DNA of 64,000 nt from Buxus sempervirens (lineage: Eukaryota > Streptophyta > Magnoliopsida > Buxales > Buxaceae). Positions 1-64,000 of the stretch are shown here, piece after piece. Both the position numbers and the translations under genes were made by a program. The DNA lies in contig OX387182.1 of assembly GCA_947561395.2 (NCBI GenBank), forward strand, positions 1,932,001-1,996,000, in the 5' to 3' direction. The notes beneath the pieces are model-generated. The model did no database searches. It was not told the DNA's origin and saw nothing but the letters and a program-made list of their open reading frames with translations. The first letter of the stretch is position 1; each line of letters starts with the position of its first letter.

Positions 1-81
1 CTGCTGGTCCAACGGCAATGCGTGTGTCCACATCAGCCTCACATACCTATGTGGACACACACATTGCCGTTGGACCAGCAG
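1..81. repeat. 33-bp near-perfect hairpin at window edge
   Basis: Bases 1-33 are the reverse complement of 49-81 except for one position, with a 15-base loop between. The stem begins CTGCTGGTCCAACGG and ends CCGTTGGACCAGCAG. It could be the end of a foldback element or a small hairpin RNA precursor. It lies at the window edge, so the true stem may extend further left. No known microRNA was recognised in either arm. Confidence 0.85.
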
Positions 82-1989
82 ATCTTCCAGCCTAGGGCTC
101 GAGCAGATGTCAAGTCCCAATAAGGATAGAAGAAGAAAGCAGGTAGGTGCACTTTGTCTCTTTCCTTGTTTTAATCAACTTGTTAAACTTGCTTATATTA
201 TTGAGGAGCCTGATTTCAATTGTAGTTGGAAGTTAGATAGGCCATAGTGTGGGAAATTTACAATGGAAAAATGAGAGTTTTCACAAGTGTTACCACTTAA
301 ACAAATAGAGTTAAAAAATATCTCACTCTCATACGCTCATGTGGGCTCTAATGGTGATCTAGCTGCGATTGAAAAGTGAGTCCGAAGTGTTTAAGAGTCC
401 AAACACCTTTCTTGCTTGTGAAAAAAAGGCACAAAAAGGTGATTGATACGAGACAAAGCTTTTGTATTTAAAATCCGTTAAAGGCGGAGGTGTTTGTGTG
501 GAGGAAAACAAGGGCACGTGAGGCTGCAATTGCTTCAATGGGTTTGTTCTAAAATCCATCTTTTCAAGCTCTTGAGACTTCTCTTTCAATCAAGAAAAAA
601 ATAAAGACAAAAAAAAAAAAAAAAGGTGAAATGGGATTTGTGGTGGGAGTTGTGGAAGTGGAGCTCCCTGCCACTCCATTGGTGGGAAGATGATTTTTAT
701 CTTCTACCTCTTATTCAGAGAAAAAAGAAATGTAAGCATCACCCAGAACATGGCCACCTTACTTTATTGCACTCTGACTCCATACAGACTCCTCTCTCCC
801 GTTTAAATGGCAGCTTACGGAGGCTCATCTCATGTTATCTGAACTAATTTTTAAATTGCTCATTTTATCTAAAATTATTTCAAATTTGCTAAGTTTTTTT
901 TTTTAATTGCTAAGGTTGCCCTTCTATAACTTTCTATGAGCAACATGTGTACTGAAACCAAAAAAAAAAGCCAGTACTTCTAAGCATCTTTCTTAATGAC
1001 CTGTATAAATTAACTCAGAAACCATACTTTATCTCTCACCATGAATTCACTCAAAAATAGAGGTGGAGCCCGTACAAAGTTAAAAATGAGAAAATGGGTA
1101 CGCATAAGCATGAAAAAGCATGGAGGGATTTTTATCTAACAAGCATGCTGTAAAATAAATATGGCCTTCAGAGGACTTAAAGTTGATATCATGAGTTTGA
1201 ATATGTGGCTGCTTGAGTTTCCAACGGACATCTTTCAGCAAATCCATTCACCAAAATCTTTTAAAAGGATCCCCAACAAACCGTGTACAAGGTTCCCCAA
1301 TCTCCAAAGGTCCCACTTGCAAAAAGTTTAGTCTTGGGAGATTATACCAAGCACCGCGGATACGTTCATGCCCTCATAAGAAGTGTCGTATAGAGATCTG
1401 CATCCATTTCTCTGGATGAAAAAAATGCAACAGATACCGAGAAACGGCATCACTAGTATAAACAGAAATTGTCTGCTGCATGGTTTGATCAGTCAATTGA
1501 TTAGCACGTTGAATACTCACCTTAGCTCGAGGCACCCTGAATAGAGAAAACGCTAAAAGAACCCACAACAGCTGAAGATTGGCATGCTTATATATCTTCA
1601 ATGAAACCCATCAGCTTTTGTGTCCCATTGATCGGAGAAACCAACCAAAGCATGTCACAATATGGTTCGTTAAACAACAAAATTGTTTAGTTTGGCTCTT
1701 ATGAGCAACTGCGAAACGAAGAAAGGTTATTCAGACTGGTTACATCGATTGCCAGGAAGCTCAGGGCATAATATAATTTTGGACCAATTATTCATTATTT
1801 GGTAGAGGATTGAACACCAAAAACCGAACCATGATTTTTCACCAAGAAAAACCCACATATCAAGAAGTTTATTCTCTTACAAATAGTGATTATCTCCAAT
1901 ATGCAACCATGAAATGCAGAATCATTAACAAATATTAAATTCGAAGTAGAAGCTACTCCCAACAAATTTATATATACTTCACACGAACA
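82..1989. other. 3' flank of SUGP1-like gene, no gene recognised
   Basis: I see no convincing exon here. The right-hand few hundred bases probably hold the 3' UTR and polyadenylation region of the minus-strand SUGP1-like gene, whose stop codon is at 1992-1990. The rest is AT-rich with short A and T tracts. A minus-strand reading frame near 1374-1601 has no family I can name. Confidence 0.5.
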
Positions 1990-2694
1990 TCAGTAATATG
2001 CTTTTCGAGGATTGTTCTGCAAATGGAGGGAGGGGAAGGGGTATGAAATTATGTTAGTAAAATGGATGCCACATCCAAGCTACAGCATATCTAAATATGA
2101 TTGAGATAAAAACAGAACAACTTGGTGATGAAAACCAATTGGTGAAAGGATGGATTCTCAAGGGAAAAACAAAGCGTAAGGAAGGTTTAACAGGGGAAAG
2201 AATGTCTTACCAGAGGGTTGGGTCTGTAACGGTAACCAAGCATCATCCGCTTCTTATACTGTTCATAGATGTCATCATCGGGGTTCACCTCGCCAGGATG
2301 TGCTGCCCCAACTCCCAAGTTGTTTGATTTTACATTTCCTGCCATTATTGGATCAGCTCGACCACTTTTAGAGCTCCCCAAACCCTCACCTGCAACACCG
2401 ATTTACAACTCAATGACAGAAGCAAAGGGTTGCTACCTTGCATGAAAAGTCAAGGATATACTCCTATCATTACTGTCAATTAAAGGACTCAACAGGAACA
2501 GTGTATTCTAAGATGTTATAGCACAACCCAAGGCATTGCCATGAGGCTCATGATGCGTGCACCTAACATTCTGATACATAGATTGTGTGCTCCCCAGACC
2601 CTCACCTGCAACACAGATCGTGTATTCTTCTAGTTTATTTTGTATCTACATATCATACATGCATACAGGTGTCCTATATTTAATTTATTTAGTT

Positions 2695-2730
<36 letters not shown>

Positions 2731-5700
2731 GAAACATATATTCACAAGTCAAATGCCTTGTTTCACAGCTTAACATTTCAAACCATTAAATTTAACATTT
2801 TAACTCAATAATTATTCTACAATGTGGTGCCACTAGAACTAGGAAAGATGCATATAAACCGGACAAATAAACAACCAAAAAGAATATTCTAAGCATATAA
2901 AATGCTTTTGTGTGAATTAGATACCAACTGGGTTGAAGGGGAGAACCTAGGATGAGACATAAACTCAGACGTCTAAAGTTCAAACCTCCACCTGCTGCTC
3001 TCTAACTTAAACGATACATGAGTCTTACAGGTGGGTTCATGTCTCGGGATTACTTCTCTAGGTGGACCCTGTCTAGGGTAGGTTCCACGTCATTAAAAAA
3101 AATAATAATAATAATGCACACAAGAGCACATTAAACAGAAAGCATAGGAATAGCAGTTCACAACTTCTTTAAAGTCTGGAATTTCAAATTAACATGTATT
3201 GGCATATAAATGTTAAGATATAAGATTTCCCGACAGGTTATTATTAATTCATTATAATTTTTATCAACATGATTTTAACACACGTGCACACAAACACATC
3301 CCTATCAATATTGATGTTTCAGCTGAAAACATAAGACTGCAATACAAGTATATCATGCAATCATAGCTAAAAACAACATATTCATCTATGAGATGAAATT
3401 TTCATCATTTATAATGCTACCTAAGTTGAGATTTCAAAGAGCACATTCTGAGCTATTTTTATAGGTACTGAGTGAGTCACGTCAGTTGCTGCATGACTCG
3501 TACATTGCCAGGCAAGTGAACCTTGAGACACATTGACGTACAGGGGAGCTGGACACCTACGGTAAGACATATACGCACAAGCGCATGCGCACGCACACAA
3601 AAAAAGGAGATCCCTGCCAAAGATCAACCCATAGTGCAGTTTGCTGTTCATGAAATATCTGCCCCCACTTTTTAATTTTAGGTGTCAATATCAGCAATGC
3701 ACTTCATCTAGCAATAAACCAAACAATAGAGGCATGGACTGAGGTACCTTCTTTCCAACCCATTTTAGACAAAAGCCTATGCCCTACATTGTTAGCTTGA
3801 ATTTTTGCCTTATCGGCAGCCTCTCCAGCAGCTTTCTGTACGACCACATCACCACAGGTAGACAGAAACTTCTCAAGCTCTTCTGGTGGTATGTAATCAC
3901 CCATATGGTGGCCCCTTTTGCCTGGACCTGCAACAATACACATAAAAATGATATTATCATATTAATAATCATAGAAGAAAAAGAATAAGAACAGGCAGAA
4001 AAAAAAAATGGAACTTTTAGCCAGGAAGGAGAACTGATGCCTGTGAGGAGGAATTTAGTGTTTGACTCCAAAAATACATGGGCACATCTAGATCTGCCTA
4101 ACCTTCGGCAATTTTTTTTTTCTCGTTAAGTCCTGGGGGCAAAGGAATATAGATCTGCCTAAACTTCATCAATTTTTTTTCTCGTTAAGTCCAAAATGGT
4201 TTTTATTTTTTATTTTTTATTTTTTGGGGTCCTGCGGATGTGGGTGGTGGTGGTTTTTGTGTGTGCGTGTGTGTGTGTCCCGGGGGCAAAGGAATATTCC
4301 TTTGTCCTGGGGACAAAAGGAATATTAGATATAGACCTTGAAGAGACGCGGGTGGGGGCATTTCATCTTTTGACTGTTTAGGTTGTCTCCTCCGTTCTTC
4401 CTGTGCCGCCTTCTTCACGTAGAATTCCATCATTGCAACAGGATCAGCAGCTGATGGAGCATCAGATTCACCTACAAGTAAAAATGAACTGTGAACAAAT
4501 ATTGCACAAATGTCATGCCACATCCAGGCAAAATTTAATCAGTATCACAGATCCCTGAGATACACATTCATTCACAAATGGATGTCACACTTATCACATA
4601 ACAAACATGAGTCTTGCATACTTGAATGAGCCAAAACACCTTGTATGTTGGAAGTATCTTAAAGCATCAAAACAGTAAAAAACAAAAAGAAAATCAAAAG
4701 CAAGAAAGAGGTTTTCTAATGAAAATTTTTTCCCCCTTAAAACAATAAGTCTCTAACTGGGTTTAAAGCAGAAGAGAAGCCACGTCGTGCTGTTACCAAT
4801 TATTGGAGGTTCCAAGGTAAAACCAATTATTGTCTCAAAACCTACAACATCAAATACTCATCAGGTAAATTATGCTCCAATGACTGTTGGCGTGCAATAT
4901 TTATAACAAGACCTAAACCAAAAACCTTTATAAGCACATCTAAGTTAACACCAGAACCTAAGAAGTAATTGCCCTTTCCAAAAGAAAGAGAGACCAAATG
5001 CAACACTAGAAAGCCAATAAATGTCCAAACAAAAATTAAATAGGGAAACGAAATGTCTACATTTCCCGAGGATTTTATCAGGGAATAAAATAGTACTTAC
5101 CATGTAAATTGCCTCTGGCTGATGCTGACTGTGTGATAGAAGATCCTGTACCATCATCAGCTTCATATAAAGCTGAGGCCGGGATTTGATAATTCATATG
5201 CTGCTGAGTGGGCCTTTGAGAACCACCTGATGTTTTCAAAGCTGCAGTGCTTCTACTGACTGGGTGGAGATTGGAAAAAAAGCCCAGGTCAAGTTCAATA
5301 ATAGACACAATTGAAAATCAAATTTGTAACTTAAAAAAAAGGTAGTAAGAAATTTCATAAAAACAAACAGCTAGATGGTGCAAAAGAAGTAGAAATCAAA
5401 TTAGACAATCAGTTATGTGGAGCAGCATAACTTGGCTAGTTGTCTCACACATGATTAGCAAGACAAAAAGGTTCTGAATTAGGAAAATTAAACTTTATCA
5501 GACATCCTGGACTATATCTATATCTATAATCAATAATATATATAAAAGGAATTGCCCCCTTAGGAAGCATGCCAAAAACCATATCCTTTTTGTCCAAAGC
5601 AAGCCAGTTATAGTGGAAAGTGAAGAACAACAGATATTTTCAACAAAAGGTGGGAATAATGGGAAGTGGAAAGCAACAAGTTTGAATGGCCAACCATTAT

Positions 5701-6982
5701 TGTGGTTGTTGAACCCAACTAGTTTGAACAAGGCATTGTTGCTGTTGTCATTACTAGTGAATTCTTAAAGTATATAACAAGAAAAGCAGTGGGTAATTTT
5801 GGCAGCAAGGTGAGGGAGTGGAAGACATCATCAAGAATCACAAAATTTTGCTAACAGTGCCATCAACAATAAGAATTTTAAAAGCATTAACCATCTTATA
5901 ATATTTCAGTTATCCATGCCCATGTAAACCAAATTATAGAAAGCACATCAGAAAGCCTAGTGTACTGACCACTTTGTGCAGTTTGAGAATCTCTACCCAA
6001 TTCCAGAGCCTTTTCTTCTTCAACAAGCCGATACTCATAGTATTTGTACTCTTGGCAGTCTTCATCAAATAAAAACCTGCAAGGAGCACATAATATTGAA
6101 GACAGGATGAAGAAAAACCAGAATGAAAAACGCCCATAAGAAAGAAGTAGAATCTGAATTACGATAGAGGAACATTGACTCCCCAAACCCAAATGTAGAT
6201 AGAGGACACTTCAAATAGACACTGACGAGATGAATATTAGTCAATGAATGACTGAAAGAGAGAAAGACAGAGGTGTCACCATTGAACCAGGATCGTGTTG
6301 AAGGTTCAGCTAGATTACCTTTTCTGCCTGCACCAGATTAGCTTATATCTTATCTGGCTGCATATACACTTGTACACTTAGGACTAGAGGTGTAAGTAGG
6401 GCGGGTTGGGTCGAGTTGTGAGAGTTCAGGCTCAACCCAATCTAGGATTTACTAGCCCAAACTTGTCGTTAACCCGCCCTAACCCAAACTCACTAAACCC
6501 AAACCCAACCCAAACATTATTGTTTGAGTTCGGGCTGGGTTCGGGTTGGCCCAAACAAAATGTAAGATTTTGAATTTTTTTACAATTTTTGTTAATAATT
6601 ACAAAATGTTGGAATATCATTCATTAATTCGTCTATCAACATGCTTTTATGTTTGTTTGTTAAAAATACAAATATTACAAATTCCTCTTGATTTGTCCCT
6701 TGAATTTGGGAAAAACGCACTTAATTAATTTTTTTTTTTAATTTTAAAATATAATACTAGCTCACTATATTTGTGGTTTTGCACAATCTTTCTTGTAGAA
6801 TATGTGCTCTCAAATATCACATTTATTGTAACATATATGTATATGTATATATGTATATGTATGTGAGTATAAAATTATTTATTTGACAAAAATTCATAAA
6901 CTTATTATCACATGTTAATAATTTATGTTTAATAGTTGATTGCATAAATACAATGACAATATAAAAGGAAAAGAAAACAATG

Positions 6983-7043
<61 letters not shown>

Positions 7044-10000
7044 GTGGAGTTTTATACATATATCTATATGAGAGCGTGTACGTAAAGTCAACATTAACTT
7101 CGGGCTTTTCGGGTTTTTCGGGTTGTATCGCTTGAACCCAAACTCAACTTCAAGCTCGAAATGAAACCCAACCCAAACTCAATGCTCACTTTGGGCTCTT
7201 ATTCGGGTTGGGTTGGGCGGTCCGGGCTAGATTTACAGCTCTACTTAGGACGAGGACTATCCTTACAAAATCCTATCATGGCACTAACAAATTATCCTCT
7301 ATCTATCAAAGAAAAAAGGACAAACGAGATAAAAAAGCTACTTCAAAACAAACTAATTAAAACAAGAGATTAATGAAACAAAGAGGGTTTCACAAACTTC
7401 ATGAACGACAGTAACCAAGGGTCAATTTAGGCCGACATAAAAGAAACAGTGCCAATATTGTCAAAGGTCGCAACCAGGTTATAGACAATGATGTTTAATG
7501 ATAGCAAGACTAGTGTTAGAGGAGGCAGTAGTGACATCAATGACTGTTGCACTGAAAATGTCAATGCACATGGTGCCACATCAAAGGTGGTGGTTATGTC
7601 AAAGACAGCAATAACAGTGGTAATGGTCACAATGGTAGTGGCAAGTATTAATGGTGGTTATGGTGGTCAAGGGGCAATGGCGAAGTGACAAGTTTACGAT
7701 TGTTTTGGTGGTGACGGCAGAATCATCATTGCGATTCCGGCGGCGAGATACACAGTCAACCCTCTTTATTATGATCGGCATCTTCATTCTCCTTCAAACA
7801 CATCCCTGCTTTAGATCCATTGACACGCACACTTCCATGCCCTTGATCCTCCTCATCCTGAACACTATCAGGGTGGTGCTTCCCCACCCCAGAAAGCATG
7901 GCGACAGCACCATCTCCATTCACACTGGCATTCCTCGTTGCAAATGACCGATTCCCACCTCGAAGCTTAGATACCTTCTTTCTTATAAGACGATCACACA
8001 CATCTTCCACCCATCCTTCAATCTGCTTTCTCCAAGCTTGAGATGCAGCCATGGCAAAATCAGGATTTGCCGTCCCAGAAAAACCCCCATGAACACCACT
8101 CCCACCTCTAAAACCAGAAGCCTCCACCTAGTTCTTCAGCTCCAAATATTCTGCCTCCTCCCCTTTCTCATTACTGCAAAAGCCAAACCTTCTCACCCTC
8201 TGCTCCCCTGATTTCTCCTTTCAGCGCTCTATGAATTCCCTTCATTTTGCCTCTCCAGCAACTCCTCTGGTTCAACGAAACACCCCCCCCCCCCTCCCCG
8301 AAAACATCCTCACATGAGCTTGAGAAGACAAATGGGCCTAAAACCCATTCTCATGACCCAAGCAGCCACCATTAAAACCCTTGGGTCTGGGAACTGCTTC
8401 AAACAATTGGCCCGAACCCGACAAAACATAACATCCAACAAGACAATTCAAATTTGTGACCGGAGATTGATCCATGTTCATCGTCTCCTCCAGTCGACCG
8501 TTCTACAGCACATCTTCGAAAGACCTCAAGTCCCTGCACCCTACTAACGACAGCTTTCTTCCACTTCTACCAAAATCGAAATTCCCGAATACTCTCACCG
8601 GCATAATCTCCACTAGAACTTCATATTCTGCAATACCATCCCAAACAACAAGAGATCTAGGGATGTTTTTGTGCAACTCTTCTGTTACCTTCATTGTAAC
8701 TCCTCTAGCCCAGGTCCCAGACATAAATAATGATCCCATCTCCTTCACTCCACCGCACACCTTACCAATAGCTTCAAATGACGGGACTGACAACAAATGG
8801 ATAGGCACACCTATTAAAACAATCCAAACCCTGCCTGATGACGATTTATCAACCCCATCTGCGAACCCCAATGGCCACTCAGAGAAAAAGATTTCCCTAC
8901 CATGCCCTCTCAATTCCGCTACCGAGGCTACTCTAACGGCTTCTTTTTCAGATTCCACAAATATCACGGCCGCCATTGGAGATATTTGAATGAAAAGTTT
9001 CTTCTGATGAACGTGGATACGTCTAATGTCCTCCGATAGAACTTCCTCCCAATTCATGATTGGTCGAAACGCTTGCACAGTATTGAGAAATTCCAACAAT
9101 CTTCAAGAGAAATCGGGTCCTGCATGACGGAAATCTTTGGCGGCTTTCCACCTTCGTCGCCGCCAATAGCTGCAAAATTTCTACTCACCCACTTACTAAC
9201 AACACCATCCGCCTTCACCACCTTCGGGTATGAGCATGGCAAAGCATCAAAGCCCCACAGAACAAACTCCCACCCCACGAATTCATTTTCCTTTGGTAAC
9301 ATCAACATTGCTCTTCTCTTCCTTTGCGAGAACAGAGGCAGTTGAATAAAACAACCTCTCCAATTTGACTTGAGCTCCATCACCACTACTCCATTAGTCT
9401 GCCTAAAAGACCCTAGGAAACCCAGTTGTTCATTACTCCTCAATCTCACAATCTTTGAACAGAGCCACTCTATGCCTTGACTTTCCAACACCACCAGCTC
9501 GGAGAAACGGTGATTGTATTCCGATAGTCGCATCTCCAATCCATTCTTTCCCTCTTATACATCTTTCATTACCGATTAAAACAAATATTCAAATGCATAA
9601 TGAAGATGCATCATGCAATAAAGTACATATAAAACAAAGCTCAAAGAACAAGGTTACAAAGAGTTAACTCAAGCATAAAAGCATCATGAGAAAATCCATT
9701 TCCCAAAACTCATGTCATTCAAATAATAACAAAATAGGAAAGAAATATTCCACTCTTTTACTTTAGGCTTTTGGGGGTTCTAGTGTTTATCTTGTTATAA
9801 TCCTTTTCATTATTTTCTTTCCCTAGCAATACACAATGTGTACTTGCTTGTATCTTTGAACTAATTTGTTTGTTTGGACCATGGAGATCCAGTTTGGTTT
9901 TGATTTGATTGAACCGTAGAGGAAACGGTTTGATTTGGTCTGAGTTGATTTCAATTGTTTGGACCATAAAGATCCAATTTGGTTTTGGTTTGATTTGGAA

Positions 10001-13000
10001 ATTTGAACAATAGGAGAAACGGTTTAACTTTGGTTTATTTGGAAGTATAGGTTGTATGGGAACTAGTTTGAACCGATTCAATTATTTGGTTTATGCAAAG
10101 CTTCATCTGGTTTGGCTTAATGCCATGAATTGCATGTGTTTGGATCAATCTGGGACATTTGGGTCCAACTTGGAATAATTTGGTTTAATATGGGGAACTT
10201 TGGATCAGTTTGACAGATTTTTGGTTCAATTGGAACCCCTTTTGGTTCAATTTGGAATGTTTTGGTTTGATTTGGAAAGGTTTGGTTCAATTTCCAAAGG
10301 GATTAGTCCAATTTAGGATACTTTGAACCACTTTTAATGAAGAAAAAATGGGGTATTTGATTTTTGTATCACTATTTTGGGTGGATATGAGTTCCAGAAG
10401 GCTTCATGATTTTTTAGGGATTTTTACGGATTTTTCTGGGGTTAGATTGAGCTTGAAAATGGGTTAAAACCCACAAATAAGGGTTTCCAAGTCAGATGAG
10501 GCAGTGCGGACCGAGTCAAGCGGGTCTGACATTGGCGTGGACCCGGGGATTGGACATGGGGCACATGGTCCGTGGGTAAATCACGCCCGACACATACGTC
10601 TTGGACCTGTGCACATGGGCCAATTCGTGCGGCCCGACAGCACCTCCCTTTTTTTTTTCTCCTGCTTCGCGAGCCGAGGCTTTTTGTGCCAAATACGAGC
10701 ACCTAGGGGGCGCCCAGGCCCTTTTCGCCAGAAAATCACGCCTAAGCGTTGCTATGAGACCTCAAGCACTCCCAGGCAACCAAACTCGTCGGAAGATTGC
10801 GTCAAAGCACTATCATGACGCCTCAGGCACACTTCATGCAAAGAAATCCAATGGAATGGGGGTTGAACAGTCCCTGCAGGGGGCTGTTCTTCTTCCCCTT
10901 CTTTGCCCTCTTTCTTTTTGATTGTCTCTTGCAGGCAAATTTGCAAGATTAATATAGATGCCTTGTCAGGTGCTATTATGGGGTTGAACTCAACCTGCAC
11001 CGTAATAACAATGCAAGTATGTTCTTCTTTTCCCCTTTCCTTTGCAGGATCAGCAAATCTTCATCTTCTTCTATCCTGAATCTGGGATTGTAGGTAGAGA
11101 TGAAATGGGTCCTCTGACAACCAGAGGATCTTTATCTAATTTTTTTTGTCTCTCAACAATCTGATGTGAGGATTTATGAGAAATTTAAAAGAGGAAAGAA
11201 AAGATTTCATTCATATCTTACCGTAGAATCTCCTTGAATCTTTTTCCTTCTTTCTCTATCTCCTTGTATCTCTCTCAATCTATTCGTCCCTATTTCCATC
11301 CTCTTTTCTCCCCCTTTTTATAGAAGTGGGGATAGTTATCAAACTACCCCACACATACTTGGCAACGTGGATGCATTTGTGGAATGTTGGAAAACTTCCC
11401 ACCCTATCCAACACCTTTTTCTTTACTTTTTTATTTTTTTACTTTTTTGGTAAAAAGATGACATATCAACAATGTACATGGACTTAGACAACCGTGTCCG
11501 AAAGAAAATGTGAAGGATCCGACATCCAGTACCCATACCCACGATGAATCATGCCAATGCAAGGTACTTCAGGGTTACATAAAGCGTCCATGTAACAAAG
11601 CTATTCGTTAAAGGAAGAGACTGAAACCACCAAATATAGGGAACTGAAACCATGAAGGCAATTTGAACTCATAAAGAAAATAATTCTCAGAAGAGTCAAT
11701 CATATCGTATTTATAATAGCAAACTAAATACAGATATGTAAAGAACTAAATAACCATATGCATTTGATTTAATGCCTAGTGAATACTGCCAACTTTTTCA
11801 ATATCAATATGGTCAAGAGATTCTGGAGTAAGGCACATACTTAAAAGGTGTATCTCCGGGATTTCTTTGACGTGTAATATGCTCAAACTGCCTTCCATGT
11901 TTGGCCACAAAACTTGCTAATTTATCTGCAACTTTCTTTACTGCAGGATCACTCGGGGAAGAAGGTGCTGCATATCACTTAAAGAACTGATTAATACCAA
12001 GAGTATGGACAAGAGAATGCAAAGTAGTCTTGTAGCAGGGCGTGCCACATTTTCCAATCTTTCACTCAACATCTCTTTCCACCAATGTTGATAGAGAGTT
12101 AAGAAATAAGCTGCATTGCTCATTCACAAGTCCAAGAATAGAGAAGGCGTACGTCAGTTAATAGTCTTTTAATAGTAGCATGGTAAATGGAAGAGGGAAG
12201 ACCAAAGTTCTGAAATTAGAAGATAAATTTACAATACTAAAATAGGAAAGAAGAAACGTGACATCTGCAGAAAACATTAAAACAAAGAGTCCAACCCATC
12301 AGTCCAGTCTACTCTCCCTTCCAGTTCATGAGGAGAGACCAGCTCCTGATTAAAAAGAAGGTAAAAAATATATATATAGAGATACAAAATATCACACCAT
12401 GGCATTGACCTACAACATGCATCGGACCTTTAAATCCATGATTGCCATTACTGAAAAAGAAATATAAGCCTCGCCTATATATGCCATTACCTCTAGAAGT
12501 CCAAAAATATTGAGACTTGGATGTACAAAATATACATAAATTTTGATACTGTGACCTCCGAACTTCACACAACTCTATGCCGTCAAATAAAATTGAAGAA
12601 AATAATGATTCAAGAAGTACAAAGGTGTTTCTTTTTTCTTTATCACATATGTGTCTCCAGAGTATTGACTTGTCCATGCATGACTAGATGTTTGGTAACA
12701 AAACATCAAAAAATACTTTGTGATGCCACTGTGTCCAAGAGTTAAACCATGATAATTGGTCAGCCGACCCCCAGGGTTACTCAAACCAAATGAGACATCA
12801 ATTGAAGGTTTTTCAACAAACAAATCCAGATTGATCGACCATTTAGTATACCTTGTGCAAAAATGCTTTTCCTCCAACTTTCGTGCGAAAATGAAAGACA
12901 AATAATAAGGAAACAGAAAGTGGCTGCTAAATCAAACCAACCAGATAAATGGATATTTGTATAAGAAGTAATTACCAACATTCCATTGATTTGGTGATGG

Positions 13001-13366
13001 CTCATAGGCATCATCTTCACCCATCCTCTGTCGTTTAGATGAACTGTCACCTGACATGTTCCCCGCATCTTGTTCTTCGTCATCATCGTCTACACCAAAC
13101 TTAACCGGAGCTACAGCAAGCTTTGACTTCTGTTTTAAGCTGAATGCAAGTTTGCCGCTTGAAGCAGCAGGTGCCACCTTGCGCTTGTCATTTGCTGTAG
13201 AATCCAGGATGATTTTACCAGTAGTCATTGAAGTCCCCAATGCATTTGTACTCGATTTGGACTCCTCCAGTGCAACATCCTTCTCTTTCTCTTTTTGAAG
13301 CTGTCTAAACTTTTGCATGAAGGAACCATCATTGACAAAGAGGCTAGAAGTGAAGCCCTCCTCCAT
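1990..13366 (-). CDS. SUGP1: SURP and G-patch domain splicing factor (SUGP1-like)
   Basis: Minus-strand gene with 8 coding exons: 13366-12976, 11967-11841, 6076-5970, 5259-5101, 4471-4337, 3927-3748, 2389-2211 and 2016-1990. All junctions are GT-AG and the phases agree, giving 1305 nt or 434 aa. The order matches the Arabidopsis protein At3g52120: N-terminal SIFVNDGSFM-like block (here SSLFVNDGSFMQKFRQLQ), acidic linker, SURP domain around residues 143-190 (FVAKHGRQFEHITRQRNPGD, then FLFDEDCQEYKYY), a NYQIPASALYE block, MMEFYVKKAAQEE, and a G-patch around 355-398 (VGHRLLSKMGWKEGEGLGSS). The last exon has only 9 codons, ending NNPRKAYY. I chose the ATG at 13366 because the conserved block follows at once. 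Family role: nuclear pre-mRNA splicing factor contacting U2 snRNP/branch-site machinery; the G-patch activates a DEAH helicase. Intron 2 (5.8 kb) contains a hAT element and a LINE fragment. Confidence 0.95.
2587..2616 (-). repeat. Duplicated splice acceptor and exon start of SUGP1-like exon 7
   Basis: Minus strand TGTTGCAGGTGAGGGTCTGG is a near copy of the true acceptor and start of exon 7 at 2398-2372, about 210 bp further upstream in the intron. It retains the AG acceptor and the first codons of the G-patch (G-E-G-L-G-S). It could act as a decoy or alternative acceptor. Confidence 0.6.
2694..2730. repeat. (AC)n(AT)n microsatellite
   Basis: A run of AC dinucleotides passes directly into AT dinucleotides within an intron of the SUGP1-like gene. 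Confidence 0.9.
4089..4325. repeat. Local duplication and short inverted repeats beside SUGP1-like exon 5
   Basis: The stretch AGATCTGCCTAA...CTCGTTAAGTCC occurs at about 4089-4130 and again at about 4149-4190. The phrase GGGGGCAAAGGAATAT follows the first copy and recurs at 4282. There it forms a palindrome with ATTCCTTTGTCCTGGGG, a few bases past the exon 5 donor (4337/4336). It looks like a small duplicated or foldback insertion close to a splice site. Confidence 0.6.
6385..7243. mobile_element. Non-autonomous hAT element, family A copy 1
   Basis: The 859-bp element is bounded by a perfect 8-bp target duplication, CTTAGGAC, at 6377-6384 and 7244-7251. The ends are imperfect inverted repeats: TAGAGGTGTAAGTAGG on the left and, on the opposite strand at the right, TAGAGCTGTAAATCTAGCCC. 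Subterminal regions are full of GGGTTGGG/CCCAACCC words. The interior is AT-rich and includes an (AT)n tract. No transposase is encoded, so it depends on a hAT transposase elsewhere. It lies in intron 2 of the SUGP1-like gene. Family A recurs at 15381-17092 and 18862-19745. Confidence 0.9.
6986..7041. repeat. (AT)n microsatellite inside hAT family A copy 1
   Basis: About 55 bases of uninterrupted AT dinucleotides. The same position in family A copy 3 (around 19510-19553) also carries an AT tract, so the tract belongs to the element. Confidence 0.9.
7756..9539 (-). mobile_element. LINE ORF1 fragment (DUF4283-like), minus strand
   Basis: Three successive minus-strand frames read as one diverged protein: 9539-9054, 9099-8503 and 8127-7756. 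The middle block contains WIVLIGVPIHLLSVPSFEAI and GKVCGGVKEMGSLF, the pattern of plant DUF4283/LINE ORF1 proteins. The first block has EWLCSKI and an ENEFVGWEFV motif seen upstream of such domains. A frameshift lies between the first two blocks and a stop ends the second, so the frame is broken. No endonuclease or reverse transcriptase follows, so only ORF1 remains. It is GC-richer than the intron around it (SUGP1-like intron 2). Boundaries and target duplication were not found. Confidence 0.6.
9870..10045. repeat. Two diverged tandem units rich in TTTGGTTTGATTTGG
   Basis: A unit of about 84 bp beginning GTTTGGACCATGGAGATCCA (near 9872) is repeated from near 9956 as GTTTGGACCATAAAGATCCA. Both contain GGTTTGATTTGG and GAAACGGTTT. 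Looser copies of TTTGGTTYRATTTGG continue to about 10310. The origin is unknown. It lies in SUGP1-like intron 2. Confidence 0.6.
10046..11840. other. Rest of SUGP1-like intron 2, no gene seen
   Basis: The stretch 10480-10760 is distinctly GC-rich (for example GTGGACCCGGGGATTGG) against an AT-rich background and may be a transposon remnant. 11200-11330 is pyrimidine-rich with many TCTCC/CTTTT words. I find no exon or clear element ends. Confidence 0.4.
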
Positions 13367-15223
13367 GGGGGAAAAGCAAGAGTCCTTAAGCAATATCCCA
13401 AGGTTGAATGAAACTTCAAAACTGCTTAGACGGTGAGATGCAAATTCAGGAACCAATATTTGTTATTGCAGACCAGTTGCATAACTTCAGCATAAAACCA
13501 GCAAAAATCTGAAGCACAAAGTACAAGAAGATTTTAGTTTCATGAAATTAACAACATAATAACAATGAAAAAGGAAAAGTTCTGAACAATTGACCAGCGC
13601 AACCATCATTGTTAAAACTGACTGCTTCAAAAACCATTAAAATGAGAAGAAAAAATGAATTGAAGAATGAGAATAAGAAAATTAAAGAAAAGGAGGGCAA
13701 TTAGCAGATGCCCCAAACACCATAATAGGACCTGATTAATTCCATCTTATAAGCCTTCTAAGATCTCATTCAAGATAAGAAACTTAAGAGATATTATGGA
13801 TTTATAAAATCATCTATATATATATATAATTGCCATACACCGTTCGATAAGAAAATCATAATTCTCAATTATTGTTTTTTTGCTGTGCCCAGTACCTAAT
13901 AATTCACTGAAATTCATGACACTTAGGGAAATCTCAATTTTGTGTGGGAAAATAATAATAGCAATGTATCAAAATTTCACAAATTTTATTTTGGTAAATT
14001 TTGTATGAATACTGAATATTTGGACAATAAATCTTAATAGCAATCCTTTCCCCCCAAAATATACATACATATGTACGTATGTATGCATGTGTATACACCT
14101 AATGATCACAAGTACATCATTGTTTTTAAAAAGCTGCATATCTCAGCATTAAAATCACTATATTGACTTCACAATAAAATTAAACTATAGCATATTCTTA
14201 TTTCTGAGAAAGAGTAAAAAAGCAACTAAGATGGACAAAACTGGCCTATATAAGCAATATAAGAAATTGATGCCACATCCACTCCCAAACTTTAACACAA
14301 ATGTTAAGGTGTGTAAATAACCGGCCAAGACTTCTTCACAATTTATAAGTTTATTAAAGAAGAAAAAAATCAAAAGCAGAAAAAAAGTGCCATCCAACAC
14401 ACGTGCAAACTTGCAAAACCACAACAACAAGAGAAACTCGTGCACTTCTTTGGGGTCGTTAACTTGACAACACAAGTAAATCAACAACTTATAACACACA
14501 AGGACATTGCACAACGGTTCCGCTCTACCTTAAAGAAAATTTAAAAGAAAAAGCCCCTTATTATGTTACATACTACTGCCAGAAACCCAGTTCCGTGGTA
14601 TTGATATTAATTAACGTAGCATAAAATAGATACAGGCAACTTCATGTAACGACCAAAACAGAGTGAACTCCCTCAACAATGCCCAAAATTAAGGAAACCA
14701 AAACCCTGTAAGATTCCCATTGGGAAATAAATTACGATTTGCATCAATCATCAGCTTCTATAAGTACAAGAAACAAACAATATAAACTTAAAAAATATCA
14801 ATAACCGTGTATCGATATACGTATGTAAGTGTTAAACAATAACATTTACAAAAAATAAACGCATGTAGAAGTGAATTTCAGGCATGGCCTCAACCCTAAC
14901 CCTTGTTTCAACTAGAAAATAGAAGAAGCAAAACAAACATGAAATCCAAGAGATACAAACCGAATTTAAACAACAACAATCTCTTCAACACTGCGAGATG
15001 TAAAAACTACTACGATTCGCACACAAATCCCGTCATCAATGCTGATTCTAAGAAACGAAAGATATTAAATATCAACCCCCGAAAGAAGGATCTGGTCCGA
15101 AATCTATCCTCGTATCTACGCCGTGACCTAAAAGCAATTGAATCTGAGATCATGAATTCCTCTAGTAAATGAGTAATTAAATAAGGATCTTACCCTGATC
15201 AGAGATAACGAGAGGCCATGTAC

Positions 15224-15351
15224 CTGAAAATCCCTAGGTCTACAACCTTCGCTTTTTTCGGATGAACAAAAAATCCCTAAGTCCACAACGGTATAACGAG
15301 AGAGGAAACTTTTCGACCAGATATAGAGCGCTCAGTGTAATATATAGCTGA
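15224..15351 (-). promoter_or_regulatory. Putative TATA box and 5' UTR exon of SUGP1-like gene
   Basis: Read on the minus strand, a TATA-like CTATATATTA (about 15351-15342) is followed by a pyrimidine-rich leader. A consensus donor TTTTCAG|GTACATGG ends a possible 5' UTR exon at 15224. The coding start at 13366 is preceded by a plausible acceptor (CTAAGCAG) near 13425. This would place a non-coding first exon about 1.9 kb upstream of the ATG. The assignment rests on motifs and position only. Confidence 0.45.
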
Positions 15352-15380
15352 GGTTCATTGCCTGCCATTTGCATCATCCC

Positions 15381-17092
15381 TAATGTAAGTAGGGCGGGCC
15401 GGGCTTCAATAAATTCGGTTCAACCCTAACTAGAACCCAAACTCTCCTCAACCCGCCCTAACCCAAACTCTTTAAGCCCAAACCCAATCCTAAAATTATT
15501 TATTGAGTTCGGATTGGGTTCGGGCCAACCCAAACTTTTTTTCCTACTTGAAAAAATGATACATTCACATATATAAGACTACAATATTTTGATATATATA
15601 ATAAAGTTTATTGGCATACATTGATTTGTTTGTGTATTAATTGACCATGTGATCATTTCCTATCAATGGCATTCTTTAGAAATAATGGTTGGAGTTGGAA
15701 TATTTATAGATGATTCTGATAGTGAAATAAATTTTGATTTGAATAATATTACTGTACGAAAATGGTTATCTTATTTAAATGTATTTGTAAATAAAGAATG
15801 AATCAAGAGTGTTGGACCCCATTTACTCTACACAATCCAATCTAGAGAGAGAGATAACTTAATAAAGGATTAAGTTATGTGAATTGGACCATTTACTGTA
15901 GTGGTGCAGTGAAAACACTCTCATTAGCCCCAAATACCAAACCATGTCTCTCTCTTCATCATCCTTTCAAAACTCACTCAAAAGATTTTTTAGATACGAG
16001 AGCTGAGCTTTTGTTACCCTGGTCTATTTGAAGAAGAAGAGGTGGGGGTCCTTTATTTCACTCAACTTTATCTTTATATCCCTTTCTAATAATTCTCAAG
16101 TTTGAACACAAAATTCTAAGGTCAAATGAGATATTAAGGACCTATGGGATCCCTATTCTTCTATCCTCTTCCGGACTTTGATTGGAGTTCTTGAAGGCAA
16201 TCTTCTGTTTTGGCGTGTGAAGAAAAGATGAAAATCAATGGAGAAGGCAAGTTGTCCCTTTCTGTTTCTTCTTTAAAGTTTGCTCTGAATGAAGAAGAAG
16301 AAGAGGAAAGCATCGAGACGGAGTTACCGCCGCTTGACGATGTAGAAAAGATCATAGGCTACGAGTTCAAGAACCGAAGCTTGTTAGAAGAAGCTTTCAT
16401 CCACCTGTCTTTTTACTACCCAAAGAAGCCATGTCCTTCTTACGAACGATTGGAGTTCGTCGGAGATTCAATCCTCAACTTATTGATATCAGAGTAGAAG
16501 CTACAGAACATAGCTTCAACAACGAAAGAAAAAAAATGAAAAAAAAAAATAGTACCTAAAAGCAGCGAACAAATGGGGAAAGATGAGATGCCTAATTTAA
16601 AGAGAGATGCCAGATTTAAATAGCAAATCCCTTGTGAGCGATGGAGCTATATAGCAAATCCCTTGTGAACAATCGCAAATCCCTTGCTACCGGAACTATA
16701 TCGACGGCAATAGTAATAGAAGAGAGGGACACTGCCGGAATTGTATTGACGACAACTGTAATAGAAGAGAGGGACAATGAGTCAGTGAGAGGGGTGAGCA
16801 ATTCTAACTTCCATGGTAGAGGTATGGGAGAAGACGAGAAACTCTTAGGTTTGCAGGAGACAATCGTATGGAGGTTTGCAAGAGGGGGTTTTAGTGGTAT
16901 ATATACATCGGGCTATTCGGGTTTTTTTGAGTTGTACCTAGTGAGCTCGAGCCCAGCCCAAACTCAACTTCGGGTTCAAGATTGAGCTCGACCCAAACCC
17001 AACCCCAACCCCAAACTTATTTCTTAAATCGGGCTGTTATTCGAGCTGGGTTGGGCGGGCTTCAGGCGGTCTGGACCAAACTTACAGCTCTA
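15381..17092. mobile_element. hAT family A copy 2 carrying host gene sequence (Pack-hAT-like)
   Basis: The left arm (about 15381-15600) matches the left end of the 6385-7243 element: TGTAAGTAGGGCGGG, then CAACCCGCCCTAACCCAAACTC and GGGTTCGGGCCAACCCAAAC-type words. The right arm (about 16895-17092) matches its right end: CATCGGGCTATTCGGGTTTT, then CTTACAGCTCTA. Between the arms the usual AT-rich filler is replaced by about 1.3 kb that includes an RNase III-like coding fragment (16228-16497). The left terminus is degraded and I could not match a target duplication. The capture reading rests on arm similarity and order. Confidence 0.6.
16228..16497 (+). pseudogene. RNase III-like (RTL family) gene fragment
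   Basis: An open frame starts at ATG 16228 (MKINGEGKLSLS) and ends in a stop at 16495-16497, 89 codons. After an acidic leader it reads DDVEKIIGYEFKNRSLLEEA, SYERLEFVGDSILNLLIS. This is the start of an RNase III domain, including the signature ERLEFVGDS whose Glu/Asp residues bind Mg2+. Plant RNASE THREE-LIKE proteins (RTL2/RTL3 type) are the closest family I know. A whole domain would continue for about 100 residues with a second acidic cluster; here it stops after the first third with no donor site. It therefore looks like a captured first-exon fragment inside a hAT element rather than a working gene. Confidence 0.75.
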
Positions 17093-17096
17093 CCTA

Positions 17097-17285
17097 TATT
17101 ATTAATTAATTACTATTAATAAAGAGTAGAATGGGGAATATTCCTTCTAAATTCTGCCCCCTTTCTTTTTCCAAGCATTGTCTTCCCCAAACAAAACAAT
17201 CCCCCACTATTTTAAACTAACTACCTCGGCTGTTTGTCTAAGTGGCCCCACGTTTCTACACGCGTAGCGCGTGCAGGCCCCTAGT
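17097..17285 (+). mobile_element. Short non-autonomous Helitron, copy 1
   Basis: It contains the family's 5' block TACTATTAATAAAGAG near 17111. It ends with a GC-rich hairpin CACGCGTAGCGCGTG followed by CTAGT at 17281-17285, the CTRRT 3' terminus typical of Helitrons. No Rep/helicase is encoded. The 5' end is blurred by the adjoining hAT terminus. The middle matches copies at 17681, 19921, 29410 and 60006 (CAAACAAAACAAT, TGTTTRTCTAAGTGG). Confidence 0.75.
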
Positions 17286-17680
17286 AAATAAAAGAATGTC
17301 AAGCGACGCAGCAAGAATAACTCGGCTCAAGCTCGGGCACAACTCGCACTAGCCGAGCTTGAGCTTTACTTTTAGGCTCATGAGCCAAGTTTGCCTAGCT
17401 CAAACTTAATAAGCCTGAGTTGAGATTGGGTTGACTCGACTCATCAAGTATATGGCCGAGTGGTATCGCACATATGAAGGAAGGGATGAACAATTTTACA
17501 ACTAATTATTTAGCTTTTAAAAAAATTTGTGACAGCTTTGACTATTGTACCCTTTTATTTAATGAATCTTTATAATGATTTGTAAGGACTGTTTTGGAAA
17601 CTTGCACATTTAGTAGTTGTGATTCCCAATGGGGCACCTCGCATTATAGATAGTATTGATATATGTTATTATTTTTGTCT

Positions 17681-17870
17681 ACTAGGGGGTTGCACGCGCT
17701 ATGCGTGTAGAAAACATGGGCCACTTAAGATAAACAATTCAAGGTAGTTACAACACGTATAAAATAGTGGGGTATTATTTTATTTGGGAAGGGTAATGTT
17801 TGGAAAAGGAAAAAGGAGGCCAGAATCTGGAGGGAATATTCCTCCCTCTTCCCTTTATTAACAGTATAGA
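17681..17870 (-). mobile_element. Short non-autonomous Helitron, copy 2
   Basis: On the minus strand it starts TCTATACTGTTAATAAAGGG (17870) and ends CACGCATAGCGCGTG...CTAGT (17685-17681). It is 190 bp, with the hairpin just before the terminus. The flanks are A before TC and T as the last base of CTAGT, as expected for insertion between A and T without target duplication. This is the cleanest copy in the window. Confidence 0.85.
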
Positions 17871-18184
17871 TGTCAATATTAAGTATTGTATATTGCTATT
17901 CTAAACATATATGTTGATATAGTAAATTTTAACTCATAATTAATTATTTTTAAAATTAAGAAGTTAACAAATAAAAAATAAATCATAATCAACAATTATT
18001 TGACTATTAATCAAATTATAGCTTATATTTGTTAAAAAACCCTAATTAACTTTTAAGATGTTATTTTTTGCTCGTAACACAAGCTTTGGCTTCATGATAA
18101 TGTTATTTTCTGTTGGCACAATTGCTATGGATAAAAACTTGGCTTATTTTATTTTAGATTATTTGTTATTGTGTATCGATGATG

Positions 18185-18432
18185 TTTTTTTTTTTTTTTT
18201 TGGCATCCCAGGGCCACTTTTTTTTCCCTTTCTGTAACTTCGGGTATTCAAGCCAACTTGCTTGCACCTCGATTAATCCCCGGGGGCTTGTGCAGTCCCC
18301 CGTCCCACAAAAACTAAGTAATTACTAAGGCAAAGGCCCTGGAAGTGCCCCCAAAGAATTGTAACACCTAAGAGGTTTCGAACCTGAAACCTTTGAGGGA
18401 GCATACTCCTAGGCCTCAAGCCTTGATTGTGT
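18185..18432 (-). mobile_element. tRNA-derived SINE, minus strand
   Basis: Minus strand: the head carries GAGGCCTAGGAGTATGC (A-box-like) and GGTTCGAAACC, an exact RNA polymerase III B box. The body has GGGACGGGGGACTGCACAAG and CCCGGGGATTAATCGAGG. It ends in a poly(A) seen as T17 at 18185-18201. This order is that of a plant tRNA-derived SINE. A related, 5'-truncated copy is at 60282-60420. Confidence 0.75.
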
Positions 18433-18861
18433 TGCATTTACAACTCTGCACCCCATATGGTTGTGATTTAGTTACCACTTTTTAGGTTTTCTTAATAATT
18501 TTTTGTTATATGAGTAGATTTATTTATTTTTTATTTGCATGTATCTAAATGAATCATAGATTAAAGTCATTTTTAATGAGTCAAACCTTTTATGAGCATA
18601 GGTATTAATGAGCCAAGCTCGAGCCGATATTGAGCCCATAATTTTTTAAAGAGTTTGAGATGAGTTGTATAAAGCTCAACTCAGCTTGGCTCAACACGTT
18701 TACAACCTTGAGCAGGATTAACACAAGGTTGCGTTGACGTGGATGGGATAAGGTTGTTCCTTTGGGCCTTCAGAGTTTCTTTTTTGTATGGTTTTCCATT
18801 AAAAAGTGCATTCTACCAAAAACCTGATATTGATCCATGGCCTCAACGTGAAAATATAATT

Positions 18862-19498
18862 GTAAGTAGGGCAGGTTGGATAGGGTTATATTGAGTTCAA
18901 AGCTTAAGTCTATTTAAGATTTACTAGTCCAAACTTGCTACTGGTTCACCCTATTATTTGAGTTTGGTTCACCCTAACCCAAACTCAGTAAACCAAAATC
19001 CAACCCAAACATTATTATTTGAATTCTGTTTAGGTTAGGATTGGCCCAAACAAAATGTTATTTTTTGGTATTTGTTTGATTTTTTTCTACGAACGTAAAA
19101 GACAGAATATCACTAAATTAAAATCATCTACAACCGTTCAATGGCCTCTTAACTAGTCTCTTGAATTTGGGGAAAAAAACTTAATTAATTAATTAATTAA
19201 AAACATTATTTTAAAAATATAATGAGCCAATCATAGGCCTGGTGCATTTGTAGTTGCACTTGTGGTTGCACGATTCTAGTTTTAGAGAATGTGTGCCCAA
19301 ATATCACAACCATTGCAGCATATATATATATATATACATGTGTGTGTGTATGAAATTATTTATTTGAGAATATATTCAGAAATCTGTTATCACATGTTAA
19401 TAATTTATGTTTTATAGATAATCACATAACTAAAAAGACAATGTAAATAGAAGGAAAAAAAACAATAATATAAATACACACAATCACTCTTTACATAC

Positions 19499-19557
<59 letters not shown>

Positions 19558-19745
19558 AGTGTGTACGTAAACTTAACTCAACTTTTAGGCTTTTCAAGTT
19601 GTATAGCATGAGTTCAAACTCAATCCAAATTCAACTTTGGTCTACAAATGAAGCCCAACCTAAACCAAATGCTCAGTTAGCTCTTATTTGAGTTGGCTTG
19701 GTGGGCTTTGGGTGGTTCAAATTCCAATTATATTTACAACTTTAC
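18862..19745. mobile_element. Non-autonomous hAT element, family A copy 3 (old)
   Basis: The left end TGTAAGTAGGGCAGGTTGG and right end ATTTACAACTTTA match family A. The interior parallels copy 1 (ATTTATTTGAGAA, CACATGTTAATAATTTATGTTT, an (AT)n tract), but CCCAACCC words have decayed by CG/TA changes. Flanking TGAAAATA/CTAAAATA agree at 6 of 8 positions, a worn target duplication. It is older than copy 1. Confidence 0.75.
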
Positions 19746-19920
19746 CTAAAATAACTCGTCTAAGGGACGGCTTCAACCTTAAATTGTTCATTTAGCTAAA
19801 TCGCTGATATCTTGGTAATATAGGTAAAAATAATATATATTTTTATTTATTTAAAAATTTGTGGAATTGTTAGCTAAGTTGTCAATATGTAGGTGATCTA
19901 GCTAAATTATGCCTCATTTG

Positions 19921-20430
19921 TCTGTACTATTAATAAAGAGAAGTGGGGGGAAATATTCCTCTAGATTCTGGGCATCCTTTTTTTTTTTCAAGCATTGTTC
20001 TTCTCAAACAAAACAATCATCACTATATTACTACTACATTTCCATGTTGTAACTACCTCTGGACACTACTACTACTTTTCCATATCGTAACTATCTCGGG
20101 CTGTTTATCTAAGTGGGCAGTGGAGGAACCACGTTTAAGCTAGGGGGGCAATTGGCCCCCCTAGCTTTTATTTTTTAATCAAAAAAAATATATATATATA
20201 TATATATTTTTTTAATTAAAATTTATGTTTTGCCCCCTCTAAAATTTATGGTTTGCCCCTCCAACTCATTGAAATTTCTATATTTCATGTGAACCCCCTC
20301 TAAAATTTTTGGTTTGTCCCCCCAACTCATTGAAATTTCTATATTTCATGAGAAGTGTTAATTGAAAATTTTTGTTGCCCCCTCAAATTTGGAGTCCTGG
20401 TTCCGCCATGATAAGTGGGCCCCACGTTTT
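19921..20430 (+). mobile_element. Helitron copy 3, interrupted by a hAT MITE
   Basis: It starts TCTGTACTATTAATAAAGAG at 19921 and follows the family through CTGTTTATCTAAGTGGG. It is then split at 20118 by a 294-bp hAT MITE and resumes with GGGCCCCACGTTTTAC after 20411. The usual 3' hairpin and CTAGT are not seen, so the 3' end is lost or replaced. Confidence 0.7.
20118..20411. mobile_element. hAT-type MITE nested in Helitron copy 3
   Basis: A perfect 8-bp target duplication TAAGTGGG flanks it (20110-20117 and 20412-20419). The terminal inverted repeats are CAGTGGAGGAACCA on the left and, reversed, TCATGGCGGAACCA on the right. The interior is short and AT-rich with repeated GCCCCCCTAG/CCCCCTCTAAAATT phrases and no coding capacity. 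Confidence 0.85.
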
Positions 20431-21024
20431 ACAAAGAAAAGAAAAAGAAGGAGGTGCGGCTTATACCCCTCAATATTATATACAAAAAGTTTTCAATCCT
20501 AGGAATCTCTCACACCCCTCCTCTTTTGGCTATGTTTGGATAGTCGGATTAAGTTAGAAAGTCAATTGGGAAAATAATATGCCAGAAAGTAATATTCCGG
20601 AAATTGAAAGTTAACTTTCCTGAAAAGTGTTTGGATGCATCCGGAAAATTTATGAAAACTGGTGGAAAATCCTATTGTGTTGTTTGGTTAGTTCAAATTA
20701 ACAGGAAAAGTTTTACATTTTCCTATTTTACCCTTTAATTTTGTCCATATAAAATTGAAAACAAAAATACAGCACTAACTCTTTTTGTATAACTAACATC
20801 AATAACAAGAAATTGCGTTAAATCGCCAGCAACTCAGTAATTTAGTCGTACCTCGTAAGAACTTTTCTTAGAAAGCGTTAAAGCAACGGACAAATAACGG
20901 CGTGTAACGTCTACTGATTTAGTGCGTCCTCCAAACCTGTGTAATAGACTGATAGGAGACTGGAAAGGCGGAAAGAGAGCAGGGAAGGCAAAGGCTTGAT
21001 ACTCCCTGGACGGTCTCGAGAACG
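20431..21024. other. Upstream region of first TrmL-like gene
   Basis: No gene is seen. 20520-20720 has MITE-like wording (CTATGTTTGGATAG, GGAAAATTTATGAAAAC), but I could not fix ends. The stretch from about 20850 to 21024 is GC-richer and is the likely promoter and 5' UTR of the gene starting at 21025. Confidence 0.4.
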
Positions 21025-24000
21025 ATGAGTCTAACAAAGCTTCTTGGTTTCCGCTCTAGGCTATCTCCCTTCTTCTCCCTCTTAACTGTAGCAACCAAGA
21101 AGCAGCTCTACTGTTCTCACTCATCGTCGTCTTCAACGCTCCCTCCGCACATCTCTTATTGTAATTTCTCGTTCTCTTTATATATCCGCCTCGGCATCTT
21201 ATTATCCATAGATTTTCATAAATTTAAGAAATATTCACCGTTTATCTATACAAATCCGACGAGTCCCGTAAATATTTTTACCGACGCAGACATGATTCAT
21301 TATTTTATTTTTCCTTTTAGCCGACGAAGGCAATGGAACGTCGATACCTCATGGCGCTGGCGAGGCAGTTACCGGAATTTCACATAATAAACTTATACAA
21401 GTAGTATTAGTTTCTCCCCTGGTAATGTAACCATCTGATTGGATCATATTTCAGATCTCGGTAACTTTCTATTTTATGTTGTTTCAACGGGTCTCTCAAA
21501 AATGAGTTTTTTTTTTGGCCTATATAATTTTTTTTGTTGTATCTCAATTTCGAGAAATTCATATAATTTCGACCGTTCGGATATCGATAAATATCTTCCA
21601 GGAATTTTGAAATCTTCTATGTCTCGGTTACAAATTTGGAAATAGTTCTGGATGGCAATCAAAATCTCAGTTGATGCCAAAATTTGGATGTAGGCCCTCA
21701 GTTGAAACAGTTTCAAAAAAAGAAGGTTAAAGTTGTGATTTTGTAATAACATTGTTGTGTGTTGTTTCATTAATCAGTACAGTACTTTAGAAAAGAAAAA
21801 AAATGGAACAAAGATTTTTCTGAAAAATTTTAGCGCTATGGTAAGGAAACTGAACTCCATAATTCTTTAATTGAAGTTAATTTTCTATATTTTGCGTTTA
21901 TTTAGTTTTCTCCACAGAGGTGATGAACTCAATGTGATGTATACATTTCATTGCAACTGTGATTCGAATGTGTTTTGGTCTCATGTTGATTGTGGCTTCA
22001 AGGTAGAAAGTTAAGACCACCATGCCTGCTTGTGCTGCTGTCAACGATTTGTTGTTTGTTGTTCATCTTCAAGTTAAAAAATGTTAATGTCTATGATTAT
22101 TAAGCTGAAAAGCCTAATGATTTTAGTATTTGCATTCACTACCCTTCTTGATAATAGAATATTTGCGGGTTTGTGCTTCCACTTTGTTGCTTCATTTTTC
22201 CTAACCTTTTCCATTGATTTCTTAAACACGAAATGTTTGGCTTTATTCAATAATTACTGAGAAACCAGAAAATAACTTGACTTAAATATTTTCCTGTTTG
22301 CTCTCATGGAACTCAAATTTTTTTGTTGCTGGCGCTGAGACTTCCTTTGTTCTTGGCAGATTCCTGGAAACACAGGGGGTATTGCCAGAACTTGTGCTGC
22401 ATCAGCTGTTGGGCTGCATCTTGTTGAGGTAGGTATTGTTATTAAATTCTTCATATCTGCAGTGTCTATAAGGTTATTTTCTATAATTCCAGTATTTTAC
22501 TATCTTAGATTAAGGATCCATATTAATTTTTGGGTATTTTGATGTCTTTGCATATGCAGTGTCTATAAGGTTGTTTTCTATAATTCCAGTATTTTACTAT
22601 CTTAGATTAAGGATCCATATTAATTTTTGGGTATTTTGATGTCTTTGCATATGCTTCTTCCACAGCCATTGGGATTTCAGGTTGATGATACAAAACTAAA
22701 GCGTGCGGGACTGGATTACTGGCCGTATCCCTTTTTATATGCTCTTTCTATAGGCTTCTTCCTTTAATCTTAACCGGCATCTCTTCTCTTCAAGAACATG
22801 ATCTAAAGCTTTTATTGTTGTAGATTTTTAGACAATTGATTTTGCATCCTATAGGGTGTGGCAAGCACTTATTTGGACAAAAAGTTGTTTGGTCATTGCA
22901 AAATAAATCAGTAATTGCTTATCGTTTAGCAGAAGCTAGAAGTAGCTGATAAACAAAGCTGATTTGCCGTGCCCTGTGATTATGAATTATGTAAGAATGC
23001 AGCCCAAACGCACAAGTGAACTATTTAGAATGAGGAAATTATTCTCTCAATGGCCTCTAATCACTGCCATTCTTCATTTAGTTGAGTAAACTTTTCATTC
23101 ACTTGCACAAAAGCTGCAGTTCTTTTTTTTGATTGAAGTGAGGATTTATATCTTTGTTTATCTGTCTTCCATGCTTGTTATTAAATTGGGAGTCATCACT
23201 GTATTATTTTAATAATAATGAATTTTGTTGATAGATTTATTTCCTCATTTATTAGATTTGAGCAATTGATACCCTATTTTTCTATATTCGATTTAGTGTT
23301 ATGTGTTACAATAAATTAACCATCTAAGTTAGATATGTAGTTGTTAAAGTTCATGGGTCGTGGGCGGAGTTCAAAGACTATTTCCGGCAACAGGTTTCTT
23401 GCATTTCCCTTTTTATTTTGCCTTTTAATTTCTTCTTTTCTGGCTGGTAACTTGGACTTGGAACTTGTAGTCCATTGATTGATTTCCATTTTATTGACAA
23501 TTTGAGCTCAGCTAGCACTGTGTCTACGTTCTCCTCCTTTCTGTTAACTCCGAATTAAGCAAACATTTATTGCAGGATGGTGAAAAACGGTTGCTGGCAT
23601 TTACCAAGAAAGGAAAAACAGTTCATTCAGTAAGTTTCTCCATGCGTTCAGACATTGTAGCTAAGGTTTTGGTCTCCTGCTATGAATCTCTTAAAATGAC
23701 TTGTTTTTCGTTCATAATATATTGAGTTTTTACGATGTTAAACTTAACTGATAATAAACTGTTATGAGAATGTGACTGCTCTATTGCATTTCCAAGTTTC
23801 TTCTATCTTTTTACGTGCGCAATTTCTGTCTGAGAGCTCCAGGATCTTAATTTTAATCCATAACCATAACTTTATTGTTTAAAGGAATAATCTGTCTTTG
23901 GTTGTGCATATTTCTTTTTTTTATCATTTTTCTGCTCAATTGACTATCAGAGGCTATGGGCCTATAGCAATTGATCTTACCTGTTATAAATGGTTTCCTA

Positions 24001-24626
24001 GATTAAACACTATTTCTTTGTCATTTTGTGGGTTTTTTTTCCACATTTATCCTCTGTATTGTTTGATTTTTCAAATAAAAAATAAAGAAGAAGATGTCAT
24101 TTTCTTGATAATGAATGTTGGTAAGAGTGAGCTTATAACTTATTGTTCCTTAATTAATTGTTGTACTGCATCCAACAGTCTGAACACTCTTGGGAGTGAC
24201 TAATTGCATAGCTGTAGCTGTAATGAATTGAGAATATGTTTCAATCCATTTTGATAGTAAAGGATATAAGAGTTTGTTGACCTGTGGCCCAGTCTCAACT
24301 AGGTAGAAACCTTCAATTGATCTTTAACTTGTGTTCTATTGATGCAGGATTTCTCATATAGGCGAGGAGATTGGCTTGTATTTGGTTCGGAAACTTGTGG
24401 GTTACCTAATGAAGTCTTGCTTGATTGCACGGGTGAATCTTTTGGAGGTGGCTCCATTCGAATTCCTATTGTTGAAACCTATGTTAGATGTCTTAATCTC
24501 TCCGTGAGCGTGGGAATTGCTTTGTATGAAGCCTCCAGACAGTTAAACTACGAGCAGCTTCAATTACCATTTGAGACTTGTGTTGACAGCAAAAAATCAT
24601 TTGGCATAGAAGATAGCTTTGCTTAA
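21025..24626 (+). CDS. SpoU/TrmL-type tRNA 2'-O-methyltransferase, tandem copy A
   Basis: Seven exons: 21025-21160, 21321-21421, 22360-22428, 22666-22724, 23333-23393, 23576-23629 and 24348-24626. All junctions are GT-AG, total 759 nt, 252 aa. SPOUT methyltransferase motifs are in order: motif 1 VVLVSPLIPGNTGGIARTCA, then GFQVDDTKLKRAGLDYW, motif 2 DWLVFGSETCGLP, and motif 3 IRIPIVETYVRCLNLSVSVG with YEASRQL. These align with bacterial TrmL (tRNA Cm34/Um34 wobble 2'-O-methyltransferase, SAM-dependent, trefoil knot). Where E. coli TrmL has PETRGLP, both copies here have SETCGLP. The first 45 residues are Ser/Leu/Thr/Arg-rich and look like an organelle transit peptide. Copy B at 26230-29015 has the same exon phases. 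Confidence 0.93.
22459..22652. repeat. 97-bp tandem duplication in intron 3 of TrmL-like copy A
   Basis: The unit beginning GCAGTGTCTATAAGG at 22459 is repeated at 22556 with almost no difference (GTTATTTT versus GTTGTTTT). The near identity points to a recent duplication. Confidence 0.9.
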
Positions 24627-26229
24627 TCTGGTAATATGAAATCTATTTTGCTCCCAAGAAAAAAAGAAAAAAAGGAAAAAAAGAAAGGATACAATGAGTT
24701 TTCTTGGTGTTGGAGGGTGTGGTGGCGCTTGTGGGACTTGAACGAGGACCACAAAAACTATTGGAAAAGAATGCAAGCAGAGCTGTTGTTATTAAGTATT
24801 TTATGACAGATTGCCAAAGAGCTGAGGTGGCGGTTATGGGATGGGATGATCCTTAGCCAAAAAAGTCAGATTTAATAATAGGAAGTAACTTTGTGGTTGC
24901 TAGGAAGTAACTTTACGGTTGCTTCTACACCTTTGCAAACCTACTGACAGTGTCTGTGGCTAACAAGCAGCTCTATGGGCTCTTACAGGTCTGATGAATC
25001 GCTCAGCAAAGGAGATGGTACTTCAAAGTTCTATCCCTATTCCAGGACCAGCAGCCTTGTAGCCAAGTAAGGCCGCCCTTGTCCCTGTCCTTATTCCACT
25101 GTCTATTTACCTGTCCCAGAGTTGTGTTTTCTTAGATGAAGCTTATTCTATTTTGTTTTGGTAAGATGCAGTAAATTAAAGTTAGCTCTTACCTTTGATT
25201 ACATAGAATGCACCCACGAAATTCGTCCTTCAGATCATCATTAAGAAAAAGAAAATTTAATCTAAAAACAAGAAATGTTATCTAATGCGAAGTTCGTCAT
25301 TTTGTCAGCTGCAGCATTGGGAGCGAAGCCTATTTGGAGAACCCCAGTTGCCTATTTACTTGTGGCACCACAAATCTCATTTAATACATATAGTTTCAAC
25401 CTTTAAGGCCTCCATCCTCTTTGATGAAAGGTTATGAATTTGCAGTCTTTATTTTAAGTACTGCATTCCATATCGTGTTAGTGAAAACAAAAGTTCCTAA
25501 GCCGCACAAAAATGACTAGATTTCCTCTGCTATTGATGGATAGAGGGACTTTGTATCTCATCATCCCAAGCCGATGTGATACATCAAAAAATAAAAAATG
25601 GAAGAAAATGATGCTTGTAGAGCTGGTACAAGAATAATTTTTCAATGTAAAATTTGCTAAGAAATCAGCAGTTTGGCTTGCCTTTGCGTAGGTATGTGAC
25701 TATGTGAACACCGTCTTGCTTGAGATATCCTACGAGCAACGATATTGTTTGTTTTGGCTCATTGGGCTTCAAAGCTTTTTTTTTTGGGGTTTTACCCCAA
25801 AAGTTCTCTCTTAGGAAGTCACAAGTTTTACCCCCAATGATATTGTCCATTTTGGTTCATTGGGCTACATTTTGCCACACTTACAAGGGGGTTAGCATAG
25901 GGGTTTTTATATATTTTTATTTTTATTACTAAAGTTAGCCTTTCAAATAGCTTATTCTGAAAGTCAATGCTTTGTCGCCACTCTTCTTTCAAAAAGGAAA
26001 AAATTACTGCTATTCCACCATTTACTCATTTTAAAGAATCAATGTTTTATGAAATAAAATCTTTTTTTAACAGGCAGAACAGAACAGTAGGGGATCCTCG
26101 TGTAAATATGATTTTTACAAGGACTTACTAGGGGTATCCTAGAAATTGAAGTCACTCGCGAGGACCTTCAGGCAGTGTATCTTCAAGATCCAAGTACTGC
26201 GTAGCGGGAGGCCGCACCGAGAGAGAGTA
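24627..26229. other. Intergenic region between the two TrmL-like genes
   Basis: No exon is recognised. It should hold the terminator of copy A and the promoter of copy B. 25720-25870 contains two spaced copies of GATATTGT..TTTTGG.TCATTGGGCT on either side of TTTTACCCC. A reversed relative (AATGGGCCAAAACGGACAAT) lies at 29236-29256 after copy B, a dispersed repeat of unknown class. Confidence 0.45.
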
Positions 26230-29015
26230 ATGGATTCTGGGAGTCTGATAACTCGAAATTTCATAACACCTCTTGGTTTCCGGCCTCAAGCTCATCTTAT
26301 TCCGCCATTCCTATTTGCAGAAATGAAGAAGAAGGGCTACTATTCTCTTTCCTGCTCTTCCATTTCTAAGTTAACTCCAAACTGCTGCTCCTGTACTCTC
26401 TCTCTCTCTCTCTCTTTCGGCATATGTGTTTAGAGGGACAGGTTAAATGAATTGAAACGGACGAGTCAACGTTTTATCTGCGGCTTTTTAAGGCTTCAAT
26501 AGTCTTATAAAGAGACTACTATTTGCACAATTTTGAGATTATTCTGTCGCTTGCGCAGCTGAAGCAGGCCACAAGAAGTCTCTGCTTCCTGGGGTTGGCG
26601 AAGCAATAAGTGAAGCTTCACAGAATAAGTTTCTTCATGTAGTATTAGTTTCTCCCCAGGTGCTTTATCTAATCGTCTATCTCATCGGATTAGATTCATG
26701 TTTTTATTATTTTTTTCGTTAATTATTCTATTTTAGTCGGGTTATCTTGGCACTAAATATTGCTTTTTATTTCGATGGCTGAGTCTAGAACTCTTACTTC
26801 AAGAAAATCAGCATGGTTTCTATCAGACCAGCCAATTTGTTGGGGAGAAGTTTTAACATCATTGATCCTCCAAAATCATATTTATTGAGAGCTGAAAGGG
26901 GATTATTTGTTTTTCTTACCACCACTTCAACCTGCACAGGGAAACCCTAAGTCAGTGAATCCCTGTTTCATTGTAATCAGTTCCTAATAATACTTGACTC
27001 AAGTGCTAAGAAATGTAATTTATGTATAAAAACCAGTAAACCACAAATATTTACTTTTATGTTGTGTGGAAGTCTGAAATTCTTGTGGTTTTTACTGAAA
27101 TTTCTCTTGCCCTCGGCAGATTCCTGGAAACACGGGAAGCATTGCCAGAACTTGTGCTGCAACAGCTGTTGGGCTGCATCTTATTGAGGTGGCTATGCGT
27201 AATAGCTGTGTGATGTCCTCTTAGTTTTTGTGAATTTCAGATTTATATTGACTTTTGGCATTGTGATGGTCGTGTTCTTGCTTTTCTTTTTCTAAGCCAT
27301 TAGGATTTCAAGTGGATGATGCAAAATTAAAGCGTGCAGGATTGGATTACTGGCCGTATCCTTTTGTATGTACTCTCTTTATTGTTCTATTTGTACTCTA
27401 TTTGTAATCTATTCTAGAGGTTTAAATCACTTGTTCCCGACGAAGGAGTTAAAGCAACTAACAAGTTCTCTTGTTTCCTTTTCCCTTTCTTTTTGCTTAC
27501 ATCTCATTTACTTTCTTGCGGTCTAGAATCGATTATCTGAGCTTTTGATGGCTGCATAGTTGCTTGGCATAATTTTGATTTTCCTTTTTTGGTGTATTAT
27601 TTGGGATTTAAGTTCTTGTTGACATGATGTGTTAGTGGAGTCTGTTTTGAGTTTACAAGTTCTTCAAATAGCTTTGCATAAACTTCTACATTAAAGTTTG
27701 TGTCTGCTGCTTTCTGTGTTCTGTATGTTTGATTTTGTTCCCATGTTTTCAACAATTAACCATGTAACCAGGTATGTGGTTACCAAAGTTCATGGTTCGT
27801 GGGCAGAATTCAGAGAGTATTTCAAGAAACAGGTCCTCCTTATATTTTTAGTAATACAGTATAAAAGCTCTCTCTCCATGCTTCCTCTCTCTCTCTCTCT
27901 CACCCCTCCCTTCACCTCTCTCTCTAGCTCTCTGTGACCCTAGATTTTTTGTCTTTATTGCAGGACGGACAAAAACGGTTGCTGGCTTTTACTAAGAGAG
28001 GAACAGAAACCCATTCAGTGAGTTTTCCGCGGAATGAAGTCTTTTATTTATTTATTTAAGGCTTTGATCTGATCTAAATGTTCTATTAATTGACAAACTC
28101 TATAGCATTTCCTGTTCTCTCTCTCTCTGTTTTTTTTTCTGACTTGATCTGTTTTTGCAGCAGATAACTAGACTGACCATTAAATATTTGTTTCAAATGC
28201 TATTGATGTATTATTTATTGCATTAACCTAGTCTCTTTTTCCCCTGTACCTGAGTTATTGTTCTGTAATAGCAGCTACAAGTTCTTTATTTGAGCCCTTT
28301 GAGCAGTGCCTCTTATTGTTTGAATTAAGCTATACCTAATAGACTAACAATGATTATGGCAATTAATTTTACACGAGTTCTATTTTTAAAGATCTGATTG
28401 TTACCCACTTGAAATTTGTTTGCACTTGCCATCCTTTTTTTTTTTTGTGAGTGTTTCCTTTTAAGTTCTTGTATTCAATTAGACAAAACATGCAGCTTTT
28501 CCACAGTAGAATTGATGTGTGCTTGAATTTTAATGGGTTAACAAGTAGCAAAAAAGAAAATTTTTTTGAATTCAGATATTTTAACTTTAATTCCAAAGAT
28601 GCAGTTATAAGTTGTAACTGGTTGAGTTATTGGTGTAAACTCTAAAGTCACTCACATGGATAAGTCAATTTCAGAAGCCTGATTGCAAGGAAAAGTATGC
28701 TACAATTAAGGTGTTGTTTGTGTTCTATTGTTGCAGGATTTCTCATATAGGCAAGGGGATTGGCTTGTGTTTGGTTCGGAAACTTGTGGGCTACCACCTG
28801 AAGCCTTGCTCGACTGCAAAATCGAACCTTTTGGTGGCGGGACAATTCGGATCCCGATGATTGAAACCTATGTTAGATGTTTAAATCTCTCCGTAAGCGT
28901 TGGCATTGCTGTATATGAAGCCTCCAGACAGCTCAATTATGAGCAGCTTCAGTTCCCCTCCGAAATCTGTATTGACGGAGAAAGATCACTTATTACAGAA
29001 GATTTATTTGCTTGA
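26230..29015 (+). CDS. SpoU/TrmL-type tRNA 2'-O-methyltransferase, tandem copy B
   Basis: Seven exons: 26230-26392, 26559-26659, 27120-27188, 27297-27355, 27772-27832, 27964-28017 and 28737-29015. Junctions are GT-AG, total 786 nt, 261 aa. Exons 2-7 have exactly the same lengths as in copy A (101, 69, 59, 61, 54, 279). Motifs are intact: VVLVSPQIPGNTGSIARTCA, RAGLDYWPYVVTKVHGSW, DWLVFGSETCGLPPEALLDC and IRIPMIETYVRCLNLSVSVG. The N-terminal leader (MDSGSLITRNFITPLGFRPQ) differs from copy A and may send the enzyme to a different compartment; this is inference. Predicted role as for copy A: SAM-dependent 2'-O-methylation of tRNA, probably the wobble base of Leu tRNAs. No sign of decay. Confidence 0.93.
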
Positions 29016-29409
29016 TTTAAAGCATCAGATTATACTTTTCCTAGCAGGCATCATATCCAATATGCACATCTATATGTATAATTATTTAAAATATATATAT
29101 AAAAATAATTGTATCTTGTAAAAGCACTACAAGGAGAGTGAGAGATCCCGTAATCTCGCATTTCTTGATGTGGAGAAAGCGAAGAAGTAATGAGGTCTTT
29201 TATGATAAAACCTAGGAACAAAATTGTGAGACTTAATGGGCCAAAACGGACAATATCATTGTTGGTGGAATCTAGGTGCTATAGAAAGAAGTTGAAATTG
29301 TCCATGTTATTCCTTATGGAATCAATGTTGATGTGCCACACCACGATCACTGTTGTAAGACACTTAAAATGCTTGATGTTGGCAAATGGACAATTGACTC
29401 CCCTTTCAA

Positions 29410-30179
29410 TCTATATTATTAGTAAAGAAAATATGGGGAATATTCCTCCTAGATTCTAGCCTTTCATTTTTATTTCTAAGCATTATCTTCCACAAACAAA
29501 ACAATTTCCCACTGGAACAACTACTCTGGTGTTCATAGTAGGGCTGGCAATGGGTGGATATATATCTGAATCCGATCCGAAATTACCGAATTCGGATATA
29601 GGATTTAGATCCCATGGTTCGGATATGGATATCGAATTTCGGATCCAAATTTTTTTGGATTCAAATTTGGATATACATGTATCTGATCCGAAAAAGATCC
29701 AAACCAAAAACATACTTATAATATATATAAACTTAGCCCAGACTATGGTTCAACCATAAGTTAAAAAAGGTTAAATCATCATTTGATCATTAGACACTTG
29801 GATTTGTTTTAAAATTTATAGTTAAATTTACTTTAATTGTTAAAATTGTTTTTTAAAGTTTTAGGTTCAAACATGCTCAAATTTGGATTTATGATCGAAT
29901 TCGGATTTTGGATATTCATTGAATTTCGAATTCGGATTTAAGTATTAAAGATTCGTCGGATATTGGATCGAATTTGAATATCAGTAAATTTTTTCGGATC
30001 GGATTCAAATCTTAGCAGATCCGTACCATATTCTACCGATTGCCACCCCTAATTCATAGTACATTCAAATATAAACTTGCCGTAACTACCCATTTAGAAT
30101 AGCATGCTATATATTTTTTGAGTGGGTTGTTTATCTAAATGGGTCCCACAAAATTGCTACGCGCATGTAGTCTCCTAAT
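29410..30179 (+). mobile_element. Helitron copy 4, interrupted by a hAT element
   Basis: It starts TCTATATTATTAGTAAAG at 29410, runs through CAAACAAAACAATTTCCCAC, and ends with GCTACGCGCATGTAG then CTAAT at 30175-30179. It is interrupted by a 513-bp hAT element at 29539-30051. Without the insert the Helitron would be about 250 bp. Confidence 0.8.
29539..30051. mobile_element. Non-autonomous hAT element, family B copy 1
   Basis: The ends are TAGGGCTGGCAATGGGT and, reversed, TAGGGGTGGCAATCGGTAGA. The flanking 8-mers GTTCATAG (29531-29538) and ATTCATAG (30052-30059) differ at one base. The subterminal sequence is rich in GGATAT, GATCCGA and GAATTCGG words. The same ends and words occur at 46976-47693. 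No transposase. Confidence 0.85.
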
Positions 30180-30969
30180 ATGGAATTAATGAAAAACTTG
30201 GTTTCTCTTAAAAGAACCTACATAATGTTACTCATACTTAGATTAAAATACTTTGTATGGCTTGCTTAGGCTTTTTGAGAACCTCGTTCGTGGAAGCAAT
30301 TCCTCACGGATAGAAAGAACAGATGGGAAAAAAAGAAGGGAAAATCTTGGCTTGGTACAACTTAGTGTTTTATATATAATGATCTTCATCAGTTACAAAA
30401 TTATCCTTAACCTGAAAAATAGAAGGAAAATTTATATCCGTGAAGAAAGTTTGAATATTTTATTTTAAAGTTTTAATTGCAAGTATTTTAAGTCTACGAC
30501 GAAGGACCGTGCAAAAACAGACTTGAGAGGCTGGTATACACCGATTCATTGTTTTTTCTAAATTAAATTTTTTTATAAATTTTGATTTTTGAAATCCAAA
30601 TGTCGGCTGGTCTACACAGCGGCTGTAAAGAATTTATATCCGTTACCTCTCCTAGGCCATTCGGGCCCGTATCTGCGGGAGCATGAAAGCTCGAAGATCG
30701 GCTGCAGCAAAGTTCGATCTTCGCCACGCGTCCGACTCTTCCGCACGAACGCCAAGTGTCACAAAACTAACGAAACGGAGCAAAGCACCGTTCGTCGGTT
30801 TCTGTCCTGCCAAAAAAACGAAGATCGAAATTAAAAAAACTTAAACGGCAAGATAAATTTTGAAATATTTTTAGGGCGAGGGGGAAGGAGAGATAGATGA
30901 GAACGAGCAAATGATTCTGAGAGTGCGTTTCAAAAGGGGGCTTGAAGCATTGAGTCGCCTGTTTCAGAT
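30180..30969. other. Region upstream of FAR1-like gene, no coding seen
   Basis: AT-rich to about 30590, then a GC-richer stretch to about 30830 (for example CGTCCGACTCTTCCGCACGA). That stretch may be promoter or 5' UTR sequence of the plus-strand gene. No exon is recognised. Confidence 0.35.
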
Positions 30970-31062
30970 TTTCGCGAGAGATGCCGGAGGTTTCGGTTAT
31001 TGGCGTCTGCGTTGCTACTCGGAGTCTTGGTTCTATTAATGGCGCCATGTATCCCACTGACG
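30970..31062 (+). promoter_or_regulatory. Putative 5' UTR exon of the FAR1-like gene
   Basis: GC-rich stretch ending in a strong donor CTGACG|GTGAGC at 31062/31063. A plausible partner acceptor, TCACAG|GTGAATGG, lies near 35087, just before the coding start at 35128. That would make a 4-kb 5' UTR intron, as found in several plant FRS genes. It is inferred from splice motifs only. Confidence 0.35.
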
Positions 31063-32049
31063 GTGAGCATCCTCTGCGACTCTCCGGTTCGTTTTCCTCT
31101 TTTGATTTTTTTTTTTTGGTTTCTGGAGTACCCTACCACCTCACTGCAAGAGCCCCTTAATCTAACACATCAACTGGGGATGTCCAAGAGAATAACCCAT
31201 ATCTTATTGTACCAGCTTGCTCAATTTTTCTGCCATGGAGTTGGCTGATCTTAGAACTCTCGGGAACAAAGTGTTGAATTTGAGTGCCAAAGACCTAGCC
31301 TTACCTTAATAGTCAAAGTGATGAATCCTCCGAAGGCCCCAGTCGACCACCTGTTAGCCACTCTAAAATGGTTGCACAATCCCCTTCTAACAAGTCTCGA
31401 TGTCCTTCTTTCTTGGCTATCTCGAGTGTTTTCAGGCAAGCCATCTCTAAAATAGCCTTCCCTTGAATGGTTTTATGGGTTTTGGAGTGTCTTCGGTTTC
31501 ATCAGCATTGGTTCTTATTGTTTGAAATTTTTTTTCTATGGCTTTTTGCTCAAAAAATATTCTGTGTTCGTAGTGAGAGTTTGTGCAATTGTAAGCAGTA
31601 GGATATGCCTTCATGATTAAAGTTTTATAAGTTCTTGGCATACTCTTGATGAGCCATGTAGTTCTGACTTCTGAGCAATATTTTACAAGGTGGTTTCTTG
31701 TTAAAGCACAAATTGATTTTCCTTTTCCATTCTACCCTTTTTCTTCTTGTTGTTGTTTTTTTGTTTTGTTTTGTTTTTTGCAAACTTTGGTGAAGAGATC
31801 TGACTTATAGAATATACTGTTGCGGTTATTTTTCTAGTTGGTTAAAATTATTTTTCTGCTTATATTATTGATAATTGATGTATATTATACATATTGGAGT
31901 ATAGCTCTATTTCATATATTGTGTTATTTTTGGTTTGGATATTTACACACATGTACAAGAACACTTATGCTTTGATGTTCTTTTTCTCTTAGGGAAAATA
32001 ATGATAAGAACTTCGCTGAGGAGATAAATTCTAAAGAAAAGCAAGAAGA

Positions 32050-32993
32050 TAACAGGCTGGCGGGCCGCCCGCGGGCCTGGGTCCTTTTTTTGCAAAAAGT
32101 TGGAAAAAATAGGAAAAATAGTAAAAAAACCATTAAAAATTCTGAAAAATATGTTTATTATTCACAAAAATGTCACATATACTGGGATAGAATTTGCTCA
32201 AAAAAATTAAAATAAATTAATTATTACAAGTACAACTTTGCAAATACAACAATACATAACACACACAAAAAATATTGCATTACTATAGTATGAGCACATC
32301 TCAACTAGGTTGGCACCCACTCTTCTATCTTTCATTTGCAGTTTCAAAAAAAAAAAAAAAAAGAGAAAGTAAAGTTTCTAAACTTTGATTACAAAAAATA
32401 TAATAAAACTTAGACTAATTAAATAGAAAAATACCGATTTAGAATGAAGCTTGAACTTTGCAGTTGAAGCTTTCAACCTCCAGAGTCCACTTCCCACTTT
32501 TGATGCTTGAACAATTTAAAAAAAAAAAAACTATTACTTGATAGCTACAGAGATGAAGAGAGTAAGAGAGATTGTAGAAGAGAGTAAGAGAGATTGTAGA
32601 AGAAGTGTGGTTTTGAGTGGTAAGGGTTAGGCCTATTTATAGAAAACCAAAAGTGGCTTTTTATCATCTCTACCCTCAAATATGACTGTTATTTGGTAGT
32701 TGGAAGGGTGGAAATGGTCATTTACAGTCAATTACAAGCATACCTCCCTAATATGACTGTTGGGGGGGTAAAATTATAAAAAGAAGTAGTAAAAATCTCT
32801 TTTGGGGGTTAAAAAGTGTTTGGCAGGCCGGCACGACTGGACCGTGCTTGCCGTTGGGTCGGCATGCCGGGGCCGTGCCTTAATGGGCTATGGGCCTTGG
32901 AAGCAAGGCATGGCCAAGGGCCGTGCTGTGCCGGCCCACTAGCGGGTCGAGCCAGGCACGGGCATGCTTAAAGCCTGCTGGGCCAAGCAACCC
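32050..32993. mobile_element. hAT-like deletion derivative with GC-rich ends
   Basis: The left end (about 32050) reads CAGGCTGGCGGGCCGCCCG and the right end, reversed, TAGGGTTGCTTGGCCCAGCA. Between them lie an AT-rich core and a right-hand block of GGGCCGTGCC/GCCGGCAC words. These are hallmarks of a common plant hAT group. A minus-strand leader with CTATTTATAGAAAA-type TATA sequence and purine-rich repeats (GAGTAAGAGAGATTGTAGAA twice near 32560-32600) suggests a former promoter region. No transposase is left. Target duplication not seen. Confidence 0.5.
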
Positions 32994-33835
32994 TACATAC
33001 CATTAACATTAGGCAACAACATATATCTGCACCACAACACACCTATTGTTCTCCACGTTCCCACCACTTGACAGTTACACTTACACTTATAAACAAACTG
33101 AAACACAATAATAACACTCCACCTGTCATCTTCTGTATTAACATATATTTACAAGACACGTTAACTACATATGCAGAGTTGGGGTTATATAATTGAATAC
33201 ATGCACATATAAAAAACCCTAGGTTTTAAGAACAATTTTATGGAAACCATAAAAATTATATTCTCATTAAGAATTCGAAAAACCACTCCTATCTGGGCAG
33301 AAAATTTTTTTTAAAAAATAAGGTACATTTTTGAGGTACAAGGAATTCGGGACAATAATATTTTTAAAATATTCTTAAATAAGGTACAATTATGGAGGCA
33401 CAAAGAATTCAAGACAATAATATTTTTCATTATTGTCGAATACAAGTCTTAAATGTCTATGATTTTTAGGTTTTATCGAGTAATCTACATGTTTTTCTTT
33501 GGATCTAACACCCAATGTTCTGATTTATTTAGAGGCTGAGTTTTGAGTTGTAAATTTTGGAAAATATCTCCATAAGAAATGAATCAATTTGTGTAATACA
33601 TGGTACTAAGTGGCTTATTTTTTTATTGATTAATGACGAACAGATGGTCGATTGAGGAGAGAATGATTTATCATTTAGCTATCCTTTTATGTAAAGCTTT
33701 ACAAGGGTTCTAAAAACTTGTGGTTAAATGGGAGCTACTTGTATGATAAATACCTTATGTCTAGATTCAGAGTTTGCTTTTATTATAACTGCCATAGTGT
33801 GAGCTTTTCTTTCTTTTTTTTTTGTTTGGGTGTGT

Positions 33836-33875
<40 letters not shown>
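33836..33875 (+). repeat. Poly-G tract, about 40 bases
   Basis: An uninterrupted G run in the region between the putative 5' UTR exon and the coding start of the FAR1-like gene. Open frames through it encode only polyglycine or polyproline and are not genes. Confidence 0.9.
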
Positions 33876-33876
<1 letters not shown>

Positions 33877-34669
33877 GGTGGTGTGTCTTTGGAGAAACCT
33901 GTAGGCCATGGGCATGGTTTGGAAAATAGTGACACATATCACGCTCAGACATTTGGTTGGTGAGTGAGGGACCAGGCTGAAGAGACTTTCATATTTTATA
34001 CCCGTAATTATAACCAACAGGCAATCATAACACATGTGATGTTCCTTTCTGTGTTTTTGTTATTCCCTTTTTTGGAAGGTTTGGATGAATGGGTATGTAA
34101 GATTGCTACAGACATTGATGTCCGGGATGGTTGATATCTTACATGCATGTAAATGAATGATAGTTTTCACTCCTCTTAATGTTTCAGATTGTTATTTTGT
34201 GAAGGATTGTGAGACCTTCCAAGTTTTCTCTTGCCACATGGGGTTTTTATTGTTTGCAAAGGTATTATAAGCATAAGCTTCAATTGTGCTGCCTTAAGGT
34301 GAGCATTGCTTAAATGTCCTAGACAAAACTTGCTTATGATGTGTGTGTTTCTTGGGGCATAGAAAAAGGTTTACACTTCTTCTGAAGTGCATGAATTGTA
34401 TTTCTCAAGACACAGAGGATGGTTCTCATTGGTGAAAATCGTAAATTCTAAAATTTTCTGACAAATTTGTAGTCATTACTCTTATGGTACCGTGGTTTTA
34501 AAAATGGATGCTAATTATTTAACCACAGTGAAGTAAATTCATATTGGTGATTTTTCTTTTATTCTTTACAATTGTTGTCTTTTAGCTCACCTGATATCAG
34601 GAAATTCTCAAAAGTGATCACTTTGTTATTTTCAGTCAGTTTTGTTTTTCCTTATTCTTTCGGTGTTTT

Positions 34670-34695
34670 GGGGGGGGGGGGGGGGGGGGGGGGGG
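34670..34695 (+). repeat. Poly-G tract, about 26 bases
   Basis: The second G run, 0.8 kb after the first and about 430 bp before the FAR1-like coding start. It can form stacked G-quadruplexes and is error-prone in sequencing. Confidence 0.9.
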
Positions 34696-35127
34696 TGGGT
34701 GTTGGGGTTTGGTTGGATTATGTATTGCAGTATTTAGATCTGGCCTGATTAATTTGATACGTAATGTGAAGTTATTCATCATAGGTGTGAAACTCTGAAA
34801 TGTTAATGTGACATGCCTTTGTGTGTACTTATATTTTCCTCCTGATATAAATGTATCTTTGAAAGTAGTCACAACATTGGAATTTCCTTGCATGAATTTA
34901 TATGGTATATTATTTTATTTTTATTGAACCACTTTTTCCTATTTAATTATTCATTTGCCTCTCTGTGTAACTTGCCAATGTGATCACTGAACAATGAGTC
35001 AGATTTTTTATCCATGGGATTGCATATCGGCGGGAACTTGATATAGAGTGTTTCTGGAGCCAATGTGATGGCAAATGGCGGTCACAGGTGAATGGCAGAG
35101 ATGAAGTGGATTTAAAATTTCACAGCC

Positions 35128-38100
35128 ATGATGGAATTTATTATTAGTATGGGGGATATGAATATAGAGCCCTGTAATGGTATGGAATTTGAATCAAACG
35201 AGGCAGCTTACTCATTCTATAAAGAATATGCTAAATGTGTGGGGTTTGGGACTGCCAAGCTAAGCAGCCGCCGTTCAAGGGTATCTGGGGAATTTATTGA
35301 TGCAAAATTTGCATGTATGAGATATGGAAGCAAGCAACAGTCTGCTGAAGTCATTAATCCACGACCTTCTCCAAAGATAGGTTGCAAGGCAAGCATGCAT
35401 GTGAAGAGAAAACAAAATGGAAAATGGTTTGTACATAGTCTTGTAAAGGAGCATAACCATGAACTTTTACCAGCTCAAGCACGTTTCTTTCGAAGCCACA
35501 AAACTACGGGTCCGGTTAACAAGAATTACACTAGACTTCGTACATGTAAGATATATGCTGAAACTTCAAAACACCTTGGTGGATGCCAACATGTTGATGT
35601 TTTAGAGATTGATGGAGGTGACCAGTTTGATAAAGGGTTGAGATTGGTGTTAGAGGTGGGAGATGGGCAATATATGCTTGACCATTTGATGAACATGAAG
35701 GAAGAGAATCCAAAATTCTTTTTTGCGGTGGACTTCAATGAAGAACAATGTTTAAGAAATGTGTTTTGGATTGATGCCAAAGGCAGGACTGATTATGTCA
35801 ACTTTGGTGATGTAGTTTCATTTGACACCACATATGTCAAAAACAAATACAAGACCCCTCTTGCTCTTTTTGTTGGAGTTAACAATCATTTTCAGTCCAC
35901 ATTGCTTGGATGTGCATTGATTGCAGATGAGACTGTGTCTACATTCGTTTGGTTAATGAAGACGTGGCTTAAAGCAGTGGGGGGACAAGCTCCAGGGCTG
36001 ATTCTTACTGACCAGGATAAAGCCATGAAAGCTGCTGTTGCAAAGGTTTTCCCTGGCACACATCATTGTTTCGGATTGTGGCATGTATTAGAAAAGATCC
36101 CTGAAAATCTTGGTCATTTAACTCAACAACATGAGAATTTTACTGCAAAATTTTATAAATGCATCAAGTCTTTGACAGATGAACAATTTGAAAAGAGATG
36201 GTGGAAAATTGTTGATAGGTTTGGGCTCAAAGCGGATGAATGGATCCAGTCATTGCATGAAGATCGTAAAAGATGGGTGCCAACTTACATGAGAGGTATG
36301 TTTCTTGGTGGGATGTCTACCCCTCATCGATTTGAAAGTATAAACTCTTCTTTTGATAAATATATCTATAGGGATACTATATTGAGAGAGTTTTTTGAGC
36401 AATATAAAACAATTCTGCAAGATAAATACGAGGAAGAAGCCAAAGCAGATTTTGATGCATGGCATGAGTCACCTGAGTTAAAGTCTCCATCACCCTTTGA
36501 AAAACAATTGTCAGCAGTGTACACACATGAAATCTTTGAGAAATTCCAAGTTGAAGTTTTGGGAGCAGCTGCATGCCATCTTAAAAAATTAACAGAAGAT
36601 GGGTCAGACATAACATTTAGTGTTAAAGACTTTGAAGAGCATCAAAATTTCATAGTGACATGGAATGAAAGAAAGAAAGAAATATTTTGTTCATGCCTTT
36701 TGTTTGAATATAAAGGATTTCTTTGCAGACATGCAATGGTAGTTTTCCAAATGTCTGGTGTGTTTAGCATCCCATCTCAATACATATTAAAAAAATGGAC
36801 AAAACTTGCCAAAAGCAGGCATCCAATTAGTCAAAGATTGGATGAGTTGCAGTCTAGGGTGCAACAGTACAATGATCTATGTAGACGGGCGATTGTATTG
36901 GGTGAAGAAGGGTCATTATCTCAAGAAAGCTATGATGTTGCTTTATGCTCACTAAAAGAAGCTATGGGGCAATGTGTAATTGTGAATAAAAAGCCTAGGA
37001 CATCAATAACTCATCTTAACATTGAAGAAGAGAATCCTGGTAACAGTACCGCATCTAAGCTCAATAAGCTCGATCCTCGAGTGGCCAAAACAAAAGGGGC
37101 TCTTAAGAGAGTTGAAGATGGAATGGAGAAGATAAATATTCAAAATTCAAACAAGGAAGTGAAGGTTAGCAGAGATTTAGCATTTGACATATCTATCTGT
37201 ACCTAGTATGTTGCTGTTGTGGACTATTTTTAGTGTCTGATTCAATTAATTGTGATTTTGAATATATTTAAGGTGCATTTGGAGCCAATAGCAATTAATG
37301 ATGGTATGGAGACAAATGAAGTTCATCTGAATGACATAGTTGAGGCTGGAATCGAGAATTCAAATAATGAAAATACTGCAAACGACGAAATATTGGTTAG
37401 TTGAGTTTTAATGTTTCACCAAAAAGCAGGTTGAATATATTTATTTCTAAATTTTTTTATCCAAAAACTATTTTAGTAAGCCTCTTGCACTTGTTTTAGG
37501 TACATTCAGGGGCAGAAGTAATTATTGTTGGCAGACAAGGCAGCTTCCATCCAATGGTTTGTTATATTTTATCCCTATCTCGGTTTGTTTGAAACAATAT
37601 ATAAAAATATGGCAAAATGATTACTAGATAAAGATATTTCTCATTTTCATGCTTCTACGAGATTTCTACTTGAGCAGTCTAACTTAGGATGGTTGGGGAG
37701 GTTTTCAGAGGAGAATGCATGCGATAAAGAACGTAATTGTCAACTTGTTACATTTTGAAAGAAGTTTTTTCATTTAAATATATTATATTAGTATTTAATT
37801 ATTAAGTAATGAAATTTCTGAAATCGGGTTTTAATGCATGTAGAAGCAGTTACCGCCACCTCTTCAAGATTCTTATGCCATTCATTGGATGTTTAATATA
37901 TTGTATAGGATAGCACATACGTGAACATAGTGTATAATGCAAGGAACTCAGTCAACCAGGTTTCATACTTGTTATATGGATTATAATAACTCAATAGCAT
38001 CTAGTTTGAATTAATTTAGAATTAGAAAAAAAATTGCTTTTTCTTAACAGATAATAAACTGTATCCATTGGAAGGAGAATTTACAAGTAAATTCAGGAAA

Positions 38101-41100
38101 GCATAAAACTGATCTGTGTATGCTAAAAGATATAAAATACAGAGAGTTCAGATTTTTGAGTTTATTATAATTTTTTCCTAATTAGATAAGACATTTTATT
38201 GTTGCTGTTGTTCTTTTTATTTTCTTGCATGATTTTTCCTTTTTATTCAAATTATTCTTTCGAGAATCTAATTCCTCATTATGCATTCATTCTGGATTGG
38301 GAAGTGAGTTCCATGGAACTCATTCCCCAAACGAGTGTGCAGAAGTTGAAGAAATGTTAGGTTTGATGTTTGGTAAAGGATGATCGATTCTTGTAGAGCT
38401 TATAAATATTACAAGTTTGACATTGTTTCATAAATGACAATTGACAAGTCATATAAAGCAGTCTTTAAAACAAGTTTTATGTATATCCTTCAGAATTTAC
38501 AGAAATTACAAGTATTCCACCCCACTTTTGCAAAACTCATTTTGAAAATTCCAGAAACAGGTGTTGGCCATTGGGCAGATTCGTCTTTTTAGTGTATTTT
38601 ATAAAACTCATTGGGGGGAAACTTCATTTCCTAAATGGAACCAAACACCCGTTGAACCCCTCAAAACTCATTATAACCCATGGAACCCATTCCATGCTGT
38701 GGAATGAGTTCCCAAAATGAATGCCAAACGATGCATATGTTGCTAAAACAGTGTACTTGTCATTTTAAATTTCCATTTTGTGGGAAATTCCTTAACTTTG
38801 GCTAAGTCAATTTTGCTATTTTGTGATATTTCCTTTATAACTTATATTAAGGTAGTAATAGCGTCAATGCAAGTAAAATTGCAATGCCCTTGAAAAGGGA
38901 AAATTTCCCTAAATGGGGAAATTAGAAGCCTGATGTTGCATTTCAAGGGTATTCAATCATTGCCTTTGAGAACCATTCTATATTCATAGGTAAAGAGATC
39001 GAATTGCTGCTTGCTGTTTGTGAAAATATGATTTTCTGTGTCATTTAGGGGTTAAGCTGATTTTTCTGAACTTTTTGTTTGGCTTAAACTTTATGAGGTA
39101 AAATAGCTCCAGAGGAACATCCATCTGTTTATAATGTATTGGCTGTTGATCATGTTTCTTCTTAATTGTTAGAAGGAATGATGGATATGGCACTCCAACT
39201 TGCTATAACCTGTCGTAGTTTTCAACTAGTGGCTAGGTTAGCCATCACTGGATGTTAAAGAAGGAAGGAGTCCAAAGATAGAGAATCTACAATTAGTCCA
39301 AAGATCAAATGAATATCATCTTCTCCCAAAAAGAATCTTGGTTGCATATAAATCTCAACGCAATCGTAGAATTTTATAGATGAAGGACAGGGATCCGGAA
39401 AGAAGTGAATCAAAATAGAATTTTCAAATTACGGGAAAAATATTATAGTTTTACAAATTCTCAGGTGGTTGTTTGAGATGGAAAAGGTTTTCAACTGCAA
39501 GGATTTGCTGTATCCTAGGATGTTGAAGCTGGTCTACAGTGGATCATTGGGCTTTGCTATGATGTGATGAGCTTCTAAAGTCCAAACTGAAGGGATTGGG
39601 CATGGAAGAAACCAAAAAAGAAAAAAAAAAGGGTCAAGTTTTGTACTGTCCAAGTTAATATTTAATTTGTAATTCATTTTAGAAATTGATTGAGAAGAAA
39701 CTGTTAGTTCAAGTAATTGTAACATGAGCTATCACAGGGACAGATTCTGGAAAAGAATATGTGATGCTGAATTTTCACGCTGTGGCGGCTAATCTTTCAT
39801 TGCTATGTAAATTTGAGAACTTGTTTTCTGTCAAGTAGAGAAACTTGCCAATTCTTCCATATAATATTGGCAACAAATATTTATTTGCATGCTTTGAACA
39901 CAAGGATTTAGGAATTCTATATGGCCAAGCGTTGGATGTAGAAAGCCTGTGCCTAGCACTTGATGTAATGCTCATTCTAGCTTAAGTCTAGATCTGTGGA
40001 GACAGAAATAGGTGTTGCATTTTGCTATGGATACAGAGGATAACATGGTAGGCACAAGGTCTTGACGCGTTGATGATTATAGTTCATCAACCTTTGTGAT
40101 GGGGTGGGGCCCACTGAAAATCCATGACTTCAGTGATTTGTCTCTAGTATGAAGAAAGATTTCTCTGGTTCCTCTTTCTTGAAAGTCCTGAGGAGGTATA
40201 GAGATGATGGTATTCAGCATCCAGGGTTTTTGGAGCGATTTCGTCTCTCGAAGGGTACCGTCTTTTTTTGTTTTTATTGCACTGTTAGATAAAATGTTAA
40301 ATGTAAAGTACCTCAAAATCAGGAGGGTGGGGGTATGGAGGGGAAGATTTGGGTGAGGAAGAGCACCTGGGAATTGAGATCAGGAGGCTGCTAGCTGCTA
40401 CTGTTATCTTGTTAGCCTCTGTTTAAACTCCAAATGAATGATGGTCTCTTTTATATTGGGGCATAGAAAATCCTCATTGATGCTTTCACTTTCAAAAGGA
40501 ATGTGTAAATGGTTAATCGTAAACTTAAAAGAAAAAAAAGGCCATATGCATAACTAAGCTTAAAAAGAACGGCCATATGCATAACTAAGCTTTTATTCTT
40601 CTCTCCCTTCCTCTTTCTCTCCTCCCCCAGTGTTGTGTAAGAGCCCTCAAAACATTTACAATGATCAGAAAACTCATAACATAATTTGCTGAAACTTTCA
40701 TGTGGAGTTAAAAAACAGGGGGAGAGGGAAGGAAGCAGGGCGATGGGTGTTATGCCTCCTTGTGCTCATGATTCTTATGCTTTGAGGTACATTGCCTCAT
40801 CTCCCCCATTTAAAATGTCGAAATTGTAGTATTCTAATATACCCTTTGTTTCTGGCCTATTTTGTTGGTTGGTTAGAGTAATGACCTGTGGGCCCCCCAA
40901 CAGAAATTTATCTTCTGTTTTCAACTTTCTGGCTTATTGAGTGTGCATGATCATGGCTTTTCACACAGGGTTAAAAAAAATTAGAGCCTTTCTGCTGGAT
41001 CTGCAATATAAGATTTGGGAAATTGTCAAATGACTTAGATCACTGGATTGGGTAATTGGGCGATGGGACAATTTGAAGAAGGGCTTTCAGTATATCAGGA

Positions 41101-41889
41101 GCAATGACCTTATTGTACCTAAAAGATCACTGATTCAATGTACTTCGGGATTTCAAACTGTTATGCAATGAGTGAAACCAGATTTATTGATACACATTCC
41201 TGCTTCCATGTTTTCCGTATCTCCTTGTTACTGCATTTATCATTTTTTTGGCACATTGGTGCTCTTGGTGCAATTGAGTACCCACTTATCATTAAATTTA
41301 GACTCTTGAAGTAGTTATAACACGGAACAACTAAATGTTATGAAGGTCTACATAGCTTTTAACCATAAGATGTCTTATTTTCTTGAATGGTCTTCAATTT
41401 GATAATTACCATACGTAAATGCTGATGATTTTTTGAGTTAGTTAATCAATCAGGTCACCCATCTGGTGCATGATTGTAGATAAAATAGGAGTAACTCTAT
41501 TAGATTGGTATTTTCCCCTTCTATTTTTTCATCAATGAAGTGATTTTTTATGGTATGTCACTCAGGTATTGATGGATGTTAGGTGTCTCCTGAATGGACA
41601 ATTTTGGAGAATCCCTCATGATAAGAGTACTGCAATCAAGAACATCAATGAAGAAGCTCAGAACGTGGGACATAGAGAAGCAAGGCTTTTACGATACAAA
41701 GAGAAGAGGCAGAAGAGAATTGGATATGAAGCTGGGAAGCTCAATGATGAGAAGCGCCCTAGATTGGAGGTTTGTTTTTGTGTCTTAATCAAGCATATTT
41801 TCTTTTTGTTAAAACACATGAATTTGCTGTGGCTACTTGTTATAATTGTTAATATGGTTGAACAGAGAGGAACTGCAGAACAATCCTGA
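35128..41889 (+). CDS. FAR1/FHY3-family factor, FRS4-like
   Basis: Large exon 35128-37164 (679 codons), then phase-0 exons 37273-37395, 37500-37556, 37909-37959, 41566-41769 and 41866-41889 (stop). The first three exons are well supported, the last three inferred from splice sites and frame. FAR1 domain residues about 20-117 (MEFESNEAAYSFYKEYAKCV, GTAKLSSRRS, zinc ligands C63, C86, H109/H111). MULE-transposase-derived domain about 195-410 keeps D233 (FDTTY), D295 (LTDQDKAMK) and E403 (RFESINSSF). SWIM zinc finger C521-x-C523...C533-x-H535. It is closest to Arabidopsis FRS4 (MEFETHEDAYLFYKDYAKSV). Role: nuclear DNA-binding regulator descended from a Mutator transposase; FHY3/FAR1 act in phytochrome A signalling. 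The 41566 exon resembles part of a CCT motif, which is unexpected. The ATG at 35149 (MGDMNIEPCNG) is an alternative start. Confidence 0.88.
37960..41565 (+). other. Large intron of FAR1-like gene model
   Basis: A 3.6-kb span between the inferred exons ending at 37959 and starting at 41566. Apart from the possible MITE I recognise no exon, RNA gene or element. If the CCT-like exon is not part of the gene, this is intergenic. Confidence 0.4.
38281..38727. mobile_element. Possible MITE in FAR1-like intron
   Basis: The left side TGCATTCATTCTGGATTGGG, followed by GTGAGTTCCATGGAACTC, is loosely the reverse complement of the right side, ending GGAATGAGTTCCCAAAATGA then ATGCCAAACGATGCA. The inverted ends and about 450-bp size fit a MITE. 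The target duplication is not clear. Confidence 0.35.
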
Positions 41890-44800
41890 AATGAGTGCTC
41901 TCTTGCATACGGGTAATCCACAAATTTCATTTCGGGTCTGTATGAGTGTTTTTGTGTAGCCTTACTAAGGCTTTAAACACAAATGCTGTCATGAATTTTC
42001 TTCTTTTGATGAAAATACAGATAGATAATAAAGAGTACAACAGAAGAGAAAGAAACCAATAAAGCATAAATAAAGACCAAACCTTTACAATCCGTCAGTT
42101 ATGCCTTTGTAAGAGTGTGGGTAACTGGCATGCATATTAGAGTGAACCTACCTCTGGAGGATTAATAATTATCTATGTAAATGGTTGGGTCTTTACTCAT
42201 TTATATGCTCCAATTGGCATCATTTTAGAAGATTGCATTAAGAATTTGCTCTGTTGTTTCTTGCATTTAGGAATAATTCCGTCTCTTTTTGACTATTAGA
42301 AATACCTCCTTTGGTAACTGACAAACTGTAAATGCACTTCTGTCCCCAAAAAGATTTAGAAAGGAAATTCCTCCATGTAGCGTACAGATTTTTGCATGGA
42401 GATACATAAACAGAACTGTTATTGCTTCTCATCTTACTATGCGTTAGCTGCTAACTTCTGATCAGGTTTGATCAAGTGATGCCAGTGTTTGCTGTGATGG
42501 CGAAATTTCACCGGTTTTGGCAGAAAAAGAAACGGAAACAAAAAGATTCCATGGGGGGTACCAAACACCCCTGCACCCCCACTCTACAACACCCTCGCAC
42601 AAACCACCACCCTCCCCACACATACCCATGCACCATTCCCCACCCACAAGCACCACAAAAGTTCTGTATGACATGGGTTGTGTTTCACCGTGTGGGACAA
42701 ACTTTGCATAGTTTCGACAATATGCTCTACTTTCCGTAGAAACAGATGGATTCTGCACAGCATGCCATGAGGAATCTCTAAAAGGAAAAGGAAAAAAAGA
42801 AAAGAAAAGGAGAAGGCGAAAAGATGAGAGAGAGAGAGGTAGCATACTTGCCTCCACCTCTTGGATATTTGCCACTATCCTTTTTTTTTGTGGGGGGGGG
42901 GGGGGGGGGGGGGGGGGGATGGGATGAGTTCATACCTGACCTTTAATTCCTTTATTTACTAGTTCAACACTGTGTTACAAAAAAATGCAGTGGCACAACC
43001 AGTGAAATTTTAGTGAAACGGCATTGCTGGTTAAACAGCATTGAAACCGGCATGATGAATCTTGATCTACACCAATTTCAGAAGGCAAGCTTTACGTTAG
43101 GATGTGAACTAAGAGGAAATTGTTCTGAACAGAGGAATTATAATTGATATTACTGCATGGAACACCAGCAACTCTTAAGATAGAGAGGTTGAACTTTCTC
43201 TGCCCTTCATTTTCATTTGTTTCCTGCTTGAATTAAATATAATGGTGAACGATTACCAAAATTTAGAAGTATTTAAGTCTCTATGTGAATGGGTAGATTG
43301 GTTAGGCATGGTACAACAGTCTGTAGTTACATGATTTGCTCACACCACAGATGAATTCAGATGATCCACTTGTCCATATGTTTTTTGACATGATTTCTCT
43401 TAACATACTAAGTTCCCTACTGAATAATTCAACCGGTGGAACCAGGACTATCAGTTGTTCAGACCTAGAACCATGTTCAACCAGTATTTGCTCTGAAAAG
43501 TTCAAACATGGATATTATGCATCAGGCATATGGCATGCTGATTTTCTGTACGGATCTGAATTTAATTTTTTTTATGAAGCTTTAGTTCTAATTCAAATGC
43601 TTGATTGATAAGGCATAAATTATGACCAAGAAAATGGTAGTCCTTAATCAACGTTAAATTTGTTAGGAAGAGATATCCATCACCATCTCATTCTATGTAA
43701 GTTGAGCAGCTTCATACATGTCATGGACTGTAGGTCTGGTAATGGTCCTACTGCCAGTCCTTAATGTTTAAACACAAATAATTAATTGAATCAGGATATT
43801 CTGAATTCAGATATGGTTCAAATTTAGATAATCATTTAAAAAAACCTGTTGATTTTTAATTAGATTAATTGTTGGGCTTAAAAATTGAACTAGGAGAAAA
43901 GCAGTCTGGCAGGGACTTGTATTGATAGTGACAACCTGTTGGGTGGGGTTCAGGCCTGAGAACGTCCAACCCTATCACATGAGTAAGAGGTGCTATTAAG
44001 ATAACGAAAGGAAAAAAAAGTAGAATGGGGAGAAGAAGAAAAAAAAAATTTAGGGTTTCAATTGGTAGTTCATAGGGTTTGCATTAGTTAGCCTTGCTTC
44101 ATTGTTTGAGACTGGGGGGAAGTATTGTTGACCAAAAATATGTCCATGAATAATTCAAGGTACTGAAATTTTTTGTTCTGATAAAAATGTCTGTTTTCTT
44201 TAACAAGTGACTCTTTTTGAGGAGCTACAATAATACAATGAGACGGCTGTTTATTCAGCACTAATAGGTGTTTTATTATATTACAAAATGATTGCTAAAC
44301 ATGGGAGTTGTTAGTTTTCCTTTGTGTGAGTCTAGTTTAAGTTGTAAGCTGTAGCAGGAATCTTCTTTTCATATATTGTCAATATCCGATCTTGTTTTAT
44401 AGCTGTTGATGTCCAGAATTTTGATTTATTATCTTATTAATTATTCCGTGTGAGACTACTAATTTTGTAATTCTGTGCTTTAACTGTGAACAACACTTAC
44501 TTTAGCTGTCTTTCTCTTTAGACGTGTCTGGATTTTGTATTATCCTCTCTGGATGAGAAATTTGACTTCTTGATGTTGTATTGAAGTAGCCTATAAATCC
44601 TTTCTCATTTTTAGGGGTAAACAGCTTATTATGTTGTGGTCACTATGTATAAAATGACTTTGTGGTACAAATCCCAGATCATGCTTGCAAGCTTTACCTT
44701 GACAGTTGCAGTTGTATTTTTGGCTGCCAATTATTTGCAATAGTTAAATATTTAGAATGCGGTGGCAACTTTATTTAGGTAGGACAATTACTGCATGCTA

Positions 44801-46508
44801 TTATTTATTCTTTTTTTCTTCTCCAATTATCAATGTGGGGTTTAAAACTTTTGCAGGAAGAGCCAACTGTGAGGTTTATACAGGCACAAAATGCATTGCC
44901 ATCAAATTTGCCTGTGAAGCACCTTTGTTAGTAGCTTCATTGTCTTGTAAAGGTGTAGTTCAAGTCTTTCATAAAATTTTTTAGTATTATCATTAGGACA
45001 ACTAATGATAGCAATTTATTATGCAGATAAGGGAGGCAGGAGTCGTGTTAAAAGAAATTTTATGCTCTGTGGATGGGATGATTTTTAGATTTCAATATTG
45101 GGTATCTCCTTACATAGCAAAGACAAAGCAGGCAGCTTGTAGAAATGCATGTTTCCTTTTCTTGCCTCTTTCTCAAACAGTTTGGGTGTTTTCGAGCTGC
45201 CAATATCTGATTGGTAGGGCATTACTGTTGCTGTTATTGGTTCAATCAGATTATATTAGTACATCTTGCACGTTTTTGGCCTTCAAATTTATGTTAAATT
45301 ATCTAATATGATTTCTCTCTTAGGTTGTGACAATGAAGAATGCTTTACAAGAAGGCCCTTGGAGGTATTAAGGGGATCCTTCAGATGATGTGCTGCTGAC
45401 TTTTTGAATTATTTTGATGCAAAATTTAACCAAGCTATGATCCACAAGGCTCGATTGAAAACAGTTATTCTTCACAGCTTTTCAGGAGCTCGTTACCGAA
45501 GACTTCATTCCAAGGTAAGATTATTCACACTCGTATGCCGTATGTTCCTGCTTGATACAATGTAAAAATGGTAGCAAATTGCTTGTGGACATGCAGATAT
45601 ATTATTTACCATAATATGGTTCCATTTCCGCAGATCATATTCATATGATCACTCTTCTTGCATAGCCGCCCTGTGTATATGATGTTATATCATGTGTTTC
45701 CAGGGTTTTAATATTCCATTCCATTACACCCCGCCGCCTGCCACGTCACCCTGAATCTAGGGCACCTTATTTTTTAGGAAATGAAGGACCCATTGTGTAG
45801 TTGTTTCATGTCCCTTAAACCATCCGTCAACCATAAAATTGCAGGTGTCATGAAAGTCAGCTTGGAATATATGAGAATTACACACGCTTACAAACAAATG
45901 AATGATGTGGTTCTGTTACTTCATTTGGAGCAGTGACTGTTTTGATAAAATTTGCCCCCCGGTATAAGGTATTATTAATAACGTGTAAAGCTTGCCTGAT
46001 AATCTGAATGGAAATTTGGGGAGAGACTCTTTTGAGAAGCCATGGAGTTAGATTACATCTGCTTCCTGTCAATCGTTGTGGTTACAGGTATTGAATGAGT
46101 TGGATTAATTGCTATTTTCATGGCCATCTTCTAATTATTTATTTTACATCCATCATCTCGTCATAATGACAATAACCAATAAAATTAACAAATGGGAAAT
46201 CATAAATTTTGACACATTCTCTGAATCTAAAACATCTTGCCATGGCACATGCAGGGTACCCACACCAATTCTGAAGCTTCTGCTGAGGGTATCTTGCTGT
46301 GGATAAATCCAGATGTTATCAAACTGCGAAACATGATCATTAAGTACGAAGATTTTAGAGACAGATGAACTTCCATCATATATGATAAGAGCTCAAATTA
46401 AGTCACTACAATCACTTGCTCAATCATTATCAAGAGAGTGACACTTGTTTGCCTGACGATATCGAAGCCTAAGCAGAATGTGCACAAAATTGAATGACTA
46501 GTTTTATC
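41890..46508 (+). other. Region 3' of FAR1-like gene, possible alternative terminal exons
   Basis: No complete gene. Two stretches look like exons. 44857-44931 follows TTTGCAG and reads EEPTVRFIQAQNALPSNLPV then KHLC and a stop. 45325 onward follows TCTCTTAG (VVTMKNALQEGPWRY, stop), and 45410-45515 ends in a donor TCCAAG|GTAAGA. They could be alternative 3' ends or 3' UTR exons of the FAR1-like gene. The frames are compatible (phase 0), but nothing proves linkage. Confidence 0.35.
42892..42918 (+). repeat. Poly-G tract, about 27 bases
   Basis: The third long G run, again on the plus strand, preceded by T9-G-T. Minus-strand frames here give only low-complexity protein. Confidence 0.9.
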
Positions 46509-46967
46509 TAGGGGTGCAATTCGGTCCTGGTTGAGTTTTAACATAGTTGGTTCAGTTCTGGTCTTCAAAATACAAAACTGAATTACTTTGGTTCAGTTTT
46601 CGGTTTAAGCTTCAAATTAACCGAACCAAAACCCAATTATTTTCTATAGGAATACAAATATTTATATTCATACTTACAATGCTATTAGCAAAGTAGGCAA
46701 AGTAGCCAAACAGTCCCTTGTATTCATAATAGAACAAGTACTAGGCTACTAGCAAAATAGCCAAATGGCCCCTTGTGCTTTAGTCTCACATCGGCTGGGA
46801 GAAAGGTTTCTTCCCCAGCCGATTTCTATAAAGCCTCAAGCCCCTCCCCATACTAAACTGTTCGGCTTACATCGGCTAGCTAGCCCACTTTGGGCTTGGT
46901 TGACTTGGGCTCAGGGTTTTGTACACATGAATAATGAAGCATCCCGAACCAAGTTTGCCCATTAAAG
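46509..46967. other. Likely transposon left end (TAGGGGTGCAATTCGG) and flank
   Basis: Starts TAGGGGTGCAATTCGGTCCT with GGTTCAGTT/AACCGAACC words typical of hAT subterminal sequence. I found no matching right end before the next element at 46976. No gene. Confidence 0.3.
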
Positions 46968-46975
46968 GCACCAAC

Positions 46976-47693
46976 TAGGGTTGGCAATGGGTCGGATATA
47001 TATCCGAATTCGATCCGAAATTGGCGAATCCGATCTGAAATCTAAGATCCGTGGTTTGAATATGGATCTGAAATCTAAGATCCGAAAAAATTCTGATTCA
47101 AATACAAATATACATATATCCGATCCGAATAGGATCCGACTGAAATCATATATATCCTATACATAAACCCAGAGTAGAGATTGGTTAGACTCTGACCATT
47201 TATAAACTACGGTTGAACCATCATAACTAAAACCAAAAACCTTTAGAGAACGATTTGCCCTAAATCTAAACTTTCTCTCTTCTTTGTCACTGCCAGCCTC
47301 CGGCGATTGGTACCTGCAAACCTACTTAAAGAACTAATTCCAAAACCCCCTATTTTGAAACCTTTTTCGCTCTGAAATTCCATTGTCCAAAACAGGCCGG
47401 TTGTTCTAAATTCCGGGGTACGATTTTTTTTGTCAGTCACTCAATATCCACTGTTGCGTGGTGCTTCAAATTTGAAGTTTAAATCCATTTCTCATTTAAA
47501 TCCCTCTCTGAGTAGGGTTGGCAATGAGTGGGATATATATTCAAATTCGATTCGAAACCGAAATTGGCGAATTCGAATATGGGATTTAGATCCGTGGTTT
47601 GAATACGGATCTGAAATCTAAGATCCGATAAAATTCGGATTCAAATACGAATATACATATATCCGATCCGTATTCGACCGATTGCCACCCCTA
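46976..47693. mobile_element. Non-autonomous hAT element, family B copy 2
   Basis: 718 bp, bounded by a perfect 8-bp duplication GCACCAAC (46968-46975 and 47694-47701). The ends are TAGGGTTGGCAATGGGTCGG and, reversed, TAGGGGTGGCAATCGGTCGA. A second left end (TAGGGTTGGCAATGAGTGG) lies inside at 47513, so 47513-47693 is itself a short complete-looking copy sharing the right end. Between the left arm and this inner copy, about 47170-47512 is unlike family B copy 1 and looks like host leader sequence (CTTTCTCTCTTCTTTGTCAC, then CAGCCTCCGGCG). Confidence 0.88.
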
Positions 47694-47701
47694 GCACCAA
47701 C

Positions 47702-50700
47702 CCATCCCTAAGTATTACTTATGGGCTCACAAGAACCTGATAAATAGAGATATGGCAATATAAGAACAAATTATAAGAGTGCACTAGACAAGAAAATGTA
47801 GTTGTGTGCAAAAAAAATAAGGCAACCAATCCAATACTATAACTTGTGTACATAAGCTGGTACACCAAAAATAAATAAAGGATTATCTACAAAAAGGCAA
47901 CTAGCAGCTTACACACTCTCCTATCTTATGTACAATCATATACAATTCTACAAGAATTCCCAAGTCCAAAATACATCACAACGAAACCAAAAAGTGATCA
48001 TAACTAACTTAAATAGAGACCTTACATCGGGTGGAAATAATCCTCTGGCCTATACTCCGGGTCACCCTGTAAATCTACCCCAATATGCGGCTCACTAGCA
48101 GGATTTGAAGACAAAATCGATAAAAACAAAACACACATGAGACTAACGTCCCAGCAAGTAGCAAAATGCATGGTAAGAAACAATTTATGCAACTTTTAAA
48201 TAATAAAAGAAACATGCTCATATACTATGTGTCCAAACCATATCAAAATTATGTGAAGAAACAGTTCATTATAATAATACAAATCTCAGTATAAAGTGTT
48301 AGTACAGGACTCGTGAATTAGTGTGTCTGTCAACCGAGATAACCACCCTCAACCAATTTGCCACTTCATGACTTGCAGGTGGATGTTAGAACACGGTCAT
48401 CACCCCAAGCGGAACACCCACACATGGATTGGCAAGAGACAAGCCAGTCAACTATTAACACACACACACATGGAGACTTCGTCGCTCTCACACGGCGGGA
48501 TGGGTTGTGACACCCAGTCAACTGTGATCATAACACACACACACACAAGGAGACATCGCCAATCCTACATGGTGGAGTGGATGAGTCTCGAGTGTTAACT
48601 CGACAAGCCATCACTAATACACTGACTAAGTTGATTATAGATCCACAACCATTTCTATGCCCACTAGACTCGTACAAACTCATAAATAACCATTCAAAAC
48701 ATTTTACTCAACAAAACTCATAAGGACACCATCTGCCCCAAGCACAAAACCAAATCCAAGTGATTCTCATATTCACTTCCCATTAAATTCCTAGTCTATA
48801 CTGCCTTCTGAAATGCCATAGACTTGCAGCCTTTAAAATTAACGGAAGCCTCAACTCTATTCTCCAATCACATAACTCAAACACGTTTTGCCAAACCAAA
48901 TTATTAACAAAAGGGTTAAAGAATAGCTTTATAAACAAAAAGACTAGTTGAGTTTCACGTATTAAATTTAAACACGAGCAAAAACCCCTTCTACAAGCCA
49001 GTAACTTCACTTTTTAAAGAACACATGAATTTTCACCAAAATTTAAATTCATGCCTAAACTTTAAATACTCAATAAAATATAACTGATTTTTCATTAATA
49101 TATGCATTATACCACTAAAAATTAAATATTTTTAGAAAAACAAAGTTGTGTTGAGCGCTTTCTTCCCAGGTCGCTGACGGTTGCATTTTGGTGATTTTTA
49201 ATTTCTTAATTTGGGGTCCAAATGGCCTACCACTATTTCCATTCATTCACAAACACCATAAACTAAATTTTAGACTATTAACATGAATTTTAATACAAGG
49301 ATTTCAAGTCCTCGCAAGCCACCAAATCTTATATAGTTTTAAGACAGTATAATAGAGTGGTTTCTGTATTTAGACTTCAAATTATTATTATACAAACGAA
49401 TTCAGATTACAACCTATTTTTATAGAGCATTATAAATTAATTGGAAGCATATAAAAATATTTAAACTAAACAGAATAGCAATTTCTACCAAAACAAAATA
49501 GCAATCTCTAGGAATTAGGGTGTTGGTGTTCAAGCCTGAAACAGGCACTAGTCGAGCAATAGAAAATTCTGGGCTCTCATATTCCTTCTTTGTTCTATCT
49601 TATTCAGCCACAAAACCATTAATTAAGACTTCATTAAAGAATCCCTACAACCTGTTGTAGTTCATTCTAAAACAACCCAAAGCCCCAAGCATCGACAAAC
49701 TAACATCATTCTTTCAGGTTTAAACTTGCATTGCAATGTTAAACTCCTCTCGATCTGGTTTGAATCAAGTAACCTCAAGAAATCATTCAAATCCCATCAA
49801 ATAAATTATAACAGGGTCTTTAGAACTAGAAATGAATCTCTAGAATTTCAAAAGAAAATAGATAAGCCATATAAACCATGAAAATTCAAAGTAAGATAAT
49901 TTCTAATATGTTCAAATCAAACATGAATCTGGAACCGATTTCCTAGCATGCAAAAGCAATACAAAAATTTATTAAAATCCAAACAGAATACCACAATAAT
50001 ACAAAGATTTAGCGATTAATCCAAAACAAAACATTGCATGTTTAAGTTTTTAAGGGTTGTTACTTACTTGGAGCTTTGCAAAACCCAAGCCAAGGCTTTC
50101 CCCTTCTTCACTTTTTCTCCTTCATCCACTTTTGCAACCCCTTGAGCTCCCTCTCTCCTCTGCTCTCAACGTATTAGGCAAGGATGAGTTTTGCCCTTAA
50201 CCAATTTTTGGGATTAAGACATTGACTCATTTGGCCTTTTACTAAATTGCCCCTTTCACTTGAGCCCCTTTCCAAATAAAACTCAATAACTAACTTTCCC
50301 ATTTTCTTGCAACTCTCACTTAAGCAATTAGCCATAATATGAATAAAATATTATTCTAAATGAATCCTAACACACCTAACATGATCTCTTACTTGGGTTT
50401 GCATACTTTTTCACTTAACTCTAAAATTTTCAAAATTTGATTCCAACTTCACTAACACTACTTGGAGGACTTTTAGAACCTTCCTAAACTCATCCTAAAT
50501 TCATGATTTAGGAAAGGGATTGAGACCTTTGCTAAGGAAAAAACATCCTATCAAATAAGAATCTAAACCTTGAAAACTATTCTACTTATCAAAATCTGGG
50601 AATTGCCAACTCCCAACTTTTGGAGAATTTTAGTAATATTCAAATAAATTAGAAACAAGGGGTTTCTTTCAAAAGACATGAAATTCAAATCAAAGCTTGT

Positions 50701-50850
50701 TCGAAGGGTGTTGCTTACCTTAGTAAAATACTCAATAGACTTTCAATTGCTTCTCGAATCATTAGACAGTCCACATCTGCTCCTCCTTCATAACACAAGT
50801 TCTTAATTAGTTTAATAAGCCCAATTTAACAATAGATTAACTAATTAGGA
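47702..50850. other. AT-rich region with no recognised gene
   Basis: No credible exon on either strand. It has short CA runs near 48460 and 48530 (ACACACACACA) and a loose repeat of the phrase around them (GGAGACTTCGTC, GGAGACATCGCC). It may be an old transposon without coding capacity. I could not find ends or a family. Confidence 0.4.
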
Positions 50851-50889
50851 TTTAATTCAGGGTTTTACAAATAACCCTCTTTTAACACA

Positions 50890-51075
50890 TTCAGCCCACT
50901 TTAAACTAATGTTTAATGGTTTACTGATCATCTTTAAACCAAAATTGAATTTAATATTTAATATTTAATGGTTTACTGATCATCTTTAATATTTAATATT
51001 TAATCTTTGAACTAATATTTAATATTTAATGGTTTACTGATCATCTTTGAACTAATATTTAATGGTTTAAATCCG
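50890..51075. repeat. Tandem repeat TTTAATGGTTTACTGATCATCTTT
   Basis: The phrase TAATGGTTTACTGATCATC occurs three times (about 50917, 50964 and 51026), separated by variable runs of TTTAATATTTAATATTTAAT. Copy number probably varies between individuals. Confidence 0.85.
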
Positions 51076-51310
51076 TTAATAGCAGAAGCCATTGAATTAA
51101 TCCTCAAGAACTCTCACCCTCTTCAACCATTTCTCATTTCTTCTTCTGCAACCATCTCACCCAGTGCTACATTTTTTTTATCAAGAACCCTCACCCTCTT
51201 CTCCTGCGTAACGATTTTTCAGTTCTTCTGCAACCTGCAACCATCCCAGCCTCTTATTCTGCACCGCGTTTCTCATTTACGGAATATGCAACAAATAACA
51301 TGAGAAACAG

Positions 51311-51528
51311 AGCAAGAAAGGAATATAATAAAGAAATAGAGGTTCGTCCAGCCCCATACAAGATTATGTACATTTACGGAGAAGCAAGAAAGGAAGATAA
51401 TAAATAAATAGAGGTGGAGCCCCATACAAGATTACGTACATTTACGGAGGAGCAAGAAAGGAAGATAATAAAGAAACAGAGGTGGAGCAATAATGGAAGA
51501 TTATAAAGAAAGAAAGGAGGTTCCTCTA
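51311..51528. repeat. Tandem units AGCAAGAAAGGAAGATAATAAA beside the inverted repeat
   Basis: Units start at 51311, 51383 and 51451 (72 and 68 bp). Each contains AGCAAGAAAGGAAKATAATAAA and GAGGTGGAGCCCCATACAAG-type sequence with CGTACATTTACGGAG. They grade into the outer edge of the long inverted repeat, where AATAATGGAAGATTATAAAG is itself duplicated (51488 and 51531). The array and the inverted repeat probably share an origin. Confidence 0.8.
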
Positions 51529-54043
51529 GCACAATAATGGAAGATTATAAAGAAATAAAGGAGGTTCCTCTAGCACCATACAACAGTACGTCTTATATCA
51601 TGGAGTTAAATAATTTAGTGGGTTCTTCTTCTTCTTCGCATACCTTGATGGAATATGTTAAAGAAAGATGGGGGGTTTATGATTCGGCACTAAGATGAGA
51701 GAAATGAGGAAGATAAAAAGTAAGGTATATAAGAGGCCCTTGGCCCCATTCAACAGTACCTCATACATCATGGAGTTAAAGAGTTCAATGGGTTGTGATA
51801 CATTTAGGGTTACAGAATATGGAAAACAAAGATAGGGAATTGCTGAGTATGGCAACAACATGAGACTAATGAAGAAGATAAAAAATAACGTATAGAGTTA
51901 CGTACAATTACAGGAATAACAGCCTGGTGACTCTCAAGTGATCCTACAGGGGTCTGGAATTATGAGCAGCATGGAATTGGAATTAGCAGTGATGTAACTG
52001 AAATCGGCAGTGATGAACAGCCTCCTGATACGCAAGCCACCTGGTCGTGAATTCAAAAAATGAAGGTAAGCAGGGACGGAATATAGCATAGGTAACTACC
52101 ATACTCTTTTTAGTTTAGCCATACATATAGATGTTGTCCTTATATATATTAGGATTTTCATGGTGAAGTCTTTTAAGTTTAGCCATACATATCATAGTCC
52201 TTTTGAGTGGCTTTGAAATTGTTCCAAGCCTCTTAATGGGAGCTTTTATGCTAAAAGGTTTGTACTAAGAACTGCCATGCATCGTAATTTTAAGCTGCAA
52301 ATTGTATGGGTGGAAATTAAAAGTGGCATTATGATGGGAGATGATTGGAACCGTCAAATACCTTGACTAAGAATTGACAACAATAATGAAGATGTGGACT
52401 CAAAGGTTATTGATACGTTCTTTTGGCAGCTCATTGTGCTCCAAACCATGTGAGTCTAGTATGAATTTCAATTTGTGATGATCTGAATTGATTTTCTAAA
52501 CATCCAATTTTTTGAGGAGGCTTTATTGCCTTGTTGAGTAGTTTGACAATGCAGTTCTTAACCAAAGAGGAGAGTGTTCTAATTTAAAACACCATTTGCA
52601 TGTTCATTTGTAGGAAGTGATGTGAGGAGGTAGCTTAATTTGTAAGCTGCTCACTGCTCAAAGACTTCCAAGAACTCTAGTAGAAGTAATTCCTAAGTTG
52701 GAGGATTTTGCAAAAAGAGGACTCACTTTCTTTAGTCTTCTCAATCATAATTTAAGCATTTCTTCCAAGAAATTGCTCCATGCAATAATTACCTAATAAT
52801 TAATTATGGTTACATTCACCTTTGCCCCACGCCCCATGCATTAAACATAAACTTTTGATGAATTCATAGCAACATCATCTACAAAGTGAACTACCAACAG
52901 GTCCCAATAACAAAAGAAGTCGCAGCCACTGAATGGTAACAAGGAAAAATTTATTGTCTTATTCTGCCCTTACACAAAATGTCAAATTAGAATACTCTCC
53001 TCTTGGTTAAGAACAGCATGGTCCAACTACTCAACAAGGCAATAAAGCCTCCTTAAAAAACTAGATGTTTAGAAAATCAATTCAGATCATCACAAATTGA
53101 AATTCATACTAGACTCACATGGTTTGGAGCACAATGAGCAGCCAAAAGAACGTATCAATAACCTTTGAATCCACATCTTCATTATTGTTGTCAATTCTTA
53201 GTCACGGTATTTGACGGCTCTATTCATCTCTCATCATAAATACCACTTTTAATTTCCACCCATACAATCTGCAGCTTAAAATTAAGATGCATGGCAATTC
53301 TTAGTACAAACGTTTTAGCATAAAAGTTCCTATTAAGAGGCTTGGAATAATTTCAAAGTCACTCTAAAGGACTGTGATATGTATGGCTAAACTTAAAAGA
53401 GTTCACCATGAAAATCCTGATATATATAAGGACAACATCTATATGTATGGCTAAACTCAAAAGAGTATGGCAGTTACCTATGCTACATTCCGTCCCTGCT
53501 CACCTTCATTTTTTGAATTCACAACCAGATGGCGTGCGTATCAGCAGGCTGTTCATCACTGCCGATTTTACCAGCATCACTGCTAATTCAAATTCCATGC
53601 TGTTCATCATTCCAGATCCCTGTAGGATCACTTGAGACATCACTAGGCTGTTGTTCCTGTAATTGTACGTAACTCTGTATGTTATTTCTTATCTTCTTCA
53701 TTACTCTCATGTTGCTACCATACTCAGAAACTCCCCATCTTTGTTTTGTATATTCTGTAACCATAAATGTATCCGAAGAACCCATTGAACTCTTTATCTC
53801 CATAATATAAGACGTACTATTGAATGAGGCCGAGGGCCTCTTATGTACCTTATTTTTTTATCTTCCTCATTTCTTTCATATTACTGCCGAATTCATAAAC
53901 CCTCCATCTTTCTTTAACATATTCCGTCAAGGTATCTGAAGAAGAAGAAGAACCCACTAAATTATTTAACTCCATGATATAAGACGTACTGTTGTATGGT
54001 GCTGGAGGAACCTCCTTTCTTTCTTTATAATCTTCTAGTATTG
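51529..54043. repeat. Long inverted repeat, two arms of about 1.06 kb
   Basis: The left arm 51529-52585 is the reverse complement of the right arm 52984-54043, with a 398-bp spacer. By eye the arms agree at roughly nine bases in ten with small indels. For example AACAGTACGTCTTATATCAT at 51589 pairs with ATGATATAAGACGTACTGTT at 53974, and CTCATTGTGCTCCAAACCAT at 52431 pairs with ATGGTTTGGAGCACAATGAG at 53119. Each arm contains two diverged internal repeats about 166 bp apart. Read on the minus strand, the right arm gives short frames EDYKERKEVPPAPYNSTSYI and VTEYTKQRWGVSEYGSNMRV, QLQEQQPSDVSSDPTGIWND. I do not recognise this protein. It sits 0.9 kb 3' of the OTU gene. Confidence 0.9.
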
Positions 54044-54923
54044 CTCCCAAAATATATTTTGTAAATTAATGTAAGACTTACTGTAAGATGTACTCTGGAG
54101 GAACCTCTGTTTCTCTCATCAAATTTAGTTATGCATATGGCCTTTTTTTCTTTTAAGTTTACGATTAACCATTTACAGATTCCTTTTTTTTTCTTGTAAA
54201 CAATGTAAATGTCTCTGTAGGTTTAGGTTGTACTATCAACATCTACTAAAATATTTATGGTTTTGTAATCTTGCCTTTTATCTGATAGCCGAGGATGGAC
54301 AAAATGGTATTATCAACGTACTTTAAGAATGAAATTTATCTGATGATTTTTAATAGCAAACAGTAGCCAACCTTTTTAGCTAGTTAAATTCTATGCTTCT
54401 AACATTAAATTCATTCTAAATTTTATATAAGGGAGTTTTCGTTGCTTCTGTTTCGGAAGAAATATAAATTTTATTTAAGGGAGAAATCCAAACTAAATGT
54501 AGAGTTCAAGGGGTCAAGAAAATAACATTTTCCCTACAAGATATTTCATTCAATTTTTGGTAAGTTCTGATCAATTTATGTAAATATGCTTCAAACTTCT
54601 CATACTGCAATTTAAAAACAACGCAAGAAAGAGAATAGACATTGAATGAACTTATGACAAAATAATCGGTATTGAATAAAGCCTTACGATTCCTTAGCAA
54701 TTACAATCTGTAATATGTAATGAGATACAAATCAATAAATTTACAAATCAATAAAATAAATGAAGTACTAAACTGTGCATCAACATAGTCCTCAAACAAA
54801 TACAATGTAAAGTTATGAAAGGTTAATATTAAACAGGCAATATTTAAGACAGAAAAAGTTGGGTTAACTACGTACATGATCCCCATAAATGGCACCATTC
54901 TTCACCTTTTCCTGATATACATA
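54044..54923. other. 3' flank of OTU-like gene
   Basis: AT-rich region between the outer end of the inverted repeat and the OTU-like stop codon. It probably holds that gene's 3' UTR and polyadenylation site. No other gene is seen. Confidence 0.45.
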
Positions 54924-57900
54924 CTAAAGTCTTGATTTATGAACCTCTTTCCCAGGAATCTGCAAGGCATCATAATGTCCACATCCATCATATAGGACTC
55001 TGATTGGATTTTTCTTCCCATATTCCTGACCATACTCAGAAATGGCTATCAGGCCACCAGAATCCTCATCATACATGTATACTGTGATTGGCATTCTGCG
55101 GCAAACAGAATCATAACAACAACATTAATAATATGGCATTATCATTCTGAAGAAGTCCTAACGAAGGAAAATAAAAAATAAAAAAAATGAAGAGAAGGCT
55201 GGAATACAAACAATGGCTTGCATAAAGATGTTCAACGTGAGGAGTTATTAGGAACTCTCTCTTTTGAAAGAATAGGCTTCGGAAAGTTACTTTGACAGAC
55301 AACCAAGAAATTATAGGAAAAGGGAGTGCATCAGTGACAGGTAGATTTAACAGGATGATTCAGAATGAAAATATTCAAACTCAAGGGGGTCTTCAGAGCC
55401 TGAAAGTGACCCTAGTATGGGGGCTAACCAAAGGGGATAGTCAGTTAAGAAGGTTAGGCATGTTCAAAGCTGAAAACTGGCATCAAGATATCAAAGATGA
55501 CGTACTTTGACTCGAGCAAAGATTTGAAAACAAATTACAACTGAAGATATTCTCTAGATATCAAACGAGAATAGTGGAGGAAGATACATGCTGCCATCCC
55601 CTACCATTTGGGTAAATACGTTGATGACTGATTAACTTATTACTCATATACAAACAAAATTATATTTAGCAGTAAATCCAAGTTATTTAAAAAGATTTTG
55701 CACCAATGTAAACAAATAAATCTTGCTTTGTTTACACAAAAAATATAGTCATATACACATGCACACACAGACACACACACTTAAGGGGGGGAAAGGGAGA
55801 GAGAGAACACTCACTGGAGAACGTGTGATGCCATAAACAACTCAGGCTCACCTCCCCATACATGTGGCTTCCTGATCTGTGAAACGTATGTGTCAAAATC
55901 ACCTTCCACAAACCTGTTCAGATTGTGTTGCATTAGATAAATGCCAGTTTAGCTACCATTTGACAGTTTTTTTTTTTTTTAAATTAGAAAAAGGCAAAAA
56001 TTTCTTCCTTGCACAAGATGAATGGCAAAGAAATCTAGTATTTCCAAATTCCAGTTCCTGTGCGGGCAAGATCAACAGATAGCCAGATTTTAGATTGATT
56101 TTATTCATATTTCACTTGCACAACCCCAGTATACTTGGGAAAGCTACATCAATATTGTTAGAAGTGATATAAATCCTAGAACGCACCATTCTGTCTCCTC
56201 TCGCCTTTTTGTAAATTCGTCTGCAACCTGTCAGTGTCAGCATATTCACTCAAGTCATAAAACAATACTATATTGAGAACCGAAGTCATTATCATAGTTA
56301 AAAAGAAAGGGGAACCCCATTCACATGAAACTAGTTACTTTCTTTTTCAATCAACTAAAAAAAGACTCTTTTTCCTTAGCTAATATGATCTCTGAGGCAG
56401 TTTTCAGAATTTCCCTTTTTAAGTGAATTGAAACGGCTAAATTACATGAATCGAGACACGTTCCCTTAATAAGGTTTTGATTTCTAGTTTCTAGGAATTT
56501 TCTTTCAGCCACCAGCCCTCACTGCAATATTTTGGATATGTATCACTCAAAGCAATTCCAATCTTTGTTTGTTTGTTGGCTTGAATCTAAGTTGCACCTT
56601 GTATGGTACGACTGAGTTCTGTAACCCCAAGTAGTCATTATCTTTTCTTTTTACGAAAATTTATGGGCTTTGAGACCTGTAAAACCCTCGAATCTGTAGA
56701 TCAAGGATGACCGGCAGAATAAAAGCCTGACACCTGAAGGATATTTTGTTTAGGTGATCTTTTCTGTCTCAAAAATATGTCTGCTCCTATTTTCAGAGGC
56801 TCCAACAGATGGCAAAAGAAACACAAATTTCAGGGAAACTTGAATCTCTCTGTCCAGAACTGGCCAGCTGGAGCTGGAGCTGGGCAAACAAGAGTCATGC
56901 ATATGGGAATTTCAAAATTCAAACAACCACCAACACTATTGAATTTAAGGTTAAATCATGCCCACAAGTCTGAGGTGGCTTCGACATGTATTCTCAAGTA
57001 CTGGGTTTTGCAATTAAAAGAATATTTGCAAGTTTGAGTAGGCTCATGAAATCGTGTAATTCCAATTGTGGTTCAAAGCATGTTTACATTTTCAAAGTCA
57101 CTAATCACATAGAATACCAAATAGCGTGCAAAGCATCTAATCAAAGTGTAAAAATGTACTCTAGCTCGCAAATCATCTGCTAATTCTTTCTGGAGGCTCT
57201 CACTTGGAGATGGTTTTCCAGATCGTAAACAGGCACCATAAGCAATAGAGCGGAACAAGCAACTCCCATCTCCAGGTATGCCTGTGTGGTATGAAGTGGA
57301 TCAACATCAAGAGTATTATCAATGGAAATAACTCAATCTTCAAAAATAGTTTTGAGTAAAGAAGCTTTGGCAGACCAGTAAGAAAAAAAAAATCTTCCAC
57401 TCGCATTGGGACATTCAACAGAGAAGAAAGCTAAAAGTATCAATTGCACAAAAGAGAATATTGTTCACCAGTTATTGAATAGTCAGTGTAAACCTTCTTT
57501 CCATGTGTAGATCTACTCAAGGATGAGCCATGGCAGTCCTCATCCTTCTCATCTCGAGCTGCTTCAGCATATACTGGTTCAGAAGATAAAGAGCAAACTA
57601 ACCACCCTAATATCAAGCCTGCAGAAGCACCTGCTTTTAGAAAAGATGCAGGTCCAACAGTCCACCTGATTTTCGGAAGCATTTCTTGTTTTGGTGATGG
57701 AGGCCTCAAACTCATACTTTCACACAGCACTGAAGTTGCAAGGCTTGTTGTCAGGTGTTCTGTAGAAGTTCTTAAGCTTTTGACTGCTAATGGATTCCAG
57801 TTTATCCTCTGTTTGGAGAAGGAAGAATCAAAGCAACTTGGTTGTAATGCTTCAGAGCCAATAGCCAATGAACGGGAAATGGTCCCAGGGATGGCCACTC

Positions 57901-58045
57901 GAGTATATTTCAGTTGGGAGTGCGCAGAATGAAAATATGTGCAACATGAGCAGGACATATTGGCACTCATTTGCTTTCCAAAATGTACCTTCAGGAAGAT
58001 TATGCTTTTTACACATGTACTGACGGGAGAGCAATCTATGGGCAT
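54924..58045 (-). CDS. OTU-domain cysteine protease (deubiquitinase, OTU4-like)
   Basis: Five coding exons on the minus strand: 58045-57469, 57281-57160, 56227-56187, 55913-55815 and 55095-54924. GT-AG junctions, phases agree, 1011 nt, 336 aa. The OTU domain spans about 190-325: GIPGDGSCLFRSIAYGA with D197 and catalytic C200, DDLRARVADEF, VWGGEPELFMASHVLQ (family hallmark), ISEYGQEYGKKNPIRVLYDG and CGHYDAL with catalytic H320. Architecture and length match Arabidopsis At3g57810 (OTU4). The first 190 residues are Ser-rich, with a hydrophobic segment at about 130-150 (AGLILGWLVCSL) ending in EPVYAEA, perhaps a transit or membrane anchor. Role: removes ubiquitin from proteins by thiol hydrolysis. 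I chose the ATG at 58045 because MPIDCSPVSTC resembles the start of the Arabidopsis protein (ICYSPITTC); the frame is open upstream but has no earlier ATG. Catalytic residues are intact. Confidence 0.94.
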
Positions 58046-58599
58046 AGCTAAATGTACAATCACAGGTTTCTGCACTAATCACATGAAGTCACCAACTAGT
58101 CAACAAGCATAGCCCATAAACTATTCGACTTTCTAGAGACAACAAGTCAGTCAAAATAATCATCTCTATGCAAAGGCATAAACAACATATCATTATATTT
58201 AGGCTGGAACAATTAAATATTGCTTCGGCCATCAAATATATATGTAAGCTGGAGCACAAATATTCTGCCTTGTACATATAGCTTTCCACATGTTTGTCTG
58301 ACATAATTTATGCCGAATCCCAGAGATGAAACAAAGAAAAATATAAATGAAAAATAAATGATTTTGCACTGGAAAATGTAATTGGAAGATGACACAATTG
58401 GTTTTCAAATATTGGTGCACAAAGCAAGGCAATGGTTAATAGCCTCTGCTCAGACAATGAAAGACATTGTCTTGTCTCTTTTGAAGACCAAAGTGCTTTC
58501 CATTTGCGGGCTTATAACCGCTAGTGGCATCTTGCGTGCCCAGAAAAGAAATAACTACATGCACTGCTATTCAATGAAAAAAAAAGGCATTAGGAAAAT

Positions 58600-58680
58600 G
58601 GTTCAGGTAGGTCATCTGGTTAGTGCAAAGGACTTAAAATCCTTGTGTCAGTGACTCAGTGGTTCTTCCTTCACTGAAGA
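58600..58680 (+). pseudogene. tRNA-Leu(UAA)-like relic
   Basis: 81 bases that fold like a tRNA. The acceptor arm GGTTCAG pairs with CTGAAGA (5 of 7). There is a D-arm-like GTCATCTGGTTAGTGC, and a perfect 5-bp anticodon stem AAGGA/TCCTT around loop CTTAAAA (anticodon TAA). A long variable region follows, then a T arm containing GGTTC. The B box is broken (GGTTCTTCC in place of GGTTCGANNCC), so transcription and processing are unlikely. It could also be the head of an old SINE. It lies in the 5' UTR intron of the OTU-like gene, on the opposite strand. Confidence 0.4.
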
Positions 58681-59479
58681 ATGAAAGTCTACAACAATTG
58701 GGAGAGGCAGGATATGAGCCTACATACAAGAACTTCAACATATTTACAATCTGCGGCCACACTCCCCTTCCCAGTATTATGATCTTGGAAAGATTCCCAG
58801 TTAGCCGAGACAAAACATATACAATAGCAGCCAGTTCAATAACCATTTTTCCACTATTAGACTATTATTCACTTTACACTATAACGCCTTATACCATTTA
58901 AGCCTTTCTTAAGAATTACGTGAAAACATCAATAACAATCGTCAAGTAGATTGAAAAAATTGTGATAAATTAAATAAACAAATAAATCTGCCACGATAAT
59001 GACTATTTGAGCCGATGAAACTGTCGAAACAAGCTAGACACTCCATCATCCTAACCATTTCAATTATTTCATGCACAGCATAGTTAATACCTCTCAGTGC
59101 CTACACATTCTGGGCAATTAAAATCATGAGTTTAGTAACAAATTTCAGAATTTAACCCTTGCAAAATACAAATCCATCCGGAAGTTGGTATTTCCATTAG
59201 CATCTCATAATTTCAAGTATTTCAAAAAACAATCACAAGAGAAAAACTATCAAAAAAAGGGGGGGAAAGAACGAGGAATGCACGATTTTTTTTTTTTTCC
59301 TTCGAAGGAAAAGAGGACGAGAAACGAAATATCCAAAAATATTCCAAAGGAAATAGAGGTTCCAAACCAGAAAATTAGATAAAGAAGAAAATCCTAGAAA
59401 GAACGAAACATAATAACCATAGCACGAAAAAATACAGGCTTAAGAAGACACAAACGAAGACTTGTGAAGGAAAGAGTAC

Positions 59480-59625
59480 CTGCAAATCTGTCAGTGCTCG
59501 GCGATTCGAATTTCGAAGCCCAAAAGATAAATGAAGAACGAAAAGATACTTCTACTTGGATTGTAAAACAAACACTATCTCCTTATTCGCTTCGATTTGT
59601 CTTGGAAAGGTTTAAATAGTTTCCG
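59480..59625 (-). promoter_or_regulatory. TATA box and 5' UTR exon of OTU-like gene
   Basis: On the minus strand CTATTTAAAC (TATTTAAA at 59618-59611) is followed about 30 bases later by the likely transcription start. A leader then ends in GATTTGCAG|GTACTC, a donor at 59480/59479. A 5' UTR intron of about 1.4 kb would lead to the coding exon at 58045. The order and spacing are convincing, though no transcript was seen. Confidence 0.55.
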
Positions 59626-60005
59626 CTCTCAGGCGAAGAGAGATGTCGGAAACGGAGGCTTCTGGACGTTAACGACGGAAGCCACAGTTTCCTGTAACGT
59701 CGCTCCACGATTTGCGTCCTGGTCATACGCACATCATTGGTATTAGAGGCCAGAATTTATCGTGGTTTAACAGTAATTGCCGAGGCCACCCTATGGACAA
59801 CCAACAAGTCACCAAGCCCGTCCAAAAACGTGCCGGTCATCTTGGGCCGGGCTATCGGCCCATTAACACAACTAGAATATAAGAAACAACCACAAACCGA
59901 ACTGAGATTCAGTCTACTGACATTTCTCAAGGCATGTAGCCGTGACCTCTTAAGATATAGCTCTAGTTTTCACTACATGATGTAATATATTCCCTTTCGA
60001 TTGTT
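59626..60005. other. Upstream of OTU-like gene
   Basis: Promoter-side sequence, GC-richer near 59640-59720 (AACGACGGAAGCCACAG). No gene or element ends recognised up to the Helitron at 60006. Confidence 0.4.
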
Positions 60006-60261
60006 ACTAGGGGATTGCACGGGCGCGGGTAGCAAATTTGTATGGCTCACTTAGAAAAACAGCCCGCTTTAATGGATATCATGTTATTCTAAATAGTTAA
60101 TTACAACATGTTAAGTTTGAACATGGGAAGAACAGTAGTGATACGTCAAGGGATTGTTTTGTTTGGGGAGGGCAATGTTTGGAGAAAAAATGGGGATCAG
60201 AATCAAAGAGAATATTCCCTCATCTTCTCTTTACTAATAGTATCTTTACTAATAGTATAGA
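60006..60261 (-). mobile_element. Short non-autonomous Helitron, copy 5
   Basis: On the minus strand it starts TCTATACTATTAGTAAAG (60261) and ends GCTACCCGCGCCCGTGC...CTAGT (60010-60006). The first 18 bases are partly duplicated, with TACTATTAGTAAAGA present twice in tandem. The middle matches copies 1-4. Confidence 0.82.
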
Positions 60262-60281
60262 TTCCTTTCAAACTCTTTTGG

Positions 60282-60420
60282 TTTTTTTTTTTTTTGAAAC
60301 TTGGGGCATCCGGGCCAGCTTGCGCGCACCACGACTAATCCCCAAGGGCTTGTGTAGTCCCCCCGTCCCACACAAACTGGGTAATTACCAGGCCAAAGGC
60401 CCTGGGGTAGCCCCAAAGAA
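60282..60420 (-). mobile_element. 5'-truncated SINE
   Basis: T14 at 60282-60295 is the reversed poly(A). The body then matches the 3' part of the SINE at 18185-18432 (CGACTAATCCCCAAGGGCTT, CCCCCGTCCCACA, GGCCAAAGGCCCTGG, CCCCAAAGAATTGT). The pol III boxes are missing. Confidence 0.7.
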
Positions 60421-60458
60421 TTGTCTAGTAAAGAATTGTCTTTACTAGACAATTCTTT
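60415..60458. repeat. Perfect 19-bp stem, 6-base loop palindrome
   Basis: AAAGAATTGTCTAGTAAAG at 60415-60433 is the exact reverse complement of 60440-60458, with loop AATTGT. It begins inside the truncated SINE edge, so it may have arisen by foldback synthesis when that end broke. Confidence 0.9.
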
Positions 60459-61372
60459 ACAAAACCCAGCCTTTAAAAAAAATTTTCCAAGAATCCAATA
60501 ATGGAATCAATAAATTGGGGCATGCATGAACCCGATCATTTTAAGATTCATTTCAAATGAATGGATTAGAAGGGAGAAAAAATAATTGAGGCAAGAGAAA
60601 GAAGTTCGGACAATAGATGATAGAGCAATTACTTGGATGTGGCACGCCCACGCAGTTTTCTTGATCTTGTTTAATGTTGTGGTGGTCGTTGTGTAACTGC
60701 ACACGCCCTGTATAATTGTCTCAAACATGGGAACACAAGTTGTGGTTTGTATAAATGGGTTGCACTGTCTTATCTTTGGTAAGACTAATAGGCCCTACTT
60801 AGCAAAATGAAGTAGAAAAATCAAGAGAAATAATTCTAAATGTAGGTGTTTGAAATTTCTATCCTTAAATATAATATACTTCAAAAGAGCTTGCTTTTGG
60901 TGTAGTATATGATAGCTTTACATCAATAAAATGAATATGAACCACTACACAGGTTCATGAAGCAACCCATATAGAAACCTATTCAAAGTGAAGCATTATG
61001 TGCAAAAATTGCGGTTCGAGTGCAGGACATGTGCGGGATGAGCACCGAGACCAAACGACCAGATAAGCTTCTTACGCTCGAGCGCTGGACTAGTGTGGAT
61101 GGACTCACATCCCCTACAATAAATGCTGTATACACCCACTCACATTTAGTGGGGGGGGGGGGGGGGTGCCACCATTTATTTGAGGGCCCCCCATACCAAA
61201 TGTGAGGGGTTATCTACACAGCACATGCTATAGACGATGTTCATCCAGTGTGGATTGAGCATATGCTCTCAAGTTGCAGAAAGAAAAAAAGAATAAAAAA
61301 AGTCACTCTATTATCACGCTAATAGTGTCCAGCGCATTAGAGTATTGAGTTCTACGCGAGGCGGAGATTATA
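60459..61372. other. Intergenic, no gene
   Basis: No exon recognised. Around 61132-61205 an inverted repeat (CACTCACATTTAGTGGGG and CCCCATACCAAATGTGAGGG) flanks a G16 run at 61151-61166. Confidence 0.45.
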
Positions 61373-61778
61373 GGGAAAATTAATTTTTAGTGATATTTTT
61401 CAATATAATTAATATTCAGTCAACAAAGTTTTGAGTTTTAATTGTTAATAAATCTTTATCAAAATAATTAATTTTTAGTAGCATTTCATTGTTACCAATA
61501 AATTCTTTCAAAAATATCCTTATACAACTCACTTTTAGGACTTCTACATGCCATTTTAGACTTATATAAGCAATAAAATGACTTATATAAGTCAATAAAT
61601 TGTTTGTACAAGTCAATAAAATACTTGTACCTTGAGTGAGTGAACAATTGATTTGAATAGTAAAATGTCATTAATAAATAATTATTTTGATAAAGGTATA
61701 TTAAAAGTTAAAATTCAAAATTTTGGTGACTGAATCTTAATTATTTTAAAATTTTATTACTAAAAATTAATTTTCCCC
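61373..61778. mobile_element. Mutator-type foldback MITE
   Basis: 406 bp between perfect 9-bp duplications GAGATTATA (61364-61372 and 61779-61787), the size used by Mutator-like elements. The left end GGGAAAATTAATTTTTAGT is the reverse complement of the right end ACTAAAAATTAATTTTCCC. Similarity continues inwards for over 100 bp (ATTCAGTCAMCAAARTTTTG, CTTTATCAAAATAATTA). No coding capacity. Confidence 0.88.
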
Positions 61779-61787
61779 GAGATTATA

Positions 61788-64000
61788 TGGCTGTCTACTG
61801 CTATTGTGAGCTCTTTAGAAAATTGCCCAAATTCTCAATGCTCTCTCTCTCTCTACGCTCATGTAGGTGATTGCTATCAAGGGTGTAAATTGCATTAGTT
61901 ACTACAACCTCTATAAAAAATATGGAAATCATCGAGAGTTTTATAACTCATCCTCTCATAAGGTGCAATTTTGCATTACTGTGTTCATAGGAATAAGTCT
62001 CTCAACATATATAAACAATTTTGTACATAGTACTTATCTAACAACACAGGTGACTTATTTTTCCCATTAAACCTGTTTCCTGATATTGTTATTTACATAA
62101 GTTGTTGCTATTGTGAGTTGTTTTCTATGGGCTTAAGACTCATCTCCCTCGATGTACTTATAATCAGTTTTTTCCATAGTGGCTTGGTTAGAGAATTTGC
62201 TAAATTTCTTCATGACCTTACATAATTAAGTGCAATTACTCCATCATTTATAATTGCCTTATTATATTATGTCTCAGTCTTATATGCCTCCATTTTCCAT
62301 TATTAGTTTTATTTCGGGCACTAGCTATTGCTGCCTGGCTATCACAGCGAATTGATATAAGAGGTGCTGGTCTCGTCTATAAGGGAACATGAAACAGAAA
62401 GTTTTTTAGTGATTTTGCCTCTCCACCATGCAACCCTAAGGCCACAAATTCAGATTTCATGGTGGATTTTGTGTGTATACGATTGCTTACATGACTTCTA
62501 TGAAACAACATCTCTTAATTAAAGTAATTGAAAATATAGTCAATAGTTATTGATATAGAAACCTTTAAAAATGATATAGTACGTACATTTGAAAGTTAGG
62601 TTTCTTTGTACTGAATTTACTTTAAATTGTCACAATATTTATGATGCAATTAAATTTAGTATACATATACTAGTCTATTATATTATTATAAAGCAAACTT
62701 AAAAGGTACCTACAGGTTTGCCAAAAATTACCCTAACAACCTTTTAAATACTTTCATATCCCATCCTTTCAATCCTTAATACTCACGTTCATCTTCCTCT
62801 TCACACCTCTATGCAATCGTTCCGTATCTAGATATAGCACCATTAGGGATGGAAATGGGACGGGTATCCATTTAACCCGCCCCGCCCCTAATGGTTAGCG
62901 TTTGGTATCCCTAAAATCGGGTTAAAGACGGGTTTGAATTTAACCCAACCCCGTCCTAAACCTGACCTTCATATATTAAAATATTATTTTTAATATATTT
63001 TAAATATTATTTCATACATATTCTTTTAATAAATACATATTATTAATGTAGATTTTCTTTTTCTTTTTTAGAGTATTTTATTCACTAACCAGGGCAGACC
63101 TACCTCGCCCCACTACCAACCCAATAAGGGCCCCACTACCAACCCAATAAGGGCAGGGTATGTTTGGTATTTGCTAAACTCCTGTAGGTCCCTCAGTTGC
63201 ACCACACAATGCCACCTCCTAATAGAACTTATATGAGTTAAGATATTGTAAACAGAGATTTGTTATGTCAGCAGAAGACCATGATATGAGGTTAAGGTTA
63301 TGTGACAAATGTAGGATAGTGTTGGTCCCAGCTGGAAATCGGCTATTATAAGTTATCACATATTCATGTTTTTCATTTCCCAAGGAATTAGGGTTTATAA
63401 TTTCCAAGATACCTTTTTTTTTTTACTCTTCCAAATGGATATGCATCCACCGACCTGTTAAATTCATTAATTGTTCTAACATTATTTACATCTTAGCTTC
63501 TCTCATGTTCTTGTGTTTCATGAATATATTTCCATATCACGACGGTCGTCTCACGTGAAGCAAACCCAAGCAAGCCCATGTGGATTAAATCTCTCGGACA
63601 CGTTAAGTGTTAGAAATATGTCAGACATTAAGACCATCACCGCATCAGCATCTGGATCCATCTCCGCACATCTGCAGGTAATTTTGGGATGTTTTTGCCC
63701 TCAAATCTCTCCCTCTTCACATACCCCTTGATACCCTCCGCATTATCCGTTTAAGTTTTGCCTGAAATAATTTAATGCACGTTAAAAAGGGCCCAATATC
63801 AGCAGGAATGTCTTTTAGTCGGGAAGGAAATATGCGAGGAAGGTGCCTACTAAAATCAAGACCCTCACATGTAATGTAACTCAAGTGTAGTTTGGTGGGT
63901 TTCTAGTTTCTGGATTCTACCAAAATCTAAAACCCAAAGTCCATTAAGTTGTTTGATAAGATTTTTGAAAGTTTGATTTTAAAAACAGATACTAAAATCT
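61788..64000. other. Right end of window, no gene recognised
   Basis: AT-rich. A possible hAT left end TAGGGATGGAAATGGGACGG lies near 62846. A 23-bp unit (GCCCCACTACCAACCCAATA plus AGG) is repeated in tandem at 63107-63152. There is a short (CT)n run near 61840. I found no exon with family support. Confidence 0.4.

Follow-up and report, generated by a model that had tools for sequence, protein, structure and literature searches.

A kilobase-scale inverted repeat downstream of an OTU gene in Buxus sempervirens, probably derived from a local copying error

A 64-kb stretch of the Buxus sempervirens genome, referred to below as the window (C1:1932001-1996000), carries two long arms in opposite orientation next to a gene encoding an OTU cysteine protease. 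This arrangement raises the question of how such a structure came into being, and of whether a transcript able to fold back upon itself would make it a source of small RNAs. The window was compared with itself and with the whole assembly, which comprises 676.5 Mb in 247 contigs, and the features discussed here are collected in Table 1.

The inverted repeat is real, and chance is excluded as its origin. The two arms of about 1.06 kb, lying about 0.4 kb apart, that had been described in an earlier note on this DNA were recovered by BLAST within the window, on opposite strands and with 91.6% identity over 1061 columns; they enclose a spacer of 398 nt and constitute the top-scoring self-match of the window. 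Aligning the arms and counting their differences, as that note had proposed, gives 81 substitutions in 1053 gap-free columns (7.7%, K2P 0.082) together with six indel events. Recognisable homology between the arms reaches slightly past the ends given previously. At the left outer edge, units of 68 bp and 44 bp have been expanded into tandem copies that span 51311-51580. The arms are disposed tail to tail, the coding-like sense running inward on both sides. Folding of the RNA corresponding to 51532-54043 gives a predicted energy of -1709.7 kcal/mol, as compared with a mean of -586.6 (SD 13.2) for eight dinucleotide shuffles. In this predicted fold, 996 of the 1054 bases of the left arm are paired with the right arm, and the longest unbroken helix measures 82 bp. 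The locus shares with endoIR-siRNA loci one of their features, a long and near-perfect inverted repeat whose two arms can pair within a single molecule.

Table 1. Position of the inverted repeat and of the associated features (coordinates of the window)
Feature	Position	Strand	Remark
Tandem-repeat extension of the outer edge of the left arm (68-bp and 44-bp units)	51311..51531	+	
Left arm (core), putative younger inverted copy	51532..52585	+	Coding-like sense inward; probably younger, from the order on C6
Coding-like unit 1, left arm, broken frame	51558..51683	+	
Coding-like unit 2, left arm, broken frame	51737..51883	+	
AATTT microhomology at the left-arm/spacer junction	52581..52585	+	Common to the inner end of the arm and to C6, where the latter reaches the far side of the spacer
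Spacer and inner half of the right arm, with a single-armed counterpart on C6	52581..53433	-	C6:49531596-49532478
Spacer (loop), 398 nt	52586..52983	none	One other match in the genome, C6:49532094-49532473, opposite strand
Right arm (core), putative older arm	52984..54043	-	Contiguous with the spacer, as on C6; coding-like sense inward
Coding-like repeat unit 2, right arm	53687..53836	-	Against unit 1: dN 0.19, dS 0.99 (protein-guided)
Coding-like repeat unit 1, right arm	53853..54017	-	
Diverged remnant of the same outer edge, right side	54044..54118	-	Outer limit set by eye; trace near 54044-54115
Filler-like piece	54125..54187	-	Inverted relative to 40494-40557; 62/64 columns identical
AATAAA hexamer past the OTU stop codon and ahead of the right arm	54470..54475	-	
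OTU cysteine protease gene, several exons	54924..58078	-	5' limit approximate

A structure of this type could also be produced artificially, if two alleles or haplotypes were wrongly joined in inverted orientation during assembly. Such a palindrome-type error is very unlikely at this locus, since the arms differ by 7.7% of substitutions as well as by indels, their outer flanks are unlike each other and the whole repeat is located inside a contig of 72.2 Mb. Furthermore, the sole relative of the spacer, found on contig C6, runs on into just one arm.

In each arm, the outer half contains two coding-like units of about 150-165 nt. For the right-arm units, a protein-guided alignment of 48 codons yields a dN/dS ratio of 0.19; a nucleotide-guided alignment, from which the codons with gaps or stops were dropped, yields a dN of 0.25 and a dS of 0.90, with a ratio (0.28) that is the lowest of the six frames. 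The same nucleotide-guided analysis revealed no clear contrast of this kind for the left-arm units, and a neutral simulation matched the observed amino-acid identity (30/48) in 90 of 2000 runs. For these two reasons, the evidence that the units are of coding origin is modest. No open frame extending over a whole arm was found in either of them, and a Pfam scan of eight pieces taken from the arms, edges and spacer detected no family above cut-off. Below it, HEXIM was obtained with three of these pieces (13.5, 13.9 and 15.2 bits for a cut-off of 29), and Flavi_capsid, TACC_C and UnbV_ASPIC once each. One piece compared with the PDB sequences gave no match.

A search of the genome with each arm separately returned the two arms themselves and C6:49531596-49532093 only, the latter matching just the inner 450 bp of an arm. 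No further copy of the coding-like outer half was found in the genome, within the sensitivity of the search tool. On C6, the homology runs on from the arm into the spacer, and the segment listed in Table 1 can be followed without a break along C6:49532478-49531596, where 734 columns are identical out of 806 free of gaps. The order right arm-spacer is kept there, and no second arm is present in the 30 kb fetched around it. The single-armed relative that the earlier note had suggested looking for in related species is thus present in the same genome, but as a partial copy.

This C6 segment is flanked on one side by a coding exon ending at 49529897 and on the other by an exon with a BAH domain starting near 49536524, and is intronic. 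It sits in a long intron of a BAH/TFIIS-helical-bundle gene: beyond the BAH exon lies a long frame with a TFIIS-helical-bundle domain, in which four GW or WG dipeptides are found in 1533 residues. The domain architecture of this gene recalls that of Arabidopsis SUO, a protein with GW repeats that belongs to the miRNA pathway of plants. Exact matches to the intron extend over 54 nt in both arms and over 33 nt in the loop. The paralog of the BAH gene on C10 is without the segment (6 kb fetched). On C3, an ohnolog-like region can be aligned with the exons of the OTU gene, and the 20 kb fetched there do not contain the repeat. Neither of these two regions can therefore tell whether C1 or C6 was the source. 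The description of the arms as an inverted duplication of repetitive coding sequence is consequently to be divided: it holds, with the modest evidence given above, for their outer half, whereas the inner half and the spacer match the intron of a gene.

The C6 copy allows the order of events to be proposed. In a three-way alignment of the right arm, the left arm and C6, 367 of 415 columns are alike, 24 are changed in C6 only, 15 in the right arm only and 8 in the left arm only, and a single column differs in all three. The pairwise distances are 6.0% between the arms, 9.6% between the right arm and C6 and 7.9% between the left arm and C6, and 12 gap blocks, one of them at the end of the alignment, set both arms apart from C6. 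These counts, distances and gaps indicate that the arms are sisters and that their split from C6 is the older one. The difference in rate between the arms (15 versus 8 changes) is not significant (p 0.21). Since C6 shows the right arm, in its inner half, passing directly into the spacer without a second arm, the left arm is most probably the inverted copy and the right arm the older of the two. For the outer half of the arms the same order would apply by extension, as C6 spans just the inner 450 bp of an arm plus the spacer.

The junctions of the repeat provide indications on the mechanism. Homology to C6 stops at 52581, at most 5 nt from the boundary between the left arm and the spacer, and this boundary coincides with the AATTT microhomology of Table 1, whose sharing has a probability of about 0.008 by chance. 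On the other side, the outer edge of the right arm is abutted by a short filler-like piece, the source of which lies 13.6 kb away in inverted orientation. A genome search with 54044-54560 finds these two places only. The filler differs from its source by one substitution in 63, for some 4.8 predicted from the divergence of the arms (p 0.046), and this shortage of changes suggests that it may represent a separate and later event. A templated filler and a microhomology at the junction are what repair by template switching leaves behind, and such switching is the mechanism proposed here for the birth of the left arm.

A transposon bounded by long terminal inverted repeats, of the MULE, foldback or MITE-like kind, would likewise display long inverted arms with tandem subrepeats at their outer side, and a gene with FAR1 and MULE domains does exist elsewhere in the window, although it is apparently a FAR1-related gene of the host type. 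Neither the copy number nor the ends are those of such an element. The genome searches found nothing beyond the two arms and a single partial copy, and this copy is single-armed. The outer homology fades through tandem repeats with no clean limit, and no target duplication is seen, the only exact 7- to 11-mers common to 51200-51320 and 54040-54240 being two 7-mers. The Pfam scan reported above adds no family above cut-off. This very improbable reading was rejected on the basis of the copy number and of the missing target duplications, and the previous description of the locus as an inverted duplication of a non-transposon type stands for the flanks searched.

Several other repeats and genes were observed in the window. 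A dispersed repeat situated to the left of the inverted repeat, at 49389-50877, is 88% identical to a copy on C22 (1.5 kb) and 90% identical to a copy on C9 (1.25 kb), and the first 90 nt or so of 50800-51531 match at least 29 further places. An imperfect palindrome of 0.4 kb (61373-61777), 75% identical to its own reverse complement, is MITE-like, and several related pieces are found in the C6 stretch that was fetched. The segments 6391-7216 and 18861-19701 form a related pair of repeats (67%), with a further relative near C6:49528375-49528621. The FAR1-related gene corresponds to a long open frame at 35116-37206 with FAR1, MULE transposase and SWIM domains, and a minus-strand frame at 8503-9102 gives a match to DUF4283. 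By its genes, among them the intron-bearing OTU gene and the one with FAR1 and MULE domains, the window is recognised as nuclear DNA of a plant. Homopolymers of 27 to 40 G are located at 33836-33875, 34670-34699 and 42892-42918.

The divergence of the arms bears no clear sign of a conserved function or of long-term heavy methylation. Changes fall on the three codon positions in similar numbers (20/168, 16/168 and 12/167; chi-square p 0.34), no bias being detected between the arms. Two permutation tests of substitution spacing, based on the longest run free of substitutions (76 columns) and on the variance, are not significant (p 0.14 and 0.43, respectively). The substitutions are distributed unequally between the outer half (51532-52058, 50 substitutions) and the inner half (52059-52585, 31 substitutions), with a p of 0.035. 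The less-changed half is the one next to the loop, and also the one common to C6; constraint, gene conversion or chance could account for this difference, which slightly lowers the confidence in the preferred reading given below. The two arms have CpG observed/expected ratios of 0.35 and 0.45, the short spacer one of 0.16 and the window one of 0.47, for values of 0.30 in the OTU gene and 0.24 in a neighbouring repeat, and the arms show no CpG depletion beyond that of their neighbourhood. The transition/transversion ratio is 1.61 between the arms, 1.77 with respect to C6, and 1.39 and 1.32 for that neighbouring repeat against two of its copies. Neutral drift would not exclude an output of small RNAs.

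The preferred reading of the locus, to which a probability of about 0.7 is given, is that of an ordinary local inverted duplication due to a copying error, since decayed with little sign of selection. The starting point would have been a single segment downstream of the OTU gene, composed of the right arm and the spacer. A template switch in the course of repair or replication would then have produced a reversed copy of the arm, and rejoining at the 5-nt microhomology would have left the new arm tail to tail with the first. The 64-bp piece may have been inserted next to the right arm in a comparable and perhaps later event, and both arms would have drifted from then on. A transcript crossing both arms, if any, would form an imperfect double-stranded RNA of about 1 kb, a potential Dicer substrate of the endoIR-siRNA type. 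The resulting siRNAs would act mainly in cis, and this scheme would require no selected function.

A more active role was also considered, in which a transcript through both arms would be diced into siRNAs of 21, 22 and 24 nt that silence the locus itself and perhaps a neighbour. The strong predicted hairpin speaks for such a role, with its helices of up to 82 bp, and both the fewer changes of the inner half and the low CpG ratio of the spacer are compatible with it. Precedents are offered by inverted duplications in Arabidopsis (PMC1820830, PMC1790633), by the endoIR-siRNAs of long stem-loops (PMC4687873), by repeats in rice (PMC7649420) and by the soybean GmIRCHS locus (PMC13051633). The earlier note had suggested that read-through from the OTU gene could transcribe the repeat. 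This gene, whose joined exon pieces match the Pfam OTU family with an E value of 1.2e-22, does lie just upstream of the repeat on the minus strand, its stop codon (54926-54924) being 881 nt from the arm. The read-through itself is weakened by a canonical minus-strand AATAAA at 54470, before the arm, and by a second one at 52950, in the spacer; these hexamers are weak evidence, since AATAAA is common in AT-rich DNA. Also to be counted against an active locus are the absence from the arms of CpG decay beyond the neighbourhood and the lack of codon-position bias or of another clear sign that a product matters. An active siRNA locus is a tentative possibility, less likely than not, and the repeat would work, at most, in the manner of an endoIR-siRNA locus.

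The inverted repeat had further been viewed as a birth route for a young MIRNA gene, arising by inverted duplication of a fragment of its target gene. This idea agrees with the model of MIRNA origin by inverted duplication and with the convergent arrangement (PMC3237417, PMC1790633), as well as with the coding-like units within the arms. The idea is not borne out by the genome: the search tool, within its sensitivity, detected the coding-like half nowhere else, hence no family of target mRNAs, and a search of 49000-59000 against Rfam detected no miRNA family. That search gave two matches to snoRNA families (E up to 1), both far under the gathering scores of these families; one falls within the right arm, at 53540-53613. 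Besides, the arms are about 1 kb long, with no substitution-free run longer than chance would give. As neither a family of targets nor a miRNA match in Rfam was found, the birth of a MIRNA was rejected, and is extremely improbable. Targets of the GmIRCHS or MIRNA type were found nowhere else in the genome at the sensitivity of the search tool, the only match being that of the inner half in the C6 intron. Within the window, 148 21-mers taken every 7 nt along the left arm gave one match outside 51200-54200, with three mismatches, and none closer. If the C6 gene were the ortholog of SUO, siRNAs from the hairpin could direct silencing against a gene that serves the small-RNA machinery, or methylation against its intron. 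The chance of this is very small; if true, such an action in trans on the C6 intron would mean that a copying error had given rise to a feedback loop of the plant's own making.

The local inverted duplication favoured here can be compared with several documented systems. The closest analogue is GmIRCHS, the candidate I allele of soybean, a tail-to-tail inverted repeat of pseudoCHS3 of 1,087 bp, with 78 bp between the copies; it has captured the promoter of a DnaJ gene, its double-stranded RNA was detected and it is held to silence the CHS genes (PMC13051633). The Buxus locus likewise displays arms of about 1.06 kb made of decayed gene-like sequence, tail to tail around a short spacer, but its arms are 7.7% diverged and a paralogous mRNA target was not found in the genome. 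The Arabidopsis loci IR71 and IR2039 are long stem-loops from which DCL4, DCL2 and DCL3 produce siRNAs of 21, 22 and 24 nt without RNA-dependent polymerase (PMC4687873), and Buxus shares with them the potential for a very long stem-loop, for which an RNA-dependent RNA polymerase would not be needed. In rice, long inverted repeats underlie small-RNA QTL hotspots, the small RNAs being associated with the presence or absence of the repeat (PMC7649420), and the locus studied here is similarly a genomic long inverted repeat able to form a hairpin RNA. Unlike these three systems, for which double-stranded RNA was detected, siRNAs were measured or small RNAs were associated with the repeats, it is known from its sequence and predicted fold. 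Inverted duplication is also a recognised source of young MIRNA loci (PMC1790633, PMC3237417), with which Buxus has in common a convergent inverted duplication of gene-like sequence, but here the target family was not found and no short foldback is preserved. Finally, perfect hairpin transgenes methylate themselves, and C-to-T changes or a modification of about 25% prevent this self-methylation (PMC9263138); the divergence of the Buxus arms falls between a perfect hairpin and that degree of modification.

The locus is largely explained, and it is of a known kind. It provides a well-resolved case of the origin of a long inverted repeat in a plant genome, in which a single genome displays the older single-arm order, the microhomology at the junction and the short stretch copied from close by. 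Hairpin siRNAs have their raw material in long inverted repeats of this sort. The Buxus repeat seems to have drifted and not to have turned into a regulator, which is, in our judgement, the likelier fate of such loci.
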